From: Cryptosporangium phraense
GTDB lineage: Bacteria > Actinomycetota > Actinomycetes > Mycobacteriales > Cryptosporangiaceae
NCBI RefSeq assembly: GCF_006912135.1
Contig: NZ_VIRS01000013.1
Location: 124,001 to 188,000, forward strand
Direction: 5' to 3'
DNA length: 64,000 nucleotides
The position numbers were made by a program, and so were the translations under genes. Shown here one piece after another: positions 1 to 64,000 of the stretch. Positions within the stretch are counted from its first letter, which is position 1. The number at the start of each line of letters is the position of its first letter. A model generated the notes under the pieces. That model was given only the letters and a program-made list of their open reading frames with translations, made no database searches and was not told where the DNA came from.

Positions 1-401
1 CGGTCGATCCGTTCGGCGGCGGCCAGCGCGGCCTCGGGATACCGGGCCAGGAAGATGCCCAGCTCGGAGTCGGTCGCGTCGGCGGCGGCCAGCGCCGCCG
101 ACACGAGGTCGACGCTGCGCACCTCGCCGCGGCGGAGCGCCTCGGCCGCCCCGCCCACGGTGGTGACGTCAGCCTCCGCCGGGGCCTGGGCCGCCGCCGA
201 CCTGAGCCGGCCGGAACCGGGGCCGCCGTGGCCGCCGTGGCCGGTATCGGGCCGGCCGCCGCCGGAACCGGGCCGGCCTTGGCCGGAGCTGGGCCGGTCG
301 CGGCCTGTGCTGGGGCGGGCCCGGAAGATCGGGGCGGGTTCGGTCGCGGCCGGCACCGGCGCGGCGTACAGCCGAGCGACCATCTCCGCTAGTACGTCCA
401 T
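1..401 (-). CDS. Amidase signature family protein (N-terminal part, runs off the window)
   Basis: The reading frame starts at an ATG with a GGAGG-like ribosome binding site just upstream and continues past position 1, so only about 133 N-terminal residues are visible. Residues 85-130 resemble the N-terminus of amidase signature enzymes: a short 'LRRGEVRSVDLVSAAL' helix, then 'DSELGIFLAR' and an alanine-rich stretch with 'AAERID'. The Ser-Ser-Lys catalytic region lies outside, so activity cannot be judged. Between residues 28 and 70 there is an unusual Gly/Pro/Arg low-complexity insert (repeated RP-x-SG-G type units) not expected in the fold. It is the last visible gene of the seven-gene minus-strand catabolic operon, 52 bp after the binding lipoprotein, and could hydrolyse an amide substrate or product of that pathway. 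The family call is fairly safe; the substrate is unknown. Confidence 0.7.
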   Translation of the reverse strand, partial: MDVLAEMVARLYAAPVPAATEPAPIFRARPSTGRDRPSSGQGRPGSGGGRPDTGHGGHGGPGSGRLRSAAAQAPAEADVTTVGGAAEALRRGEVRSVDLVSAALAAADATDSELGIFLARYPEAALAAAERID

Positions 402-453
402 CGCAAGCTCCTCCGAGAGTTCGTTCCCACCGTCACCCCGCCCCGATCGGTGC

Positions 454-1533
454 CTACGACCCGAGCTTCGCCACCTGGGCGTCCACGTCGAGCTTGCCCG
501 CCGCGATGTCGGCGATCGTCGACTCGAGTTGCCGGTTCAGCTCGTCGGGGGCGTTGCAGAGCTTGACCGTCGGCACCGGGTCCTTGCCGATGTGCCACTC
601 GCGGGCGACGCCCATCGCGAGCTTGCCGTCGGCGAAGTCCTTCAGGGCCGCGGCCAGGTACTCTCCCGGATCGAAGATGACCGAGACGTCGAACTTCGGG
701 GTGCCGGTGCAACGGTCGGTGCCGGGCGTGCTCAGGATGACGTCGTTCTGGTTGCCCAGGGCGGCGACGGCGTCGGTGGCCCCGCCGAGGTACGGATAGA
801 TGGTCTTGATGCCCTGGGCGATCTGGGCCTGGGCGGCTTCCTTGGCCTTGGCCGAGTCGTTGAAGTCACCGGTGTAGGTCGCCGCCACCGTGGCGTCGGG
901 CAGCACGGCGCGGATACCGGCCCGGAACGCCTTCGCCGCCTGGACCGAGAAGTCGAGCTCCGGACCGGAGATGTACCCGGCCTTGGTGTAGCCCTTCTGC
1001 TTCATCAGCAGCCCGTTGGCGTACCCGGCGGTGTAGATCGACTCCGCGACGAAGTCCCGCGAGAGCGCGATCTGCGGAGTCTGCTTGATGTCCGACGACC
1101 CCGGGATGAACCAGGCCGTCTTCGCGCAGACGGATTCGGTCGCGGCCGTGGCCCCGTCCTTGAGCTCACCGTTCATGGCGATCAGGTCAGCCTTCTGCCG
1201 GCACAGCTGGCGCGCCTGGTTGACCGCCTCGGCCGGGTTGACCGAACCGACCTTGATCAGCGTCCAGCCCTGGGACTTCGTGAACACCTCGGCCTTGGCG
1301 ACGAAGCTCTCGTAGTAGCCGTTGTCGTTGATGTCGCCCGGGCTGAGCACGCCGATGACGACCTTGCCGTCGCCGTTGATGTCGGGTTCGCCGGCCGGGA
1401 TCGTGCCGCCGTTCGGCCCGGCCGAGGCGGCCTTCGTCTCGGCGGTTGCGGTGGTGGTGTCACCGGGACTCGTGCAGGCGGCCGCGACGAGCGCGAGGCC
1501 GACCACGACCGCGGTGAGGTTGAGAGGTCTCAC
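454..1533 (-). CDS. BMP/PnrA-family ABC transporter substrate-binding lipoprotein
   Basis: This 359-residue protein has a signal peptide ending in a lipobox (VAAAC, lipidated Cys20), so it should be anchored outside the cytoplasmic membrane. The body reads like a basic-membrane-protein (BMP/PnrA-like) type 1 periplasmic binding fold: 'VVIGVLSPGDINDNGYYESF' near the start of the mature domain, 'NPAEAVNQARQLC', and a C-terminal 'EWHIGKDPVPTVKLC' segment. BMP proteins bind nucleosides or other small ligands for ABC importers. No permease or ATPase gene is visible beside it; they may lie beyond the window start. It is co-directional with the Rieske dioxygenase, extradiol dioxygenase and amidase genes, and may bind the compound these enzymes degrade. 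Family call is good; ligand is inferred only from context. Confidence 0.85.
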   Translation of the reverse strand: MRPLNLTAVVVGLALVAAACTSPGDTTTATAETKAASAGPNGGTIPAGEPDINGDGKVVIGVLSPGDINDNGYYESFVAKAEVFTKSQGWTLIKVGSVNPAEAVNQARQLCRQKADLIAMNGELKDGATAATESVCAKTAWFIPGSSDIKQTPQIALSRDFVAESIYTAGYANGLLMKQKGYTKAGYISGPELDFSVQAAKAFRAGIRAVLPDATVAATYTGDFNDSAKAKEAAQAQIAQGIKTIYPYLGGATDAVAALGNQNDVILSTPGTDRCTGTPKFDVSVIFDPGEYLAAALKDFADGKLAMGVAREWHIGKDPVPTVKLCNAPDELNRQLESTIADIAAGKLDVDAQVAKLGS

Positions 1534-1557
1534 AGGGGGTTCCTTCCGAGAAGAGAA

Positions 1558-2442
1558 TCAGTGCAGCCCGCGCCAGTCGCTGTCGGATTCACGCCAGAGG
1601 TCGAATTCGGTGCGCGCACCCGACGCGAGCCGGCGCGGCTCGGCGGTTTCGTGGTCTTCTTCACTGAACCGGCGATGGCCGTAGGAGAGTTCGATCTCCG
1701 GGCCGTGCGCTTCTTCGAGCAGGTAGAAGGCGATCGTCGTCGACCCGGAGTGTTTGACGAGATCGGTCTTGATCGTGATGCCGTGGGATTGCGCCCTGGC
1801 CCGGGCCCGCATCAGGTGATCGAAGTCGGCGACGATGAAGCTGAAATGCTGAATGCGGAATTCGCTGCCCTTCAGCAGAGCGAGCGAGTGGTGATAGCGG
1901 TCCTCGCAGCGCAGGAACGTCATCGCGTCCTCGACGTAGTCCGAGATCTGCAGCCCGAACCCGTCGGTGGCCAGTTGCAGGGTCGCGCCGTAGTCGTCGG
2001 TGCGCACGAACGGGTGCATGATCCGGTCGGGCGTCGAGACGAGGAACGGCGGCTCGACGTACTCGTAGTACCCGTGGACGAACTCCCACTCGAGACCGTT
2101 CGGGCCGGTGACCGCGAAGCCGTCGGCGCAGTAGGCGGCGGTTCCCTCCGACAGTGGCCGCACGTCGTAACCCAGCTTCGCGACGCTCTCCCGGCGATTC
2201 TCCAGGACGTCCCGCTTGCCGGTCGCGAACGTGATCGCGGCGACCTCGGCCTTCGGAATGCCCGGCCGGTGCACGAGTTCGAGCGCGTGGTGCGGGAGGC
2301 CCGCACGCAGGAACGCCCGGTCGCCCTCGTTCTTGACGAGTTCGAGTCCCACGTAGGTCTGGTAGAACGCCACCGAGGCGTCGAGGTCGGGAACCCCGAT
2401 GCGGGCGCTCACGAAACGGTCGGGTCCCTTGGCGCGCGTCAT
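1558..2442 (-). CDS. VOC-fold extradiol ring-cleavage dioxygenase
   Basis: A 294-residue protein of two VOC (glyoxalase/bleomycin-resistance) modules, the size of type I extradiol dioxygenases. The three Fe(II) ligands can be placed: His143 in 'IMHPFV', His199 in 'RIQHFSF' and Glu251 in 'PEIELSYG'. The enzyme would open a catechol-like ring next to its hydroxyls (meta cleavage). The ATG overlaps the stop of the upstream Rieske beta subunit by four bases (ATGA), so the two are translationally coupled, and an upstream in-frame extension is not needed. Its position behind a ring-hydroxylating dioxygenase fits a hydroxylation then ring-cleavage route. The substrate could be a catechol, an aminophenol or a hydroxylated heterocycle; the sequence does not decide. 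Confidence 0.85.
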   Translation of the reverse strand: MTRAKGPDRFVSARIGVPDLDASVAFYQTYVGLELVKNEGDRAFLRAGLPHHALELVHRPGIPKAEVAAITFATGKRDVLENRRESVAKLGYDVRPLSEGTAAYCADGFAVTGPNGLEWEFVHGYYEYVEPPFLVSTPDRIMHPFVRTDDYGATLQLATDGFGLQISDYVEDAMTFLRCEDRYHHSLALLKGSEFRIQHFSFIVADFDHLMRARARAQSHGITIKTDLVKHSGSTTIAFYLLEEAHGPEIELSYGHRRFSEEDHETAEPRRLASGARTEFDLWRESDSDWRGLH

Positions 2443-2915
2443 AGGATGAAGCTCAATCTGCCACCCGGATTCAGTGATTCCTGCACGAGAATCGATCGCC
2501 GGAGCGCGAACCGCAGACCGTCCGGAGTGACGTTCAGGCGGTGCTCGTAACGGCCGAGGTACGGGTCCAGCAACCCGTCGCGCATGCGGTGCACGACGAA
2601 ATTCGCCTGCACGTCGATGACGGAGTCGTCCACGTGCTCGAACTGGACGTTGCCGATCAACCGATGGGTCCGCGACCGCGGACGTTCGGCGTGCGCCTTG
2701 CGGCTCTGGAGGCGCTTCACCCGGGCCTGGATGAGGTCCCAGTCGTCGCAGACGAAATAGCCCGCGTCGGCCGGGGATCCGCCTTTCCAATCGGTGGTCG
2801 GAATCTCGTACCGGGCGCCCGGCGTGAACAGCTCGAGCCACTCGTCCAGGCGCCAGTGATCCAGGATGTCCGACTCGGTGAAGAGGAACTTCTCGACCGC
2901 CCGCTGGTCAACCAT
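2439..2915 (-). CDS. Aromatic-ring-hydroxylating dioxygenase, beta subunit
   Basis: This 158-residue protein matches the small, cofactor-free beta subunit of Rieske ring-hydroxylating dioxygenases (an NTF2/SnoaL-like cone fold). Typical features are 'VEKFLFTESDILDHWRLDEW' near the N-terminus, a central 'GNVQFEH' strand, 'QANFVVHRMRDG' and 'LDPYLGRYEHRL' towards the C-terminus. The beta subunit packs alpha subunits into an alpha3beta3 hexamer. The start overlaps the end of the alpha subunit gene by eight bases and its end overlaps the next gene by four, typical of stoichiometric coupled expression. Together with the alpha subunit it forms the terminal oxygenase; no dedicated ferredoxin or reductase gene is present in the operon. 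Confidence 0.9.
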   Translation of the reverse strand: MVDQRAVEKFLFTESDILDHWRLDEWLELFTPGARYEIPTTDWKGGSPADAGYFVCDDWDLIQARVKRLQSRKAHAERPRSRTHRLIGNVQFEHVDDSVIDVQANFVVHRMRDGLLDPYLGRYEHRLNVTPDGLRFALRRSILVQESLNPGGRLSFIL

Positions 2916-4188
2916 TGATCGGCACCTCTCCGACCGAATGCGCCCAGTGGCGCCAGAACGAGCGCATCGCGCCCTCGTCGACCGAGCGACCGGGTTTGCC
3001 GGCCAGTTCGTCGGCCATTCCGCGCGACATGTCGCTCCAGTCGGTGTCCGGGGCCTGGTCGTCGGTCGTCGCCGAGATCCCGCGCTGGACCGCCTCGTAG
3101 GCCTCGATGTCGTCCGGGCTGGCCAGGCCGCCGGGGCCGACGAACGACGTGAGGATCCGCAGGCGCAGCTCCCGGACCTCGTCCGGCTCTCCCTCGGGGA
3201 CGAAGTTCCAGGCCCGGACGTCGGTCGTGCCGGCCGCCGTCGGTTCGAGCTGACGGATCGAGTAGCTCTCGAGGTCGAAGAAGAGCAGGTTCGGAAAGAT
3301 GAACAGGATCCGGTTCGACCCGGCGATGGCGTCGGCCCGGTCGGGCCCGAGGCGGGCGTCCATCTCGGCGCGGTTCTGCTCGATCCGGGCCTTCTCGGCC
3401 TCGCCGAACCGGGGCTCCCACAGCATGCCGACGCGGCCCCGGCGCGACTTCAGCACCAGCGCGCTGTGCCCGTTGCCGAGGTTCTTCGCGAAGCGGTGAC
3501 CCTCGTCGGTCATCTGGTAGCCGGTCTCGCGCAGGTAGCCGAGGAACGTGTTGTGGGTCGGCGCGAAGTGGTAGCCGTCCATCGCGTTCTCGACGTTGAG
3601 CTTCCAGTTGCCGCGCACGGTGTAGAGGTGTGCGCCCGGCACCACGGTCATGCCGGCCGCGCTCGGCTGGACCGCCATCGTCAGGTAGTCGGCCGCCTCA
3701 CCCAGGTGCTCCAGCAGCTCGGGGACGTCCTTGTCGAACGACACGAAGACGAAGCCTTCGTGGGTGTCCAGACGCGCGACCTCCCGGAGCGTCGCCCAGG
3801 ACCGGAACCGGTCCGAGTCCGGGTAGGCCTCGGCGTCCGGGATCGACGCGGCCGAGCCGTCGGTATTGAACGTCCAGGCGTGGTAGAAGCACTGGAAGTG
3901 CCTGGTCTGGCCCTCGGTGTCCCGGCAGAGGATCGTGCCCCGGTGCGGGCACGAGTTCAGGAACGCGTGCACCTGGCCGCCGGCGTCCCGGCAGAAGATC
4001 AGCGACCGGCCGCCGAGCACGCGGACCTTGAACTGGCCGGGCTCGGGGATCTCGGTCTCGTGGCCCAGGTACAGCCAGTTGTGCGCCCAGATCCGCTTGA
4101 TCTCGGCGTCGTACACGTTCGACGCCCGGTACGCCGACCGGTGGACCCGGAACTCCAGGTTCTCCCAGTCCTCGGTCACATGGGCCAT
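2908..4188 (-). CDS. Aromatic-ring-hydroxylating dioxygenase, alpha subunit (Rieske)
   Basis: A 426-residue catalytic subunit. The Rieske [2Fe-2S] motif is complete: Cys80-Pro-His82-Arg and Cys100-Phe-Tyr-His103. The mononuclear iron site is also visible: 'NAMDGYHFAPTH' contains Asp204, His207 and His212, the usual bridging Asp and two His ligands. The length is normal for the family. The enzyme would add dioxygen to an aromatic ring, or carry out monooxygenation or dealkylation as some relatives do, using electrons from a separate reductase. It begins one base before the stop of the upstream TauD-type gene (TGATG overlap) and is followed by its beta subunit. The substrate cannot be told; the neighbours (P450 fusion, extradiol dioxygenase, amidase) point to a xenobiotic or plant aromatic. 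Confidence 0.93.
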   Translation of the reverse strand: MAHVTEDWENLEFRVHRSAYRASNVYDAEIKRIWAHNWLYLGHETEIPEPGQFKVRVLGGRSLIFCRDAGGQVHAFLNSCPHRGTILCRDTEGQTRHFQCFYHAWTFNTDGSAASIPDAEAYPDSDRFRSWATLREVARLDTHEGFVFVSFDKDVPELLEHLGEAADYLTMAVQPSAAGMTVVPGAHLYTVRGNWKLNVENAMDGYHFAPTHNTFLGYLRETGYQMTDEGHRFAKNLGNGHSALVLKSRRGRVGMLWEPRFGEAEKARIEQNRAEMDARLGPDRADAIAGSNRILFIFPNLLFFDLESYSIRQLEPTAAGTTDVRAWNFVPEGEPDEVRELRLRILTSFVGPGGLASPDDIEAYEAVQRGISATTDDQAPDTDWSDMSRGMADELAGKPGRSVDEGAMRSFWRHWAHSVGEVPING

Positions 4189-5261
4189 CAGTTGCCCCAG
4201 TCCTCATTGACGCGCACCGCGTCGGCGATGTGGAAGCGTCCGCCCGGGTGGACCGGACCCTTCGACTCGCCCAGTTCGACGACGTGCTTGCCGAACTTCG
4301 GCACGAGCGGACGGCCGACGTCGCGGCGCAGCCACAGCCGGAGCAGGTGCCGGCGGCGCGAGGGCTCCGGGTAGTCGACGAACCCGGTCCGCGAGTGCAT
4401 GACCGTGTAGTTGAGCAGCCACTGCACGTCGCCCGGCTGGAAGTGCATGTCCAGGGCCAGTCCGGGCTCCTGGGTGATCTCGTCGAACAGGCGCAGCACC
4501 TCGACCTGGTCGTCGGTCAGCCGCGGGACGCCCTCGTACTGCTGCGCGGAGAAGATCATCGCCATGCCGGTGTAGGTGCTGAACACTCCGTCGACGTAGC
4601 TGATCACCGGCGAGGTGAACGTCATCTCGGGGGAGTCCGGGTCCTGCCGGCGCCAGTCCCAGTGGAACGGCTCGAACAGCAGGTGGGCGAGCTCCGGGCG
4701 GCGGCGCAGGATCTCGTTGTAGATCGTCGACGCGCTGACGATGCTGCTGGCGCCCCCTTCCTTGGCCCCGCGCAGGCACAGCAGGCCCACGACGTCGGAG
4801 CTGTCGGAGTGGAACGGCAGCCGGTCGCGAACCCGGGAGGGCAGGGCGCCGTCGTCGGTCATCGTCTTCGTCGAGGTGGCGATGACGTGGTCGACGAGGT
4901 CCCCGTGCTGATTCTGGCCGATCGGCTGCCCCAGGTGCAGCCCGAGGACGTAGAAGATGGCGCCGGCCAGCGCGTCGCCGTACTCGGCGGTCCGCAGGCC
5001 GCGGACCAGCAGCATCCCGAGTCCGGAGTCGAGCTGGCGCGCGCTCACCTCGTTGAGCCGGGCGCAGGCCGGGATCGGGTAGTCCGCCGCGGTCACCGTG
5101 CGCAGGTCGGGGTCGTCGGCGACGAACCGGCGGCCGACCTCCTCGAGCTCGACGAGCTCGGCGTCGGACAGGTGGTAGATCCACTCCGGACTGTCGACGA
5201 GTACGTCGCCACGCCAGGCGGACGGCCCTTCGACGGGCTGAAGACTGACCGAGGACGTCAT
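4188..5261 (-). CDS. TauD/TfdA-family Fe(II)/2-oxoglutarate-type dioxygenase
   Basis: This 357-residue protein belongs to the TauD/TfdA (clavaminate synthase-like) group. The facial triad is visible: 'LPFHSDSSDV' gives the HxD pair and 'VMHSRTGFVDYP' the distal His, followed by 'RRRHLLRLWLRR', whose Arg residues normally hold the 2-oxoglutarate carboxylate. An ATG fifteen bases further upstream exists, but the internal ATG at 5261 has a GAAGGAG site at ideal distance and is preferred. Such enzymes hydroxylate or cleave C-H next to sulfonates, ethers, amines or carboxylates. It lies 11 bp behind the P450 fusion and overlaps the Rieske alpha gene by one base, so it should be a step of the same pathway. 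The exact reaction is unknown. Confidence 0.88.
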   Translation of the reverse strand: MTSSVSLQPVEGPSAWRGDVLVDSPEWIYHLSDAELVELEEVGRRFVADDPDLRTVTAADYPIPACARLNEVSARQLDSGLGMLLVRGLRTAEYGDALAGAIFYVLGLHLGQPIGQNQHGDLVDHVIATSTKTMTDDGALPSRVRDRLPFHSDSSDVVGLLCLRGAKEGGASSIVSASTIYNEILRRRPELAHLLFEPFHWDWRRQDPDSPEMTFTSPVISYVDGVFSTYTGMAMIFSAQQYEGVPRLTDDQVEVLRLFDEITQEPGLALDMHFQPGDVQWLLNYTVMHSRTGFVDYPEPSRRRHLLRLWLRRDVGRPLVPKFGKHVVELGESKGPVHPGGRFHIADAVRVNEDWGN

Positions 5262-5272
5262 GGGTTGCTCCT

Positions 5273-7420
5273 TCATCGATCGAGTACGAGGCGGTCCGAG
5301 GAGCTGCGGCCGACGCAGATCATCATCGTGCGGCCGGAAGCGCGCTCCTCCTCGGTGAGCACGGAGTCGCGGTGCTCGGGGACGCCGGCCAGCACGCGCG
5401 TCTCGCACGCACCGCAGTAGCCCTTCTCGCAGTCGTAGGAGAGCCCGGGAACGGCTTCGCGGACGACCTCGAGCAGGCGCTTCCCGGGTGGTACCGGCAG
5501 GGTCACGCCGCTGCGCGCGAGGTGCACCTCGAACGCGGTGTTGGTCGCTGCCGCGACGTCCGGATCGAGCTCGGCGGCGAACCGCTCGACGTGCAGCCGG
5601 TCGGTGACGCCGTGGGCCGCGCAGGCCGCCTCGACCGCGGCGATCATCGGCGCCGGTCCGCAGCAGTACACCGCGGTGTCCGGGGCGATTCCCCCGAGCA
5701 GGGCGTCGAGATCCGGCATTCCCGTCTCGTCCGCCGGAAGAAGGGTCAGCCGGTCGCCGGCGGCGGCCGAGAGCTCGTCGGTGAACGCCATCGACGAGCG
5801 GGTCCGTCCGCCGTAGACCACCCGGAACGGTCGGCCGGCGACGGCGCGGACCATCGCCAGGATCGGCGTGACCCCGATCCCGCCGGCCAGGAAGAGGTAG
5901 TCGGGGGCGTCGACCAGCGGGAAGTGGTTGCGGGGCCCGCGCACGGTCAGCGACGCGCCGACCGTCGCGATCTCGTGCAGCTCGGCCGAGCCGCCCCGCC
6001 CGTCGCCTTCCCGGAGCACGCCGATCTGCCAGCTCGTGGCGTCGTCGGGTGCGCCGCACAGCGAGTACTGCCGGATCCGCCCGGACGGCAGGCGCAACTC
6101 CACGTGGGCCCCGGGCGTCCAGGCCGGCAGCGGTTCCGGGCCCGACAGACGCAGCGACAGCACGTCGTCGGCGGCTCGTGCCACCTCGGTGACGGTCAGG
6201 GCCACCCCGTCGAGAACGCGGTGTTCGTTCCCCGGGGTGAACGTGGCCGGGATCGCGTCCCAGCCGGTCTGACTCCCCGACGTGGGGTACCCGACGAGAC
6301 CTTCCTCGACGACCCGGTAGTCCGGAAAGCGGGTCAGGACCTGGGTCATCATCTCGCGGAACATGGCCCGGGCCAGGTGCGCGCCGACGCAGCGGTGGCT
6401 GCCGATGCCGAAGGCGAGGTGCCGGCTGGCGTCGCGGTCCAGCCGCACCTCGGTCGGGTCGGGGAAGACCTCCGGGTCGTGGTTCGCGGCCACCCAGGGG
6501 ATGAGCACGCGGTCGCCGGCGTGCACCGGGCAGCCGCCGACCTCGGTGTCCGTGCGCACGGTGCGGGCCATCGCCTGGGACGGTGAGAACCGGCGCAGGA
6601 ACTCGTCGGTCGCCGCGTCGAGGAGGTCGGGCGACTCGATCAGCCGGCGCTTCTGCTCGGGATGGCGGCTCAGGTGGATGAGCGTCGAGCCGGTCAGCGA
6701 CGTCGTCGTGTCGACGCCGCCGGCGATCAGCAGGCCGATCACCTTGACGAGGTCGTCTTCGCTGAACCGGGCGCCGGTGGCGACGAGGCGGCTGACCGCG
6801 TCGTCCCGTGGCTCGGCCCGGCGATCCCGGATCAGCTCTCGGATCCGCTGCCCCAGGTAGGCGAGCCCGGCCGCGCCCCGCTGCGACCGCTCGCTGCCGG
6901 GAACGGTGGCGAAGATGTCGTGGATCGGGCCGGCCAGCTTCGCCCAGTCCTCCTCGGGGAAGCCGAGCCAGTCGAGCGTGACGGCGGCCGGGACCGGGTT
7001 GGTGAAGTCGCGGACCAGGTCGCACGAGCCGTACTCGATGAACGTGTCGACGACCCGGGCCGCGTGCCGCGCGATCATCGGCCGCAGCCGGTCGACCGCG
7101 TCCGGCGAGAGCAGCGGGTTGATCAGCTCGCGGTACTCGGTGGAGCGCGGCGGGTCGAGCTCGAGCGGGTACTTCTCGATCGCCGGGCTCTGTGGGATGA
7201 CGATCGCGGTGCCGTCGACCGGCGTGAGTTCCCGAGATGACGAGAATGTTTCGTCGTCCCGGGCGATCCGGGCCACGTCGGCGTAGCGGGTCGTGTAGAC
7301 GAAGCCGCCGTGGGAATCGGTCCGGCCGACCGGGCACTGCTCCCGGAAGGTCGCGTAGTAGGCGACCGGGTCGGCATTGGCCTGGTCGGAGTGGTGATCG
7401 AAGCTGACTGTCCCGCTCAT
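5273..7420 (-). CDS. Self-sufficient cytochrome P450 fused to phthalate-dioxygenase-reductase-like module (CYP116B type)
   Basis: A 715-residue three-part fusion. Residues 1-400 are a P450: I-helix 'AGGVDTTT' (about 234-240), ExxR in 'DEFLRRF', and the heme loop 'FGIGSHRCVG' with Cys344 as ligand. Residues 405-610 are a flavin/NAD(P)H reductase: 'RQYSLCG' (flavin binding) and 'GGIGVTPI' (nucleotide binding). Residues 630-715 are a plant-type [2Fe-2S] ferredoxin with Cys664, Cys669, Cys672 and Cys702. This order (P450, FMN, NAD, ferredoxin) is that of the CYP116B/P450-PFOR class, which needs no external redox partners. Such enzymes carry out hydroxylation or O/N-dealkylation. It is the first gene of the catabolic operon, with a GGAGGT site before the ATG, and faces the XRE regulator across a 123-bp gap. 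Confidence 0.95.
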   Translation of the reverse strand: MSGTVSFDHHSDQANADPVAYYATFREQCPVGRTDSHGGFVYTTRYADVARIARDDETFSSSRELTPVDGTAIVIPQSPAIEKYPLELDPPRSTEYRELINPLLSPDAVDRLRPMIARHAARVVDTFIEYGSCDLVRDFTNPVPAAVTLDWLGFPEEDWAKLAGPIHDIFATVPGSERSQRGAAGLAYLGQRIRELIRDRRAEPRDDAVSRLVATGARFSEDDLVKVIGLLIAGGVDTTTSLTGSTLIHLSRHPEQKRRLIESPDLLDAATDEFLRRFSPSQAMARTVRTDTEVGGCPVHAGDRVLIPWVAANHDPEVFPDPTEVRLDRDASRHLAFGIGSHRCVGAHLARAMFREMMTQVLTRFPDYRVVEEGLVGYPTSGSQTGWDAIPATFTPGNEHRVLDGVALTVTEVARAADDVLSLRLSGPEPLPAWTPGAHVELRLPSGRIRQYSLCGAPDDATSWQIGVLREGDGRGGSAELHEIATVGASLTVRGPRNHFPLVDAPDYLFLAGGIGVTPILAMVRAVAGRPFRVVYGGRTRSSMAFTDELSAAAGDRLTLLPADETGMPDLDALLGGIAPDTAVYCCGPAPMIAAVEAACAAHGVTDRLHVERFAAELDPDVAAATNTAFEVHLARSGVTLPVPPGKRLLEVVREAVPGLSYDCEKGYCGACETRVLAGVPEHRDSVLTEEERASGRTMMICVGRSSSDRLVLDR

Positions 7421-7543
7421 GCCGGGGTACCTCCAGGTGCAGACCCGGTCGATGACGAGAAGGTTGCTGCAGGGCGACGCCCGGGGGAAGGCAGCGTTTA
7501 TCCACGTACCAGCAGTGCGTCCTTCAGCATTTAGGCTGGTGGA
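7421..7543. promoter_or_regulatory. Divergent promoter region between the P450 operon and the XRE regulator
   Basis: This 123-bp gap separates two divergently transcribed genes and must hold the promoters of both the seven-gene catabolic operon (minus) and the regulator (plus). It is visibly less G/C rich around 7495-7535 (for example 'gcgtttatccac' and 'catttaggctgg') than its surroundings, as promoters usually are. No clear operator palindrome was recognised. The position makes control of the P450 operon by the adjacent regulator likely but not proven. Confidence 0.45.
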
Positions 7544-8380
7544 ATGGATCCGCGCACCGAGATGAAGGACTTCCTGCAGTCCAGGAGGGCCCGCATCAGC
7601 CCGGCCGACAGCGGCCTCGACGGCCGTCGTCGCCGCCGGGTGCCGGGCCTCCGCCGCGAAGAGGTCGCGTACCTGGCCGACGTCAGCGTCGACTACTACG
7701 CCCGGATCGAACGCGGGGACGTCGTCGGCGTGTCCGAGGTCGTCCTGCGGGCCGTCGCCCGGGCGCTCCGGCTCGACGAGACCGAGACGACCCACCTGCT
7801 CGCGCTCGCTCGCGCGATCCAGCCGGCGACCGCGCCGAAAGCGCCCGTGAAGCCTCGCGAGACCGTCCGCCCGGGCGTGCAGGCGATCCTCGACTCGCTG
7901 GTGAACGCGCCCGCCTGGGTCAGCAACCAGCGGATGGACTTCCTGGCCGGCAATGCGCTGGGGCGCGCGCTGTACTCCGACATGCTCACCGACCCGGACG
8001 GCCGCGGGAACAACGCCCGGTACGTGTTCCTGGCCGAGGGCAGCCGGACGTTCTTCCGCGACTGGGACGACGACGCCGACGACGTGGTCGCGATCCTGCG
8101 TCACTACGCGGCCCTGCGCCCCGACGACGGCACGTTGGCGCAGCTCATCGAGGAGCTCTCGGCCCGGAGCGAGCCGTTCCGGGAACGCTGGGCCGCGCAT
8201 CGCGTCCGGCTGCACCGGGCGACCCGCAAACGCGTGCACCACCACGTCGTCGGCGACCTCGACCTCGCCTACGAGCGGCTGCACATCCCCGGCGACGAGG
8301 GCCTGTCGCTGTTCGTGCACCCGGTCCAGCCCGATCCGGTCACCACCGAACGACTGGCGTCGCTGGCCGTCAGAACGTGA
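7544..8380 (+). CDS. XRE-family regulator with MmyB-like ligand-binding domain
   Basis: A 278-residue regulator. Residues 1-80 hold a lambda-repressor-type helix-turn-helix, seen in 'VPGLRREEVAYLADVSVDYY' and 'ARIERG'. The remainder (about 100-270, with 'WVSNQRMDFLAGNALGRALY') matches the MmyB-like domain, a PAS-related ligand-binding fold common in actinomycete regulators. A GGTGGA ribosome binding site directly precedes the ATG. It is divergent from the P450/Rieske operon and converges on the alcohol dehydrogenase with an 11-bp tail overlap, so it is the obvious candidate to sense the substrate of the pathway. Whether it represses or activates cannot be read from the sequence. Confidence 0.88.
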   Translation: MDPRTEMKDFLQSRRARISPADSGLDGRRRRRVPGLRREEVAYLADVSVDYYARIERGDVVGVSEVVLRAVARALRLDETETTHLLALARAIQPATAPKAPVKPRETVRPGVQAILDSLVNAPAWVSNQRMDFLAGNALGRALYSDMLTDPDGRGNNARYVFLAEGSRTFFRDWDDDADDVVAILRHYAALRPDDGTLAQLIEELSARSEPFRERWAAHRVRLHRATRKRVHHHVVGDLDLAYERLHIPGDEGLSLFVHPVQPDPVTTERLASLAVRT

Positions 8381-9446
8381 GCACGGCCTTGCCCACCTCG
8401 CCGCGCCGGAGCGCGGCGACGGCGTCGTTGATCCGCTCGAACGGGAAGTAGCTGATCATCCGGTCGACCGGGAACCGGCCGGCCGCGTGCAGGTCGAGCA
8501 ACGTCGGCAGGAAGACCTGCGGGAGGCTCGCGCCGGCGACGATGCCGGTGACCGAGCGGCCGTAGAACACGCTCCGCCAGGCGAAGCTCATCGACTCGCT
8601 GGGCCCGACGCCGACCACGCCGGCGTGGCCGAGCGGGCCGAGCGCCTCGACCGCGGTGCGCAGCACGTCCTCGCGCCCGGTCGTGTCGATCACGTAGTCG
8701 AGCCCGTCCGGAGCGATCTCGGCCAGGGCCTCGGCGGCCGTCTCGGACCGCGCGGTGTGCGTCGCGCCGAAGCCCCGGGCGGCGGTGAGTTTGTCGTCGT
8801 CGACGTCCACCGCGACGATCGTGCCGCACCCGCTGAGCTGGGCGGCGAGGATCGCGGCGACTCCGACCGCACCGGCTCCGAACACCGCGAGGCTGGCGCC
8901 GGCCTCGGGGCGCAGCACGTTGAGGACCGCGCCGGCCCCGGTCTGGAACCCGCACCCGAACGGCCCGACGGAGCGGAGGTCGTGGCCCGGGTCGATCGGC
9001 ACCACCGCCCGGGCCGACGCCACGACGTGGCTGGCGAACGACGACTGCCCCAGGAAGTGACCGTTGACGGCGACGCCGTCGCGGGACAGCGCGGAGCTGC
9101 CGTCGGGCCGCCGGCCGCTGAAGTTCACCGCCCGGAACTTCCGGCAGTACGCCGGCTTGCCGGCCAGGCACCGGGTGCAGGCACCGCACGAGGCGAACGA
9201 CATGGCCACGTGGTCCCCGGGCCGGACATGGGTTACATTCGCGCCGACGCGCTCGACGACACCGGCTCCCTCATGGCCGAGGACCGCGGGCGTCGGGAAG
9301 GCCTTGGCGAACTCCAGGTCCGTTCCGCAGATTCCGACGCTGTTCACCCGCACCAGCACCTCGTCCGCGCGGGGTTCTTCGAGGTCCAACTCGGTGACGA
9401 CGAAGGGCGCGCCGGCGCTCTCCAGCAGGGCCGCGGTGATGCGCAT
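8370..9446 (-). CDS. Zinc-dependent medium-chain alcohol dehydrogenase (MDR family)
   Basis: A 358-residue NAD(P)-dependent alcohol dehydrogenase. The catalytic zinc region is seen in 'VGICGTDLEF' and 'LGHEGAGVV', and the structural zinc loop has the four-Cys pattern 'SCGACTRCLAGKPAYC'. The Rossmann motif is 'VFGAGAVGVAA', followed by an acidic 'VDVDD' that favours NAD. The arrangement resembles aryl-alcohol/AdhC-like dehydrogenases. The ATG at 9446 is preferred because it follows a GGGAG site and opens the conserved N-terminus; the upstream extension of the frame is not conserved-looking. It is divergent from an aldehyde dehydrogenase 67 bp away, suggesting sequential alcohol to aldehyde to acid oxidation in the same pathway. 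Confidence 0.9.
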   Translation of the reverse strand: MRITAALLESAGAPFVVTELDLEEPRADEVLVRVNSVGICGTDLEFAKAFPTPAVLGHEGAGVVERVGANVTHVRPGDHVAMSFASCGACTRCLAGKPAYCRKFRAVNFSGRRPDGSSALSRDGVAVNGHFLGQSSFASHVVASARAVVPIDPGHDLRSVGPFGCGFQTGAGAVLNVLRPEAGASLAVFGAGAVGVAAILAAQLSGCGTIVAVDVDDDKLTAARGFGATHTARSETAAEALAEIAPDGLDYVIDTTGREDVLRTAVEALGPLGHAGVVGVGPSESMSFAWRSVFYGRSVTGIVAGASLPQVFLPTLLDLHAAGRFPVDRMISYFPFERINDAVAALRRGEVGKAVLTF

Positions 9447-9464
9447 GAGGACTCCCACATTCGA

Positions 9465-9497
9465 CTCGCAATTTGAGATGCCATATTGACTTGCGAG
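9465..9497. promoter_or_regulatory. Inverted repeat in the alcohol/aldehyde dehydrogenase divergent promoter
   Basis: The 67-bp gap between the two dehydrogenase genes contains a 7-bp inverted repeat, CTCGCAA at 9465-9471 and TTGCGAG at 9491-9497, separated by 19 bp. The stretch between is AT-rich ('atttgag', 'catattgac'), unlike the surrounding genes. The symmetry and position suggest an operator or overlapping promoters controlling both directions. The arms are short, so chance is possible. Confidence 0.35.
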
Positions 9498-9513
9498 ATA
9501 TAGCCGGTCAAGG

Positions 9514-10950
9514 ATGCTCCGCATGATCCCCAGCGCTCGGCAATTGATCGACGGCGAGTGGATTTCCGCCCGCAACAAGGGCGAGCTCGCGGTCGTCGAT
9601 CCGGCCACCCAGGAACCGATCCAGACCGTCGCGCGGGCCGAGGCCGTCGACGTCGAGGACGCGGTCGCCGCCGCTCGGCGCGCGTTCCCGGAGTGGGCGG
9701 CGACGTCCCCGACCGAGCGTGGCCGGGTCCTGCGCCGCTGGGCGGATCTCGTGCTTTCGAGCCTCGACGAGCTCGCCGCCATCGAGGCGCGCGACGTCGG
9801 CAAGCCGCTGTCCGGCGGCCGGGCGAACGTCCTGCGCGCCCACGCGATCATCGAGTACAACGCCGGCGCGGCCGACAAGCTCACCGGCGTCACGCTGCCG
9901 GCCCGGACGCCGGACTACCTGGGCTACACCGTGCCCGAGCCCTACGGCGTGTGCGCGGCGATCCTGCCGTGGAACGTCCCGTCGGTGCTCACCGCGGCGA
10001 ACGTCGCCCCGGCGCTGGCGGCCGGCAACACCGTCGTGCTGAAGCCGTCCGAGGTGGCGCCGCTCGCGCCGCTCGCGCTGGCCGAGCTGGCCCGCCGGGC
10101 CGGGTTCCCGCCCGGCGTGTTCAACGTGGTGGTCGGCCTGGGCCCGGAGGCCGGGGCCGCGCTCACCGGGCACCGCGACGTGAAACACGTCAGCTTCGTC
10201 GGGTCGACGGCCACCGGCCGCGCGATCATGGCGTCCGCGGCCCGCAACCTGACGCCGGTCAAGCTCGAGCTCGGCGGCAAGTCGCCCAACGTCCTGTTCG
10301 CCGACGCGGACCTCGACGTCGCGCTCCCGGCGATCGTCGGGTCGATCACCGAGAACGCCGGGCAGAACTGCTACGCCGGGTCGCGGCTCGTCGTCGAGGA
10401 CTCGATCCACGACGAGGTGGTGGAGCGCGTCGCCGCGGCCATGCAGGCGGTGCGGCTCGGGGCCTGGGACGCCGACCTCGACATGGGCCCGCTGGTCAGC
10501 GCCGCGCAGTACGACCGGGTGCGGGGATTCCTCGATCAGCCGGGAGCCCGGCTCGTCACCGGCGGGGCTCCGACCGGTGAGGGCTGGTTCGTCCAGCCGA
10601 CGGTCTACGACCAGGTCGACTCGTCCATGCGGATCGCCCGCGAGGAGGTGTTCGGCCCGGTGCTGGCCGTGCAGAAGTTCACCGGTACGGATCGGGCCCT
10701 GCAGCTGATGAACGACGTCGATTTCGGGCTGTTGGCCTGCATCTGGACGAACGACATCTCCCGGGCCCTCCGGCTGGCCAAGGGAGTCCACTCCGGCCAG
10801 GTCGCGGTGAACCAGTTCCACAACACCGGGGTGATCGGCTTCCCGTTCAACATGCAGAAGGACAGCGGTTTCAGCCGGGGCGGCGGGTACGCCGCGCTGC
10901 GCGAGTACACCCAGGAAAAGGCCGTGTCCGTCCGACTGCTGGAGCACTGA
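9514..10950 (+). CDS. NAD(P)-dependent aldehyde dehydrogenase
   Basis: A 478-residue aldehyde dehydrogenase. The active-site Cys lies in 'NAGQNCYAGSRL' and the general-base Glu in 'KLELGGKSPN'; the cofactor region shows 'PWNVPSVL' and 'FVGSTATGR'. A second in-frame ATG at 9523 is an equally possible start. The stop overlaps the RidA-family gene by one base (TGATG), and that gene overlaps the acetamidase/formamidase, so the three form a coupled operon. An aldehyde dehydrogenase followed by a RidA protein recalls the 2-aminomuconate semialdehyde dehydrogenase / 2-aminomuconate deaminase pair of aminophenol and anthranilate degradation; that role is an inference from context. Confidence 0.92.
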   Translation: MLRMIPSARQLIDGEWISARNKGELAVVDPATQEPIQTVARAEAVDVEDAVAAARRAFPEWAATSPTERGRVLRRWADLVLSSLDELAAIEARDVGKPLSGGRANVLRAHAIIEYNAGAADKLTGVTLPARTPDYLGYTVPEPYGVCAAILPWNVPSVLTAANVAPALAAGNTVVLKPSEVAPLAPLALAELARRAGFPPGVFNVVVGLGPEAGAALTGHRDVKHVSFVGSTATGRAIMASAARNLTPVKLELGGKSPNVLFADADLDVALPAIVGSITENAGQNCYAGSRLVVEDSIHDEVVERVAAAMQAVRLGAWDADLDMGPLVSAAQYDRVRGFLDQPGARLVTGGAPTGEGWFVQPTVYDQVDSSMRIAREEVFGPVLAVQKFTGTDRALQLMNDVDFGLLACIWTNDISRALRLAKGVHSGQVAVNQFHNTGVIGFPFNMQKDSGFSRGGGYAALREYTQEKAVSVRLLEH

Positions 10951-11348
10951 TGACCGAGCGCATCGCGTACACGTTCGATCCGTCCACCGGCGTGCCGCCC
11001 GGCGTGGGGCCGTTCTCGCACGCCGTGCGGTGGGGTGACACGCTCTACGTCACCGGGCAGATGCCGACCGACCCGGCGACCGGCACGTTGGTGCCCGGGG
11101 ACGTCGTCGTGCAGACCAAGCAGGTGTTCCGCAACCTGGCCGCGGTGCTCGCCCAGTTCGATGCCGTGCTCGACGACGCGCTGATGGTGCGGGTGTACCT
11201 CACGGACTTCGCGGACTACGACCGCTTCAACACCGAGTACCGGTCGTGGTTCTCCGGGCCGCTGCCGGCCCGCACCTGCGTCGGCTCGACCGGCCTGGCC
11301 GTCGGCGCGACCGTCGAGATCGACCTCGTCGTCGGCCTCCGCCGGTGA
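10950..11348 (+). CDS. RidA-family (YjgF/YER057c) protein
   Basis: This 132-residue protein is a typical RidA-family member: 'GVGPFSHAVRWGDTLYVTGQ' covers the first conserved block, 'TKQVFRNLAAVLAQFDAVL' the central helix, and the C-terminal 'LPARTCVGSTGLAVGATVEI' contains the conserved Arg that binds a carboxylate. RidA proteins hydrolyse enamines/imines; catabolic relatives include 2-aminomuconate deaminase. It starts within the stop of the aldehyde dehydrogenase and ends in a GTGA overlap with the acetamidase/formamidase gene. Its place between those two enzymes suggests a deaminase or imine-clearing step in the degradation of a nitrogen-containing compound rather than a housekeeping RidA. 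Confidence 0.9.
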   Translation: MTERIAYTFDPSTGVPPGVGPFSHAVRWGDTLYVTGQMPTDPATGTLVPGDVVVQTKQVFRNLAAVLAQFDAVLDDALMVRVYLTDFADYDRFNTEYRSWFSGPLPARTCVGSTGLAVGATVEIDLVVGLRR

Positions 11349-12496
11349 GGGTGCCCTCGACTCCGGCCAACGTGGTGTTCGGAGGGTTTCCGGTCGACGC
11401 CGAGGCCGTCGCGACGGTGCCGTCCGGGGCCGTCGTCCGGATCGAGACGCTCAGCTCCTCGGGCCTGACCGACCCGGCGGTCTCGCCGACGGAGTACTTC
11501 GCGAAGTTCGGCGTGGCCGCCGACGAGATCCTCGACGACACGATCGCGCTGTGGAAGTCGCTCGACGGCCGCCCGGTCTACGGGCCGCATGCCGTGACCG
11601 GGCCGATCGACGTCGAGGGCGCCGAGCCCGGCGACACGCTGATGATCGAGATTCTCGACATCGAGACGCGGACGCCGTGGGGGATGAATTACACGGGCTC
11701 GGATACCGGGGTCTTCTCCCCGTCGTTTCCGGGTCACCGCGCGGGCGATTCGTCGCTGGGCATTCCGGTGACCGCGGCCGAGGCGTTCTCCATGAGCGTT
11801 CCGTCGCCCGGCGTCGGCACTCATCTGCTCCGTACCGGCGTGCATGAGGGCCGGGAAGTGGCATTCTTCAACGACGGTACTCACGTGCCGCTGCACAAAT
11901 TCTTCGGGGTGATGGCGGTCAAGCCGTTGGAGTCCGGGGAGGTGCAGAGTTCGGTGCCACCCGGCGCGTTCGGCGGCAACCTCGACACCCGTGATTACAC
12001 GGTCGGCGCCACTCTGTACCTGCCGGTGTTCCATGCGGGCGCCGGGTTCTACCTGGGCGACGGCCACTCGGTCCAAGGCGACGGTGAAGTGGCCGGTACC
12101 GCGATCGAACACTCCTTGACCGGCACCTTTCGGCTTACGGTCCTTCGCGGCCGCAGGTCCGAGCAGCCGTCCGGAGAGGACGCGGTCAATTTCCTCGTGC
12201 ACGGCATCGACGAGGACATTCATCGCGCGTTGAAACTCGCGGTGGGCAACACGATTGCTTTCCTCGAGCGCACCAAGGACCTCACGACGGCCGAGGCGTA
12301 TTCACTGACCAGCATCGCCGTCGGTTATTCGATCTCGGAGGCGGTGAACGGCACGGTGGTGGTCACCGGGCGTATCCCGAAGGCGCTGTGGGCGGAGACC
12401 GGCCGCGCGGAAAGGACCGCCCTGGCCGCGCGGGCCCGCACGAGATGCAGCACCCTCACGGTCCCCGAAGCAGCGCAAGAACTCTCCGGCGCGTAG
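11345..12496 (+). CDS. Acetamidase/formamidase family protein
   Basis: A 383-residue protein of the acetamidase/formamidase (FmdA_AmdA) family. Recognisable pieces are 'VTGPIDVEGAEPGDTLMIEI', the mid-protein 'HKFFGVMAVKP', the 'GGNLDTRDYTVGATLYLPV' block and 'FYLGDGHSVQGDGEVAGTAI', which is the usual metal/active-site region. The GTG at 11345 overlaps the RidA stop (GTGA) and fits the conserved N-terminus; the longer upstream frame is a shadow. The enzymes release ammonia from small amides such as formamide or acetamide. In this operon it could remove the amide nitrogen after ring cleavage and aldehyde oxidation. It also sits 2 kb from the urea uptake genes, so a general nitrogen-scavenging role is possible. 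Confidence 0.88.
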   Translation: MRVPSTPANVVFGGFPVDAEAVATVPSGAVVRIETLSSSGLTDPAVSPTEYFAKFGVAADEILDDTIALWKSLDGRPVYGPHAVTGPIDVEGAEPGDTLMIEILDIETRTPWGMNYTGSDTGVFSPSFPGHRAGDSSLGIPVTAAEAFSMSVPSPGVGTHLLRTGVHEGREVAFFNDGTHVPLHKFFGVMAVKPLESGEVQSSVPPGAFGGNLDTRDYTVGATLYLPVFHAGAGFYLGDGHSVQGDGEVAGTAIEHSLTGTFRLTVLRGRRSEQPSGEDAVNFLVHGIDEDIHRALKLAVGNTIAFLERTKDLTTAEAYSLTSIAVGYSISEAVNGTVVVTGRIPKALWAETGRAERTALAARARTRCSTLTVPEAAQELSGA

Positions 12497-12576
12497 GCGA
12501 CCCGAGCCCTCGAACGACAGTCGTTCAACGCACCAGGGCACTTGACGGTCCGCACAGTGGGGGTCGGCCAGGAACA

Positions 12577-13437
12577 TCAGTCGCGTCGGTGGCTGCCCAG
12601 CCTCCACCGTGACCACGCTCGTTCGAGCGGCGACCGCTGACGGTCAGCCTCGCTCGCCGTCAGCGCAGAGTCGAGCCTCATCGTCAGCCGCTCGACGGCG
12701 GAGCGGAGTGAAGCGAGATCGTCGCGCAACTCAGCCCGCTGATCATCGTTCATCTTCTCCAGCGTCGGCCTGTCGACAACGAGGCCCGCCAGGAGAGAGT
12801 TGAAGAGAAGAAAAGTGACAGCCGATCCGATGAAACCGGCACCTAGATTCACGAAAGTATCGGCGAGAAATGTCGATACCGCGCCACCCTCGAGCCTGCT
12901 GTAGAAGTAGCCCAATGCTCCGACGGCGATACCGATGAGCAACACCACTGCCGGAAGCAAAGTCTGAATCCCTCTGCTCCACTCCACCAGTTTGACCGCT
13001 ATGCCCTTCACCCGAAGAGAAAAGGTCGTCAAGGCCACCGCCCCGATACTCAGCACCGAAAACAGCGCCCAGAGCAGTGATTGCTCATCCGTGCTCGAGT
13101 CGGGCTGGATCAGGCTCTCGTGCACGAACGCTTCACCGGTACCGAATCGCACCGCGGTCCACGTGCGCGAACCATCGACCTCTTCGCCGTTGACGGTTGC
13201 GATGACCGCAACTTGCTGGTTGTGTCGCAGAGTCTGGAGTACCTGGCACGTCCTACGCGGGCAGGCGCGCAATTTCGCCTCGTCCCTGACGTAGGCAACC
13301 TGAACTCCTTCGACTTTCGACTTACTCGAAAGTCCGCTGCCCAATGCGTACACGGCCGCCCCGCCAATGAGCATGATGAGCACGAAGGCAGCCAGCCCGA
13401 ACACTACAACGACCATTTTCTGCGTCTTGGTGCTCAT
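12577..13437 (-). CDS. Membrane protein with extracytoplasmic SH3-like domain and cytoplasmic coiled coil
   Basis: Not a named family that I recognise. The 286-residue protein has one N-terminal membrane helix (residues 9-33), then a bacterial SH3-like stretch (about 45-110) with 'YVRDEAKLRACPRRTCQVLQ' and 'GTGEAFVHESLI', similar in layout to SH3_3 domains that bind wall or peptide ligands. Two of its cysteines, in 'RACPRRTCQ', could form a disulfide outside. Three more membrane helices follow (about 120-140, 155-180, 190-220) and a charged C-terminal helix with 'LEKMNDDQRAELRDDLASL' likely to form a coiled coil. Codon third positions are less G/C rich than in flanking genes, hinting at a different history. 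It is transcribed alone, convergent with the acetamidase gene. Confidence 0.7.
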   Translation of the reverse strand: MSTKTQKMVVVVFGLAAFVLIMLIGGAAVYALGSGLSSKSKVEGVQVAYVRDEAKLRACPRRTCQVLQTLRHNQQVAVIATVNGEEVDGSRTWTAVRFGTGEAFVHESLIQPDSSTDEQSLLWALFSVLSIGAVALTTFSLRVKGIAVKLVEWSRGIQTLLPAVVLLIGIAVGALGYFYSRLEGGAVSTFLADTFVNLGAGFIGSAVTFLLFNSLLAGLVVDRPTLEKMNDDQRAELRDDLASLRSAVERLTMRLDSALTASEADRQRSPLERAWSRWRLGSHRRD

Positions 13438-13559
13438 TATTCCAGCTTAAGCCTTCGGGCAACTTCGGTGAGCCGTCAAACTGGTCGCCGTCGCTCACCG
13501 AGACGTCGCCAATTGTTTATCAACCCGCAAGACCACGGCTCACTCGTCACAATGGAGCG

Positions 13560-14129
13560 ATGCCCCGACAGCTCGACGACCTTGCCTGGCCGATCTCCAC
13601 CGCGAGGCTCACGCTCCGGCGGGCCCGGCCCGACGACGCCGACGAAGTCCTCTCCTACCGCTCACTGCCCAACGTCGTCGAGTGGATGGGTGAACCCCCA
13701 GAAGAGTTCCACGCCCGGTTCGCCGCACCCGAACGGTTCGGCGCGCTGTTACTCATCGAACGCGACGGCGCGGTCATCGGCGAGGTGATGATCAAAGTCG
13801 AGGACGCCTGGGCCCCTCCGCGCCTGACCTCCCACGGGCAGGGCGTCCAGGCCGAGCTCGGCTGGTCGCTACGTCCAGAAGAGACCGGCAAGGGTTACGC
13901 GACGGAAGCCGTCGAGGCCGCGCTCCGGATCTGCTTCGAGGACCTGGGACTGCGCCGGGTGTTCGCGAGCTGCTTCGCCGCCAACACGCCGTCGTATCGG
14001 CTGATGGAACGCGTGGGCATGCGGCGCGAGGCGCACACGGTGCGGGACGGGCTGCACCCGTCCGGCGAATGGATGGACGGCTTCGACTACGCGTTGCTGG
14101 CCGACGAATGGCGCCGTCGCCGCCACTGA
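13560..14129 (+). CDS. GNAT-family N-acetyltransferase (RimJ/RimL type)
   Basis: A 189-residue acetyltransferase of the RimJ/RimL-like GNAT group. The N-terminal 'ISTARLTLRRARPDDADEVL' strand-helix, the central 'ELGWSLRPEETGKGYATEA' (acetyl-CoA pyrophosphate loop RPEETGKGYA) and 'LRRVFASCFAANTPSYRLME' plus 'RVGMRREAHTVRDG' are classic for the family. The substrate may be a ribosomal protein N-terminus, an antibiotic or another amine; nothing in the neighbourhood narrows this. It stands alone between a minus-strand membrane protein and the urea transporter genes. Confidence 0.9.
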   Translation: MPRQLDDLAWPISTARLTLRRARPDDADEVLSYRSLPNVVEWMGEPPEEFHARFAAPERFGALLLIERDGAVIGEVMIKVEDAWAPPRLTSHGQGVQAELGWSLRPEETGKGYATEAVEAALRICFEDLGLRRVFASCFAANTPSYRLMERVGMRREAHTVRDGLHPSGEWMDGFDYALLADEWRRRRH

Positions 14130-14239
14130 TCTGGATGTCAAGACTGTGCCATTGCGGCTGCGCCGCATCGGCAGGTGGCAGCACCTTGACAGACTCTAGG
14201 CCCGGTTTGAGCCGAAAAAAGACATCGCCAAGACGCACG

Positions 14240-14255
14240 GCTACAGACCTGGAAC
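14240..14255 (+). promoter_or_regulatory. Possible GlnR box upstream of urtA
   Basis: The 16-bp stretch GCTACAGACCTGGAAC fits the actinobacterial GlnR consensus GTnAC-n6-GnAAC with one mismatch (C for T in the second position). It lies about 140 bp before the urtA start, within the 264-bp intergenic region. GlnR activates nitrogen-uptake genes including urea transporters in actinomycetes, so the location makes sense. One such match in a few hundred bases is weak evidence. Confidence 0.3.
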
Positions 14256-14343
14256 AGCGCAGAAATGTCAGAGCAATGACTCGCGATCAATCTGCTCTCA
14301 CCTGCAGCAGTCAGCTGCACCTGGCCGGCGGCACGGGGCGGGG

Positions 14344-14387
14344 GAGCTCTGAACCCCGGCGTCACGCCCTTTCCGGGAACGGAGCTC
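14344..14387 (+). promoter_or_regulatory. Possible hairpin that covers the urtA ribosome binding site
   Basis: Two copies of GGAGCTCT start at 14343 and 14381. Because GAGCTC is its own reverse complement, positions 14344-14349 can pair with 14382-14387. Inside, CCCGG at 14355-14359 can pair with CCGGG at 14373-14377, giving a two-part stem just before the urtA ATG at 14394. The likely ribosome binding site (GGAG at 14381-14384, nine bases before the ATG) is in the right arm, so the structure would mask it. This could be translational control or chance in G/C-rich DNA. Confidence 0.35.
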
Positions 14388-14393
14388 TCACCT

Positions 14394-15680
14394 ATGTCCA
14401 TCACCAGCAAGCGGCTGCGCGCGCTTGTGGCCGGGATGACCGTGGCCCTCGTGCTCGCCGGCTGCGGCAGCCGAGCCGGCGACGAAACGGCCACCGGCGG
14501 GGCGGCCCCGGCGGCCAGCTGCGTCGACACCTCCGGCGGCACGATCAAGCTCGGCTTCCTCAACTCGCTCACCGGCGGCATGGCGATCTCCGAGAAGACC
14601 GTCTCCAACGTGCTGCACATGGCCGCCGACGAGATCAACGCCAGCGGCGGCATCCTCGACAAGAAGATCCAGTACGTCCAGGAGGACGGGGCCACCGACT
14701 GGCCCACGTTCGCCGAGAAGACCGAGAAGCTGCTCACCCAGGACTGCGTGGGCGCGATCTTCGGCGGCTGGACGTCGTCGTCCCGCAAGGCGGTCAAGCC
14801 GGTCGTCGAGAAGAACAACGGGCTCTTCTTCTACCCGGTGCAGTACGAGGGCCTCGAGTCGTCGAAGAACATCTACTACACCGGCGCGACCACCAACCAG
14901 CAGATCATCCCGGCGATGGACTTCCTCAAGTCCCGCGGGGTGAAGACGCTGTTCCTGGCCGGTAGCGACTACGTCTTCCCGCGCACCGCGAACGCGATCA
15001 TCAAGCTGTACGCGGCCAAGCTCGGCATCAAGATCGTCGGCGAGGAGTACGTCCCCCTCGACAAGGACGACTGGACCAGCCAGGTCGCGAAGATCGTCAA
15101 GGCCAAGCCCGACTTCATCTTCAACACGATCAACGGCTCGTCGAACGTCGGCTTCATCAAGGCCTACTACGACGCCGGCCTGACCGCCGCGAAGACGCCG
15201 ATCATCTCGGTGTCGATCGCCGAGGAAGAGGCGCCGGCGATGGGCCACTCGGTCACCGGGCACTACGCGTCCTGGAACTACTTCGAGTCGCTCAAGACCC
15301 CGACCAACCCGAAGTTCATCAAGGACTGGAAGGCCTACCCGAACAGCAGCGGCGTGACCTCCGACCCGATGGAGGCCGCCTACATCTCGCTGTATCTGTA
15401 CAAGGCTCTCGTCGAAAAAGCCGGCTCGTTCGACGTCGACAAGATCAACGCGGCGGCGAAGTCGAACACGATCACGTTCGACGCGCCGGAGGGCACGGTC
15501 ACGCTCGACGGCGAGAACCACCACATCTCGAAGCCCGGCCACATCGGACAGATCAACGCGGACAACCAGTTCAACATCGTCTGGGCCTCCGACGCGTTCA
15601 TCAAGCCCGACCCGTACCTCAAGGGCTACGACTGGTTCCCGGCCAACGTCCGTGACCAGCTCGTAGACGCCGCCGGCTGA
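14394..15680 (+). CDS. urtA: Urea ABC transporter, substrate-binding lipoprotein
   Basis: A 428-residue lipoprotein: signal peptide with lipobox LAGC (Cys24), then a type 1 periplasmic binding fold of the UrtA/AmiC group. Diagnostic stretches are 'GFLNSLTGGMAISEKTV', 'GGWTSSSRKAVKPVVE', 'FFYPVQYEGLESSKNIYYTG' and 'NSSGVTSDPMEAAY', which are characteristic of the urea (short-chain amide) receptors. It delivers urea to the UrtBCDE complex, whose genes follow. A strong hairpin separates it from urtB, which would allow higher expression of the binding protein. The upstream region has a possible GlnR box, in keeping with nitrogen control. Confidence 0.95.
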   Translation: MSITSKRLRALVAGMTVALVLAGCGSRAGDETATGGAAPAASCVDTSGGTIKLGFLNSLTGGMAISEKTVSNVLHMAADEINASGGILDKKIQYVQEDGATDWPTFAEKTEKLLTQDCVGAIFGGWTSSSRKAVKPVVEKNNGLFFYPVQYEGLESSKNIYYTGATTNQQIIPAMDFLKSRGVKTLFLAGSDYVFPRTANAIIKLYAAKLGIKIVGEEYVPLDKDDWTSQVAKIVKAKPDFIFNTINGSSNVGFIKAYYDAGLTAAKTPIISVSIAEEEAPAMGHSVTGHYASWNYFESLKTPTNPKFIKDWKAYPNSSGVTSDPMEAAYISLYLYKALVEKAGSFDVDKINAAAKSNTITFDAPEGTVTLDGENHHISKPGHIGQINADNQFNIVWASDAFIKPDPYLKGYDWFPANVRDQLVDAAG

Positions 15681-15692
15681 TCACCCCACTGC

Positions 15693-15724
15693 GGGGATGC
15701 CTGCCGCCCGCGGCGGGCATCCCC
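15693..15724 (+). terminator. Intercistronic hairpin between urtA and urtB
   Basis: A 15-bp arm at 15693-15707 (ggggatgcctgccgc) can pair with 15710-15724 (gcggcgggcatcccc) with a single G-T wobble and only two bases between. No T-run follows, so it is not a classical full terminator. It is more likely a partial terminator or a 3' end stabiliser that leaves extra urtA message, a common pattern after the binding-protein gene of an ABC operon. Confidence 0.65.
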
Positions 15725-15744
15725 CTGCACAGAGAGAAGAGCCC

Positions 15745-16629
15745 GTGGACGCTCTGATCACTCCACTGCTGAACGGCAGCGCACAAGGTGCGCTGCTCCT
15801 GCTCGCCGCGCTGGGCCTCTCGCTCACCTTCGGCCAGATGGGCGTGATCAACATGGCCCACGGCGAGTTCCTCATGATCGGCGCCTTCAGCGCCTACCTG
15901 GTCCAGCAGGTCATCACGGCCAGCAACCTGTCGATCCCGGTCGCGCTGCCGGTCGCGTTCGTCGTCGCCGGTCTGTTCGGACTCCTGCTGGAGATCACGA
16001 TCATCCAGTGGATGTACCGCCGGCCGCTCGACACGTTGCTGGTGACCGTCGGGGTCAGCCTGATCCTGCAGCAGGCCGCGCTGCAGATCTTCCCGTCCCA
16101 GGGCGTCCCGGTCGAAAAGCCGGACTGGCTCGACGGGCAGGTCGACGTCCTCGGCTACGAATGGCCGCTGCGGCAGGTGTTCACGATCGTGCTCGCGGCC
16201 GCCTGCGTGGCCGCGCTGGCCGCCTGGCTCAAGTACACGTCGTTCGGCCGGCGCATCCGGGCGACCGTCCAGAACCGGGACCTGGCCGAGACCTCGGGGA
16301 TCTCCACCCGCACCATCGACCGGCTCACGTTCTTCGCCGGGTCCGGTCTGGCCGGGGTCGCGGGCGTGGCCGCGTCGCTCATCGGCGGCACGAACTCGCA
16401 GATGGGCGCCCAGTACATCATCCCGGCCTTCCTCGTCGTCGCGGCCGGCGGCATCGGCCAGCTCAAGGGCACGATCATCGCCGCGTGGGCGGTGGGCGTC
16501 GCCCTCGCGTATTTCGCGTACTGGACGACCGGCAGCTTCGCGCAGGTGCTCGCCTTCATCCTCGTGATCGTGTTCCTGCAGGTCCGCCCGCAGGGACTGT
16601 TCACGGTGCGGACAAGGAGCCTGGTATGA
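15745..16629 (+). CDS. urtB: Urea ABC transporter, permease subunit
   Basis: A 294-residue membrane protein of the branched-chain amino acid/urea permease family (LivH-like). It shows 'LGLSLTFGQMGVINMAHGEF' near the N-terminus, 'IIQWMYRRPLDTLLVTVGVS', and the EAA-like loop 'GRRIRATVQNRDLAETSGIS' for ATPase contact. Eight or so hydrophobic segments are evident. I chose the GTG at 15745, just after a GAGAGAAGAG site, because the earlier ATG lies inside the intercistronic hairpin. The stop overlaps the urtC start (ATGA). With UrtC it forms the transmembrane channel for urea. Confidence 0.95.
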   Translation: MDALITPLLNGSAQGALLLLAALGLSLTFGQMGVINMAHGEFLMIGAFSAYLVQQVITASNLSIPVALPVAFVVAGLFGLLLEITIIQWMYRRPLDTLLVTVGVSLILQQAALQIFPSQGVPVEKPDWLDGQVDVLGYEWPLRQVFTIVLAAACVAALAAWLKYTSFGRRIRATVQNRDLAETSGISTRTIDRLTFFAGSGLAGVAGVAASLIGGTNSQMGAQYIIPAFLVVAAGGIGQLKGTIIAAWAVGVALAYFAYWTTGSFAQVLAFILVIVFLQVRPQGLFTVRTRSLV

Positions 16630-17696
16630 CCAAGCTGAAGCTCAGCGGCATCGTGGTCCTCGCCGTCCTGCTCCTCGGCGTCGCCCCCCTCGTGCTCACC
16701 GACCACTGGCTCACCAACCTCGGCAAGTACTGCTGCTGGGCGATCGCCGCCGTCGGCATCGGCCTGGCCTGGGGCCGGGGCGGGATGCTCGTGATGGGGC
16801 AGGGGGTGTTCTTCGCCCTCGGCGCCTACTCGATGGCCATGCACCTCACGCTGGAGAGCGCCGGTGGCCGGGTGCCCGGCTTCATGGTGCTCTACGACCC
16901 GCTCGCGCCGCTCCCGGCGTTCTGGGAACCGTTCCGCAGCACCTGGTTCACGCTGCTGGCGATCGTGCTGCTGCCGGTGATCGTGGCCGGCCTCCTCGGC
17001 TACGCGCTGTTCAAGCGGGGGGTGAAGGGCGCGTACTTCGCGATCCTGACCCAGGCGCTGGCCGTCGCGCTGGCCACGCTGATCAGCTCCACGATCCGCG
17101 AGACCGGCGGCGACACCGGGCTCAGCGACTTCAAGTACTTCTTCGGCTTCGTGCTGAACGACCCGGCGAACAAGATCATGGTCTACCTCATCGCCGCCGG
17201 GCTGCTCGTCGTCTGCCTGCTCGCGGTCTGGCAGCTGTACCGCAGCCGCTTCGGTGAGCTCCTCGTCGCCACCCGGGACGCCGAGGAGCGCGTCCGCTTC
17301 CTCGGCTATGACCCGGGCACGATCAAACTCGTCGCGTTCGTCATCTCGGCGCTGATGGCGAGCATCGGCGGAGCGATGTTCGTGCCGATCGTCGGCATCA
17401 TCACCCCGGCCGAGATCGGCGCCGCGGCGTCGATCTTCCTGATCGCGGGCGTCGCCCTCGGCGGCCGGGCGTCGCTGTTCGGGCCCGCGCTGGGCGCGAT
17501 CGCGGTCGGCTGGGGACAGTCGAGCCTCGGCTCGACCTGGCCCGACGGCTGGCCCTACGTCCTCGGCCTGCTGTTCATCGTCGTGATCCTGTTCCTGCCG
17601 AAGGGCCTGTCGTCGCTGCCGGCCCGGTTCACCGCGGCCCGTTCCGACGCGCCGCCCGCCACCGTTCCGGCCGAGCTCGAGGAGGTGCGGTCATGA
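16626..17696 (+). CDS. urtC: Urea ABC transporter, permease subunit
   Basis: A 356-residue LivM-like permease. 'GKYCCWAIAAVGIGLAWGRG' and 'GMLVMGQGVFFALGAYSMAM' are strongly typical of UrtC, as are 'IRETGGDTGLSDFKYFFGF' and the cytoplasmic coupling loop 'ATRDAEERVRFLGYDPG'. The C-terminus has a short hydrophilic tail. It starts at the ATG that overlaps the urtB stop and ends overlapping urtD, both by ATGA, so the complex subunits are translationally linked. Confidence 0.95.
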   Translation: MTKLKLSGIVVLAVLLLGVAPLVLTDHWLTNLGKYCCWAIAAVGIGLAWGRGGMLVMGQGVFFALGAYSMAMHLTLESAGGRVPGFMVLYDPLAPLPAFWEPFRSTWFTLLAIVLLPVIVAGLLGYALFKRGVKGAYFAILTQALAVALATLISSTIRETGGDTGLSDFKYFFGFVLNDPANKIMVYLIAAGLLVVCLLAVWQLYRSRFGELLVATRDAEERVRFLGYDPGTIKLVAFVISALMASIGGAMFVPIVGIITPAEIGAAASIFLIAGVALGGRASLFGPALGAIAVGWGQSSLGSTWPDGWPYVLGLLFIVVILFLPKGLSSLPARFTAARSDAPPATVPAELEEVRS

Positions 17697-18466
17697 GCCT
17701 CGTCGTCACCGATCTCCACGTCGAGTTCTCCGGGTTCGTCGCGGTCGGCGGCGTCTCGTTCGACGCCCACCCCGGCGAGGTCCGGTTCCTCATCGGCCCG
17801 AACGGCGCGGGCAAGACGACCTGCATCGATGCCATCACCGGGCTGTCCAAGGGCACCGGGTCGGCGAAGCTCGGCGAGACGGAGCTGCTCGGCAAGCCGG
17901 TGCACAAGATCGTCCGCCTCGGGGTCGGCCGCACGTTCCAGACCGCGAGCGTCTTCGACGAGCTCACCGTGCTGCAGAACCTCGACATCGCCGCCGGACG
18001 CCACCGCTCGCCGGCCGCGCTGCTGCGGGCCCGGCGCGGCGTCGACTCGTCGATCGAGCGGGCGGTGACGGAGACCGGGCTCGACGGCGAGCTGGCCACG
18101 CCGGCCGGCATCCTGTCGCACGGGCAGAAGCAGTGGCTGGAGATCGCGATGCTGCTCGTGCAGGACGCGCAGGTGCTGCTGCTCGACGAGCCCGTCGCCG
18201 GTATGAGCCAGGACGAGCGGACCGCGACCGGAGAGCTGCTGCAGCGCGTCGCGGCGAACCACACCGTGGTCGTGGTCGAGCACGACATGGACTTCATGCG
18301 CCGCTTCGCCACCCGCGTGACCGTCCTGCACCAGGGCAAGGTCCTCTCCGAGGGCACGGTGGCCGAGGTGCAGGCCGATCCACAGGTGCAGGAGGTCTAC
18401 CTGGGCACGGCCGGGGCCGCGACCACGGCCGCCGCGGCGGCCGTGCCCGAACTGATGGAGGACTGA
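17693..18466 (+). CDS. urtD: Urea ABC transporter, ATP-binding subunit UrtD
   Basis: A 257-residue ATPase of the LivG type. Walker A is 'GPNGAGKTT', the signature motif is the family-typical variant 'LSHGQKQWLEIAM', and Walker B is 'VLLLDEPVAGM'. 'VGRTFQTASVFDELTV' carries the Q-loop region. The 'HGQKQWLE' form of the signature is characteristic of UrtD and separates it from amino acid transporters. An Ala-rich C-terminal tail of about 15 residues is not needed for function. It overlaps urtC by four bases and is followed one base later by urtE. Confidence 0.95.
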   Translation: MSLVVTDLHVEFSGFVAVGGVSFDAHPGEVRFLIGPNGAGKTTCIDAITGLSKGTGSAKLGETELLGKPVHKIVRLGVGRTFQTASVFDELTVLQNLDIAAGRHRSPAALLRARRGVDSSIERAVTETGLDGELATPAGILSHGQKQWLEIAMLLVQDAQVLLLDEPVAGMSQDERTATGELLQRVAANHTVVVVEHDMDFMRRFATRVTVLHQGKVLSEGTVAEVQADPQVQEVYLGTAGAATTAAAAAVPELMED

Positions 18467-18467
18467 C

Positions 18468-19151
18468 ATGCTCGAGCTCACCGACGTCGAGGCCGGCTAC
18501 GGGCGCACCCGGGTGCTGCACGGTGTCACGGTGCCGACGGGCCGGGTCGTGGCCGTGCTCGGCCACAACGGCGCCGGCAAGACGACGCTGCTGCGCCTGG
18601 CGATCGGCCTGATCAAACCGTCGAAGGGCCGGGTGCTGTTCGACGGCGAGGACGTCTCGTCGCTCGCCCCCAACCGGCGCATCGCCCGGGGCATGGCCTA
18701 CGTGCCGCAAGGTCAGCAGGCCTTCGGCCAGCTCACGACGCTGGAGAACCTGCAGCTCGTCGCCGACGGCCGCCGGGGCGGCAAGGCCCTGATCGACGCC
18801 CAGCTGGCGCGCTTCCCGGCGCTGGAGAAGTTCGCCACCCGGAAGGCCGGCCTGCTCTCGGGCGGCCAGCGCCAGCAGCTCGCAATTGCCCGGGCCCTGA
18901 TCACCGGCCCGAAGCTGCTCATCCTCGACGAGCCGACCGAGGGCATCCAGCCGACGATCGTCGCCGAGATCGAGCAGACGATCGTCCAGCTCGCCGCAGA
19001 GGGCATCCACGTGCTGCTGGTCGAGCAGCACATCGGCTTCGCCCTCGAGGCGGCCGAGCGGTACGTCGTCCTCGCGTCGGGCCGGGTCACCCAGACCGGC
19101 GACGGCGGCGCGGCCGCCACCGCCACCGTGCGGGCCGCCATGGCGATCTGA
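18468..19151 (+). CDS. urtE: Urea ABC transporter, ATP-binding subunit UrtE
   Basis: A 227-residue LivF-type ATPase. Walker A 'GHNGAGKTT', Q-loop 'AYVPQGQQAFGQLTTLENL', signature 'LSGGQRQQLAIARAL', Walker B 'LLILDEPTEGIQP' and the H-loop 'LLVEQHIGFAL' are all intact. 'PTEGIQPTIVAEIEQTI' is a good UrtE marker. It completes the transporter. No urease structural or accessory gene follows in this window, so urea breakdown must be encoded elsewhere or use another amidolytic route. Confidence 0.95.
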   Translation: MLELTDVEAGYGRTRVLHGVTVPTGRVVAVLGHNGAGKTTLLRLAIGLIKPSKGRVLFDGEDVSSLAPNRRIARGMAYVPQGQQAFGQLTTLENLQLVADGRRGGKALIDAQLARFPALEKFATRKAGLLSGGQRQQLAIARALITGPKLLILDEPTEGIQPTIVAEIEQTIVQLAAEGIHVLLVEQHIGFALEAAERYVVLASGRVTQTGDGGAAATATVRAAMAI

Positions 19152-19208
19152 ACTCGCAATGTGGGCGTAACAGCGGGCAGGGAGGATACCCCGCGAGGGG
19201 GCGCCACT

Positions 19209-20885
19209 GTGTCGACGGACAACGCGCGCGCGGCCGCGGAAGACAGTCTCGAGGACTACGCCTTCCGCTATGTACCGCGCACCTTCCGGCGCTGGAGCGC
19301 GGCCTCCGTCGGCGCCACCGCCCTCGGGTCGATCGCGTTCCTCGCCGACTTCTCGATCGGCGCGAGCATCGGCATCGACCACGGCACCGCCAACGCCGTG
19401 CTCGGCATCCTGTTCGCGTCGGTCATCATCGTCATCGTCGGGGTGCCCGTCGCCTACTACGCGGCCCGCTACAACCTCGACCTCGACCTCATCGCCCGTG
19501 GCTCGGGGTTCGGCTACTACGGCTCGATCATCACGACCATCGTCTTCGCCGGCTTCACCTGCATCTTCTTCGCCCTGGAGGGCGCGATCATGGCGCAGGG
19601 GCTGCAGGTCGCGACCGACCTGCCGCTCTGGCTCGGCTACCTCATCTCGACGGTCGTGGTGATCCCGATCGTCATCTACGGCATGCGCGCGCTGGAACGT
19701 CTGCAGTTCTGGACGACCCCGCTGTGGCTCGCGCTCGCGTTACTGCCGCTGCTGTGGATCCTCGTCTCCGACCCCGAGGCGGTCCGCGCCTTCACCTCGT
19801 ACACCGGCAATTCCGACGGTTCGATCAAGTTCGGTGCCGTCGTCTCGAGTGCGGCCGTGTGTTTCGCGCTCAGCCCCCAGCTGGCCGAGCAGATCGACTA
19901 CCTCCGGGCCATGCCGCCGCGCACGCCGTCCAACGCCCGCTCGTGGTGGACGTCGTTCGCGTTCGCCGGGCCGGGCTGGGTCCTGTTCAGCGGCACCAAG
20001 CAGGTGATCGGGGTGTTCCTCGCGGTCTATTTGCTGGTGAAGGTCGAACCCGATCTCGGGCATCGCGCGGCCGAGCCGGTCAAGCAGTTCGTCGTGATGT
20101 ACCAGACCCTGATCCCCGACTGGCTGGCGATCGTCCTCGCCCTGCTGCTCATCGTGGTGGCGCAGGTGAAGATCAACGTGACGAACGCGTACTCGGGCTC
20201 GCTGGCCTGGTCGAACGTCTTCACCCGGCTGGCCAAGCACTATCCCGGCCGCACGATCTTCGTGCTGTTCAACCTCGTGATCGCCTACGTGCTGATGATG
20301 CTCGACGTCTTCACGCTGATCTCGTTCGTGCTCAGCCTCTACGCGAACGTCGTGATGGCCTGGCTGGTGACGATCGCCGCCGACATCGCGATCAACAAGT
20401 GGGTGCTGCGCATCTCGCCGCGCTTCCCGGAGTTCCGCCGGGGCATGCTGCACGACTGGAACCCGGTCGGGCTCGTGTCGGTGGGACTCGCCTCGGTGCT
20501 GTCGCTGCTCGCGTTCGCCGGGCTGTTCGGCCCGGACGTCAAGCCGTTCTCGGTGCTCATCGCGATCGGCGTCGCGGTCGTCGCCACGCCGGTCATGGCC
20601 CTGGCCACCCGCGGGCGGTACTACCTGCGCCGCCGCTCCGACGGCATCGACTCGCCCCGGTTCGACGCCGACGGCAACCCGTCGGGCGAGCGGCTGCGCT
20701 GCCACGTCACCGGGTACACGTTCGAGCGGCCGGATATGCTGGCCTCGGCCGAGAGGGGGCCGCACGGCGAGGTGCAGTACGTCTCGTCGCTGGCGCTCGC
20801 GCTCGACGATTCCGATCGATACGTGCTCCCGGCGGAGGTCACCGAGCCCCCGCGCTGGGCGGTCGCCCGGAAGGGGGAGAAGTGA
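19209..20885 (+). CDS. NCS1-type (cytosine/purine/hydantoin/allantoin family) permease
   Basis: A 558-residue secondary transporter with about twelve membrane helices. 'RRWSAASVGATALGSIAFLA' and 'IARGSGFGYYGSIITT' fit the start of the NCS1 (purine-cytosine permease) fold, 'INVTNAYSGSLAWSNVFTRL' the conserved helix 8 region. A roughly 90-residue hydrophilic C-terminal tail is long for the family. The GTG at 19209 follows GAGGGG at proper spacing, while an in-frame GTG 48 bp earlier has no ribosome binding site. It lies 57 bp after urtE and overlaps the first TetR gene (GTGA). Substrates in this family are nucleobases, hydantoin, allantoin or related ureides, so it plausibly brings in a nitrogen-rich compound alongside urea. 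Confidence 0.88.
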   Translation: MSTDNARAAAEDSLEDYAFRYVPRTFRRWSAASVGATALGSIAFLADFSIGASIGIDHGTANAVLGILFASVIIVIVGVPVAYYAARYNLDLDLIARGSGFGYYGSIITTIVFAGFTCIFFALEGAIMAQGLQVATDLPLWLGYLISTVVVIPIVIYGMRALERLQFWTTPLWLALALLPLLWILVSDPEAVRAFTSYTGNSDGSIKFGAVVSSAAVCFALSPQLAEQIDYLRAMPPRTPSNARSWWTSFAFAGPGWVLFSGTKQVIGVFLAVYLLVKVEPDLGHRAAEPVKQFVVMYQTLIPDWLAIVLALLLIVVAQVKINVTNAYSGSLAWSNVFTRLAKHYPGRTIFVLFNLVIAYVLMMLDVFTLISFVLSLYANVVMAWLVTIAADIAINKWVLRISPRFPEFRRGMLHDWNPVGLVSVGLASVLSLLAFAGLFGPDVKPFSVLIAIGVAVVATPVMALATRGRYYLRRRSDGIDSPRFDADGNPSGERLRCHVTGYTFERPDMLASAERGPHGEVQYVSSLALALDDSDRYVLPAEVTEPPRWAVARKGEK

Positions 20886-21454
20886 GCGAGGAGCCGGTCG
20901 ACACCGCGACCGCGATCCTGGTGAGCGCCGCGGTGCTGCTGCGCGAGCGGACGTTCGACGACATCTCCTACCGGGCCCTCGCCGACGAGGTCGGCATCTC
21001 CGAGCGCACGATCTACCGCCAGTACCCCACGCGCGCGCATCTGCTCGCCGCGCTCTCCGACTGGATCGAACGGACCTACTTCCCGCTGCCGCCGTTCGTG
21101 ACCGTCTCCGAGTACTGCGCCGCCGTCCACGAGCGCTTCCGCGCTTTCGACGCGTCGCCCGCTTACGCCTACGTCGGTGCCCGGGCGTCCGCGATTTCCC
21201 CGACGCTCGACGGAGCCGGTCCGTCCTACCTCACGAGGGCGATCGAAGCTTTGCTGGACGTCGCGGCGCCGACGCTCAACCGGCGCGATCGGCGGCGGGT
21301 GGCGGCGTCGCTGCGCTACTTCTCGTCAGCGATGTTCTGGGCCCGGTTGAGGACGGGTTTCGACCTGGACGCGGCCGAGATCTGCGACGCCTTCGACCGC
21401 TCGGTGGGGCCGGTACTAGCGCGCCTACCCGAGGCGACGTGGGTGGAGCAGTGA
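20882..21454 (+). CDS. TetR-family regulator (first of a tandem pair)
   Basis: A 190-residue protein with an N-terminal TetR helix-turn-helix: 'DISYRALADEVGISERTIYR' and 'QYPTRAHLLAAL'. The C-terminal helices are typical of a ligand-binding/dimerisation domain but give no ligand. Its GTG start overlaps the permease stop (GTGA), and it ends near or within the start of a second, clearly related TetR gene. Being last in the urea/NCS1 transcription unit, it probably regulates that unit or its own permease. Confidence 0.85.
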   Translation: MSEEPVDTATAILVSAAVLLRERTFDDISYRALADEVGISERTIYRQYPTRAHLLAALSDWIERTYFPLPPFVTVSEYCAAVHERFRAFDASPAYAYVGARASAISPTLDGAGPSYLTRAIEALLDVAAPTLNRRDRRRVAASLRYFSSAMFWARLRTGFDLDAAEICDAFDRSVGPVLARLPEATWVEQ

Positions 21455-22023
21455 CGGCGCCCGCCGGTTCGGAGCTGAGCGGGACGCAGACCGCGATCCT
21501 GGCCGCCTACGCCGAGCTGATCGAGGAGGTCGGCAGCGACGACGTGTCGTTCCGGGTCATCTCGCGCCGAGCCGGCATCGCCCAGCGCACGGTGTTCCGG
21601 AACTACCCGACACGCGTCGACCTGCTCCTGGCCACCGCGGCCTGGATCGAAGCGACGCTCTTCGCCCGCGAGGAGCTGGACTCGATCTTCGACGTCCCCC
21701 TGGCGATCCGCGACGCGATGCAGCGCTACGACGCGAGGCCGGAGCTAGCGCACGTCGTCGCCGAGACGGCGATGCGCGGTGTGAGCGGCGCGGCCCCTGC
21801 GTCCGGCCGGGCACAGCTCGAGCGGCTCCTGGACGCCGAGGTGCCCTCCCTCGACGAGGCCGAGCGTCGGGCGGTCGTCGCGGCCCTGGCGCACCTCGAC
21901 TCGGTCGGGACCTGGGTGACGTACCGCCGGGAGTTCGGCATGGACCAGCGAGACATTGCGGATGCGGCCGCCTGGGCGGCCGAGGCGGTCCTCGACACGA
22001 TCCGCGACCGCGTCGCCTCGTAG
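21451..22023 (+). CDS. TetR-family regulator (second of a tandem pair)
   Basis: A 190-residue TetR protein. Its DNA-binding part, 'VSFRVISRRAGIAQRTVFR' plus 'NYPTRVDLLLATAAWIEATL', lines up residue for residue with the preceding protein, so the two look like a tandem duplication. I chose the GTG at 21451, which overlaps the previous stop; a GTG at 21439 in the same frame is an alternative. Two coupled paralogous TetR proteins can form heterodimers or recognise two ligands. This is the last gene of the unit starting at urtA. Confidence 0.85.
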   Translation: MTAPAGSELSGTQTAILAAYAELIEEVGSDDVSFRVISRRAGIAQRTVFRNYPTRVDLLLATAAWIEATLFAREELDSIFDVPLAIRDAMQRYDARPELAHVVAETAMRGVSGAAPASGRAQLERLLDAEVPSLDEAERRAVVAALAHLDSVGTWVTYRREFGMDQRDIADAAAWAAEAVLDTIRDRVAS

Positions 22024-22348
22024 CTGTTGGTCGCGCTGACGGGTGTCTGCTGTGGTCCGCGGGACGTGGCCCCGCGCGGCGGTCAGCGTCCCGCCGAACG
22101 GCCGCCGGCTCCGTAGCCGGCGTCGATGCCGACCAGCCCGGATTCGGGCGCCCTGTTGTTGCCCTGCGCTCCCGGGAACTCGCCGGGTCCCGCCACGGGT
22201 GCAGCGTCCTACGGGGTTCCGAGTTCGATCGGAGCGACGTCACGGTCGCGCGCCCGCCGAGGGCACACGGCGCCGAGAATCCGCCGCACGACCGACTCGA
22301 CTCGTTCGCGCCTCGGGACGAACCGGTCGCGAACATCGACCGGATTTC
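22024..22348. other. Intergenic stretch between the TetR pair and a small lipoprotein gene
   Basis: No convincing gene, repeat or operator was found in this 325-bp stretch between two convergent genes. Short inverted runs occur ('gtccgcgggacgtggccccgcgcgg' type symmetry near 22054-22080) that might act as a terminator for the TetR unit, but no T-run follows. Base composition begins to change here towards the less G/C-rich region that continues to about 27.3 kb. Confidence 0.4.
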
Positions 22349-22633
22349 TCAGCAGGTGAATCTGATCGCGTCGGGGCTGTCCTGCATTGCCTTCCGCCAA
22401 TCTGACGCCGCCTTCTCGCACTCGGATTTCGTGACCCAGCACGCGCCGCCCGGCCCATCGCTTTTTCCGTCGTATTTCTCGCACTTGTTCGGGCTGAGTG
22501 GAAAGATCGGAGAAATATCGTATTTCCGATCATCCTGCGTTCCGCAGGCAGTCAATGACGCCAGTGCCAACCCGGCCAGTATGGTCGCTGCCACCGAGCG
22601 CACCCCGAAGCAGCATCGGTCTGGTATAGACAT
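22349..22633 (-). CDS. Small cysteine-containing lipoprotein of unknown function
   Basis: Not recognised. From the ATG at 22633, which follows AAAGGA by nine bases, the frame gives 94 residues with a signal peptide ending in a lipobox LTAC (lipidated Cys30). The mature part of about 65 residues contains four further cysteines, in 'NKCEKYDG', 'GACWVT', 'KSECEKA' and the very C-terminal 'RFTC', enough for two disulfides. This suggests a compact disulfide-stabilised domain on the outer face of the membrane. An ATG nine bases upstream is possible but has no spacer to the Shine-Dalgarno sequence. It lies at the edge of a lower-G/C block whose other genes are also unknown. Confidence 0.7.
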   Translation of the reverse strand: MSIPDRCCFGVRSVAATILAGLALASLTACGTQDDRKYDISPIFPLSPNKCEKYDGKSDGPGGACWVTKSECEKAASDWRKAMQDSPDAIRFTC

Positions 22634-23079
22634 CCGGTCCATCCTTTCGATGGTCCCCGCCGCTGGCCAATCGAGGACGGGTCGGCGACAACCGGTATCG
22701 ATGGCCTCGCGCAATCGCTGAATGAAACAGAGAGGCTGGCCTCGCGGCTAGCGGGCGCCCAAATGCCTCTTTGCGCGGTCGCGAAGCTCTCACGAGAATT
22801 GCGCACCAAGGCTCGGGTTTGAGCATTGTGCGATGCCAACCCACACCTGTCAAGCCTGCGGTGACCACTGAAAAGGGGTCGCTGCCCTATGGCAATCGCG
22901 GCAGAGGCTGCGTCGATGGCGAAGTGGCTATTTCTCACCCGTCCGAATGGTTGGTGTCGCCATCCATGCGCACCGTCCTATGTTGTGCGGGTCCATCTGC
23001 GTCCTAAAGAGACGCCAGGGCTGCGCGACGCGGCAGATCCAGCGGCGCGCTTCCGCCACTTCGAAAGGATTCCCGGCCG
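22634..23079. other. Divergent intergenic region with no recognised gene
   Basis: This 446-bp gap lies between the divergent lipoprotein gene and the 149-residue protein gene and must contain both promoters. Short frames occur on both strands but none has a ribosome binding site together with actinomycete-like codon use. The G/C content is clearly lower than in the main gene blocks. No repeat or palindrome stood out. Both flanking genes use an AAAGGA ribosome binding site nine bases before the start. Confidence 0.4.
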
Positions 23080-23529
23080 ATGAGCGCGACCACCCGAGCC
23101 AGCCTCGCCCTGACCGCCAGCACTTCCCTCGCGCCGAATGCGGCGCTCGAGGTCGTCAAGGGCGCGACCGCCCGCGTGAAGGGCGGGGGCTCCGACGTGC
23201 TGTTCAGTGGCATCCAGACGTTGGGAGCCGCCTTTTACGTGGAGCGAGAGGCCGACGGCCGTTTGGAACTCTCTCTCAACAGCGGCAAGCGGATCATCGA
23301 GATCTGTACGTTCCCCGCCACCGTCACCGAGAAGGATGGGACGACGCAGCTGAAGGTCGGCGGTCTCACTCATTACAAGACCAGCCAGCCGACCGCGCTC
23401 GGCTTCATCCCGGTCGGCCCGAAGTCGATCAATGGCTTGGGAATGTACAAGCGGTTTCTTGATGAGGTGAGCGTTGCCCTGAAGAGTGCCGACGGCAACG
23501 CCCGGGTCGCCATCGAGGAATCCGCATGA
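23080..23529 (+). CDS. Hypothetical protein, beta-rich, 149 residues
   Basis: Not recognised. The protein has no signal peptide or membrane helix. After a Ser/Thr/Ala-rich N-terminus of about 22 residues it alternates short hydrophobic strands and turns ('GSDVLFSGIQTLGAAFYVER', 'RIIEICTFPATVTEKDG', 'TQLKVGGLTHYK'), so a beta-sheet domain is likely, ending in a helix 'GMYKRFLDEVSVALKSADG'. The ATG follows GAAAGGA by nine bases. Its stop overlaps the start of a 39-residue membrane peptide (ATGA), so the two are co-translated. It is 260 bp upstream of the large Clp_N/TM/TIR-like gene on the same strand and may belong to the same unit. Confidence 0.7.
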   Translation: MSATTRASLALTASTSLAPNAALEVVKGATARVKGGGSDVLFSGIQTLGAAFYVEREADGRLELSLNSGKRIIEICTFPATVTEKDGTTQLKVGGLTHYKTSQPTALGFIPVGPKSINGLGMYKRFLDEVSVALKSADGNARVAIEESA

Positions 23530-23645
23530 TGACTGTCCTGGTCTGGATCGTGCTGCTGGGTTTGTTGTTCGGGGGCCCAGCCAGCGTGCTGCTCAGCCGC
23601 AAGTACCCCCGCAAGCTGCCGAGGGAAGACGGCGAGAAAAGTTAG
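23526..23645 (+). CDS. Small single-span membrane peptide, 39 residues
   Basis: A short frame that starts in an ATGA overlap with the preceding stop. Residues 3-25 form one hydrophobic helix ('TVLVWIVLLGLLFGGPASVL'), followed by a strongly basic tail 'SRKYPRKLPREDGEKS', so it should insert with the C-terminus in the cytoplasm. The coupling to an upstream gene and the clean membrane-peptide pattern make it a likely real gene. It might anchor or modulate the 149-residue protein, or act as a toxin-like or regulatory small membrane protein. No family is recognised. Confidence 0.65.
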   Translation: MMTVLVWIVLLGLLFGGPASVLLSRKYPRKLPREDGEKS

Positions 23646-23790
23646 CGCGCGCACAACAGGAGCCGTTAGGTCGGACTGAGAGCCGGTCCAGGATCCGATT
23701 GTCGAACTCCCTGGAAGCCCGTGGCGGCACACTGACCTCATTGTGGCACTGTGCTGATTACGCACCTCATAGCCGGTTGGTGGAGCCTTG

Positions 23791-26700
23791 ATGGAAATCG
23801 CGCCGGTACTCGGCGAGGCTGCTGTAGGCGCACTCCGTCTGGCCGCAGGCCGGAGGTCAGAAGATCACCTAAGCACTGGTGCAGTATTCGCCGCATTGCC
23901 GGAAGTTGAGCCGTATCGGAACTGGCAAAGATTGTGGCTGGAGACCGGCGAGCCGGACAGCCTTCACCTCGGCTGTGCACCGGACGGCGTCTCGCCCGCC
24001 ACGGCAACGTTCGAAGGTGTTCCGCTCTCCGCGGACCTGTCGTATGCGCTGACGTTGGCGGACGATCTCCGGCAAACCTATGGCTTTTCCGAGGTCTCCG
24101 TCGGACTGCTGGCTGTCGCGATCGCGGCCGATCCGAATTCCGGGGCGGCGCGGCGACTCAGTGCTCACGGCGTCACCTCGGACGCGCTGCTTCAGTTGGT
24201 CCAGCGTGAGATCCTGGGCGACAGCTTGGTGGGTTTGAACGAGTTTCTCGATCGGCGGCGGTTCTCCATTGTCCGAGCGGATACCTCCACACCGCTGCCA
24301 CCACAAGAACCGCGCGTCCCTGTCCCACGCGCATCGCTACCGTCACCGATTCGGCAGTCTGCTGCTCGGCCACGACTGCGTCGGATCGCCTGGACTGCGC
24401 TCAGCTTCCTGGCCGTTGCCGGCATCGTCCTGGCGATCAACACCTCGCCGAGCTTCAGACCCATGACGGGCCTGAAGTACCCGCCGGACCCGCCTCCAGT
24501 CGCGGCACACATGGTGACCACGTCCGATGTGCGATCGGCTATGGGCGCCGAAGCCGTCGCGCTCCAGGACCGACTGCCCGATCTCAACTTATGGACAAGT
24601 CACAGCCCGCTGGTCGTCGACTACCGGAATGCTGCCGTCAAGGCGGGCTGGCAGCGGGAGTGGGCGAGTGCTGATCAGACGCGCCGAGTCCTCATCCGCA
24701 TCGTGGAAGTCAGCGAATCCGCCGAACTCCAGCACCTTCGTCGTTACTGCGCGCCGACGAGGACAACGACCGAGCCCGCAGGTTCGCCGTTCGTGCGCTC
24801 CGGATTCACTGCCAACTCCGGCGCTCAGGCTCTTTTCTGCGTGCTCTTCGAGAAGGGCAACCTTAGCGTCCTCACTATCGTGAGGGTGGACGAGGGCAGT
24901 GTGGATTCCCTGACGCCGGCCCTCGCTAACCGACTCGCATGGCGTCAGATGTCCCTTCTGGCCGGCTACACCTCCCCACCGCCGGTCGATCGTGAGACCC
25001 ATTACGCCCGGGACAACATCAATCGTTGGCTTATTCGGTCTACCATCCTCACGCCGTTGATCGTCTGGCTGCTGATAACGCTGGTCGACCGAGCGACGTG
25101 GCGACGTCTGCGTCACAGGTTGTTGCCCCAGAAGAGGCGTGACCCGTTCGTCATCGCCGTCGATCCGGTGTCACGGCTGGCGCTATCAGAAGCCAGGGCA
25201 TTCGCCGTCCTGAAGGTACTCGCATGCGTCTGGGTGCTCCGGCTCTCCGAAACGTTTCTGTTCGGATTTGGATCGACCGGGCTGCTCGTGCTGCTCATGT
25301 TCTGCATAGTGTCTACAGCCGAGTCGCGGCTGCTGCGCCGTCGTCGGGGGCGCTTCGCGGCGCGCCCATTCAAAGGATCCAGCCGGGTGCTCGCGGCAAT
25401 TGGTCTACTTGTGACCGCGGCACTGGTGTTCACCGCGTATCTGATAGCGCTAGGCGGCATCTCCATGGCCGCTCTGGGCTTCAACCCGGTCGGCGCCGAC
25501 TACGTCACCGGGCGCCTCGGCTGGATCGGTATCTTGTTCGCGCTGGTGCCCCTCGCCATCGCCATTCTCCCGCTGATGCTCGTGCGGCGCGTTGCGATGG
25601 GCCGGTTGCGACACGAAGCGCAGAGCGTGCCGGGCAAGCACATTACTATTGTTGCGCTCGTTCGCCGACGACAAGCGACGCCTGCGAGCCCGTCGTTTGG
25701 ATCGGGCGTCCGTCGTCGATCGGCTGTGCCTACGCCGCTTCGAGCGCTTCGAGGAGGTCCTTGCCGCCGCGCTCTCCACGATCGGCCCGGTCATAGCGCT
25801 CGGCCAGCCCGGAGAACGACTTCCTCCGGCTCTCGGCGCCGTCCGCCAGGAGTACCCGATGGACGCCTGGGAGGCAGGCGTGGGAAAGCTGATCCAAGAC
25901 TCGGCGTTCGTCTGCATGGTCGTGGGGCGTTCACAGTCGCTGGTGACCGAGCTGCGGGCGGTCAAGCAACTCGGCGCGTTGAATCGTGCGTTCTTTCTGC
26001 TGCCACCATGTGGGCGTGCCGATCAGCGAAACCGTCTTGCCGTGCTCTCGGCCGAACTCGGTATCCCATGGGGGCGGCTCCTTCAGGCGACGAAGACCGG
26101 AGACGTGCTGCTGGTAGCGTTGAACTCCGATCCGGACCGAGCAGTGATCTTCACGTCGGCGGGCCCGGACGATGTCAGCTATGAGGCGGCCGTACACGCG
26201 GCTGTGCTGCTGCTTGGATTGCCCGAAGCTGATGCTAGTGCTCCGGTGCGGCAGCTCGTGAACGGCTTCTGGCGCCGCACTTCCGAGGTCCGGTCCGAGT
26301 CCGCGGCCCTCTCTGCGCCGCCGCCGCGGGTAGCGATTTATGCGCCCGGCCAGGCGCCGGTTTACAAGCCGCTCTATCGGCGACACGCCAAGGCGCTGGG
26401 CGTAACGGTCATCACAAGTTCATGGGTGCTCTCCCTGATGTCATATCAAATTATCACGGGGGTGAGCTCCCGATACGACCCTGAGATCCCTACCGGAGAT
26501 TGGGTAGCGACTACGCTCACTCAGGATGACATTTCCGGTAAACTCTACGGCGTCTTCGACTCGCGCAAAATCGCCACAATAGACCCGAATAAGGCAGAAG
26601 TCCGCTCTGTGATTGAAACAGGCGACCCCACCGATGAAATGATTGTGCACGGAAAGACCGCTTTCGCTGTCTCACGGCTCGCCGGAACGGTTACTGCCTT

Positions 26701-27301
26701 TAGTCTGGTCACGCGGCAGGCGCTGTGGAAAGCGCACCTACCGCACGGTGTGCGTGGTCTGGCGCTTCATGGCGGTCGTATAGTTACTGTCCTCCCAGCT
26801 CAGCATTTGGTCATCTCGATTTCCGTGCGCGACGGCCGCCAAACCGTGAAACGGACGGTCAACGGAACGCCGTGGGGCATAGCCTTCATTCGTGGCCAGT
26901 TCGTGGTTCCGCTCGTCGATCGAGCCCAGCTCGCCTATCTGGCCGCCGACGACCTGACGATTACCAGGACGGTGAAAACGGTACCGGGCCCGCAACAGGT
27001 TTACGCCCAGGGACCTCTGCTTTGGGTCCTCGCCCCCACGGCCGACCTCGTCGTCAGCCGGCGCGCGGACGGCACCGGCCCCAGTAGGGGGTACCAGTTT
27101 GGGCTCGTGGATCCGGCGGCCTCGATGTCCTCGAGCGGCAGCTGGGTCGCGATCGAGGGCGATGAGCGAGTGAGCCTGATCTCGCCGGACGAGCGCCTCT
27201 TTCGAGTTCCTCTGCCGTATTCCGCTATCTACTCTCTGTGTGTGACTCGCGCGGGGGAAGTCTTCGTTGGAACCAAGGGATCGGTGGCCCAGCTGCGCTA
27301 A
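23791..27301 (+). pseudogene. Frameshifted Clp_N-like / multi-TM / TIR-like / beta-propeller-like protein
   Basis: Two overlapping frames together read as one protein of about 1170 residues. From the ATG at 23791 (after GGTGGAG) the first frame gives two Clp_N-like helical repeats (residues 1-155; 'VSVGLLAVAIAADPNSGAA' is typical), a membrane helix near 24375-24450, an outside domain with three Cys, and a cluster of about five membrane helices (25030-25600). From about 25645 the sense passes to the next frame (+1): 'LLLLRSFADD' and 'SAFVCMVVGRSQSLVTEL' resemble a TIR-like signalling domain (25650-26230), followed by a hydrophobic helix (26400-26460) and about 270 residues of beta-propeller-like repeats. 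Neither frame has a stop at the switch; frame 1 simply becomes nonsense. A single indel, sequencing error, or +1 programmed frameshift could explain it. The domain set is unusual and suggests sensing and signalling across the membrane. Confidence 0.6.
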
Positions 27302-27637
27302 GACGCCAGTCAGGAGACTCGCCGGGGGTGGGCTGCAAAATCGAACGCAGCAATCTGCCGCGGTTGACTGCTTCGCTAGTTCCTCGATCTGGACCTGGAG
27401 CGTCCCGGAGCGCGGGTCCACGGCTCGGGCTCGGTGAGGGTCGCAGCGTCCAGTCTGCTTCCGTCGTAATGCCGAGGCGCGGGATGTCGATGCCTTCTGC
27501 GCACTCGTCCCCGGTCTGTGCGAGGTGGACCTGCCGCGGCCGAGCAGCAGCGGCCGGCTCGCTCGTCACGTGCGGAGTGACGGTCGGAGCGGCCCGGCAC
27601 ATGGTGGGGCCTGCTCGCCCTCGAAACGGTCCCTCGC
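27302..27637. other. Intergenic stretch, no gene recognised
   Basis: This 336-bp gap lies between the end of the large frameshifted gene and the convergent methyltransferase gene. Frames exist on both strands but lack ribosome binding sites and similarity to anything I know. It closes the lower-G/C block; composition returns to about the window average at its right end. No repeat or clear terminator hairpin with a T-run was seen. Confidence 0.4.
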
Positions 27638-28483
27638 TCAGGGCTTACGGGCGACCGCGCCGTACACGGAGACCAACTCGTCGGAGCGGTCGGCGAAGCG
27701 GTCCTGGTCGTCGGGGTGCCAGCGGTGCACCAGCGTCACGCCGGGATCGACCAGCTCCAGCCCGTCGAAGAAGCTCTCGATCACCGGCTTCGGCCGCACC
27801 TGCATCGTGACGCCCCGGGCCGCGTAGATCTCCTCGACCTTCTTCCACTGTTCGGGCAGGAAGTCGCCGGTGAGATGCGACAGCGCAAGGTAGGAGCCGG
27901 ACGGCAGCGCGTCCAGCAACTGGCCGACGATCCGGTGCGGCTCGTCCGCGTCGCCGATGAAGTGCAGGATCGCGACGAGCAGCAGCGCGACCGGCTGGTC
28001 GAAGTCGAGGGTGCGCTTCGCGGCCTCGATGATCCGTTCCGGGTCGCGGAGGTCGGCGTCGAGGTAGTCGGTGACGCCTGACGGGTTGCTCGCCAGCAGC
28101 GCCCGCGCGTGGGCGAGCACGATCGGGTCGTGGTCGGTGTACACGACGCGCGCGCCCGGGTCGATGCCTTGCGCGACCTCGTGCACGTTCGGCGCCGTGG
28201 GCAACCCGGTGCCGATGTCGAGGAACTGGCGGATGCCCTGTTCCGCGGTCAGATAGGTGACGGCCCGACGTAACCAGTCGCGGTTGGCGCCGGGGGCGAC
28301 GTCGCTGGCCGGGTTGGAACTGCGGCCGTGCTCGGCCGCCGTGCGGTCGGCCGGGAAATTGTCCTTGCCGCCGAGCAGGTAGTCGTAGACCCGAGCCGGA
28401 TGTGGGACGTCGGTGCGCAGGTCGACCGGCGCGCGGTCGGTGGCCCGGGAAGCAGCTTCGGTCATCCACTCAGCGTCAGTCAC
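27638..28483 (-). CDS. SAM-dependent methyltransferase, Methyltransf_19 (DUF574) family
   Basis: A 281-residue protein of a methyltransferase family that is very common in actinomycetes. The N-terminal 'HPARVYDYLLGGKDNFPADR' is its hallmark; the SAM loop is 'FLDIGTGLPTAPNVHEVAQ', followed by 'VVYTDHDPIVLAHARALL' and 'VALLLVAILHFIGD'. The GTG at 28483 is preceded by AAGGA at seven bases and fits the family's start better than the TTG 27 bp upstream or the ATG 18 bp downstream. Its targets are unknown for most members. It lies alone, convergent with the frameshifted gene and 140 bp upstream of the MFS transporter's end. Confidence 0.9.
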   Translation of the reverse strand: MTDAEWMTEAASRATDRAPVDLRTDVPHPARVYDYLLGGKDNFPADRTAAEHGRSSNPASDVAPGANRDWLRRAVTYLTAEQGIRQFLDIGTGLPTAPNVHEVAQGIDPGARVVYTDHDPIVLAHARALLASNPSGVTDYLDADLRDPERIIEAAKRTLDFDQPVALLLVAILHFIGDADEPHRIVGQLLDALPSGSYLALSHLTGDFLPEQWKKVEEIYAARGVTMQVRPKPVIESFFDGLELVDPGVTLVHRWHPDDQDRFADRSDELVSVYGAVARKP

Positions 28484-28623
28484 GTCGATCCTTACTCGTC
28501 CCGGTGACAACGACGCCGATACTAGTGCGCTCGGTCTGATGAGGACACCGGTGGAGAGCGAGTTCGTCTCCCGCGACGGTCCGGCGCCGCGGTAGCGGCA
28601 CCGGACCGGCTGTGGTTCCCGGC

Positions 28624-30138
28624 TCAGGCGTGCACGAGTGCCGCTTCCGCGGTGACGTCGGACTTCCGCGTGTTGATCATGATCAGGGTCAGCACGGTCG
28701 CCACGCCGATCAGCCCGGCGCCGACGGCGAAGGCCACGTGGTAGCCGTGGATGCTGGCCGCCGACGCCGCAGCGGCCGACGGGTGGTCGACCAGGTACGC
28801 GCTCACCGCGCTGGCGAACAACGTGTTCAGCAGCGCCGTTCCGAGCGCGCCGCCGAGTTGCTGGGACGTGTTGAGCAGGGCACTGGCGACGCCGGCGTCG
28901 TGCTCGCCGATGTTGGTCAACGCCAGGCTCGACGTGGAGACGAAGAACAAGCCCAGCCCGAGACTGATCAGGATCTCCGCCGGCAGCACGTGGGCGCTCC
29001 AGCTGGTCGTCTCGGTCAGGGTGACGAGATAGGCCAGCCCGACAGTGGCCAGCACACCGCCGACGACGGTCAGCACCTTGGGCCCGACCCGGGGCAGCAG
29101 TGAGCTGGCCACGGTTGCCGAGACGACGATCCCGGCGCTGAACGGGAGGAACGCGAAGCCCGACTTCAACGCGCTGTAGCCGAGGTTCTGCTGCATGTAG
29201 TACGCCAGGAACAGGAACATCGCGAAGAGGCCGGCCCCGACCAGCAGCGATCCGCCGAGCGCCGCGCCCCGGTTGCGGTCGAGCACGATCCGCATCGGCA
29301 GCAGCGGGTGGCTGGTGCGGAGCTCCCAGACGACGAACGCGAGGAGCAGCACCGCGGCGCCGGCCAGCCAGCCGACGGTGGACCCGTCGGTCCAGCCCGA
29401 GCCCGGCTTCGCGGCCTCGGTGAAACCGTAGACGAGGGCGGCGAGACCGGCGCTGACCAGGACCGCACCCGGGACGTCGTACCGAGTGTCACCGTGGGCC
29501 CGGCTGTCCTTCACCAGCGGGAGCGAGGCCAGCGCGGCGAACAGCGCGATCGGGACGTTCACCAGCAGGCACCAGCGCCAGCTCGCGTACTCCGTGAGCA
29601 CGCCACCGAGAATCAGTCCGATCGCCGCGCCGCCGCCGGAGATCGCGCCGTACACGCCGAAGGCGCGGGCCCGTTCGCGGGCATCGGTGAACATGACGGA
29701 GATCATCGAGAGGGCGGCCGGGGCGAGCAGCGCGGCGAAGGCGCCCTGTAGGGCCCTGGCCCCGAACAGCGTGAGACCGCTCTGGGCGGCGCCGCCCAGA
29801 GCGGAGGCCGCGGCAAAGCCCGCCAGACCGATGACGAATGCCTTCTTGCGACCGGTGTAGTCGGCGATCCGGCCGCCGAGCAGGAGCAGGCCGCCGAAGG
29901 TCAGGGTGTAGGCGGTCACCATCCATTGGCGGTCGGCGTCGCTGATGTCGAGTGCGCGCTGGGCCGACGGCAGGGCGATCGTCACGATGGAGGCGTCGAG
30001 GACGACCATCAGCTGGGCGATCGCGATCACCCCGAGCGCCCACCACCGCCGCGGGTCGACCGGAGAGAGGGTGGGGTCCGACTCCTCGGTCGGCGTCCGC
30101 GCCTCGCTGGGCGGGTCGCCGATATCGGAAAGGGTCAT
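28624..30138 (-). CDS. MFS transporter, DHA2 (EmrB/QacA) drug-exporter type, 14 TM
   Basis: A 504-residue proton-driven exporter. 'LMVVLDASIVTIALPSAQRA' (motif D1) and 'LLLLGGRIADYTGRKKAF' (motif A), and 'GGGAAIGLILGGVLTEYASW' (motif C of antiporters) are all present. The length and hydrophobic pattern fit the 14-helix DHA2 group, which exports drugs, dyes or natural products. It is divergent from a TetR regulator gene, with a perfect 24-bp palindrome between them, so induction by a toxic ligand through that repressor is very likely. The ligand is unknown. Confidence 0.93.
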   Translation of the reverse strand: MTLSDIGDPPSEARTPTEESDPTLSPVDPRRWWALGVIAIAQLMVVLDASIVTIALPSAQRALDISDADRQWMVTAYTLTFGGLLLLGGRIADYTGRKKAFVIGLAGFAAASALGGAAQSGLTLFGARALQGAFAALLAPAALSMISVMFTDARERARAFGVYGAISGGGAAIGLILGGVLTEYASWRWCLLVNVPIALFAALASLPLVKDSRAHGDTRYDVPGAVLVSAGLAALVYGFTEAAKPGSGWTDGSTVGWLAGAAVLLLAFVVWELRTSHPLLPMRIVLDRNRGAALGGSLLVGAGLFAMFLFLAYYMQQNLGYSALKSGFAFLPFSAGIVVSATVASSLLPRVGPKVLTVVGGVLATVGLAYLVTLTETTSWSAHVLPAEILISLGLGLFFVSTSSLALTNIGEHDAGVASALLNTSQQLGGALGTALLNTLFASAVSAYLVDHPSAAAASAASIHGYHVAFAVGAGLIGVATVLTLIMINTRKSDVTAEAALVHA

Positions 30139-30230
30139 GGTGCAGCTGTCCTTCGTCTATTTCGTCAGGCCCGGGAGGGCCAGCACCGAGGGACCCGGCG
30201 CGCGGACCGGTCGACGTTGCCCGGCTAAGT

Positions 30231-30286
30231 GGAGAAGCATTTCAACTTCTCCGACGCACAGTAGCCGACAAGTGGAGAGGCTTGTC
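30231..30286. promoter_or_regulatory. Two extra inverted repeats in the MFS promoter
   Basis: GGAGAAG at 30231-30237 pairs with CTTCTCC at 30246-30252 (8-bp gap), and GACAAG at 30267-30272 pairs with CTTGTC at 30281-30286 (8-bp gap). They share the sequence 'aagtggaga' just left of each centre (around 30226 and 30270), so they may be a repeated regulator site next to the main palindrome. They lie closer to the transporter start than to the regulator. Confidence 0.4.
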
Positions 30287-30310
30287 AACTTGAGAGACGT
30301 CTCTCAAGTT
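30287..30310. promoter_or_regulatory. Perfect 24-bp palindrome, likely TetR operator
   Basis: Positions 30287-30310 form an uninterrupted perfect palindrome with half-site AACTTGAGAGAC and no spacer. It is 40 bp before the TetR gene start and about 150 bp from the MFS gene start, in the shared promoter. Long perfect palindromes in this setting are typical TetR-family operators, so autoregulation and repression of the exporter are expected. Confidence 0.8.
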
Positions 30311-30349
30311 CGACTGGACGGGCACCCGGCGGCGGACTAGGGTGTCGCC

Positions 30350-31018
30350 GTGAGCATCACTGGTCAGGCCGGGTCGGCGGTCAGGCCCCTGCGGCGCGAT
30401 GCCGAGCGCAATCGGCAACGCATCCTCTGCGCGGCCCGCACCCTCGTGGCCGAGAAGGGGCTGGCGCTCAGTCACGACGAACTGGCTGAGGCGGCCGACG
30501 TCGCCGTGGGCACCGTGTACCGGCGCTTTCCCGACAAGGCCTCGCTGTTCGAGGCGCTGTTCCGCGACGAGCTCGACCGGGTCGTGGCGCAGGCCGACTG
30601 CTGGTTGACGATCACCGACGCCTGGCAGGCGCTCGAGACGTTCATGGTCGATCATCTCGAGATCCAGGCGAACAACCGAGGCTTCAAGGATCTGATGCTG
30701 CAGTCCGCGGAGCAGTTCGACCTGATGAGCTACTTCCAGCAGAACATCGTGCCGGTGATCGGGAAGCTGGTGGAGCGGGCGCACGAAGCCGGGGTGCTGC
30801 GGCCCGGCGTCTGCGTCCAAGATCTCGTCGTCGCCTCGATCATGGTCGGCGCCGTGATCGACAGTGCCCGTGACGTCGACCCGGATCTGTGGCGCCGCTA
30901 CCTGGCCGGTCTCCTGGACGGATTCCGGGCCGTGTACCCCGCCCCGCTGCCGGGTTCGCCCCCGACCGCCGACCAGCTGGACCTGATCAAGCGTGGGTGC
31001 GCCCCGCCGATGCGCTAG
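30350..31018 (+). CDS. TetR-family regulator, divergent from the MFS exporter
   Basis: A 222-residue protein. The helix-turn-helix is in 'LSHDELAEAADVAVGTVYRR' followed by 'FPDKASLFEALF', a textbook TetR N-terminus. The rest is helical with 'VVASIMVGAVIDSARDVDPD', similar to the ligand domain of many drug-responsive repressors. It starts with GTG 40 bp after the perfect palindrome. Gene order (regulator, operator, exporter) strongly suggests it represses the MFS gene until it binds the exported compound. Confidence 0.9.
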   Translation: MSITGQAGSAVRPLRRDAERNRQRILCAARTLVAEKGLALSHDELAEAADVAVGTVYRRFPDKASLFEALFRDELDRVVAQADCWLTITDAWQALETFMVDHLEIQANNRGFKDLMLQSAEQFDLMSYFQQNIVPVIGKLVERAHEAGVLRPGVCVQDLVVASIMVGAVIDSARDVDPDLWRRYLAGLLDGFRAVYPAPLPGSPPTADQLDLIKRGCAPPMR

Positions 31019-31516
31019 AGAAAGTAGTCCAACTGCAGCGGCTCGAGCTATGGCCGGCCAGGTCCGGCATGGACCTTGCGCGAAGCTTGCTCTCGACGGC
31101 GCCCGTGCTCGTCTCAGTCGGTTTCCGGGCCGGCGCAGTAGTCGCAGTCGGGCGGACACTCAGCGGCTGTGGCGGCCCCGTGCTCGGGCGACGAGTACGG
31201 ACGCCGAGCCGGCGGACTCGGCCGGCGTCCACCCGACGGATCGGTTCGGGGCGTCGAGATGAGTGCGGACGAAGACATCAGAGCCTCCAACAGGCTGCAG
31301 ACGTGAAGAAGTGACGACAGTGGGGGATCGGGATCGATCCGGCCTCGGGCGTACCGGCGCCGGTGGGCCGGTCTCGCGCGCAACGAGGACGTCGCCGGGG
31401 GTCGACCCGACGCTCTCGTCCCGGACGTTACGCCTTGCGCTCGACCGAGTCGAATACATAGATCCGCCCGCATAGGCTCCTCCGCAGCGACACCCGAGAG
31501 GCTGAGGAGGAACGAC
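31019..31516. other. Stretch with no long gene between TetR and alpha/beta hydrolase genes
   Basis: This 498-bp region has no long coding frame that looks real. It contains one short minus-strand candidate gene (31114-31278, listed separately) and, to its right, about 240 bp that must hold the promoter of that gene and of the hydrolase at 31517. The hydrolase start is preceded by a clean GAGGAGG site at 31504-31510. No repeat or operator-like symmetry was evident. Confidence 0.4.
31114..31278 (-). CDS. Possible small peptide with C-terminal CxxxCxxC motif, 54 residues
   Basis: A short frame with ATG preceded by TTGGAGG at five to six bases, a good ribosome binding site. The 54-residue product is Pro/Ser/Arg-rich at first ('RRPSPPARRPYSSPEHG') and ends in 'AAECPPDCDYCAGPETD', with three cysteines in a CxxxCxxC pattern near the C-terminus. 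Such a tail could bind a metal or be the core of a modified peptide. No maturation enzyme is next to it, though an MFS exporter is 1 kb away. Because it is short and unsupported by family similarity, it may also be chance. Confidence 0.4.
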   Translation of the reverse strand: MSSSALISTPRTDPSGGRRPSPPARRPYSSPEHGAATAAECPPDCDYCAGPETD

Positions 31517-32479
31517 GTGAGCGACGAGCCGGACGAGTTCTCGTATCTCGCGGAGGAAGCGGCTGAGGTCGGAGCGCCCGCGGCCCTCCCGGCGGTCCGG
31601 CGGATCGGCGTCGCCACCCCGGCCGGCGCGGTCAGCGCTCTCCTGTGGGAGGAGTCCCCGCAGCTGACGCTGCTCCACGGCGGCGGCCTCAACGCCCACA
31701 CCTGGGACGCAACGCTCCTCGCCCTGGCCCGCCCGGCCCCGGGCCAGGCCCAGGCCCGCCCGGCCCCGGGCCAGGCCCAGGCCCGCCCGGCCCCGGGCCA
31801 GGCCCAGGCCCGGCCGGCCCTGGCGGTGGACCTGCCCGGCCACGGCGACTCCGACTGGCGCGACGACTTCGACTACGCCCCGCGGCCGAACGCCCAGGCG
31901 GTGGCCGCCGTCCTCGACGCCGTCGCGCCGGGCGTGCGTCAGACCGTCGTCGGCCAGTCGCTCGGCGGTCTGACCGGCATCGCGCTGCTGGAGGCGCGCC
32001 CCGACCTCGTCGGGCGGCTGGTGCTGGTCGACGTCAGCCCCGGGCTGCGGCCCGAGGACACGGCCCAGGTCCGCGACTTCCTCAGCGGTCCGCTCGTGTT
32101 CGGCTCCCGGGACGAGGTGGTCGAGCTGGCGCTGGCCGCCGGCATCGGCTCCGACCGGACGGCGCTGGCCCGGGGCGTGGCGCTGAACACCCGGGTACGC
32201 CCGGACGGCTCGGTCGTGTTCAAGCATCATCTGGCCAGCCCGCCGCCGGGCGGCCGGCTGGGCGTCGACTTCCGCGACCTGTGGCCCGCGTTGGAGAGCT
32301 CCGACGTCCCGGTCCTGCTGGTCCGCGGCACGCACGGCTACCTGAGCCCGGAAACCGTCGACGAGTTCCGCACCCGGGTGCCGCGGGCCGAGATCGTCGA
32401 GATCGACGCCGGCCACAACGTGCAGGAGCAGCAGCCGGCCGCCCTGGCCGCCGCGATCGACGCGGCCCTGAAGCCTTAA
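31517..32479 (+). CDS. Alpha/beta hydrolase with in-frame tandem-repeat insert
   Basis: A 320-residue alpha/beta-fold hydrolase. 'LLHGGGLNAHTWD' forms the oxyanion-hole region, the nucleophile elbow is 'VGQSLGG', and the likely catalytic His is in 'IDAGHNVQEQQ'. Between strand 4 and the 'AVDLPGHGDSDW' loop there is an insert of three perfect ARPAPGQAQ units (encoded by 27-bp repeats) that is not part of the fold and should loop out at the surface. The GTG start follows GAGGAGG. Possible roles are esterase, lactonase or C-C bond hydrolase of meta-cleavage products; there is no operon partner to decide. Its end overlaps the convergent GntR gene by four bases. Confidence 0.88.
   Translation: MSDEPDEFSYLAEEAAEVGAPAALPAVRRIGVATPAGAVSALLWEESPQLTLLHGGGLNAHTWDATLLALARPAPGQAQARPAPGQAQARPAPGQAQARPALAVDLPGHGDSDWRDDFDYAPRPNAQAVAAVLDAVAPGVRQTVVGQSLGGLTGIALLEARPDLVGRLVLVDVSPGLRPEDTAQVRDFLSGPLVFGSRDEVVELALAAGIGSDRTALARGVALNTRVRPDGSVVFKHHLASPPPGGRLGVDFRDLWPALESSDVPVLLVRGTHGYLSPETVDEFRTRVPRAEIVEIDAGHNVQEQQPAALAAAIDAALKP
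31727..31807 (+). repeat. 27-bp coding minisatellite, three identical units
   Basis: Three consecutive identical 27-bp units begin at 31727, 31754 and 31781, each encoding ARPAPGQAQ, followed by a partial fourth copy (ARPA). The units keep the reading frame of the alpha/beta hydrolase. Identity of the copies implies recent slippage or recombination, and copy number may vary between strains; assembly collapse or expansion is also possible. Confidence 0.9.
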
Positions 32480-33219
32480 GACGTTATCCAGTCGGCCAGG
32501 AGCTGCCTGCGGTCGTCCGACAGGTGGACCCCGTACTCGTCCAGCAGGTCGCGCTGGGCCTGGGCCGCGGCCTCGACCCCGTCTCGGGCGTCGATGAGCT
32601 CGAAGAGCCGGCTGTGCAGCCGCACCCAGCGCTCCGTGAGCTCGGGACTGTCACCCGCCTCGGCGATCTCGGACTCGATCATCCCGGTGGCGACCGAGCG
32701 CACCACCGCGCTGCAGACCTGGAGCAGCGGGTTGCCGGTCGCCCGGGCGATCGCGTCGTGAAAATCGACGTCGGCCCGGCTCCAGGCGCTCCGACCGGCT
32801 CCGGCCGCGGTGCGCAGCCGCTCGAGCGCGGCCCGCATCTCGGCGATCTGGGTCTCGTCGTGCAGCCGGGCGGCCAGGAACGAGGCCGCGCCGTCGAGCA
32901 GGATCCGGAACTGCAGCAGGTCCTCGAACGAGATCTCGCCCGAGCGGGCCAGCTTGGCCATCGGGCGACGCAGGGTCTCGGGGCTGAGCGGCAGCAGCTC
33001 GGCGCCCTGCGGATCGCCCTGCCGGGACCGGAGCAGGCCGTTGCTCTCCAGCACCCGCAGCGCCTCGCGGATCGTCGAGCGGGAGACCTGGAACTGACGC
33101 ATCAGCTCGCGCTCGCTGGGCAGCCGCTCGCCGGCGCGTAACTCTCCCCGCCGGAGCGCGGACTCGATCTGCTCGACCACCCGCTCGTAGGCCCGGACCG
33201 GCCGGACCGGCTCGAACAT
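32476..33219 (-). CDS. GntR-family regulator, FadR subfamily (FCD domain)
   Basis: A 247-residue regulator. The winged helix shows 'LPSERELMRQFQVSRSTIRE' and 'ALRVLESNGLL', standard for GntR proteins. The C-terminal FCD domain is all-helical with the metal-ligand pattern 'DVDFHDAIARATGNPLL' and later 'RWVRLHSRLFELI'. The ATG at 33219 follows GGAGG and is preferred over an upstream extension. It is divergent from the oligopeptide ABC transporter operon, and two palindromes, one a near-perfect FadR-type site, lie between. It most likely controls that operon in response to a carboxylic acid. Confidence 0.9.
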   Translation of the reverse strand: MFEPVRPVRAYERVVEQIESALRRGELRAGERLPSERELMRQFQVSRSTIREALRVLESNGLLRSRQGDPQGAELLPLSPETLRRPMAKLARSGEISFEDLLQFRILLDGAASFLAARLHDETQIAEMRAALERLRTAAGAGRSAWSRADVDFHDAIARATGNPLLQVCSAVVRSVATGMIESEIAEAGDSPELTERWVRLHSRLFELIDARDGVEAAAQAQRDLLDEYGVHLSDDRRQLLADWITS

Positions 33220-33292
33220 CGACCGATCGCCTCCCTCCGCGTCGGTAACCAGCCGTTCACACAAGTCGAAACGGGATTGTCATCGGTGGCGA

Positions 33293-33312
33293 CGGGTCAG
33301 ATCGTTGACCCG
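33293..33312. promoter_or_regulatory. Inverted repeat in front of the ABC transporter operon
   Basis: CGGGTCA at 33293-33299 and TGACCCG at 33306-33312 form 7-bp arms around a 6-bp centre. It lies between the GntR gene and the transporter operon, nearer the regulator. The arms differ from the second palindrome at 33355, so it may be a lower-affinity site of the same protein or serve another regulator. Confidence 0.45.
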
Positions 33313-33354
33313 AAATCCGCCGCCGTGCCAGGCTGTCGGCCAACACCCTAGTGG

Positions 33355-33369
33355 ACTGGTCCGACCAGT
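33355..33369. promoter_or_regulatory. FadR-type operator ACTGGTCCGACCAGT
   Basis: This 15-bp palindrome with one central base has the core TGGTCnGACCA, the classic recognition pattern of FadR-subfamily GntR regulators (E. coli FadR uses a nearly identical core). It is 26 bp before the first gene of the transporter operon, where bound regulator would block initiation. The adjacent divergent FadR-type gene is the obvious cognate. Confidence 0.75.
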
Positions 33370-33395
33370 GAAGGCTTTGCGGAGGTGTGGGCGTC

Positions 33396-34919
33396 TTGGC
33401 CGTACGGAGAGTGCTGAGCACTGCGATCGGCGCCTTAGCGCTGTGTCTGGCCGCCACCGCCTGTTCGGCCGGTGACGATTCGTCCAGCAAAGGTCCGACC
33501 AGCGAGAAGACGTCGGCGACGTTCGGCTTCACGGCCGCGCCCGACAACCTCGACTTCACCACCACCGACGGGGCGGCGATCCCGCAGGTGCTGCTCGACA
33601 ACGTCTACCAGGGCCTGGTGAAGCTCAGCCCGGACGGCAAGATCGTCGGCTCGCTGGCCAAGTCGTGGACGGTGTCGCCCGACAACAAGACCTACGACTT
33701 CCAGCTCCAGCCGAACGCGACGTTCTCCAACGGCGACAAGTTCACCGCCGACGACGTCAAGTTCAGCATCGAGCGGGTCAAGAGCTCGGCCTGGAAGATC
33801 TCGCTCAAGGCCTACATGGACGTCGTCGACCAGGTGCAGGTGGTCTCGCCGACCGAGGTCAAGGTGGTGCTCAAGCAGCCCAGCAACGACTGGCTGTTCC
33901 GGATGACGACGCGGATCGGCGCGATGTTCGACCCCCAGGGGGTCACCGACCTGGCCAACAAGGCGATCGGCACCGGGCCCTACACGGTCTCGCAGTTCAA
34001 CCGGAACGACTCGGTCGTCCTCACCGCGCGCAGTGACTACTGGGCCACCAAGCCCAAGCTCAAGACCGTCAAGTTCCAGTACTTCAGCGACACCAACGCC
34101 GAGAACAGCGCGCTGCTCTCCGGCGGCATCGACGGCATCATCGCGCTCCAGACGCCCGACACGCTCGGCCAGTTCAAGAGCAACTCCGACCTGACCGTGT
34201 CCCAGGGCACGACCAACGGTGAGGTCGTGCTCTCGATGAACAACGCCAAGGGCGTGTTCACGAACAAGGCGCTGCGCCAGGCGGTGAACTACGCCATCGA
34301 CCGGAAAGCCTTGGTCAAGGCCGCCTATGGGGGTTACGGCTCGCTGATCGGCAGCATGGTGCCGCCGACCGACCCCTGGTATCAGGACCTCTCGAACGCC
34401 TACCCGTACGACGCGGCGAAGGCGAAGGCCCTCATCGCCCAGTCCGGGGTGAAGAACCCGTCGGTGGCCTTCAAGATCCCGAACCTGCCCTACGCGGTGT
34501 CGTCCGCCCAGGTGGTCAAGTCCGACCTGGCCAAGGTGGGCATCACGGCGAACATCTCGGTGCTGCAGTTCCCGGCGGCCTGGCTCGACCAGGTGTTCAC
34601 CAAGCACGACTTCGACATGTCGATCATCGCCCACGTCGAGGCCCGCGACATCGCGACCTACGGCGACAAGAAGTACTACTGGGGCTACGACAACCCGGCC
34701 GTCACGAAGCTCCTCGCCGAAGCCGACGCCGGTACGCCCCAGCAGCAGATCACCGACTACCAGCAGGTCGCCAAGACGCTCTCCGACGACGCCGTCAGCG
34801 ACTGGCTGTTCCTCCTGCCGAACATCGAGGTCCTGCGCAAGGGCCTGAGCGGGGTGCCGGTGAACGGCCTGTCCGAGTCCTTCGACGTCAGCGGCGTGAG
34901 CTGGGGCAGCGGCTCGTGA
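33396..34919 (+). CDS. Oligopeptide/solute-binding lipoprotein (ABC family 5)
   Basis: About 507 residues with a lipoprotein signal peptide ending in ATAC (lipidated Cys23 with this start). It belongs to the DppA/OppA family 5 binding proteins: 'LVKLSPDGKIVGSLAKSWTV', 'FSNGDKFTADDVKFSIERVK', 'GTGPYTVSQFNRNDSVVL' and 'LRQAVNYAIDRKALVKAAYG' are its usual conserved blocks. The TTG at 33396 has GGAGG ten bases upstream; a GTG at 33387 lies too close to that site but cannot be excluded. It is first in a nine-gene operon with two permeases, two ATPases and four catabolic enzymes. The ligand may be a peptide or an oligo-amide. Confidence 0.92.
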   Translation: MAVRRVLSTAIGALALCLAATACSAGDDSSSKGPTSEKTSATFGFTAAPDNLDFTTTDGAAIPQVLLDNVYQGLVKLSPDGKIVGSLAKSWTVSPDNKTYDFQLQPNATFSNGDKFTADDVKFSIERVKSSAWKISLKAYMDVVDQVQVVSPTEVKVVLKQPSNDWLFRMTTRIGAMFDPQGVTDLANKAIGTGPYTVSQFNRNDSVVLTARSDYWATKPKLKTVKFQYFSDTNAENSALLSGGIDGIIALQTPDTLGQFKSNSDLTVSQGTTNGEVVLSMNNAKGVFTNKALRQAVNYAIDRKALVKAAYGGYGSLIGSMVPPTDPWYQDLSNAYPYDAAKAKALIAQSGVKNPSVAFKIPNLPYAVSSAQVVKSDLAKVGITANISVLQFPAAWLDQVFTKHDFDMSIIAHVEARDIATYGDKKYYWGYDNPAVTKLLAEADAGTPQQQITDYQQVAKTLSDDAVSDWLFLLPNIEVLRKGLSGVPVNGLSESFDVSGVSWGSGS

Positions 34920-35863
34920 TCGGCCGTCTGGCCATCAGGACCGGGATCCTGGTGGCCAGCCTGGTCGTCGCCTCGATCGCGGTCTTCCTGATCATGGCCG
35001 TGCTCCCGGGCGATCCGGCCACGGTGAAGCTCGGCGTGAACGCCAACCCGGCCCAGGTCCAGGAGCTGCGCCACCAGTTCGGCACCGACCGGCCGCTGGT
35101 GGCGCAGTACCTGTCGTGGGTCGGTGGGCTGATGCACGGCTCGTTCGGCACCTCGTACCTGACCAACGCCGCGGTCGGGCCGCAGATCGCGGCCAAGATC
35201 CAGGTGACGCTCTGGCTGGTGGTGCTCGCCCTGGTCGTCGCGGTGGTGGTCGCGGTCCCGATGGGCGTCCTGGCCGCCGTGCGCTCCCGCCGGGCCGACG
35301 GCGCCGCGCTGGCCGGCGTCAGCCAGCTGGGCATGGCCGTGCCCAGCTTCATCCTGGCGATCCTGCTCATCGACCTGTTCGCGGTCCGGCTGCACTGGGT
35401 GCCCTCCGGCGGCTGGGTGCCGCCGACGGCCGGCCCGGGGCCGTTCCTCAAGCAGGTCGCGCTGCCGGTCCTGTCGCTCGGGCTGATCCAGGCCGCGCTG
35501 CTCAGCCGGTACGTCCGGTCGGCCACGCTCGACGTCCTGCGGGAGGACCACATCCGGACGGCTCGGGCCAAGGGCCTCTCGCCGGGCCGGGCCTTCCTCC
35601 GCCACGGGCTGCGCAACGCCGCTATCCCGGTGGTCACCGTGCTCGGCCTGCAGCTGGCGGCGCTGCTGATCGACGCGATCGTCATCGAGAAGGTGTTCGT
35701 CATCCCGGGGCTGGGCAGCCTGCTGCTGACCTCGGTCTCCAACCGGGATCTGCTGCTCGTCCAGGGCATCGTGATGGTGCTGGTGGGGGCCGTCCTGGTG
35801 ATCAACTACGTGGTCGACCTGGCCTATGTCGCCATCGACCCGCGGCTGCGGAGGTCGGCGTGA
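34916..35863 (+). CDS. Oligopeptide-type ABC permease (DppB-like)
   Basis: A 315-residue inner-membrane permease with six helices. 'MAVLPGDPATVKLG' at the N-terminus, 'FGTDRPLVAQYLSWVGGLMH' and the coupling loop 'DHIRTARAKGLSPGRAFLRH' (EAA motif) are typical of DppB/OppB. It overlaps the binding-protein stop through GTGA and the next permease by four bases. It pairs with the DppC-like subunit to form the pore. Confidence 0.93.
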   Translation: MIGRLAIRTGILVASLVVASIAVFLIMAVLPGDPATVKLGVNANPAQVQELRHQFGTDRPLVAQYLSWVGGLMHGSFGTSYLTNAAVGPQIAAKIQVTLWLVVLALVVAVVVAVPMGVLAAVRSRRADGAALAGVSQLGMAVPSFILAILLIDLFAVRLHWVPSGGWVPPTAGPGPFLKQVALPVLSLGLIQAALLSRYVRSATLDVLREDHIRTARAKGLSPGRAFLRHGLRNAAIPVVTVLGLQLAALLIDAIVIEKVFVIPGLGSLLLTSVSNRDLLLVQGIVMVLVGAVLVINYVVDLAYVAIDPRLRRSA

Positions 35864-36723
35864 GCATCGCCGATTCCGTCCGCCTGTCCCGGCCCCGGCC
35901 CCGGCGCCGTCGGCGTGCGCCGACGATGGTCGTCGGTGCGGTGATCGTCGGTCTGGTGCTGCTCGCGGCCCTCGTCTCGTTCGTCTGGACGCCGTTCGAC
36001 CCGACGGACGTCGACGCCGCGGTCCGACTGCGGGGCCCGAGCGGGACGCACTGGCTGGGCACCGACACGCTCGGCCGGGACGTCTTCAGCCAGCTGCTCG
36101 TCGGCGCTCGCACCACGCTGTTCGTCGGCGTGATCGCGGTCGGCGTCGGGGCGATCGTCGGCACGCCGCTGGGCATCGCGGCCGGGATGACCGACCGGAT
36201 CGTCTCGGAGCTGATCCGGCGGTTCATCGACCTGCTGCTGGCGTTCCCGGCGCTCCTGCTGGCCGTCATGTTCGGCGCGGTCTACGGGGCCAGCACGCTG
36301 ACCGCGATGCTGGCGATCGGCATCGCGACCGCCCCGGCGTTCGCCCGGCTGGCCCGGGCCGGAACTCTGCAGGTGATGGCGAGCGAGTACGTGCTCGCGG
36401 CCCGGGTCGCCGGGCGGCGGGCGCCGGCGATCGCGGTGCGGCACGTGCTGCCGAACATCGCCGGGGTGCTGATCGTGCAGGCGTCGGTCTCCTACGGCAT
36501 CGCCGTGCTGGCCGAGTCGGGCCTGTCCTACCTGGGCTTCGGCACGCCGCCGCCCACCCCGTCGTGGGGCCGGATGCTGCAGGACGCACAGACGCTGATC
36601 TTCACCGACCCGCTGCTCTCGCTGTGGCCGGCCGCGGCGATCGCGCTCGCCGTACTCGGCTTCAACCTGCTCGGCGACGGCCTGCGCGACCGGTTCGACC
36701 CTCGTCTGGAGCAGCGCCGATGA
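35860..36723 (+). CDS. Oligopeptide-type ABC permease (DppC-like)
   Basis: A 287-residue permease. 'GTHWLGTDTLGRDVFSQLLV' is the hallmark of DppC/OppC proteins, and the EAA coupling loop is 'SEYVLAARVAGRRAPAIAVR'. An Arg-rich N-terminal stretch precedes the first helix. The GTG start at 35860 overlaps the previous stop and has GGAGG seven to eight bases ahead; the end overlaps the first ATPase gene by ATGA. Confidence 0.93.
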   Translation: MSIADSVRLSRPRPRRRRRAPTMVVGAVIVGLVLLAALVSFVWTPFDPTDVDAAVRLRGPSGTHWLGTDTLGRDVFSQLLVGARTTLFVGVIAVGVGAIVGTPLGIAAGMTDRIVSELIRRFIDLLLAFPALLLAVMFGAVYGASTLTAMLAIGIATAPAFARLARAGTLQVMASEYVLAARVAGRRAPAIAVRHVLPNIAGVLIVQASVSYGIAVLAESGLSYLGFGTPPPTPSWGRMLQDAQTLIFTDPLLSLWPAAAIALAVLGFNLLGDGLRDRFDPRLEQRR

Positions 36724-37679
36724 ACGCCGTGCTGACCGTCGACCGGCTCTCGGTGGGCGCCGGGGACACCCCGCTGGTCCGGGACGTCTCGTTCACGCTG
36801 GGCCGGGGCGAACGCGTCGGGCTGATCGGCGAGTCCGGGTCGGGCAAGTCGCTGACCGCGCTGAGCGTGCTCGGCCTGCTGCCGGAAGGCGTCCGGGCCG
36901 AGGGATCGATCCGGCTGGCCGGCGTCGACCACGAGCTGGTCGGGGCGGGGGAGCGAGAGCTGGGCCGCATCCGGGGCAAGCAGCTGACGATGGTCTTCCA
37001 AGAGCCGATGACCTCGCTCGACCCCACCCAGCGGATCGGCGACCAGGTGGCCGAGGTCCTGCGGATCCACTCCCGGATCAGCCGGACGGCCGCCCGCGCC
37101 CACGCGGTCGAGCTGCTGGAACGGGTGCGGCTGCCGGATCCTGCGCGGACGGCGAGGGCGTACCCGCACCAGCTCTCCGGCGGTCAGCGGCAACGGGTGG
37201 TGCTGGCGATCGCGCTGGCCAACCGGCCGGCCGTGATCCTCTGCGACGAACCGACCACCGCGCTGGACGTGACCGTGCAGGCGCAGATGCTGGCCCTGAT
37301 CGAGCAGGCGGTGGCCGACGACGGCAGCGCGTTGCTGTTCATCACCCACGACCTGGCCGTCGTCGCGACGATCTGCGAGCGCGTGCTGGTGATGTACGGC
37401 GGCCGGATCGTGGAGAGCGGCCCGGTGGCGGACGTGTTCCGGCGTCCGCGGCACCGCTACACCGCCGGTCTGCTCGCCGCGTCCGATCTCACCGCCGACG
37501 ACGGCACCGGCCGGCTGCCCACGATCCCCGGCAGCGTGCCCGGGGCCGGCCGGTTCCCGGCCGGCTGTGTGTTCCGCACCCGGTGCGCGGCCGCGACCGA
37601 CGTCTGCGCCGAGCTCCCGGAGTGGACGCCGACCGGCGGCGGGGGATACGCCTGCTGGCACCCGGCGGGCACGCCATGA
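36720..37679 (+). CDS. Oligopeptide-type ABC ATPase (DppD-like)
   Basis: A 319-residue ATPase. Walker A 'GESGSGKSLT', Q-loop 'MVFQEPMTSLDP', signature 'LSGGQRQRVVLAIAL', Walker B 'VILCDEPTTALD' and H-loop 'LFITHDLAVVA' are intact. The C-terminal 'GCVFRTRCAAATDVC' with clustered cysteines is the oligo_HPY extension seen in Dpp/Opp ATPases. It is linked by four-base overlaps on both sides. Confidence 0.93.
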   Translation: MNAVLTVDRLSVGAGDTPLVRDVSFTLGRGERVGLIGESGSGKSLTALSVLGLLPEGVRAEGSIRLAGVDHELVGAGERELGRIRGKQLTMVFQEPMTSLDPTQRIGDQVAEVLRIHSRISRTAARAHAVELLERVRLPDPARTARAYPHQLSGGQRQRVVLAIALANRPAVILCDEPTTALDVTVQAQMLALIEQAVADDGSALLFITHDLAVVATICERVLVMYGGRIVESGPVADVFRRPRHRYTAGLLAASDLTADDGTGRLPTIPGSVPGAGRFPAGCVFRTRCAAATDVCAELPEWTPTGGGGYACWHPAGTP

Positions 37680-38578
37680 GCCTGATCGAGGTCGACGACG
37701 TGCACCGCGTCTACGGCTCGGGCCGCTTCGGCGGGCGGACCGTGCACGCGCTGCGCGGGGTGAGCTTCGCGGTCGAGCGCGGTGAGCGGTTCGGCATCGT
37801 CGGCGAGTCCGGGTCCGGCAAGTCGACGCTGATCCGGCTGCTCGCCGGGCTCGACCGGCCGACGTCGGGAATGGTCCGGTTCGACGGCCGGGAGGTCTCC
37901 GGCCGCAGCGAACGGCAGCTGCGGTTCCTGCGCGAGCAGTTGCAGGTCGTGTTCCAGGACCCGATGAGCTCGCTGGACCCCCGGATGAACGTCCGGCAGA
38001 TCGTCAGCGAGCCGCTGATCGGTACCCGGCATCCGGACCCGGTCGGCCGGGTCCGCGAGCTGCTGGCCGCGGTCGGGCTGGAGGCCGGTGCGGCCGACCG
38101 CTACCCGCACCAGTTCTCCGGCGGGCAGCGGCAGCGGATCTCGATCGCCCGCGCGCTGGCTCCGCAGCCCTCGGTGCTGATCGCCGACGAGCCGGTCAGC
38201 GCCCTGGACGTCTCGGTGCGGGCGCAGATCCTCAACCTGCTCGCCGACCTGGTCGACGAGTTCGCGCTGACGATGGTCTTCGTCTCGCACGACCTGTCGG
38301 TGGTGCGCCGGGTCTGCGACCGGGTCGCTGTGCTGCGCGACGGCGAGCTGGTCGAGGTGGGCACGACCGAGCAGGTCTACTCCGATCGCGCGCAGCCGTA
38401 CACGCGCCAGCTCGTCGCGGCGATCCCGACCATCGAGCGGGCGCTGGCCGGTGTGGATGCCGAACAGCTGGCCGGCCAGGTCGCCGCCGCCGGCGGCGCT
38501 CCCGAGAAGAGCGCTCCTGACGGGAGCGCTCCTGACGGGAGCGCTCCGGTCGGCGCTCGGAAGGATGAGGAGGGGTGA
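37676..38578 (+). CDS. Oligopeptide-type ABC ATPase (DppF-like)
   Basis: A 300-residue ATPase. Walker A 'GESGSGKSTL', Q-loop 'VVFQDPMSSLDP', signature 'FSGGQRQRISIARAL', Walker B 'VLIADEPVSALD' and 'FVSHDLSVVRRV' are present. The C-terminal 25 residues hold a short repeat (SAPDG, SAPDG, SAPVG) in place of the Cys-rich extension that DppF-like proteins often have. The stop overlaps the next start (TGATG), tying the transporter to the following aldehyde dehydrogenase. Confidence 0.93.
   Translation: MSLIEVDDVHRVYGSGRFGGRTVHALRGVSFAVERGERFGIVGESGSGKSTLIRLLAGLDRPTSGMVRFDGREVSGRSERQLRFLREQLQVVFQDPMSSLDPRMNVRQIVSEPLIGTRHPDPVGRVRELLAAVGLEAGAADRYPHQFSGGQRQRISIARALAPQPSVLIADEPVSALDVSVRAQILNLLADLVDEFALTMVFVSHDLSVVRRVCDRVAVLRDGELVEVGTTEQVYSDRAQPYTRQLVAAIPTIERALAGVDAEQLAGQVAAAGGAPEKSAPDGSAPDGSAPVGARKDEEG
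38510..38554 (+). repeat. 15-bp coding tandem repeat at the end of the DppF-like gene
   Basis: Units start at 38510 and 38525 with sequence agcgctcctgacggg, and a third, altered copy follows at 38540. They encode SAPDG, SAPDG and SAPVG in the C-terminal tail of the ATPase. The tail is outside the conserved fold. Confidence 0.75.
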
Positions 38579-39996
38579 TGGAGGACTTTTCCGGGCTGCC
38601 GATCGGCGCCGGCTGGCGCCCGGCCGCAACCACGTCCCCGGTCCTTTTCCCTTTCGACGGCAGTCCGGTCGGTGAGGCTCCGGTCGGCGATCTCGACGCG
38701 GCCCGCGCCGCGCTCGACGCCGCCGCCGACGTGGCCCCGGCGGTGGCCGCCCTGCCGACGCGAATCCGGCACGACGTGCTGCTCGGCGTGCACGCCCGGC
38801 TCACCGCGTTCCGCGACGAATTCGAGCGCTTACTGGTCCTGGAGACCGGCAAGCCGCTCAAGGACTGCCGCACCGAGGTGTCCCGCACTCTGCTGACGCT
38901 CGTCACGTCGGCCGAGGAAGCGGCCCGCATCCACGGCGAGACCGTGCCGCTCGACGGCCTACCGGCCGGCGACGGGATGGTCGGCTTCTACCTGCGGGTA
39001 CCGATCGGCGTCGTCGTCGGCATCGCCGGGTTCAACTACCCGCTGCTGCTGGCCACCCACAAGATCGGCCCCGCGCTGGCGGCCGGCTGCCCGATCATCG
39101 TCAAGCCGGCTCCGCAGACACCGCTGGCCACGCTCCGGCTCGTCCAGCTCCTGCGCGAGGTGGGGGCCGAGCACGGCGTCCCGGCCGCGGCCGTCCAGCT
39201 GGTCACCGGCGGCGCCGACGTCGGTGCTGCGCTCACCACCGATCCGCGGGTCGCGGCCGTGTCGTTCACCGGATCGGCGCTCGTCGGGCACCGGATCGCC
39301 CGCGCCGTCGCGCCCCGCAAGACGCTGCTCGAGCTGGGCAACACCACCGCGCTGATCGTCGCCGAGGACGCCGACCTGCCGGCCGCGGCCGCGGCGGTGG
39401 CCCGGGGCGGCTTCTACGCGTCCGGTCAGGCCTGCATCTCGGTCCAGCGGGTGCTCGTCGTCGAGTCGGTCCGCGACCGGTTCCTGGAACTGCTGACTCC
39501 CCAGGTCGAGGCACTGGTGGTCGGCGATCCCCGAGAACCCGACACCGACGTCGCCCCGCTGATCGACCCGGCCGCCACCGAGCGGGTGGCGTCCTGGGTC
39601 GACGCCGCGGTGGCCGCCGGGGCGTCGGTCCTCACCGGGGACGGCACCCGGCCGACCGTACTGGCCGACGTCCCCGACGACGTCGACGCCTGGGACGAGG
39701 AGATCTTCGGGCCGGTCGTGTGCGTGCGGTCGGTGCCCGACGTGGACACCGCGATCCAGGCCGCCAACCGCTCGCGCTACGGCCTGCACGCGAGCATCTG
39801 GACGCGTTCGCTGGCCCACGCCTTCGCCGCACTGCACCGGCTGGAGGTGGGTGGCGTGGTCGTCAACGACCTGCCCGGGTTCCGCAGCGACCCGATGCCG
39901 TACGGCGGGGTGAAGGACTCCGGGATCGGACGGGAGGGCCCGCGCTACGCGATCGAGGAGCTCACCGTCACCCGGATGGCGGTGATCCGGCCGTGA
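38578..39996 (+). CDS. NAD(P)-dependent aldehyde dehydrogenase, operon member
   Basis: A 472-residue aldehyde dehydrogenase. The active-site Cys is in 'ASGQACISVQRV' and the Glu in 'LLELGNTTALIV'; 'GIAGFNYPLLLATHKIGPAL' and 'SFTGSALVG' mark the cofactor domain. 'GNTTALIV' replaces the usual 'GGKSP' after the Glu, as in some semialdehyde dehydrogenases. The ATG at 38578 has GAGGAGGGG directly upstream. The gene is locked into the transporter operon by overlaps on both sides, so it probably oxidises an aldehyde formed from the imported compound. Confidence 0.9.
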   Translation: MEDFSGLPIGAGWRPAATTSPVLFPFDGSPVGEAPVGDLDAARAALDAAADVAPAVAALPTRIRHDVLLGVHARLTAFRDEFERLLVLETGKPLKDCRTEVSRTLLTLVTSAEEAARIHGETVPLDGLPAGDGMVGFYLRVPIGVVVGIAGFNYPLLLATHKIGPALAAGCPIIVKPAPQTPLATLRLVQLLREVGAEHGVPAAAVQLVTGGADVGAALTTDPRVAAVSFTGSALVGHRIARAVAPRKTLLELGNTTALIVAEDADLPAAAAAVARGGFYASGQACISVQRVLVVESVRDRFLELLTPQVEALVVGDPREPDTDVAPLIDPAATERVASWVDAAVAAGASVLTGDGTRPTVLADVPDDVDAWDEEIFGPVVCVRSVPDVDTAIQAANRSRYGLHASIWTRSLAHAFAALHRLEVGGVVVNDLPGFRSDPMPYGGVKDSGIGREGPRYAIEELTVTRMAVIRP

Positions 39997-40724
39997 CGTC
40001 CTACCTGGACCTGTTCCGCCTCGATGGCCGGCGCGCGCTGGTCGTCGGCGCGGCCAGCGGCATCGGGCTCGAGGCCGCGCAGGCGCTCGAGGACCACGGC
40101 GCGGCCGTGACCCGCGCCGACCAGCACGCGTCCGACGGTGTCGAGAAGTTCGACGTCTTGGACGCCGACGCGGTCGTCGAACTGGCCCGGCGTCCGTTCG
40201 ACGTGCTGGTGTTCACCCCGGCGACCAACGTCCGGAAGCGGCTGACCGACTACACCGACGCCGACTTCGACCGGGTGGTCGGCCTCAACCTGCGGGCGTC
40301 GTTCCAGCTCATCCGGCATTTCGGGGCGGCCATGGCGGCGGCCGGCGGTGGCAGCATCGTCTGCTTCTCCTCGATTCGGGCCGCCACCGTCGAGCCCGGT
40401 CAGGGCGTGTACGCCGCCACCAAGTCGGGTCTGGAGTCGCTGGTCCGCACCGCGGCCGCGGAGTTCGGACCGGCCGGCGTACGGGTCAACGCGATCCGCC
40501 CGGGGGTCGTCGCGACGCCGCTCACCGACCAGTTGCGCGCCGACCCCGACTGGGCCGGCGCCTACGCGGCGAAGACCGCGCTGGGCCGCTGGTCCACCCC
40601 GGACGAGCTGGCCGGCGCCGTCGTGTACCTGGCCGGACGAGCCAGCACCTACGTGACCGGGTCGGTGCTCACCGTCGACGGCGGCTGGACCGCGCAGGAC
40701 GGCCGGTACGACCCACCCAATTGA
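39993..40724 (+). CDS. Short-chain dehydrogenase/reductase (SDR)
   Basis: A 243-residue classical SDR. The cofactor loop is 'VVGAASGIGLEAAQAL'; the catalytic Tyr/Lys are in 'VYAATKSGLESL' with the Ser in 'VCFSSIRAA'; the C-terminal 'YVTGSVLTVDGGWTAQDG' is standard. An Asp-containing 'RADQHASDG' after strand 2 suggests NAD. The GTG start overlaps the aldehyde dehydrogenase stop (GTGA). It likely oxidises or reduces a hydroxy/keto intermediate in the same pathway. Confidence 0.92.
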   Translation: MTSYLDLFRLDGRRALVVGAASGIGLEAAQALEDHGAAVTRADQHASDGVEKFDVLDADAVVELARRPFDVLVFTPATNVRKRLTDYTDADFDRVVGLNLRASFQLIRHFGAAMAAAGGGSIVCFSSIRAATVEPGQGVYAATKSGLESLVRTAAAEFGPAGVRVNAIRPGVVATPLTDQLRADPDWAGAYAAKTALGRWSTPDELAGAVVYLAGRASTYVTGSVLTVDGGWTAQDGRYDPPN

Positions 40725-40736
40725 AAGGCCCGCACC

Positions 40737-41912
40737 ATGACGCACGACGTCGTCCTCCTCACCCAGCAACTCGTGCGGCTGCGCACGGTCAACGATCCCG
40801 AGGCCGGTACCGCCGAGGCCCCGGCCGCCGCGGTCGTCGAGGAGCTCATGCGGTCGTTCGGCTGGCCGGTGCAGGTCGAGGAAGTCGCGCCGGGACGTCC
40901 CAACGTGATCGCGGTCGTCGACGGGGGCGGTGGCCCCGGCCCGACGCTGCTGTTCGAGGGGCACACCGACGTCGTCACCGAGGGCGAGCGGGACACCTGG
41001 ACCGTCGACCCGTACAGCGGCGACATCGTCGACGGCGTGCTCTGGGGGCGCGGCTCGGCCGACATGAAGTCGGGCGTCGCGGCGATGATCCACGCGACCC
41101 GCCGCCTTCAGCTCGACGGCCCGTTCCCCGGCCGGATCGTCGTCGCCGCGCTGGTGGACGAGGAGGGGATGATGCTCGGCGCGAAGCACTTCGCCCGCAG
41201 CGCGCTGGCCGCCGAGGTGGACGCGGCGATCGTCTGCGAGCCGGAGGCCGGCGAGGTCTGCACCTGCGCGAAGGGCGCGCTCCGGCTGCGCGTCGCGTTG
41301 CGCGGCGCGATGGCCCACGGCGCGATGCCGCACCAGGGCCGCAACCCGATCCTGCCGCTGGCGTCGCTGCTGGCCGCCGTGGCCGGGTACGAGCGCGAGC
41401 TCGGCGAGCGGTTCGGCGAGCACGAGCACCTGGGCCGGGTCTACCTGACGCCGACCGTCGTCCAGGCCGGGCGGCGCGAGCAGGGCAACGTGATCCCAGC
41501 CGAGGCGTTCGTCCACCTCGACGTCCGGTCGGTGCCCGGCGTCGACCACGCCGAGGTGATCGCCCGGGTGGGCGCGCTGGCGTCGGCGGCCGGGGAGGCC
41601 CACGGCGTGACGGCGTCGGTGGAGGTCGTGGACGACCGGCCGCCGGTGGAGATCCCGGCCGACTCCCCGATCGCGGCGGCCGTGCTGGGCGCGCACCAGG
41701 CCGTCACCGGCGAGCCCGGGCGGATCGGTGGCGTCCCGGGGACGACCGACGGCACGATCCTGTTCCGGGACGCGTCGATCCCGTCGGTGGTCTACGGGCC
41801 CGGCGGGAAGTGGATCGCCCACCAGGCCGACGAGTTCGTCGCGGTGGATGAGATCGTGACCAGTATGAACGTCTACACCGAAGCGGCCAGGCGCTTCCTG
41901 ACCGGCGAATGA
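40737..41912 (+). CDS. M20-family metallopeptidase/deacylase (ArgE/DapE/CPG2 type)
   Basis: A 391-residue di-zinc amidohydrolase. Metal and catalytic residues appear in order: 'FEGHTDVV' (His, Asp), 'GRGSADMKSG' (bridging Asp), 'LVDEEGMM' (catalytic Glu and ligand), 'VCEPEAGEV' (ligand) and the late 'KWIAHQADEF' (His). Family members remove acyl groups from amino acids or cut short peptides. It is 12 bp after the SDR gene and overlaps the NylC-like gene by ATGA. In this operon it may act on oligo-amide fragments or N-acyl amino acids taken up by the transporter. Confidence 0.92.
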   Translation: MTHDVVLLTQQLVRLRTVNDPEAGTAEAPAAAVVEELMRSFGWPVQVEEVAPGRPNVIAVVDGGGGPGPTLLFEGHTDVVTEGERDTWTVDPYSGDIVDGVLWGRGSADMKSGVAAMIHATRRLQLDGPFPGRIVVAALVDEEGMMLGAKHFARSALAAEVDAAIVCEPEAGEVCTCAKGALRLRVALRGAMAHGAMPHQGRNPILPLASLLAAVAGYERELGERFGEHEHLGRVYLTPTVVQAGRREQGNVIPAEAFVHLDVRSVPGVDHAEVIARVGALASAAGEAHGVTASVEVVDDRPPVEIPADSPIAAAVLGAHQAVTGEPGRIGGVPGTTDGTILFRDASIPSVVYGPGGKWIAHQADEFVAVDEIVTSMNVYTEAARRFLTGE

Positions 41913-43027
41913 CCACGTCCGGCGCGGCGGCGGGGCCTTCTGCCGCCGCGGCCTCCGGGCCGTCGGCGAGGGTGGCCCGCTACGGGCACCGCGGTTCCGG
42001 GCCGACCAACTCGCTCAGCGACGTCGCCGGGGTGCGCGTCGGGCACGAGACCCGGATCGGGGCCGGGTGGCTGAGCGGCACCACCGTGGTGCTCGCGCCC
42101 GAGGGTGGCCTGGTCGCGGGCGTCGACGTGCGCGGCGGCGGGCCGGGTACCCGGGAGACCGACCTGCTCGATCCGCGGGCCTCGGTCGAGCGCGTGCACG
42201 CGATCGTGTTCAGCGGAGGCAGCGCCTACGGGCTCGCGGCCGCCTCGGGCGTCGCCGACCTGCTCGGCGAGCGCGGGATCGGATTCCCGGTCGGCGACCG
42301 GCCGGGGGAGGTCGTCCCGATCGTGCCGTCCGCCGTCGTCTTCGACCTGGGCCGCGGTGGCGATTTCGGCCGGCGCCCCGGCCACGCGGAGGGGGTCGCC
42401 GCGGCCCGGGTCGCGCTGGCCGCCGAACCGGGCACCGCCGTCACGATGGGCGTGGTCGGCGCCGGCGCCGGCACGCTGGCGGGCGGGCTGAAGGGTGGGA
42501 TCGGCTCGGCCAGCGCGGTCCTGTCCGGCGGCGCCACCGTCGCCGCGCTGGTCGTCCTCAACTCGCACGGCACCTGTGTGGACCCGGCGACCGGCGAGCC
42601 GCTGGCCGCGCGTCTGCTGGCGCCGGGCGACGTCCGGCTGCGCCGGCCGGACCAGGCCGAGGCCCGGGCCTGGGTGCCGCCCCATTTCCTGCCCCCGACC
42701 GTCGTGCAGAACACCACGCTCGGCCTGGTCGCCACCGACCTGACGCTGACCAAGGCCCAGTGCACCAAGCTCGCCGGGGTCGGGCAGGACGGCCTGGCCC
42801 GCGCGATCGACCCGGCCCACACGCTCTTCGACGGCGACACGATCTTCGGCGCGTCCACGGCGACGCGTCCCGCGCCGGACCTGCCCCTGCACTACGAACT
42901 TCTGGACGCCGCGGCGCGATGCGTCTCGCGGGCGGTGGTCCGGGCGCTGCTGGCCGCCGAGCCGGTCACCACCAGCGCGGGTTCGTGGCCCAGCTACTCG
43001 TCGGTCTTTCCCAGCGCCGTGCGCTGA
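41909..43027 (+). CDS. P1-family N-terminal-nucleophile amidase/peptidase, NylC-like
   Basis: A 372-residue member of the P1 (DmpA/NylC) family, which self-cleaves to expose a catalytic N-terminal residue. The expected cleavage site is Asn268/Thr269 in 'VVQNTTLGLVATD', which matches the Asn/Thr site of NylC (6-aminohexanoate oligomer hydrolase). Other residues match as well: Lys195 in 'GGLKGGIG', Asn218 in 'VVLNSHG', and Asp308/Asp310 in 'LFDGDTIFG'. Relatives hydrolyse beta-peptides, D-peptides or nylon oligomers. It is the last gene of the transporter operon and overlaps the convergent TetR gene by 34 bp. I infer that the imported compound contains an unusual amide bond. Confidence 0.9.
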   Translation: MTTSGAAAGPSAAAASGPSARVARYGHRGSGPTNSLSDVAGVRVGHETRIGAGWLSGTTVVLAPEGGLVAGVDVRGGGPGTRETDLLDPRASVERVHAIVFSGGSAYGLAAASGVADLLGERGIGFPVGDRPGEVVPIVPSAVVFDLGRGGDFGRRPGHAEGVAAARVALAAEPGTAVTMGVVGAGAGTLAGGLKGGIGSASAVLSGGATVAALVVLNSHGTCVDPATGEPLAARLLAPGDVRLRRPDQAEARAWVPPHFLPPTVVQNTTLGLVATDLTLTKAQCTKLAGVGQDGLARAIDPAHTLFDGDTIFGASTATRPAPDLPLHYELLDAAARCVSRAVVRALLAAEPVTTSAGSWPSYSSVFPSAVR

Positions 43028-43605
43028 TTCGCGACTCGCCGGGTCCGGGGAACGATCGTCGCGAGCAGCGACATCGCGGTGTCGGTCGCCGCGGCCAGCG
43101 TGGGGTCCCCGTTGCCGTCCAGCCACTGCCGATAGGCGATGCGGAACACCTGGGTCGCCGTGTTGGCCGCGAGTTCGGCGACCTCCGGGTCGACCCCGCG
43201 CCGGCTCAGCGCGTTGCGGAACCCGTCGGCCAGTTGCTGTTGTTTGACGAGGTCCCGTTCCAGCAGCAGCGGGTCGGAGGCGATCAGCGCGGCCCGCCGG
43301 CGCTGGACGTCCAGCGGGCCGAGGCTCGCCCAGTCGTAGCCGGCCAGCGTGCGCAGGATGGCCGGCAGCGGCTTCGCGACGTCCGGGGTCTGGAGCAGCT
43401 TCTGGGTGAGGGCCTCGTTGAGCGCCTCGGCGTCGGCGAAGAGGACTTCTTCCTTGTCGGGGAAGTAGCGGAAGAACGTCCGGGTGGTGACCCGGGCGCG
43501 GTCGGCGATCTGTACGGCGCTGGTGGCGTCGAAGCCCTGTTCTTCGAAGAGCTCCATCGCGGCCTGTTTCAGCCGGTCCGCACTGCCGTGTTCCCACCGG
43601 GGCAT
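42994..43605 (-). CDS. TetR-family regulator, divergent from the ABM gene
   Basis: A 203-residue regulator with a TetR helix-turn-helix: 'TSAVQIADRARVTTRTFFRY' and 'FPDKEEVLFADAEALN'. The ATG at 43605 is preferred; an upstream in-frame extension would run through the operators. Twin palindromes at 43627-43667 lie between it and the small monooxygenase gene. It therefore probably represses both itself and that gene. The 34-bp tail overlap with the NylC-like gene may produce antisense effects but is common in compact genomes. Confidence 0.9.
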   Translation of the reverse strand: MPRWEHGSADRLKQAAMELFEEQGFDATSAVQIADRARVTTRTFFRYFPDKEEVLFADAEALNEALTQKLLQTPDVAKPLPAILRTLAGYDWASLGPLDVQRRRAALIASDPLLLERDLVKQQQLADGFRNALSRRGVDPEVAELAANTATQVFRIAYRQWLDGNGDPTLAAATDTAMSLLATIVPRTRRVANQRTALGKTDE

Positions 43606-43626
43606 GGGGTCGAGGCTACCTGTTCC

Positions 43627-43667
43627 GATGTCGCGGGGCGACATTGGTGATGTCGCGGCGCGACATC
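43627..43667. promoter_or_regulatory. Twin operators for the TetR/ABM pair
   Basis: Positions 43649-43667 read GATGTCGCGGCGCGACATC, a 19-bp palindrome with 9-bp perfect arms. Positions 43627-43645 hold a second copy, GATGTCGCGGGGCGACATT, with arms matching over GATGTCGC and one end mismatch. The centres are 22 bp apart, two helical turns, so two dimers could bind on the same DNA face. They sit between the divergent TetR gene and the ABM gene. Confidence 0.85.
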
Positions 43668-43685
43668 AGGTGCTACCGTGAGGGC

Positions 43686-43973
43686 ATGATTCTCGAAATC
43701 GCCGCCATCACCGTGAAACCGGGCAATGAGAAGGACTTCGTCGACGCGCACGTCACCGCCTTCGCGGCGAACGCGCCGGTCGCGGAGATGCTCTCGGTGC
43801 GCGTCACCCAGGGCGTCGAGACCCCCACCAACTTCGTGCTCCTCGTCGAATGGACCGACCTCGCGGCCCACGAGCGCTACCGCGAGACCGAGGACTGGGC
43901 CCGCTGGCGCGCGGCGATCGCCCCGCACGTCGCCGGCCCGGCCGCCGTCCAGCACGTCGAAGTCGTCGCCTAG
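43686..43973 (+). CDS. Antibiotic biosynthesis monooxygenase (ABM) domain protein
   Basis: A 95-residue single-domain protein with the dimeric alpha/beta-barrel ABM fold: 'ILEIAAITVKPGNEKDFVDA' at the N-terminus, 'FVLLVEWTDLAAHERYRETE' in the middle. The ATG at 43686 lies inside a longer frame that would read through the operators, so the shorter form is right. Members are cofactor-free oxygenases, heme-handling proteins or proteins of unknown role in quinone metabolism. Tight control by an adjacent TetR protein with twin operators suggests an inducible detoxification role, for example against quinones. Confidence 0.85.
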   Translation: MILEIAAITVKPGNEKDFVDAHVTAFAANAPVAEMLSVRVTQGVETPTNFVLLVEWTDLAAHERYRETEDWARWRAAIAPHVAGPAAVQHVEVVA

Positions 43974-43980
43974 GCGCGGC

Positions 43981-45315
43981 CTAGGCGGGAAGGCTCAGCA
44001 CCAGGCGGGTGCCGGTCGCCAGGGGCTCGGCGCGGACGCTGCCGCCGTGGGCCTCGGCCACCCGCCGGACGATCGCCAGCCCGAGCCCCGAGCCGGGCAG
44101 CGTCCGATCCCGCGGCGACCGGTAGAACCGGTCGAAGACGAACGGCCGGTCGGCCTCGGGGATCCCCGGCCCCTCGTCGCTGACCGCAACTTCCGCGAGG
44201 CCCGGCGCGGTGCTCACCGTCACCCGGATCCGGCCCGCCGGCGGACTCCATTTGACCGCGTTGTCGAGCAGGTTCCCGACCGCCCGCTGCAGCGCGTCCG
44301 GGTCGGCGTGCACGACGCACTCGTCGAGCGCGGAATCGACCGTCACGCGACCGGCCCGGGCGAGCAGGTCGGCGACCAGCAGGTCGAGGCGCACGTCCTC
44401 GGTGTGGGTCTCGACCTGGCCGTACCGGGCCAGGTCGACCAGGTCGTTCACCAGCGCGGTGAGCTCGGCCGTCTGGTCCCGGGCGTCCCGGATCAGCTCC
44501 GGCGCCTGGGGATCGCCGGTCCCGCCTTCGTCGAGCAGCTCGAGGTTCGTGCCGAGGCTGGTCAGCGGCGTGCGTAGCTCGTGCGAGGCGTCCGCCACCA
44601 ACTGGCGCTGCGCGGTGATCGACGCGCTGAGGTTGGCCGTCATCGTCGTGAACGCGGCCGCGAGGCGGCCGACCTCGTCCGATCCGGACGAGCCGATCCG
44701 GACGTCGAGGTCGCCGCTGTGAGCGATGTGCTCCACGGTCCTGGTGAGCCGGACGACCGGACGGAGGACGCGTCCCGCCGACAGGCGGGCGAGCGCGGTC
44801 GCGCCGACGGTGCTGACCGCGGTCAGCGCGGCGAGCAGCAGCCAGACCGCCCGCGCGGTGGAGGTCTGCTCGGAGATCGGGCGGGCCACCCGCACGAGCG
44901 CCCCCGGGCTGCCGTCGAGTGCTGCGGTGTACAGCCGGTAGGCCACCCCGTGATAGGTGATGTCCCGGAAGTACGGTCTCGCGTCGCCGGCCGCCACGGC
45001 GCGGTCGCGGTCGTCGGCCGGCGCGAAGTCCGACGGGTCGGCGTCGTCCGGGGGCGGAACGATCTGCAGGAACGTCGAACCGAACCGGACCGGGTCGGTG
45101 ATCCGGATCTGCTGGTCCGACGGCGTGTCGTCGGAGTTCTCGGTCTTGATCTTCAGCGCCGCGGCCGGTCCGGTCGCCGCCGCGTCGACCAGGGACGCGT
45201 CCAGCTGGCGGTGCAGCGTCGTGTCGACGGCGCGCCCGACGACGACGGACGCCACGGTCATCGCGGCGAGCACGACCAGGCCACCGGCCAGCCCGACGCG
45301 GGTGCGCAGGTTCAC
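43981..45315 (-). CDS. Sensor histidine kinase
   Basis: A 444-residue membrane kinase. A membrane helix spans about residues 8-28, an outside sensor domain follows to about 165, then a second helix ('[20 protein letters not shown]'), a HAMP linker, and the kinase core: H-box '[13 protein letters not shown]', N-box 'NLLDNAVKW', G1 'DEGPGIP', F-box 'FVFDRFYRS' and G2 'GSGLGLAIV'. The GTG start overlaps the stop of its response regulator (GTGA), the usual order for such pairs. The stimulus is not evident; the outside domain carries a proline/aspartate-rich loop. Confidence 0.93.
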
Positions 45316-46013
45316 GGGTCGTCCCGGAGCACGTACCCGAGACCGCGGACGGTCTGGATCACCCGCGCCTCGCCGTCGGCCTCCAGCTTCGCCCGGAGAT
45401 AGCTGACGTAGACCCAGAGCCCGGTCGAGCCCGGGCCGAAGTCGTAGCCCCACACCGACTCGAAGATCGTCCGGCGGCTCAGCACCCGGCCGGGGTTGCG
45501 CAGGAACAGCTCCAGCAGCGCGTACTCGGTCCGGGTCAGGCTCACCGGCCGGCCGTTCCGGGTGGCCCGGCACGCGGTGAGGTCCAGCTCCAGATCGCCG
45601 TGGCGCAGCACCTCCGTGGTCGTTCCCGCGCGCCGGAGCAACGCGCGCAGCCGGGCCCGTAACTCGTCCAGCGCGAACGGCTTGACCAGGTAGTCGTCGG
45701 CCCCGGCGTCCAGTCCGGCGACCCGGTCGTCGACCAGGTCGCGGGCGGTCAGCATGAGGATCGGGGTGGCGTCGCCGCGGGCCCGGACCCGGCGGCACAC
45801 CTCGAGCCCGTTGGGCTCGGGCATCAGGACGTCGAGGACCACGGCGGCCGGGCGGACCCGGGCCACCTCCCGCAGCGCCGCGAGGCCGTCGGCCGCCTCG
45901 GTGACGTCGAAGCCGTCCCGTCGCAGCGCGCGGGTCAGCGATCGGCGGACCGACTCGTCGTCGTCGACCACCAGCAGCCGGTGGGGCTCCGTCTGGGGCA
46001 TCCGGATCACCAT
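45312..46013 (-). CDS. OmpR-family response regulator
   Basis: A 233-residue regulator. The receiver domain has the acidic pocket '[10 protein letters not shown]', the phosphorylated Asp61 in '[12 protein letters not shown]', Thr in 'ILMLTARD' and Lys in 'YLVKPF'. The C-terminal winged helix reads '[20 protein letters not shown]' and '[13 protein letters not shown]' in style. The ATG at 46013 follows GGAG; a second ATG at 46001 is possible. It forms a two-component pair with the downstream kinase and lies 52 bp behind a secreted protein gene transcribed in the same direction, which may be a target. Confidence 0.93.
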
Positions 46014-46065
46014 CCCACTCCGTCGCGGCCGGCGGGAGGTCCGGCCCGGGGGCCGGACCGTCCGC

Positions 46066-46512
46066 TCAGGCCTTCGCGTACTTGTCCGGCTTCTCCGGGG
46101 ACACGAAGACGAACGTGAGCACCTTCCGGGCCTGGGCCCGGGAGATGCCCAGTTCGCGGGCGAAGGTGGCGACGGTGGACCGGCTCAGCCGTTCCGGGTC
46201 CTTCGTCGTCCTCTTCGCGTGGCTCAGCGCGCGGATCAGCCGGGGCGTCGAGACCCCGAGCCGGCGGGCCAGGTCGGCCAGCTGGGCGTCGCTCACTCCG
46301 CCCGCATGCTTCGGCCGGCGCCCGAGCTCGCGCTGCTTCTGCTTCCGCAGTTGATCGTCGCTCTGCTTCGGGGGATCGGGCTTCGGGGAGACGTCGCCGG
46401 TCGCGGTCGGGACGGGTTTGCCGGAGACGACCCCGGCAGAGGCCGGGACGGCCGCGAGGCCGGACGCGATGAGCGCCACCCCGACGACCGCCAGACGGAT
46501 ACGTCGGCGCAT
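46066..46512 (-). CDS. Secreted small protein with two helical-repeat motifs
   Basis: A 148-residue protein with an Arg-rich signal peptide and cleavage site near 'VPASAG', so it is exported without a lipid anchor. The mature part begins with a Pro/Lys-rich linker and then two similar helix-turn-helix-like blocks: 'LARRLGVSTPRLIRALSHAK' and 'FARELGISRAQARKVLTFVF', each about 25 residues apart. The pattern resembles duplicated DNA-binding-type helices but in an exported protein. The ATG at 46512 follows GAAGGAGG at seven bases. It sits directly upstream of the two-component genes on the same strand. No function is known to me. Confidence 0.75.
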   Translation of the reverse strand: MRRRIRLAVVGVALIASGLAAVPASAGVVSGKPVPTATGDVSPKPDPPKQSDDQLRKQKQRELGRRPKHAGGVSDAQLADLARRLGVSTPRLIRALSHAKRTTKDPERLSRSTVATFARELGISRAQARKVLTFVFVSPEKPDKYAKA

Positions 46513-46643
46513 GCGAGTCCTCCTTCGTCGCGCGCCGGACCGGTTCCGGCGCCCTCTCGAGGAGAGCAACCGCACCTTCCGACGGCCGTGGAGAAACCTT
46601 GGAGACGCCTTACAGCCCCTCGGCGGGGGCCTGGGTCCGGTCG

Positions 46644-47099
46644 TCAGGCCAGGACGAGCTGGGCGATCATCTCGCGGCGGCTGCGGACCCCCAGCTTGTC
46701 GAAGATCGCCTTCAGATGGTCCTGCACGGTGTGCGGCGAGAGGAACAGTGCGGACGCGATGGCCTGCGTCGACGCGCCCCGGAGGACGAGCTGGGCGACG
46801 TCTTGCTCGCGGGCGGTGAGCCCGCGGGCGGCCAGCGCCATCTGGCCGATGGCCGCCTGCGCGGCCGGATCGATCGTGACGACGACGGACCGGCCGGCGC
46901 CGTGGCCGTGGCCGTCGCCGTGGCCGCTCAGAGCCATCGCCCGGAGGGCGAGCCAGCGGCCGGTGCGGGCCAGCACCCGGGTTTCGGCGGGCCGGCCGCC
47001 GGACCGGGCCAGCGCCACGACCGCGAGGACGTTCGCCGGCAGCGACCCGTTGTCCCAGCTACCGAGGTCGTCGATCTGCGCCCGGGCGGCCGCGGTCAT
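46644..47099 (-). CDS. LuxR-type DNA-binding protein (C-terminal part of a split GAF/LuxR regulator)
   Basis: A 151-residue protein ending in a LuxR/NarL helix-turn-helix: 'LTAREQDVAQLVLRGASTQ' and 'LFLSPHTVQDHLKAIFDKLG'. Its first 80 residues look like the linker that joins GAF and HTH domains in one-protein relatives, including a His/Gly-rich insert 'GHGDGHGHG'. Its ATG overlaps the stop of the upstream GAF gene (ATGA). So either the two chains work together through coupled translation, or a single-base indel has split an original regulator of about 345 residues. Both pieces are intact. Confidence 0.8.
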   Translation of the reverse strand: MTAAARAQIDDLGSWDNGSLPANVLAVVALARSGGRPAETRVLARTGRWLALRAMALSGHGDGHGHGAGRSVVVTIDPAAQAAIGQMALAARGLTAREQDVAQLVLRGASTQAIASALFLSPHTVQDHLKAIFDKLGVRSRREMIAQLVLA

Positions 47100-47680
47100 G
47101 TCGTCACCGTGTCGTCGGCGCCGACGAGGAGGACGGCGGCCTCGGCGGACGGGCCCGGTGCGTTCCCGGCGAAGAGGACGCGTTGCAGTTGCTCGGCGAT
47201 CAGTTCGTGGACCGGCACCAGCAGGTCGGCGTCGGCCTGGGTGAAGGCCGGCTCGCCGGGTCCGCGGTAGAGCGCGAGGGCGCCCCAGGTGGTGTTGCGG
47301 GCCCGGCAGGCCAGCCGGAGCTCGTCGGTGAAGCCGAAGACCGGGGCCATGAACTCGCGGAAGCGTCGGCAGCGGCCGGGCTCGCCCCGGGTGTCGAGCG
47401 AGAGCACGCCGACCGGCGCCGGTCTTCGGGCCAGCTCGGCGAACTGGTTGACGTCGGGCGCTCCGTACTCGGCGGCGGCGAAGTCCTCGTCGCCGATGTC
47501 CACCGGCCGGGACTTGAAGGCCCGGGTGATCAGCTCGCTGGCGGGGTCGGTGGTGGCCAGGCAGGCGAAGTCGAACGGAACGTCCGGCGCGATCGTCTCG
47601 AACACGACCCGGGCCAAGGTCTCGACGTCCGGGCAGGTGGCGGTGGCCGCGCGGAGCCGGTCGGCCAGGGGTCTGGGCAT
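47096..47680 (-). CDS. GAF-domain protein (N-terminal part of a split GAF/LuxR regulator)
   Basis: A 194-residue protein covering a GAF-like sensor domain: 'VFETIAPDVPFDFACLATTD' at the start and 'NTTWGALALYRGPGEPAFTQ' near the end. 'LACRARNTTWGALALYRG' is the usual central strand pair of the family. It stops just where related single-chain regulators continue into the linker and LuxR helix-turn-helix, which here is encoded by the next gene, starting four bases earlier in another frame. It is divergent from the hemerythrin gene, which is a possible target. The ligand is unknown. Confidence 0.8.
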   Translation of the reverse strand: MPRPLADRLRAATATCPDVETLARVVFETIAPDVPFDFACLATTDPASELITRAFKSRPVDIGDEDFAAAEYGAPDVNQFAELARRPAPVGVLSLDTRGEPGRCRRFREFMAPVFGFTDELRLACRARNTTWGALALYRGPGEPAFTQADADLLVPVHELIAEQLQRVLFAGNAPGPSAEAAVLLVGADDTVTT

Positions 47681-47769
47681 GCTCCGATCGTGACGGACGT
47701 TGCCGTCGGGGCATAGACCCCAGCTTTCTGGGATGTTCGCCGCGGCCGCGAACAGCGACCGTTCTTGCC

Positions 47770-48513
47770 ATGACCACCGAGACGCACCACCACACCAACC
47801 GCTGCTACTGGAGCCCCGGCGACGCCGGCTGGAACTGCGACGGGGGAGGCTCCGAACGGGTCCTCGTCGACGTCCGGGACATGATCGTCGTGCACACCGC
47901 GATGCTGCGCGAGTTCCGGCTCGCCCCGGCGGCGGTCCGGCGCACCGAGGCCGGCGACCGGAGACGGGCCCGGGTCGTCTCCGGTCACCTCCGGTTCCTC
48001 ACCGAGCTGCTCCATCACCATCACGCCGGCGAGGACGAGCTGCTCTGGCCCACGTTGCGGGCCCGGACGTCCGCCTCGGCCCACCGGTTGATCGACGACG
48101 TCGAGGCGCAGCACGTCGAGATCGACGTCGCGTTGCGTCGCGGAGAGGAGCTGCTCGACGCGTGGGCGCAGGCGCCCGACGCCGGGCGTCGCGAGCAGCT
48201 CGCGGCCGCGCTGGAGCACCTGCACGCGGTGCTGAAGGACCACCTCGACCTGGAGGAGCGTGCGCTGCTGCCGCTGGCCGCCGGCGCGCTCACGGAGGGC
48301 GAGTGGCACGCGATCGGCGAGGCGGCGGTCGCGGCGATGCCCAAGCCCGCGCTGGCCTTGGCGTTCGGCATGTTCGCCTACGAGGGGGAGCCCGAGGTGC
48401 TCCGCGCGATGGTCGCGAGCGCGCCGCCGGTTCCGCGCACGCTCCTGCCGCTGGTCGCCCCGCGCCTCTACGCCCGCCGGGCCAAGGCCGTCCACGGCAC
48501 CGCCAAGCCCTGA
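47770..48513 (+). CDS. Hemerythrin-like (HHE) domain protein
   Basis: A 247-residue protein. The di-iron ligands of a hemerythrin four-helix bundle are visible in order: His in 'VVHTAMLREF', 'HHHHAGEDELLWP' (His and Glu), 'EAQHVEID' (His) and 'KDHLDLEERALLP' (His and Glu). The N-terminus has an extra Cys/Trp-containing stretch ('RCYWSPGDAGWNCDG') and the C-terminal 70 residues form a helical tail common in actinomycete members. Such proteins bind O2, NO or iron, or sense redox state. It is divergent from the GAF/LuxR genes and 26 bp upstream of a SnoaL-like gene. Confidence 0.9.
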   Translation: MTTETHHHTNRCYWSPGDAGWNCDGGGSERVLVDVRDMIVVHTAMLREFRLAPAAVRRTEAGDRRRARVVSGHLRFLTELLHHHHAGEDELLWPTLRARTSASAHRLIDDVEAQHVEIDVALRRGEELLDAWAQAPDAGRREQLAAALEHLHAVLKDHLDLEERALLPLAAGALTEGEWHAIGEAAVAAMPKPALALAFGMFAYEGEPEVLRAMVASAPPVPRTLLPLVAPRLYARRAKAVHGTAKP

Positions 48514-48539
48514 AGTTCGTCGAGAGAATGGAGTCAGTC

Positions 48540-48929
48540 ATGTCCGAAGCGATCCGTCCCCACGAGTTCAACGAGCAGTGGGGCGACGCCTTCAACGCCG
48601 GCGACCTACCGCGGCTGATGGAGATGTACGAACCCGGCGCGGTGATCGTTCCCGGGCCCGGCGCCGAGCCCATTCACGGGCACGCGGCGATCGAGGCCGC
48701 CCTGGCCGGCTTCCTCGGCCTGGGCGGGAAGCTCCGCTTCACCCCGCGTCACTGGTTGGTCGCGGGCGACCTCGCGTTCAGCAGCGTCGCGTTCACGATG
48801 GACGGCGGCCGCGACCCCGAGGGGAGGCCCGTCGAGCTGACCGGCGTCACCGCCGAGATCCTCCGCCGCCAGCCCGACGGCCGCTGGAAGTACGTCGTCG
48901 ACCACCCTTTCGCCGACGCGCGGACGTGA
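48540..48929 (+). CDS. SnoaL/NTF2-like (DUF4440) protein
   Basis: A 129-residue protein with the cone-like NTF2 fold: 'FNEQWGDAFNAGDLPRLMEM' opening helix, 'YEPGAVIVPGPGAEPIHGHA', then strands ending in 'GRWKYVVDHPFAD'. These proteins are small enzymes (ketosteroid isomerase, polyketide cyclase types) or binding proteins. The ATG at 48540 has GGAG six bases upstream; an ATG 12 bp before it is possible. It follows the hemerythrin gene closely and may share its transcript. Confidence 0.85.
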   Translation: MSEAIRPHEFNEQWGDAFNAGDLPRLMEMYEPGAVIVPGPGAEPIHGHAAIEAALAGFLGLGGKLRFTPRHWLVAGDLAFSSVAFTMDGGRDPEGRPVELTGVTAEILRRQPDGRWKYVVDHPFADART

Positions 48930-49065
48930 GAATCCGCGCCCGGCGGGCCGGAATGGCAGTAATCCGACGGGCGCTTCCCGACGGTCGGTGCGGTCATGCT
49001 CGGTTTCGTTCTCGACGCGAACCGGCGTCGCGAAACCTCCGACCCACCGACCAGGGAGCCTCGCC

Positions 49066-50028
49066 ATGCCCGCAAACCCCCACCACGTCTCACTGGAGCC
49101 GGCTGCCCAGCAGTTCGCCGAGGCGACCGCCGAGCCTCCGTTCCTGTACGAGATGGACCCCGCCGAGGGGCGCAAGGCCGTCGACGGCGTGCAGGACAGC
49201 CCGATCGAGAAGCCCGAGATCGACGACAAGTGGATCACGGTCGAGGGCGGTCCGACCGGCTCGGTGAAGGCCCGCATCGTCACGCCGAAGGGCGCGACCG
49301 GGCCACTGCCGGTGGTGCTCTACACGCACGGCGCCGGCTGGGTGTTCGGCGACGCCCACACGCACGACCGGCTCGTCCGCGACCTCGCCGTCGGCACCGG
49401 GGCGGCGGTGGTGTTCCCCGAGTACGACCGGGCCCCGGAGGCGCAGTACCCGGTGGCGAACGAGCAGTCGTACGCGGTGGCCACCTGGGTCGCGAAGCAC
49501 GGCGCCGACGAGGACCTCGACCCCACCCGGATCGCGATCAGCGGCGACTCGGTCGGCGGCAACATGGCGATCGCGCTGACCCTGATGGCCAAGGAGCGCG
49601 GCGACGTCTCGTTCCGGGCCCAGGCGCTGTTCTACCCGGTCACCGACGCCGGCTTCGACACCGACTCCTACCACCGCTGGGCCGACGGCTACTGGCTCAC
49701 CCGGACCGGCATGCAGTGGTTCTGGGACCAGTACACGACCAGCGCGGACGACCGCGCCCAGATCACCGCGTCGCCGCTGCGGGCCACCCCCGAGCAGCTG
49801 CGCGACCTGCCCCCGGCGCTGATCATCAACGCGCTGGAGGACGTCCTGCACGACGACGGCGCCGGTTACGCCGACAAGCTGCGCGCGGCCGGGGTCCCGG
49901 TCACCCACGTGACGTACTCGGCGATCATCCACGACTTCGTGATGGTCAACTCGCTGCACGGCACCGAGGCGTCGAAGGCCGCCCTCGCCCAGGCCGTCGC
50001 GTTCCTGAAGGCGGCGCTGAGCGCCTGA
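49066..50028 (+). CDS. HSL-type alpha/beta hydrolase (esterase)
   Basis: A 320-residue esterase of the hormone-sensitive-lipase group. The oxyanion motif is 'YTHGAGWVFG' (HGAG in place of HGGG), the nucleophile elbow 'SGDSVGGNMA', and the late 'DVLHDDG' and 'IIHDFVMVN' give the Asp and His. 'PEYDRAPEAQYPVANEQSYA' is a strong family marker. The ATG at 49066 follows AGGGAG; the longer frame upstream is not coding-like. Substrates are likely short-chain esters. It is 34 bp from the MFS transporter gene on the same strand. Confidence 0.92.
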   Translation: MPANPHHVSLEPAAQQFAEATAEPPFLYEMDPAEGRKAVDGVQDSPIEKPEIDDKWITVEGGPTGSVKARIVTPKGATGPLPVVLYTHGAGWVFGDAHTHDRLVRDLAVGTGAAVVFPEYDRAPEAQYPVANEQSYAVATWVAKHGADEDLDPTRIAISGDSVGGNMAIALTLMAKERGDVSFRAQALFYPVTDAGFDTDSYHRWADGYWLTRTGMQWFWDQYTTSADDRAQITASPLRATPEQLRDLPPALIINALEDVLHDDGAGYADKLRAAGVPVTHVTYSAIIHDFVMVNSLHGTEASKAALAQAVAFLKAALSA

Positions 50029-50062
50029 TCCACCCTCGTGATCGGAGGTAGGGCGGAGGAGG

Positions 50063-51346
50063 ATGCCGACCGTGGATCGTGACGGGCTGAGCGTGATGCC
50101 GGAGACGGCCCCGGCCGAGCCCGCGGCCCGGCGGCGGGGGACGTTCCGGGCGCTCGGGTCGCGGCCGTTCCGGCTGTACTTCGCCGGCCAGGTCGCCTCG
50201 GCCAGCGGCACGTTCCTGCAGCAGACCGCGATCGGCTGGCTGGTTCTGCAGCTCACGCACTCGGCGAGCGCGCTGGGCCTGGTGCTGGCGGCCGGCGGCA
50301 TCCCGTCGCTGCTGCTCGGCCCGTGGGGCGGTGCGCTGGCCGACCGGATCGACCTGCGCCGGCTGCTGCTGGCCACCCAGGCCGCCTACGCGGTCTGCGC
50401 CGGGCTGCTCTGGGCCCTCGCCGCGTCCGGGCACGCGTCGGTGGCGGCCATCGTCGCGATCAACGTCGTCGCCGGGCTGGTGTCGATTCCGGACTCGCCG
50501 GCCCGCCAGGCCTTCGTCAGCGCGCTCGTCCCGCCGGACGACCTGGCCAGCGCGGTCAGCCTCAACGGCGTCGTCGTCAACGGCGCGCGGGTGATCGGGC
50601 CCGCGCTGGCCGGCGCGCTGATCGTCACCGTGGGGACGACACCCTGCTTCGCGGTGAACGCGATCTCCTACCTCGCGGTCATCGTCGCGTTGCTGTTCGT
50701 CCGGCCGCGGTCGGCCGGACGCCGTCCGGCCGGCCGCGCGGGCGTCGGAGCCGCGCTGACCTACGCCCGTGGCCGGCAGCAACTCTGGCTCCCGCTGACG
50801 ATGATGGCGCTGGTCGGCCTGTTCGCGTTCAACTTCGCGGTCGTCCTGCCGGTGCTGGCCGACCGGACCTTGCACGGCGGCGGCGGCACGTACAGCCTGC
50901 TCTCGACGATGCTGAGCATCGGATCGGTGGCCGGGTCGCTGGCGGTCGGGCTGGTCCGGCATCCGCGCCGCCCGTACCTGGTCGCGGCGGCCGCGGCGTT
51001 CGGCGTCGGGCTGGCGCTGACCGCGGTGGCCCCGGGGGTCGTCGTGGCCTGCGCGAGCCTGCTGGTCACCGGCGTGGCCGCGTTCTCGTTCGTCACGCTC
51101 TGCTCGACGACGCTGCAGCTGCACTCGTCGTCGGAGTTCCGCGGCCGCGTCATGGCGCTCTGGGTGTTCGTCTACCTCGGGACCACCCCGATCGGCAGCG
51201 TCTTGACCGGCTGGATCGTCTCGGCCGGTGGGCCCCGGGCGGCGCTCTGGGTGGGGGCCGCGGCCTGCCTGGTGGCCGCACTCGTCGCGGGACGCGTCCA
51301 CACGCCACCGCACCCCGACGCGGCCTACGCCGACCTCCCGCGGTGA
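50063..51346 (+). CDS. MFS transporter (MFS_3/enterobactin-exporter-like)
   Basis: A 427-residue transporter with 10 to 12 helices. 'RPFRLYFAGQVASASGTFLQ' and 'TAIGWLVLQLTHSASALGLV' open the protein, and 'PWGGALADRIDLRRLLL' is the motif A loop; 'ALVPPDDLASAVSLNGVVVN' is typical of the MFS_3/EntS-like group, often drug or siderophore exporters. The ATG follows GGAGGAGG directly. It probably shares a transcript with the esterase upstream. The substrate is unknown. Confidence 0.92.
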   Translation: MPTVDRDGLSVMPETAPAEPAARRRGTFRALGSRPFRLYFAGQVASASGTFLQQTAIGWLVLQLTHSASALGLVLAAGGIPSLLLGPWGGALADRIDLRRLLLATQAAYAVCAGLLWALAASGHASVAAIVAINVVAGLVSIPDSPARQAFVSALVPPDDLASAVSLNGVVVNGARVIGPALAGALIVTVGTTPCFAVNAISYLAVIVALLFVRPRSAGRRPAGRAGVGAALTYARGRQQLWLPLTMMALVGLFAFNFAVVLPVLADRTLHGGGGTYSLLSTMLSIGSVAGSLAVGLVRHPRRPYLVAAAAAFGVGLALTAVAPGVVVACASLLVTGVAAFSFVTLCSTTLQLHSSSEFRGRVMALWVFVYLGTTPIGSVLTGWIVSAGGPRAALWVGAAACLVAALVAGRVHTPPHPDAAYADLPR

Positions 51347-51354
51347 CCGGCGGG

Positions 51355-52392
51355 TCAGCGCAGGACGGAGGCCGTCCACCGGGAGATCCAGGCGTCCCGG
51401 TGCGCGTCGATCTCCCCGGCCGGCAGCGTGAGCGGCCGGGCCGGGAGCGTCGCGTAGGCGGTGAACTCGCGCGGTAGCGGGGTGCCCGGCAGGACCGGGA
51501 GCACGAACTCCTGCAGCGGCAGGTCCCGCTGGAACTCGGCCGAGAGCAGGAAGTCGACGAGCTTGCGGCCACCGGCCGAATTCTTCGCCCCGGCCAGCAG
51601 ACCGGCGAACTCGATCTGCCGGAAGCAGGTGTCGACGAGGACGCCGGAGGGCGCGGTCGCCGGGCGCTCGGCCGCGTACAGCACCTCGGCCGGTGGGCTG
51701 GACGCGTACGAGACGACCAGCGGACGGTTGCCCTGGCCCCCGGAGCCGACGGTGAACCGCTGACGGTAGGCCTCGGCCCAGGTGTCGGTCACCAGCGCCC
51801 CGTTCGCCCGCAGGCGTTTCCACCAGCCCGTCCACCCCGCCTCGCCGAAGGAGGCGATCGTGCCGAGGAGGAACGCCAGCCCCGGCGAGGACGTGGCCGG
51901 GTTCTCGACCACCAGTTGGTTCCGGTAGGCCGGCGCGGTCAGGTCCTCGAACGTCCGCGGGGGCGCCAGCCGGTGCGCGGTGTACCAGGCCTTGTCGTAG
52001 TTGACGCACACGTCGCCGTAGTCGATCGGCGTGACGGCCGGGTCGAGGTCGAAGGCGCGCGGGACCTGGGTCGCGGTCGGCGCCCGGTACGGCGTGAAGA
52101 TCCCGGCCCGGACCGCCCGGGAGAGGAACGTGTTGTCGACGCCGTACAGCACGTCGCCCTGCGGGTGACCCTTGCTCAGGACGGCCTGGTTGACCAGCGT
52201 TCCGGCGTCCCCGGAGCGCAGCACCCGGACCTTCAGGCCGCTGCGGTGCTCGAAGTCGGCCAGCACGCCCGGGCTGATCCGGAACGAGTCGTGGGTGAGC
52301 AGCGTGACGACCGTGGGATCGGCGTCCGGCGACGAGCACGAACAGATCGCCAGCACCGCCGTCACACAGAGCAGTGCGACCAGCCGTTTCAA
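51355..52392 (-). CDS. Thiamine/iron-type ABC substrate-binding lipoprotein (ThiB-like)
   Basis: A 345-residue exported binding protein starting at a TTG with GGAGG seven bases ahead. The signal peptide ends at 'AICSC', a weak lipobox. The mature protein matches the thiamine-binding ThiB/TbpA group: 'VVTLLTHDSFRISPGVLADF', 'DVLYGVDNTFLSRAVRAGIF', 'TPIDYGDVCVNYDKAWY' and 'LVVENPATSSPGLAFLLGTI' are its conserved blocks. No permease or ATPase gene accompanies it in this window. It is divergent from a thiamine-diphosphate enzyme gene, an interesting but possibly chance link. No thiamine riboswitch was seen in the gap. Confidence 0.88.
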   Translation of the reverse strand: MKRLVALLCVTAVLAICSCSSPDADPTVVTLLTHDSFRISPGVLADFEHRSGLKVRVLRSGDAGTLVNQAVLSKGHPQGDVLYGVDNTFLSRAVRAGIFTPYRAPTATQVPRAFDLDPAVTPIDYGDVCVNYDKAWYTAHRLAPPRTFEDLTAPAYRNQLVVENPATSSPGLAFLLGTIASFGEAGWTGWWKRLRANGALVTDTWAEAYRQRFTVGSGGQGNRPLVVSYASSPPAEVLYAAERPATAPSGVLVDTCFRQIEFAGLLAGAKNSAGGRKLVDFLLSAEFQRDLPLQEFVLPVLPGTPLPREFTAYATLPARPLTLPAGEIDAHRDAWISRWTASVLR

Positions 52393-52547
52393 CTCGAGTC
52401 CTCCGGTCGCTCGTCGGCGCGGGCCATGCTAACTCCCGGGCGAGCGCGGTCCAGGGCTTCGCGTTCGCCTTGGGTCAGATGACGGATGCGTCGGGCCCAT
52501 CGCTGGGTTTGGCTTAGGTCGTCAGCCGCCGCCGGAGGGAGCATCGC

Positions 52548-54281
52548 GTGAGCCACACTGTCGCCGATCAACTCGTCGCCTTTCTCGCCGAGGCCGGCGT
52601 GCGCCGCATCTACGGCATCGTCGGCGACAGCCTCAACGCGTTCAGCGACGCGGTCCGGCGCAGCGGCCGGCTGGAGTGGGTGCACGTCCACAACGAGGAG
52701 GCGGCCGCGTTCGCGGCGTCGGCCGAAGCGCAGGTCACCGGTCGGCTGGCGGTCTGCGCCGGCAGTTGCGGGCCGGGCAACACGCACCTGATCCAGGGCG
52801 TGCTCGACGCGCACCGGTCGGGTGCGCCGGTCCTCGCGCTCGCCTCGCACATCGCGTCACGGCAGATCGGCAGCGGGTTCTTCCAGGAGACCAAGCCCGA
52901 GGCGCTGTTCGCCCCGGCCAGCCATTACTGCGAGACGGTCGCCCACCCCGAGCAGATGGCCCGGCTGTCCCGGCTGGCGGTCCAGAACGCGGTCGGGAAG
53001 AGCGGCGCCTCGGTGCTCGTGCTCCCCGGCGACGTCCTGGCCGCCGACGCGGTGGAGCACGACCGGCCGGAGCGGCTGGTCACCTCCGCCCCGCGGACCG
53101 CTCCCGACCCCGAGGAGATCCGCGAGCTGGCCGATCGGATCGCCGCGGCCGACAAGGTCGCGATCTTCGCCGGCATCGGCTGCACGGACGCCCGCGCCGA
53201 GGTGCTCGAGCTGGCCGGGCGGCTGCAGGCCCCGATCGGGCACACGCTGCGCGGCAAGGACGTCTTCGGGTGGGACAACCCGTTCGACGTCGGCATGACC
53301 GGGCTGCTCGGCTATGGCGCCTGCTACGAGGCGCTGCACGAGGCCGACCTCGTCCTGCTGCTCGGCACCGACTTCCCCTACGACGACTTCCTGCCCGGCG
53401 CCCGGACGGTCCAGGTCGACCGCGACCCGGCCCGGCTCGGGCGTCGGACGCCGCTGGTGCAGGGCGTGGCCGCGGACGTCGGGCTGACGCTGCGCGCGCT
53501 GTTGCCGCTGCTGGAACAGCGCACCGGGCGGAAGTTCCTCGACACGATGCTGCGCCACACCGAGCACACGCTGCGCACCGCGGTCGAGGCGTACACCGGC
53601 GAGCACCACCAGCGCATCCCGATCCACCCCGAGTACCTGGCCCGCGTCGTGGACCGGGCCGCCGCCCCGGACGCCGTCTTCACCGTCGACACTGGCATGT
53701 GCTGCACCTGGGCGGCCAGGTACCTGACGCCCACCGGGCAGCGCCGGATCCTCGGCTCGTTCGTCCACGGGTCGATGGCCAACGCGCTTCCGATGGCGAT
53801 CGGCGCGCAGTTCGCCGCGCCCGGCCGCCAGGTCGTCTCGTTCTCCGGCGACGGCGGTCTGGCGATGCTGCTGGGCGAGCTGCTCACGGTCAGGCGGCAC
53901 CGGCTCCCGGTGAAGACCGTCGTCTTCAACAACTCCAGCCTCGGCATGGTGCGGCTGGAGATGATGGTCGCCGGCGACCCGCCGTTCGAGACCGACCACG
54001 AACCGGTCGACTTCGCCGCGATCGCCGCCGCCGCGGGCCTCTACGCCGAGCGCGTCACCGACCCCGCTAATCTGACCGGAGCGGTCGAGAAATGGCTCGC
54101 GCACGACGGCCCGGCGCTTCTCGACGTCGTCACCACGCCCGACGCTCTGGAGGTGCCGTCGCACGTGACCATCGCCGAGACCAGGGGATTCGCGCTGTCG
54201 CTGGGCAAGACGGTGCTCGGCGGCGGGGTGGGCGAGGCGATCGAGCTGGCCCGGCAGAACCTCCGCAACATCCCGCACTGA
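52548..54281 (+). CDS. poxB: Thiamine-diphosphate enzyme, pyruvate dehydrogenase (quinone)/oxidase type
   Basis: A 577-residue ThDP- and FAD-type enzyme closest in layout to PoxB. 'YGIVGDSLNAFSDAVRRSGR' and 'HVHNEEAAAFAAS' (catalytic Glu) open the PYR domain; 'GSCGPGNTHLIQGVLDAHRS' follows; the ThDP/Mg motif is 'SGDGGLAMLLGELLT' with the closing 'VVFNNSSLGMV'. The 'VFTVDTGMCCTWAARYL' segment fits pyruvate oxidases. It would convert pyruvate to acetate and CO2, passing electrons to quinone at the membrane. The GTG start follows GGAGGGA. A TPR regulator gene begins six bases after its stop. Confidence 0.85.
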   Translation: MSHTVADQLVAFLAEAGVRRIYGIVGDSLNAFSDAVRRSGRLEWVHVHNEEAAAFAASAEAQVTGRLAVCAGSCGPGNTHLIQGVLDAHRSGAPVLALASHIASRQIGSGFFQETKPEALFAPASHYCETVAHPEQMARLSRLAVQNAVGKSGASVLVLPGDVLAADAVEHDRPERLVTSAPRTAPDPEEIRELADRIAAADKVAIFAGIGCTDARAEVLELAGRLQAPIGHTLRGKDVFGWDNPFDVGMTGLLGYGACYEALHEADLVLLLGTDFPYDDFLPGARTVQVDRDPARLGRRTPLVQGVAADVGLTLRALLPLLEQRTGRKFLDTMLRHTEHTLRTAVEAYTGEHHQRIPIHPEYLARVVDRAAAPDAVFTVDTGMCCTWAARYLTPTGQRRILGSFVHGSMANALPMAIGAQFAAPGRQVVSFSGDGGLAMLLGELLTVRRHRLPVKTVVFNNSSLGMVRLEMMVAGDPPFETDHEPVDFAAIAAAAGLYAERVTDPANLTGAVEKWLAHDGPALLDVVTTPDALEVPSHVTIAETRGFALSLGKTVLGGGVGEAIELARQNLRNIPH

Positions 54282-54287
54282 GCCTCC

Positions 54288-56327
54288 GTGGACGAACTGG
54301 CGCGCCGACGCGTCCCGCCGATCCTGGCCGAGCAGCTCGGGCACGGCTTTGGTTCGGCGTCGGAGGCGGCCCGGCAGGTGGCCGGCGTCGCCGCTCTGCT
54401 CGGCCGCCGCTGGCGGCCGGACGAGGTCGCGGCCCTGCTCGGCTGGCCGGAACCCGCGGTCCGGTCGGCCGCCGCCGAGCTGACCGCGGCCGACCTGGTC
54501 GCGCCCGAGTCCGACTCCGTCGATGTCGACGCCGACGTCGAGAGCTACGCGTTCCGGCACGAGTCGTTCCAGCGGTACGCCGTCCGGTTCGTACCGGCCG
54601 CCGCCCGGCGCGGTCACCGGCGGGCCTGGGTCGACCTGCGGCTGGCCGCCGGAGCGTCGCCGGTGGAGGTGGCCTCGGTGCTCGCGGTCGTGGCCGAACC
54701 GGGCGACGCCGAGGCGGTCGCGATCCTGGCCGCGGCGGCCCGCGCGCTGGGCGAGAACACCCCGGCCCCGGCGGCCGACCTCTACCTCCGCGCGCTCGAC
54801 CTCGACCCGCCCGGCACCCCGGAGCATGCCCGGCTGGCCGCCGAGGCCGCGGTCGCGCTGTGGGCGGCCGAGCGCGGCGAGGACGGCTCCGCGGTCAGCG
54901 ACGCGTCACTGCGAGGCTTCCCGGACGCTCCGACCGAGGCGCGGGCCCGGCTGGAACTGGCCCTGCGGGTGGCGAACTACTCCTCGGCCGAGACGATCCG
55001 GCAGTGCCGGCTGGCGCTCGCGCTGCCCGGCCTCGGCGCCGAGCTGCGGGCCCGGCTGCTGTCGCTGCTCATCGGCGCCCTCTACACCGCCGACGAGTAC
55101 GAGGACGTGCCCGAGCTGCAGGAGCCGGCCCGGGCCGCGGCCGGCCAGACCGACGACGTCCAGGCCCAGCTCACGACGCTGGAGTCGGGCTCGGTGGTGG
55201 CGTTCTACGCCGGCGACTGGGAGGCGGCGCTGGCCGCCCAGGACGAGGCCGACGCGCTCCGGACGCTCACCCGCACCGCCGCCCCGCGCCCCGCTCCGTA
55301 CGACCTCTGGCCGTGCATGCAGCTCAGCGCGGTCGGGCGGGCCGGCGAGGGACTGGCGCTGACCGCCCGCGAGACGCGCCGCGCGTCCGCGTCCGGGCTC
55401 GCGTTGCTCCGCTGGGGTGCGGCCCGGGCGCAGCTCCAGTTCAACCTCGGCCGGCTGGCCCTGGCGCTGGCCGAGGCCGAGGGCGTCCGGGAGTTCGACG
55501 AGGTAGTCGACCCGGACGGCTTCGCCGGAGTGCTGGTCGCCCGGGTCCACGCGCGCACCGCGGCCCACCGCGGGATGCCGGAGGAGGTGGCCGCCGCCCG
55601 CCGCGCGGTGGCCCCGCGGCTGCGCAGCGAACTGCGCTGGCAGCGAGGCACCGCGCTGCTGGACGCCGCCCTCCTGGCCGATCAGGCCGGCGACACCGAC
55701 GCGCTGGCCGCGCTGATCGGCGAGGCGACCGGGAACCGCGAACCCGAGGGCGTCCGCTTCTTCGCGGGCTCGGACGCCGCCGACGAACTGCTCGTCGGCC
55801 GGCTGGCGCTGCGGGCGGGCCACGACGCCGTCGCCCGGGAGGTCCTCGACACGCTCGTCCGGCTGGAGACGCGCAATCCGCGGCTGCCGTTCCTGCACGG
55901 GCTGGCCCTGCACCTGAGCGGTCTGGTCGATCGTGACGCGGGCCGGCTCCTGCAGGCCGCGGCGGCCTACGCGACCTCCGACCGCGTGCTGGTCCGGGCC
56001 GGGGCGTTCGAGGACGCCGGACGGCAACAGCTGGCCGACGGGCGGGACGCCGACACCGCGCTCCGCCAGGCGCTGCGGCTCTACTCGGCGGCCGGCTGCC
56101 GCAACGACGCCGACCGGATCCGGGCCCGGCTCGCCGCGGCCGGCCGGCCGGTCGCGCCCGGCGACGAGCCGCCGCTCCCCGAGGACCCTACGGTGCGCGC
56201 GGCCGAGCTGGCCGCCGGGGGCCTGGGTACCCCGGAGATCGCCGAGGCCCTCGACCTGCCGGCCCCGACCGTCCGAGCGCTACTCCGGCGAGCCGCGGCG
56301 CGGGCCCGGCAGCGGCCCGGTCACTGA
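54288..56327 (+). CDS. LAL-like TPR regulator lacking the ATPase domain
   Basis: A 679-residue protein that resembles the middle and C-terminal parts of giant LuxR (LAL) regulators. It opens with the 'GVAALLGRRWRPDEVAALLG' winged-helix-like segment that normally follows the AAA ATPase, continues as about 500 residues of TPR-like helical pairs, and ends with a weak LuxR-like helix-turn-helix ('AAGGLGTPEIAEALDLPAPT' then 'VRALLRRAAARAR'). No Walker A or B is present. It starts with GTG six bases after poxB, so it is probably co-transcribed with it, and its end overlaps the convergent LAL gene by seven bases. It could be a truncated regulator or an ATP-independent one. Confidence 0.75.
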   Translation: MDELARRRVPPILAEQLGHGFGSASEAARQVAGVAALLGRRWRPDEVAALLGWPEPAVRSAAAELTAADLVAPESDSVDVDADVESYAFRHESFQRYAVRFVPAAARRGHRRAWVDLRLAAGASPVEVASVLAVVAEPGDAEAVAILAAAARALGENTPAPAADLYLRALDLDPPGTPEHARLAAEAAVALWAAERGEDGSAVSDASLRGFPDAPTEARARLELALRVANYSSAETIRQCRLALALPGLGAELRARLLSLLIGALYTADEYEDVPELQEPARAAAGQTDDVQAQLTTLESGSVVAFYAGDWEAALAAQDEADALRTLTRTAAPRPAPYDLWPCMQLSAVGRAGEGLALTARETRRASASGLALLRWGAARAQLQFNLGRLALALAEAEGVREFDEVVDPDGFAGVLVARVHARTAAHRGMPEEVAAARRAVAPRLRSELRWQRGTALLDAALLADQAGDTDALAALIGEATGNREPEGVRFFAGSDAADELLVGRLALRAGHDAVAREVLDTLVRLETRNPRLPFLHGLALHLSGLVDRDAGRLLQAAAAYATSDRVLVRAGAFEDAGRQQLADGRDADTALRQALRLYSAAGCRNDADRIRARLAAAGRPVAPGDEPPLPEDPTVRAAELAAGGLGTPEIAEALDLPAPTVRALLRRAAARARQRPGH

Positions 56328-59068
56328 TCTTCGGCCAGCACGATCCGGGCCAGCTCGACCCGGGAGCGGACGCCGAGCTTGGCGTAGGTGTTGCGCAGGT
56401 GCGTGCTGACCGTGTGCGGAGACAGGAACAGCCGGTCGGCGGCCTCGCGCTTGGTCGCGCCGCGTCCGATGATCCGCGCGACCTCGAGCTCGGTCGCGGT
56501 CAGCGCCGCCCAGCCGGTGATTCCGCGGGCCCGTGCGGCTCGGCGGCGCCGCACGCCGAGCTCGCGCAGCAGCGCGCGGACCCGGGCCGCGTCGCGGTGG
56601 GCGCCGTGCCGGTCGAGCAGCAGCAGGGCCCGGTCGAGGTAGCCGACCCCGGTGTCGCCGCGTCCGGCCAGCCGACCGGCGTCCTCCAGCGCGGCGGCCA
56701 GGACCAGCGGGCGCTCACCCGGCTCCAGCAGCGCGATCGCCCGGTCGAGCTCGGCCGGACTGCGCTCGGTCAGCCCGCGGGCGTGCGCCCCACCGGCGAC
56801 CAGCGCGGGCAGGTCGGGGTTGCGGGCGGCGTCGGCGGTGGCCCGGGACGCGATGCGCTCGGCCAGCCGCTGGTTCCCGGCGCGCAGCGCGATCCGGACC
56901 AGCAGCGCCGGGTCACCCGGGTCGGGCGGCTCGGCCAGCCACGGGCCGACGCCCTCCAGCCGGGCCAGCGCGGGCGCGGCCAGGGCGAGCGCGCGCGCCG
57001 GGTCGCCCTGGGCGTCGGCGACCAGCGCGGCGAGCCAGGCGCCGGTGCACCGCACGGCGAGCGACTCCGCGTCGCGCATCCGCTGGGCGTTGCGGGCCGC
57101 CCCGGCGATGCCCGCCTCGTCGCCGCTGGCCAGCGCGGCCCGACCGGCCGTGTAGAGCCCGATGATCGCGGCCGTGTGGTCGGGCTCCATCGTCTCCGGG
57201 CGCTCCGGGAAGGCCGCGGCCAGCGCGGCCGCCTCGGCCAGGGCTCCGGCGTCGAACCGCAGGCGGGCCCGCAGCGCACGCAGGACGCCGCCCCGCCCGG
57301 GCGCGGCGGCGTCGACCGCGGCGAGCGCGGCCCCCACCTCGCCGGCCATGCTCGCGCAGACGGCCGTGAGCAGCGCCGGGCTCCAGAGCAGCGGGGCGTC
57401 GACCAGGTCACGGGCCGCGGCGAGCGACGCCCGGGCCGCGGTGATCCCGTCGGTGTGCAGGCGGACGCACGCCTCGACCGCCCGCAGGGCGGACAGCGCC
57501 TCGACGTCGCCGGTGGCCCGGGCCAGCCGCATCGCGGACGGGAGGAGCGCGGCGGTGGCCTCGATCTCGTAGTCGCGGATCCGGGTGAGCGCCCGGGTGG
57601 CCAGCAACCGGGCCCGGGTGCCGCCGGAGACGCCGGAGAGGCCGAGCGCGGTGGTGCTGTGCCGGACCGACTGGGCGAACGAGTACTCCCGGTGGACGAC
57701 GGCGATCGACAGCCGGATGCGCGCCTCGACCTCCGGGTCCAACCGGCCCTGCAGCGACCGTTCGGCCAGCGCCAGCCCGTCGGCGGCCCGGCCGGCCAGC
57801 ACGTAGGCGCCGACCGCGTCCTCGATCAACCCGGCCCGGACGGCGTGGTCGGCCGGGGCCAGCTCGAGCGCTCCGGTCAGCAGCTCGACCGCCCGGCCGG
57901 GTACGGCGGCGGACGCGGCCCGGCGCAGCAGTTCCACCGCGGCCAGGTCACCGGGGAGCGCCGAGTCCAGCAGCGCGTCGGCCACCTCGAGCACCGGGCG
58001 GCCGTCGGCGAGGTCGGCGTCGACGGCCTGGCGGCGCAGCGCCCGGACCAGGTCGACCGGCAGGTCCTGACTGAGCACCTCGCGGACCAGCCCGGTGCGG
58101 AAGCGCCGCTGCCCGCCCTCGGAGGTCAGGAGCCCCTCGCCGGCCAGCTCCTCGAGCGGGCCGGTCAGGGCGGCGGGGGAGCGGTCGAGCAGCGTCGCCA
58201 GCTGGGTGACCGTGAACCGGTCGCCGACCGCCGCGCCGATCCGGACCGCTTCCTGGGCCGGCTCGGAGAGCCGCTCCACCCGTCGGCCGATCACCGCGCG
58301 CAGCCGCCCGGAGAACACGTCGGCCTGCTCGGCCAGCCCGCGCAGCAGTTCGACGAGGAGCAGCGGCTCGCCGCCGGCCCGGTGGGCGAGCGCGCGTTCG
58401 GCCGGCGACGGCGGACGCCCCAGCACGTCCCGCGCGACCGCCTCGACCGCGGTGTCGTCCAGGGGCCGGAGCGGGTGGATCGTCGCGCCGCCGTCGGCCA
58501 GCCGGGTCAGCGTCGGGTCGGCGTCCGCGGGCCGGGTGGTGAGGACCCAGGCGACGCGGTGCCCGGCGAGCCGCTCCGGCAGCGCCCGCAGCACGAACCG
58601 GGTGGCGTCGTCGGCCCAGTGCAGGTCGTCGATCGTGATCAGCAGCGGAGTCCGCCGGGCGGCCCGCTCCAGCTGGTCCTGGAACTCGTCGAGCACCTGG
58701 TAGCGCTGGTCGGTGCCGGTGGCCAGGCGACGGGCCGGCTCCGGGCCGAGGACCGGGTCGACCGGGCCGTGCAGGGCGTCGAGCAGCGGGGCCAGCGGCA
58801 GCAGGCGCGACTCGGCCTCGGCCGCCCCGCCGAGCGCGCGGAACCCGGCCGCGGTGGCCAGGCTCCTGGCCTCGGCCAGTAAGCGGCTCTTACCCGATCC
58901 GGTGCCGCCCGCGAACACCAGGACGCCCCCGTGGCCGTCCGCGAGCCGGCCGACGAGCGCGCCCAGAGCGTCGAGCTCCGCGGTCCGGCCGCGGACCGGA
59001 GTCGCCCGGCGGTCCGCCGGGACGCGCACCGGGCCCACCGGGTCCGGGATCGCCCGCTCCGCCACCAT
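56321..59068 (-). CDS. Giant LuxR-family (LAL) ATPase regulator
   Basis: A 915-residue regulator. The AAA ATPase has Walker A 'GGTGSGKSRLL' and Walker B 'LLITIDDLHWADD'. A long TPR-like middle region follows, and the C-terminus is a LuxR helix-turn-helix: 'LTATELEVARIIGRGATKRE' and 'LFLSPHTVSTHLRNTYAKLG'. This is the MalT-like LAL architecture common in actinomycetes, where it activates catabolic or secondary-metabolite genes. The ATG at 59068 has GAGAGGT seven bases upstream; a GTG nine bases earlier is less good. It is divergent from another LAL gene, with a dyad between them. Confidence 0.92.
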   Translation of the reverse strand: MVAERAIPDPVGPVRVPADRRATPVRGRTAELDALGALVGRLADGHGGVLVFAGGTGSGKSRLLAEARSLATAAGFRALGGAAEAESRLLPLAPLLDALHGPVDPVLGPEPARRLATGTDQRYQVLDEFQDQLERAARRTPLLITIDDLHWADDATRFVLRALPERLAGHRVAWVLTTRPADADPTLTRLADGGATIHPLRPLDDTAVEAVARDVLGRPPSPAERALAHRAGGEPLLLVELLRGLAEQADVFSGRLRAVIGRRVERLSEPAQEAVRIGAAVGDRFTVTQLATLLDRSPAALTGPLEELAGEGLLTSEGGQRRFRTGLVREVLSQDLPVDLVRALRRQAVDADLADGRPVLEVADALLDSALPGDLAAVELLRRAASAAVPGRAVELLTGALELAPADHAVRAGLIEDAVGAYVLAGRAADGLALAERSLQGRLDPEVEARIRLSIAVVHREYSFAQSVRHSTTALGLSGVSGGTRARLLATRALTRIRDYEIEATAALLPSAMRLARATGDVEALSALRAVEACVRLHTDGITAARASLAAARDLVDAPLLWSPALLTAVCASMAGEVGAALAAVDAAAPGRGGVLRALRARLRFDAGALAEAAALAAAFPERPETMEPDHTAAIIGLYTAGRAALASGDEAGIAGAARNAQRMRDAESLAVRCTGAWLAALVADAQGDPARALALAAPALARLEGVGPWLAEPPDPGDPALLVRIALRAGNQRLAERIASRATADAARNPDLPALVAGGAHARGLTERSPAELDRAIALLEPGERPLVLAAALEDAGRLAGRGDTGVGYLDRALLLLDRHGAHRDAARVRALLRELGVRRRRAARARGITGWAALTATELEVARIIGRGATKREAADRLFLSPHTVSTHLRNTYAKLGVRSRVELARIVLAEDQ

Positions 59069-59122
59069 CGCCCCCACCTCTCATCGTTCATCCTCGATCG
59101 TGCCTGCTCGGCCCGGGTGCGA

Positions 59123-59146
59123 ATACCGGACGTTCGTCCGAGGTAT
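59123..59146. promoter_or_regulatory. Dyad in the divergent promoter of two LAL genes
   Basis: CGGACG at 59127-59132 and CGTCCG at 59135-59140 are perfect arms with two bases between. Around them ATACC at 59123-59127 and GGTAT at 59142-59146 form a second, slightly offset inverted pair. The element lies midway in the 141-bp gap between divergent regulator genes and may be a binding site for one or both. Confidence 0.5.
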
Positions 59147-59209
59147 CGTCCGTTTGCCGAGGACCGGCGGTGCCCCGAGCGCCGGGCGCGTAGCAGAGTC
59201 AGGAGCCAC

Positions 59210-61237
59210 GTGCCCGTACTGCACGGCCGAGCCGGGGAACTCGGCGTGATCACGGCGGCGCTGGCTGCGGTCGGCCGGGGCCGCGGCGGCACGATCGTCG
59301 TCGCCGGGGCGCCCGGTTCCGGCCGCACCGCGCTGCTGGCCGAGGCCGTCGCCCGGGCGCCCGGACACGGGGTGACCCCGCTGACCGAGCTGCCGGTCGA
59401 GCCGTCCGACCGGCCCGCGACGCTCGTGCTCGACCTGGCCGAGCGGCTCGCCACGCCGGAACCCCGGCTGCTGGTGATCGACGACCTGCAGGCCCGGTCC
59501 GGTGCGACGCTGCACGTCCTGCGGGCGCTGGCCAGGAGGCTGGCCGGCTCGGCGATCCTCTGGCTGGTGGCCTCCGACGCGCGACCGGCCTCGCCGGACG
59601 CCCGGGCCACGCTGTCTGCTCTGGCCGAGGCCGGCACCGAGCTCACGCTCGGCCCGCTGCCCCTCGACGCGATGCGCGCCCTCCTCGGCGACCTGGTCGG
59701 TCCGTTCGACGAGACGACGGCGACGCTGGCCGAACGGTGCGGCGGTGATCCCGGCCTGCTCGTCGCGCTGATCGACGCGCTCCGGGCCGACGGCGCGCTC
59801 CGGACTTCGGCCGGCGTCACCGCCCTGGCCGGGGGCTTCTCGTCCGATCGGGTACGCGGGCTGGTCGACGTCCGGCTGGCGCAGCTCTCGGCCGACGCCC
59901 GGGCCACGCTCGCCGCCGCCGCCACCCTGCCGCCGCGGTTCCGGGCGGACGAGCTGGCCCGGACGCTGCGGCGGCCACCGGCGGCCCTCTGGGGCCCGGT
60001 GGCCGAGCTGACCGCGGCCGCGCTGCTGGTCGACCGGAACGGACCGCTGGAGTTCCGGCAGACCGTCCTGCGTGCCGTGCTGGCCGGTGCGCCGGCCGAC
60101 GCCGACGCCGGCGCGTCGGTGATCCCGCGCCCGATCCGCGAGGCGTACTGGCGCTTCGACTGGGAGCAGGTCCTCCTCGGGCTGGACGTCGAGCTCGACC
60201 GGGCCCCGGACGAGAGCCGGGGCCTGCTCGGCGCGCACCGGGCGCTGCTCTACGGCGTCGTCGGCTGGGCCGAGGCGGCGCTCACCGAGACCGCGGCCGC
60301 GCTGGCCGAGAAGCGCGACCGGGGTGACGAGTTCGCCGCGCGGTGCTGGCAGAAGGTGCGTTTCCGCCTGCTCTGGGACGCCGGCCGGCTGACCGAGGCC
60401 CGCCACCACCCGGCCCCCGCCCCTGGGGAGCTCAGCCCCGGAGAGTCCGGCTCCGACGATCCCGGCGACGTGATCGACGTGGCCGTGCTGGACGCGGCCG
60501 GCCGTCTCGCCCTCCGGTCGGGCGATCGGGACGCCTACCGGCGGGCGGTGGCGCGGGCGGGCGAACTCGAGGCGAAGGGCCATTCCCCCTACCGCCTCGT
60601 CCGCGCCTGGTTGACCGCGCTGAGCACCGACGACCCCCGGGCGGCGTTAGGGCTGGCGGCCACCGGCGACCTCTTCGCTCGGACCGACGTGCCCGCCGGT
60701 ATCGCGTTCGACCCGGCCGACCAACCGCGGTTCGTCCGGTTGGCGCTGGCCGCGGGAGCCCGCCGGGACGCGTCCCGGGCGGTCGAGGTGGCCGAGCAGC
60801 GGGCCGGGCGCAACCCGCGGTTCACGCTGCTGGCCGCGGCGGCGGCGCACGCCCGCGGCCTGCTCGAGGACGATCCGGCCCGGCTGCTCGCCGCGGCCGC
60901 GCTCTACCGCGAGACCTCCCGACGTCTGGACCTGGCCGCGGCCTGGGAGGACGCCGCCCGGCGCGGTGCCGACCCGGCCCGGCTGGACGCCGCCGCGGCG
61001 CTGCTGGAGCAGGCCGGCGTCCGTCGTCCCCGGGTGGCCGGGAGCGGGCAGCCGCTGACCGCGGCCGAGCGTCAGGTGGTGGAGCTGATCGTGGCCGGCG
61101 TCCCCAACCGGGAGGTGGCCGAGCGGCTGCACTGCTCGCCGCACACGGTCAACGCCCGGCTGCGGCGCGCGTTCGTCAAGCTCGGCGTGCACTCCCGGGT
61201 CGAGCTGCTCCAGCTGGCCGCGGACGACGGCATCTGA
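59210..61237 (+). CDS. Giant LuxR-family (LAL) regulator with altered P-loop
   Basis: A 675-residue regulator, shorter than most LAL proteins. The N-terminal ATPase-like region has 'GAPGSGRTALL', where the usual P-loop Lys is Arg, and Walker B 'LLVIDDLQAR'. TPR-like helices follow, then a clear LuxR helix-turn-helix: 'LTAAERQVVELIVAGVPNRE' and 'LHCSPHTVNARLRRAFVKLG'. The Lys-to-Arg change suggests weak or absent ATP hydrolysis. The GTG at 59210 has AGGAG five bases upstream. It is convergent with the next LAL gene, with five bases between. Confidence 0.88.
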   Translation: MPVLHGRAGELGVITAALAAVGRGRGGTIVVAGAPGSGRTALLAEAVARAPGHGVTPLTELPVEPSDRPATLVLDLAERLATPEPRLLVIDDLQARSGATLHVLRALARRLAGSAILWLVASDARPASPDARATLSALAEAGTELTLGPLPLDAMRALLGDLVGPFDETTATLAERCGGDPGLLVALIDALRADGALRTSAGVTALAGGFSSDRVRGLVDVRLAQLSADARATLAAAATLPPRFRADELARTLRRPPAALWGPVAELTAAALLVDRNGPLEFRQTVLRAVLAGAPADADAGASVIPRPIREAYWRFDWEQVLLGLDVELDRAPDESRGLLGAHRALLYGVVGWAEAALTETAAALAEKRDRGDEFAARCWQKVRFRLLWDAGRLTEARHHPAPAPGELSPGESGSDDPGDVIDVAVLDAAGRLALRSGDRDAYRRAVARAGELEAKGHSPYRLVRAWLTALSTDDPRAALGLAATGDLFARTDVPAGIAFDPADQPRFVRLALAAGARRDASRAVEVAEQRAGRNPRFTLLAAAAAHARGLLEDDPARLLAAAALYRETSRRLDLAAAWEDAARRGADPARLDAAAALLEQAGVRRPRVAGSGQPLTAAERQVVELIVAGVPNREVAERLHCSPHTVNARLRRAFVKLGVHSRVELLQLAADDGI

Positions 61238-61242
61238 CCGGC

Positions 61243-64000
61243 TCATTCGTTGCCCGAGTCGAGCCGGGCGAGCACCTCGTGGAGCTGGGCCCGGGACGAG
61301 ATCCGCAGCTTGGGGTAGATCCGGTAGAGGTGCGAGCTGACCGTCCGGTGCGAGAGGTAGAGCTGCCGGCCGATCTCCCGATTGGACTTGCCGCTCGCGG
61401 CCAGCCGGGCGATCTGCAGCTCGGCCGCGGTCAGCTCGGTCAGCCCGGCCGTCGACGGGGTGTCGCTGCGGATGCCCGAGCCGAGCAGCTCGGCCCGGGC
61501 CCGGTCGGCCCAGAGCGGGAGTTCCAGCGCGGTGAACGCGGCCTGCGCGGCCGCCAGCTGGTGCCGGGCGTCGGCCACCCGTCGGCGTCGTCGTAGCCAC
61601 TCGCCGTAGCTGAGCTGCAGCCGTCCCCGGACGAACGGGCCGGTCAGGTGCTCGCTGGCCAGCGCGGCCCGGAACAGCTCCTCGGCCTCCTCGTCCGCGG
61701 CGAGCAGCGGCCGGGCCTGCAGCAACGCGATCCGCGTCTGCGGGCTACCGGTCCGTTCCGCGCCGACCTCGACGACGTCCAGCAGCGGCCGGACGTCAGC
61801 CGTCCGCCCGGCCCGGACCGACGCCTCGGCCAGGTCGCCGATCATCCAGCCGCCGGCCAGCACCGAGCGGGCCGGGTCACCCGGCGTGAAGAGGCGCAGG
61901 AACGCGTCGGTCGCCGGGCCGAACCGCCCGGCGGTCAGCAGCGTGAGGCCCAGGGCGATCTGCACCTGGGACAGCAGCCGGCCCGCGCCCTGCGGCTGGA
62001 CGGTGTGCTCGACCTGGGCGATCGTGGCCAGCGCCGGTTCGACGTCGCCCCGCAGGCCCTGGACCGCCGCCTCGGCCAGCGCGCTGGAGGCGGCGCACCG
62101 CGGCCGGCCGGTCCGCCGGGCCAGCCGACCGGCCTCGACGGCGTCGTCCAGCGCCGCCGACCACTGCCGGAGCAGCACGTGCGCCCAGGCCCGTTCGGTG
62201 AGGGCCTCGGCCAGCAGACCCTCCCGGTCCTGCGTCCGCAGCCGTCGGACCGCCTCGCTGAGCAGCGGGATCGCCAGCGTGAACTGGCCGATCGCGCCGG
62301 CCGCGGTGCCGAGGAGCTTGCTGCGGTCGCCGGGAGCGGGCTCGTCGTCGGGCACCGGCGTCTCGGCCAGGAGCCCGGTCAGGCGCCGGGCGGTGGCCTC
62401 CGGTGCGGCCAGCGCCTCGATCGCGAGCCGCTCGGCGTCCGGCAGCCGGCCGGCGGCGGCCCGCAGCGCCTCCCAGGTCGGGCGGCCCGGGTCGGCCCAG
62501 TGGCTCTGCTCGGCCACCGCGAGCAGCAGCGCGCCGGCCGCCTCGGGCGCGGCGGTCGCCGCCTCGCGGGCGGCGTCGCGGACCACGGCCGGTGCGGCCG
62601 GGGCGGCGTGCTGGGCCAGCCGGAGCAGCCGCACCCGCTGCCGGTCGGCCGGGACGAGCGGCAGCTCGTCGGTGAGGTCGGCCGCGCGGAGCGTGTCGTC
62701 CCGGTCGCCGAGCTGGTCGGAGAGGACCGCGGCCTGCACCAGCCGCCGGCCCCGGTGCGCGGGGTCGGCCGAGAGCGCGGCCGCGAGCTCGTAGCACCGG
62801 GCGGCCGGCGCGACCCGGCCGCGCCGCCGGGCCCGTTCGGCCACCGCGTCCAGTGCGTCGGCGAGTGCGGCGTCGGGCCCGGCGGCGATCGCGGCCCGGT
62901 GGTAGACGCGCCGGTCGGCGCCCGGGTCGTCGTCGGCGGTGGCGTCGACGACCCGGGCGAGGGCGTGGTGGGCGCGGTAGCGGTTGGCTTCGGAGGCATC
63001 GGCGTAGACCGCCCAGCACAGCAGCGGCTCGGTGAACGCGGGCCGTCCGGCGGTCATCGTGACCAGCCCGCCGTCCAGCGCGGGCAACAGCTCGGCGGCG
63101 TCCAGCGGACGGCCGGTGACCAGCGCGCCCGCGGCGAGCAGTTCGGCCAGCGTGCTGTCGGTGTCGGCGGCCAGCAGGAGGAGCAGGGTCCGGGTCGTCG
63201 GCCGCAGTCCGAAGAGCTCGGCGGCGAACGCCTGGGCCAGCCGCGGGGTCACCGGCACGCCGTCGAGCGGCCCGGTCCCGGCGCCCCGGCCGAGCGGCCC
63301 GGTGCGGGTGCTCCGGCCGAGCGGGCCGGGGTGGGTGCTCCGGCCTAGCGGGCCGGTGTGCTCGGCGCGGCCGAGCGGGAGCTCGTGCAGGGCCAGCGGG
63401 TTTCCGGCCGCCGCGCGTAGCCAGCGGTCCCGCTGCACCGGCCGGGCGTCCGGGTGTTCCCGGGCCAGCAGCCGGGCGGCGAGCTCGGGCGGGAGCGGCC
63501 CGAGCTCCAGCTCCGGCAGGTCGAGCGCGCCCAGGCCGCCCGCCGCGCCCAGGCCGCCCGCCGGGCCCGAGCCGCCCGCGGCGCCCGGGCGGTGGGCCAG
63601 CACCAGCGCGACGGACTCGCCGCCCAGCCGCCGGGCACAGAACGCCAGTGCGTCCAGCGTCTCCTCGTCCAGCCAGTGGGCGTCGTCGACCAGGACCAGC
63701 AGCGGGTCGACGCGGCCGGCGGCCGACAGCAGGTCCAGGGCGGCCAGCGAGACCGCGAACGGATCGGCCGCCGAGCCGCCGAAGGCGGCGCTCAACGCGG
63801 CCGGACGATCCTCCGCGCCGACCGCCAACGGACGCAGCAACCGGTGCAGGCCGCCCCACGGCAGACCGAACTCCGAGCGGCACCCGGCGACCCGCAGCAC
63901 CCGCCGGCCGCTGCGCCGGGCGTACCCGGCGACCAGATCGAGCAGCAGGGTCTTGCCGGTGCCGGGGCCGCCGCGCACCGAGAGCGCCGCCCCGCCGCCG
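61243..64000 (-). CDS. Giant LuxR-family (LAL) ATPase regulator (5' end outside window)
   Basis: About 919 residues are visible; the frame is open at the right edge, so the start is missing. The first visible residues contain Walker A 'GGPGTGKTLLL', Walker B is 'LLVLVDDAHWLDE', and the C-terminus is a LuxR helix-turn-helix: 'LTAAELQIARLAASGKSNRE' and 'LYLSHRTVSSHLYRIYPKLR'. Between the ATPase core and the TPR region there is a run of four nine-residue GPLG-containing repeats (63262-63369) and, earlier, a Gly/Ala-rich insert, neither typical of the family. A GTG at 63978 directly before Walker A is unlikely to be the true start. Confidence 0.92.
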   Translation of the reverse strand, partial: GGGAALSVRGGPGTGKTLLLDLVAGYARRSGRRVLRVAGCRSEFGLPWGGLHRLLRPLAVGAEDRPAALSAAFGGSAADPFAVSLAALDLLSAAGRVDPLLVLVDDAHWLDEETLDALAFCARRLGGESVALVLAHRPGAAGGSGPAGGLGAAGGLGALDLPELELGPLPPELAARLLAREHPDARPVQRDRWLRAAAGNPLALHELPLGRAEHTGPLGRSTHPGPLGRSTRTGPLGRGAGTGPLDGVPVTPRLAQAFAAELFGLRPTTRTLLLLLAADTDSTLAELLAAGALVTGRPLDAAELLPALDGGLVTMTAGRPAFTEPLLCWAVYADASEANRYRAHHALARVVDATADDDPGADRRVYHRAAIAAGPDAALADALDAVAERARRRGRVAPAARCYELAAALSADPAHRGRRLVQAAVLSDQLGDRDDTLRAADLTDELPLVPADRQRVRLLRLAQHAAPAAPAVVRDAAREAATAAPEAAGALLLAVAEQSHWADPGRPTWEALRAAAGRLPDAERLAIEALAAPEATARRLTGLLAETPVPDDEPAPGDRSKLLGTAAGAIGQFTLAIPLLSEAVRRLRTQDREGLLAEALTERAWAHVLLRQWSAALDDAVEAGRLARRTGRPRCAASSALAEAAVQGLRGDVEPALATIAQVEHTVQPQGAGRLLSQVQIALGLTLLTAGRFGPATDAFLRLFTPGDPARSVLAGGWMIGDLAEASVRAGRTADVRPLLDVVEVGAERTGSPQTRIALLQARPLLAADEEAEELFRAALASEHLTGPFVRGRLQLSYGEWLRRRRRVADARHQLAAAQAAFTALELPLWADRARAELLGSGIRSDTPSTAGLTELTAAELQIARLAASGKSNREIGRQLYLSHRTVSSHLYRIYPKLRISSRAQLHEVLARLDSGNE
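63262..63369 (-). repeat. 27-bp coding repeat, four diverged units, in the last LAL gene
   Basis: Four consecutive 27-bp units encode RAEHTGPLG, RSTHPGPLG, RSTRTGPLG and RGAGTGPLD. They lie in frame between the ATPase and TPR regions and look like an expanded surface loop. The unit length equals that of the repeat in the alpha/beta hydrolase, although the sequence differs. Confidence 0.75.

Follow-up and report, generated by a model that had tools for sequence, protein, structure and literature searches.

What do three plus-strand genes of Cryptosporangium phraense encode, and do they act together? They lie in a window of 64,000 nucleotides (the whole stretch of DNA that was analysed; all features given below are on its plus strand), and a sequence-only reading had taken them for one candidate signalling or conflict system. 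All three genes are present: a 149-codon ORF at 23080–23529, a 39-codon ORF at 23526–23645 that overlaps it through the proposed ATGA coupling, and a large gene at 23791–27301. We see an even chance that the large gene encodes, judging from its sequence, a conflict receptor of TIR type that is anchored in the membrane and uses Clp_N as an adaptor; the gene was probably acquired horizontally and would be either dead or mis-sequenced here. No description of this multi-TM TIR-type family or architecture was found in the literature, although one may exist.

The two small genes are best considered separately. The first encodes a 149-aa protein (P0001), which gave nothing below E 0.33 against the PDB, and the second a 39-aa peptide predicted from hydropathy to be a single-helix membrane protein. 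In one other genome (G567), a 51% identical relative of the 149-aa protein is followed by a counterpart of the 39-aa peptide, the two genes overlapping in a similar way; this was the one relative genome besides its own found for the pair among 249 genomes of the order. Across 19.9 kb of G567 the large protein had no match to its C-terminal (frame-2) half, and for its N-terminal (frame-1) half no hit improved on E 0.18. Conversely, the checked loci that carry relatives of the large protein, including that of G678 described below, showed no relatives of the small proteins. The small genes thus appear to form a conserved pair of their own, apart from the receptor, and the earlier idea of one system with conserved partners was not borne out. 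The common strand, the similar composition and the 142 bases separating the second and third ORFs speak for a three-gene system, but the separate occurrence of the pair makes it highly improbable.

The block had also been described as an island richer in A/T-ending codons than its surroundings. GC3 was 0.71–0.85 in its three genes vs 0.92–0.97 in eight neighbours hand-picked from 29 ORFs because their frame was unambiguous. Low values also occur in two ORFs that lie outside the block (12577–13437 at 0.73 and 13560–14129 at 0.86), so that the contrast is not exclusive to it. The island-like character gained from genome comparison, as searches of three other genomes of the genus found no relative of either the 149-aa or the large protein (P0004). 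The large gene was probably acquired horizontally by this high-GC host. Searches of viral contigs (three scans) and phage records gave no relatives. The nearest ORFs of the window were assigned by Pfam to TetR, Methyltransf_19, MFS and ABC transporter genes, together with a small lipoprotein-like ORF; no defence genes were found among the scanned neighbours of the large gene, and PADLOC gave one weak match (E 8e-4), which fell on the methyltransferase. The genome as a whole holds 12 TIR_2 and five ThsB_TIR matches, with none on the contig of the window.

The large gene is divided by one frame change, as seen from the ORF table and from alignments with homologues. It comprises two long overlapping ORFs, 23788–26184 in frame 1 and 25592–27301 in frame 2, and the change from the former to the latter falls within 25600–25646: the relative L011 aligns through its N-terminal half to the frame-1 piece, and both L011 and L003 align to frame 2, from 25646 and 25643 onward respectively. 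This change separates the membrane part from the TIR-like part, so that in this strain the gene may be dead, or its sequence in error. Read by eye, the stretch holds no long homopolymer and no obvious slippery motif, which argues against a programmed shift; we found no evidence for one and rank it below mutation or error. Decay of an acquired receptor to a pseudogene in this strain is a serious possibility, though we would not call it probable. A conserved motif of the TIR-like domain is also altered here (Thr for Trp, with a one-residue insertion), in keeping with decay, but neither the frame-1 piece (619 codons) nor the frame-2 piece (552 codons) has an internal stop, so any decay must be recent, and in a draft assembly such as this one, of 87 contigs, the frame change may also be a sequencing error.

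Across both frames, the proposed succession of Clp_N-like, membrane, TIR-like and propeller parts was supported, with individual domain calls of differing firmness. The N-terminal Clp_N-like double module (23791–24300), predicted to be cytoplasmic, was borderline in Pfam: Clp_N (PF02861) scored 19.1 bits on the large protein against a cut-off of 20.7, 24.3 bits in a six-frame search of the genome and 33.8 bits in the relative L005, and the module alone gave no match to a small Clp_N profile. In a two-sequence comparison it was 26% identical over 139 aa (E 1e-12) to the C-terminal module of L002, a paralogue from the genome G032, and by this comparison it is homologous to a module at the opposite end of that protein. 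The membrane region (24379–25620, frame 1), delimited by hydropathy and the L011 alignment, is predicted to comprise a first transmembrane helix, a domain of ~190 aa and then about five more helices; five hydrophobic stretches precede the TIR-like part, one of which could hold two helices, and 24490–25050 had no Pfam match. A weak candidate helix between the TIR-like domain and the propeller (26408–26464) has a hydropathy of 1.31 vs 1.86 in L011, the threshold for a helix being 1.6. The C-terminal domain (26540–27298) is, by fold match, a beta-propeller of YVTN/PQQ type, a fold of repeated four-stranded blades (Foldseek top match 1l0q, E 3.7e-10); PQQ_2 was below the Pfam cut-off in the window protein (E 0.001) and reached E 4.4e-8 in its homologue L003.

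The TIR-like domain (25643–26290) was recognized by profile comparison only. Pfam reported no TIR family for the large protein or 13 relatives, the curated cut-off of PF08937 not being reached; none was reported for the domain by NCBIfam or PADLOC either, and PADLOC matched neither window piece nor seven other family members. In order to compare profiles we used 21 family sequences, made up of 20 segments from 26 candidate loci (L017, L021, L025, L028, L038 and L041 contributed none) plus L104, and nine ThsB-type TIR domains, taken from eight of 24 loci plus a G678 gene. The two matched with a probability of 85%, P 6.1e-6 and a score of 38.7, a score that none of 100 column shuffles reached (maximum 17.7), whilst control profiles of methyltransferases (six sequences) and ABC-ATPases (two sequences) scored 13.0–17.8. 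The match persisted with receptor-type members by themselves (n = 6, P 3.1e-5), with the other members by themselves (n = 14, P 2.4e-5) and against a stricter seven-sequence ThsB set (P 1e-5), and an hmmsearch of 258 ORFs with the family profile matched the ThsB gene of G678 at E 1.7e-5. No match was obtained with a profile of nucleoside deoxyribosyltransferases, built from two sequences after a third had been dropped. On this profile–profile evidence the domain appears to be related to the ThsB-type TIR. A PDB sequence search with a 13-sequence family profile returned 14 rows, of which nine were designed TIM barrels (best E 8.8e-6), which we put down to chance, since a designed protein has no ancestors; the same search listed Anti-bacteriophage protein B at E 0.018.

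The sequence-only reading had suggested looking for a catalytic Glu in a predicted structure. A Glu (codon at 25949) is invariant in all 13 aligned members, the window copy included, aligns with the TIR Glu, which is expected in the helix after the third core strand, and falls in a predicted helix (102–112 in the window model) that follows a strand (92–96 in the window model, 81–85 in that of the relative L014). A Trp ahead of the Glu is shared by 12 of the 13; the window copy has Thr in its place and one inserted residue. The L014 domain model (pLDDT 74) has a predicted alternating strand–helix order; its Foldseek search against the PDB and viral libraries yielded nothing at or below E 1e-3, and no TIR among the best 50 of 1627 matches, the top ones being Rossmann-like enzymes, so that the TIR assignment is drawn from sequence comparison. 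The family profile matched TIR_2 (28 loci, from 30 less L074 and L089, which contig ends cut short) only weakly, with a probability of 10% and P 0.003, a score reached by one of 200 shuffles.

Relatives provide further context. Single-frame members without Clp_N exist (L011 and in G032), and G032 has four copies of the family, with Clp_N both in cis and in an adjacent Clp_N-TPR gene. Some of the genome searches for relatives scored up to 10 candidates per genome, or 8, 3 or 40 in other runs, and the counts from these runs are lower bounds. Its paralogue L002 adjoins a DUF4062-AAA/NACHT-TPR gene, conjugation genes lie near L002 and L011, another member adjoins a TIR_2-WD40 gene, and in G678 genes for ThsB_TIR, a caspase, a small protein and the receptor follow one another on one strand. 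One annotated plasmid member is labelled only 'transferase'. By a local profile, a separate TIR gene was not seen in 16 of 19 family loci. The proposal of a conflict or defence module therefore finds a counterpart at some relatives and none among the window's own transporter, TetR regulator and methyltransferase neighbours. The domain might instead be a TIR-like scaffold without enzyme activity, in proteins whose role lies outside defence, in envelope sensing or membrane signalling. The weak TIR_2 similarity, the lack of a Foldseek fold match, the scarcity of separate TIR genes, the ordinary window neighbours and the 'transferase' label all suit such a scaffold, but the invariant Glu at the TIR position and the conflict-type neighbours of some relatives do not, and we consider it somewhat unlikely.

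Under the preferred reading, a conflict receptor, the TIR-like domain would lie on the cytoplasmic side and, given its conserved Glu, would probably cleave NAD-type nucleotides or make a nucleotide signal. The ~190-aa domain is predicted to be outside, as probably is the propeller, which would sense a ligand, an invader or envelope damage. The Clp_N module may recruit Clp_N-bearing partners, as the gene order of the G032 pair suggests, and the whole protein would act as a membrane-anchored conflict or immune receptor. Going further, we put forward as an unlikely speculation a single-chain outside-in immune receptor. Its extracytoplasmic propeller and sensor domain would detect a cue at the cell surface, the multi-TM core would relay the signal to a TIR enzyme that faces inward and belongs to an unlisted family, and effectors would be recruited by the Clp_N modules; the gene would travel on mobile elements and would have been duplicated in actinomycetes. 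Bacterial TIR proteins described so far mostly respond to intracellular events. If true, a membrane-embedded TIR family with outside domains would mean bacterial TIR signalling started by surface events, like that of animal Toll receptors, and would add a TIR branch not listed in the scanned libraries.

Amongst known systems, the closest likeness is to the ThsB TIR (PF08937) of Thoeris antiphage systems, with profile similarity across the Trp–helix–strand–Glu core, the Glu at the same place and one relative (G678) in a row with ThsB and caspase genes. In contrast to ThsB, the domain here is one part of a multi-TM protein that also carries Clp_N and other domains, and it is not reported by the Pfam model; the window's contig has no ThsB_TIR match, and no ThsB and effector gene in one operon was found among the scanned window ORFs. 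Like the family described here, the Swarozyc DUF4062 TIR-like NADases came to light through remote similarity and combine a conserved Glu with modular partners (PMC13174449), and a DUF4062 gene adjoins the paralogue L002; these NADases are nonetheless a separate family, and the terms 'transmembrane' and 'Clp' are absent from the main text of that report (PMC13174449). PMC11237479 deals with CesT/Tir chaperones, another sense of Tir, and was set aside. FtsH/vWA-MoxR ternary conflict systems are described as carrying at the N terminus, as alternatives, beta-propeller or ClpN repeats (PMC7159879), and the window protein also has propeller and Clp_N modules. Unlike those systems, no vWA or MoxR protein was found among the scanned window ORFs, genes for a MoxR ATPase and vWA proteins being absent from the nearest Pfam-scanned ORFs. 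Eukaryotic Toll-like receptors have a sensor outside, a membrane anchor and a TIR inside. The window protein differs from these in being multi-TM, in having no known LRR and in carrying its propeller C-terminal to the TIR-like domain, and homology is claimed for the TIR alone; the likeness is one of working, with a sensor domain that would lie outside, a membrane anchor and a TIR domain that would lie inside.

The three plus-strand genes lie where the sequence-only reading placed them: the ORF table of the window gave a 149-codon ORF at 23080-23529, a 39-codon ORF at 23526-23645 overlapping it by ATGA, and a long ORF in frame 1 (23788-26184) overlapping another in frame 2 (25592-27301). The frame-1 (619 codons) and frame-2 (552 codons) pieces, which were analysed separately throughout, contain no internal stops. 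The former aligned with the N-terminal half of the relative at locus L011 (Pseudonocardia MAG), a single continuous 990-codon frame, at 25% identity, and the latter, from 25646 onward, aligned with its remainder (27% over 471 columns); one copy in genome G032 is likewise a single continuous frame, of 1049 codons. By these alignments the two pieces are one broken gene, the halves of a protein that is continuous elsewhere, with the frame switch placed within about 25,600-25,646. Since the genome assembly is a draft in 87 contigs, in which mutation and sequencing error look alike, the frame change may be either. The distinct codon composition claimed for the block was borne out by a third-position GC of 0.71-0.85 in its genes vs 0.92-0.97 in eight neighbours chosen from 29 ORFs for a clear frame, but two ORFs outside the block are low too (12577-13437, 0.73; 13560-14129, 0.86).

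Searches of Pfam, PADLOC and NCBIfam assigned the window pieces to no TIR family, and Pfam likewise named none in 13 relatives. Alignment of 13 members showed invariant R, G, GxPG, GAxR, W and E. In the window copy the Glu is kept (codon 25949), but Thr replaces the Trp that precedes it and one residue is inserted. The family profile matched ThsB-type TIR (9 sequences) with a probability of 85% (P 6.1e-6, score 38.7, shuffle maximum 17.7, n=100), the family W and E falling on the W and E of the ThsB consensus, whilst methyltransferase and ABC control profiles scored 13.0-17.8. This match was much stronger than the weak one to TIR_2 (probability 10%, P 0.0031, against P 0.24 for the reversed control; 1 of 200 column shuffles reached that score), for which the profile set was taken from relatives (28 of 30 loci). 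The ThsB match held up with P 2.4e-5 without the G678 locus L104, 1e-5 with a strict ThsB set, 3.1e-5 for the 6 receptor-type members alone and 2.4e-5 for a separate group of 14 members. Plain HMM search found the G678 ThsB gene in a set of 258 ORFs (E 1.7e-5); it also passed 4 of the 9 ThsB sequences over the inclusion threshold, but not one TIR_2 or shuffled sequence. Searched with a model of the compact domain from family member L014 (pLDDT 74, pTM 0.76), the PDB yielded nothing reaching E 1e-3, with TIR absent among the best 50 matches listed; a viral library likewise gave none at E 1e-3, and its matches at E 0.018 and 0.069 were deoxyribosyltransferases, among unrelated proteins. Because the profile matches ThsB-type TIR but the L014 model gave no TIR match among those listed, we label the domain TIR-like, of ThsB type, on sequence grounds, with a putative TIR fold.

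Hydropathy analysis of the frame-1 piece revealed five hydrophobic stretches (near 197-223, 414-434, 466-516, 530-565 and 573-605), of which the third could accommodate two helices. Membrane protein topology follows the positive-inside rule, and the basic loops of this piece (RRLRHRLLPQKRR, RRRRGR and RRVAMGRLR) agree with a predicted topology in which the N-terminus and TIR-like domain are both cytoplasmic. The propeller-like domain proposed from sequence was supported by the frame-2 model (mean pLDDT 49.9; 63-79 over residues 321-450), which gave 943 PDB matches with E no worse than 1e-3 and resembled YVTN and BamB-like propellers, with 1l0q best at E 3.7e-10, and by a PQQ_2 match (4.4e-8) in family member L003. 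The helix preceding the propeller is clear in L011, with a hydropathy of 1.86, against weak values of 1.31 in the window copy and 1.38 in L003, so we only infer that the propeller lies outside the cell.

The proposed Clp_N module fared less evenly, scoring 19.1 bits in Pfam, narrowly below the cut-off of 20.7, but 24.3 bits at the same place in a six-frame search of its own genome, the weakest of 9 matches. A two-sequence comparison showed it to be homologous to the C-terminal module of the G032 paralogue L002 (26% over 139 aa, E 1e-12). Neither sequence alone matched a small Clp_N profile; the combined window/L002 profile matched it weakly (score 23.6, probability 6%, shuffle maximum 16.7, n=100). 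A clear Clp_N (3.9e-8) sits at the C-terminus of paralogue L005, and a protein with two Clp_N plus TPR (7.2e-35) is encoded directly upstream of L005 on the same strand. Because the module shifts between the ends of family proteins and also occurs in a neighbouring gene, an adaptor role is suggested. At L007:11989-15128 (G032) a Clp_N-TPR gene and, directly downstream, a TM-TIR-like gene ending in Clp_N form a candidate homotypic adaptor pair.

That all three genes form one system was not upheld. The 149-residue protein (P0001) had no relative besides its own genome in 296 genomes of the phylum and none in plasmids, and one further relative, 51% identical, in 249 genomes of the order (G567). 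There the following gene, overlapping it through ATGA in the same way, encodes a relative of the 39-residue peptide (50% over 30 aa), and the 19.9 kb around this pair held no match to the frame-2 half and nothing better than E 0.18 for the frame-1 half. The small genes are a pair of their own. This second copy of the pair, at L103:10467-11002 in G567, shares its stretch with a DUF4190 gene and short lipoprotein-like ORFs.

The window is collinear with two other genomes of the genus from 14240 to 22022 at about 87-90% identity, and the match stops at 22022-22024, the end of a TetR gene. Between 22023 and about 27632 a genus DNA search (4 genomes including its own; 40 scored out of 606-670 candidates per genome) found just short pieces in the other three, and protein searches with nearly all candidates scored gave no relative of P0001 or the large gene's protein in these congeners; the block was likely acquired by this genome. 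Scanned neighbours comprised a branched-chain amino acid ABC transporter, TetR, a lipoprotein-like ORF, Methyltransf_19, an MFS transporter and a peptide-type ABC transporter, the sole defence-family match being a weak one in PADLOC (E 8e-4), for the methyltransferase. The small ORF at 22352-22642 (-), between the TetR and 149-codon genes, has a lipoprotein-like start (LASLTAC) and no Pfam family; the Methyltransf_19 gene at 27638-28510 (-; 2.3e-107) belongs to a family that has many copies across the genus at the DNA level.

The L011 TIR-plus-propeller query matched at least 16 of 397 genomes in the order when 3 candidates were scored in each, through the TIR-like part in 10 of these and the propeller alone in 6. 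Two phylum samples gave at least 2 of 296 and at least 2 of 396 genomes, its own included; the second match in the 296-genome sample overlaps a 742-codon frame, apparently an aminoacyl-tRNA synthetase, and was judged false. A narrow peptide pattern matched 146 times across 84,980 species genomes, yielding 4 relatives, including Spartobacteria and Aliiroseovarius contigs. Part of the TIR-like domain occurs in 4 plasmid records, G032 carries four paralogues, and the G678 receptor matched 2 of 41 genomes of its family, G678 included.

The best-supported reading of the large gene product is a membrane-anchored TIR-type conflict receptor, with enzymatic, sensing and defence steps that we infer. Our literature search found no description of the Clp_N/TM/TIR-like/propeller architecture; PMC7159879 describes conflict systems in which ClpN repeats and propellers are alternative modules. 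Beside L002 lie a TrwB-like coupling protein and a DUF4062-AAA/NACHT-TPR gene, DUF4062 being described in PMC13174449 as TIR-like NADases; AbiEii lies near L005, a TrwC relaxase and T4SS coupling protein within the same 16 kb as L011, and an NB-ARC-TPR gene 1.5 kb from the G788 member. With a local TIR profile, separate TIR genes were found at 3 of 19 family loci (L104, L134 and L137), a raw count in which the profile contains the L104 gene itself, confirmed by Pfam, and the scan is incomplete, L011, L012 and L136 having given no family ORF after the ORF filter. The L134 gene is a TIR_2 match slightly under cut-off; that at L137:4926-7667 (G594) is a TIR_2-WD40 fusion divergent to a TM-TIR-like member. 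In G678, four consecutive genes at L104:9571-13315 share one strand: a ThsB-type TIR (ThsB_TIR, 1.5e-8), a caspase (C14, 6.7e-20), a small unknown gene and the receptor-like TM-TIR gene; a TIR_2 gene (8.4e-27) lies close by on the opposite strand. This row is possibly a variant TIR-caspase system that includes a membrane partner; its ThsB_TIR and caspase pair resembles type IV Thoeris as presented in PMC12847820.
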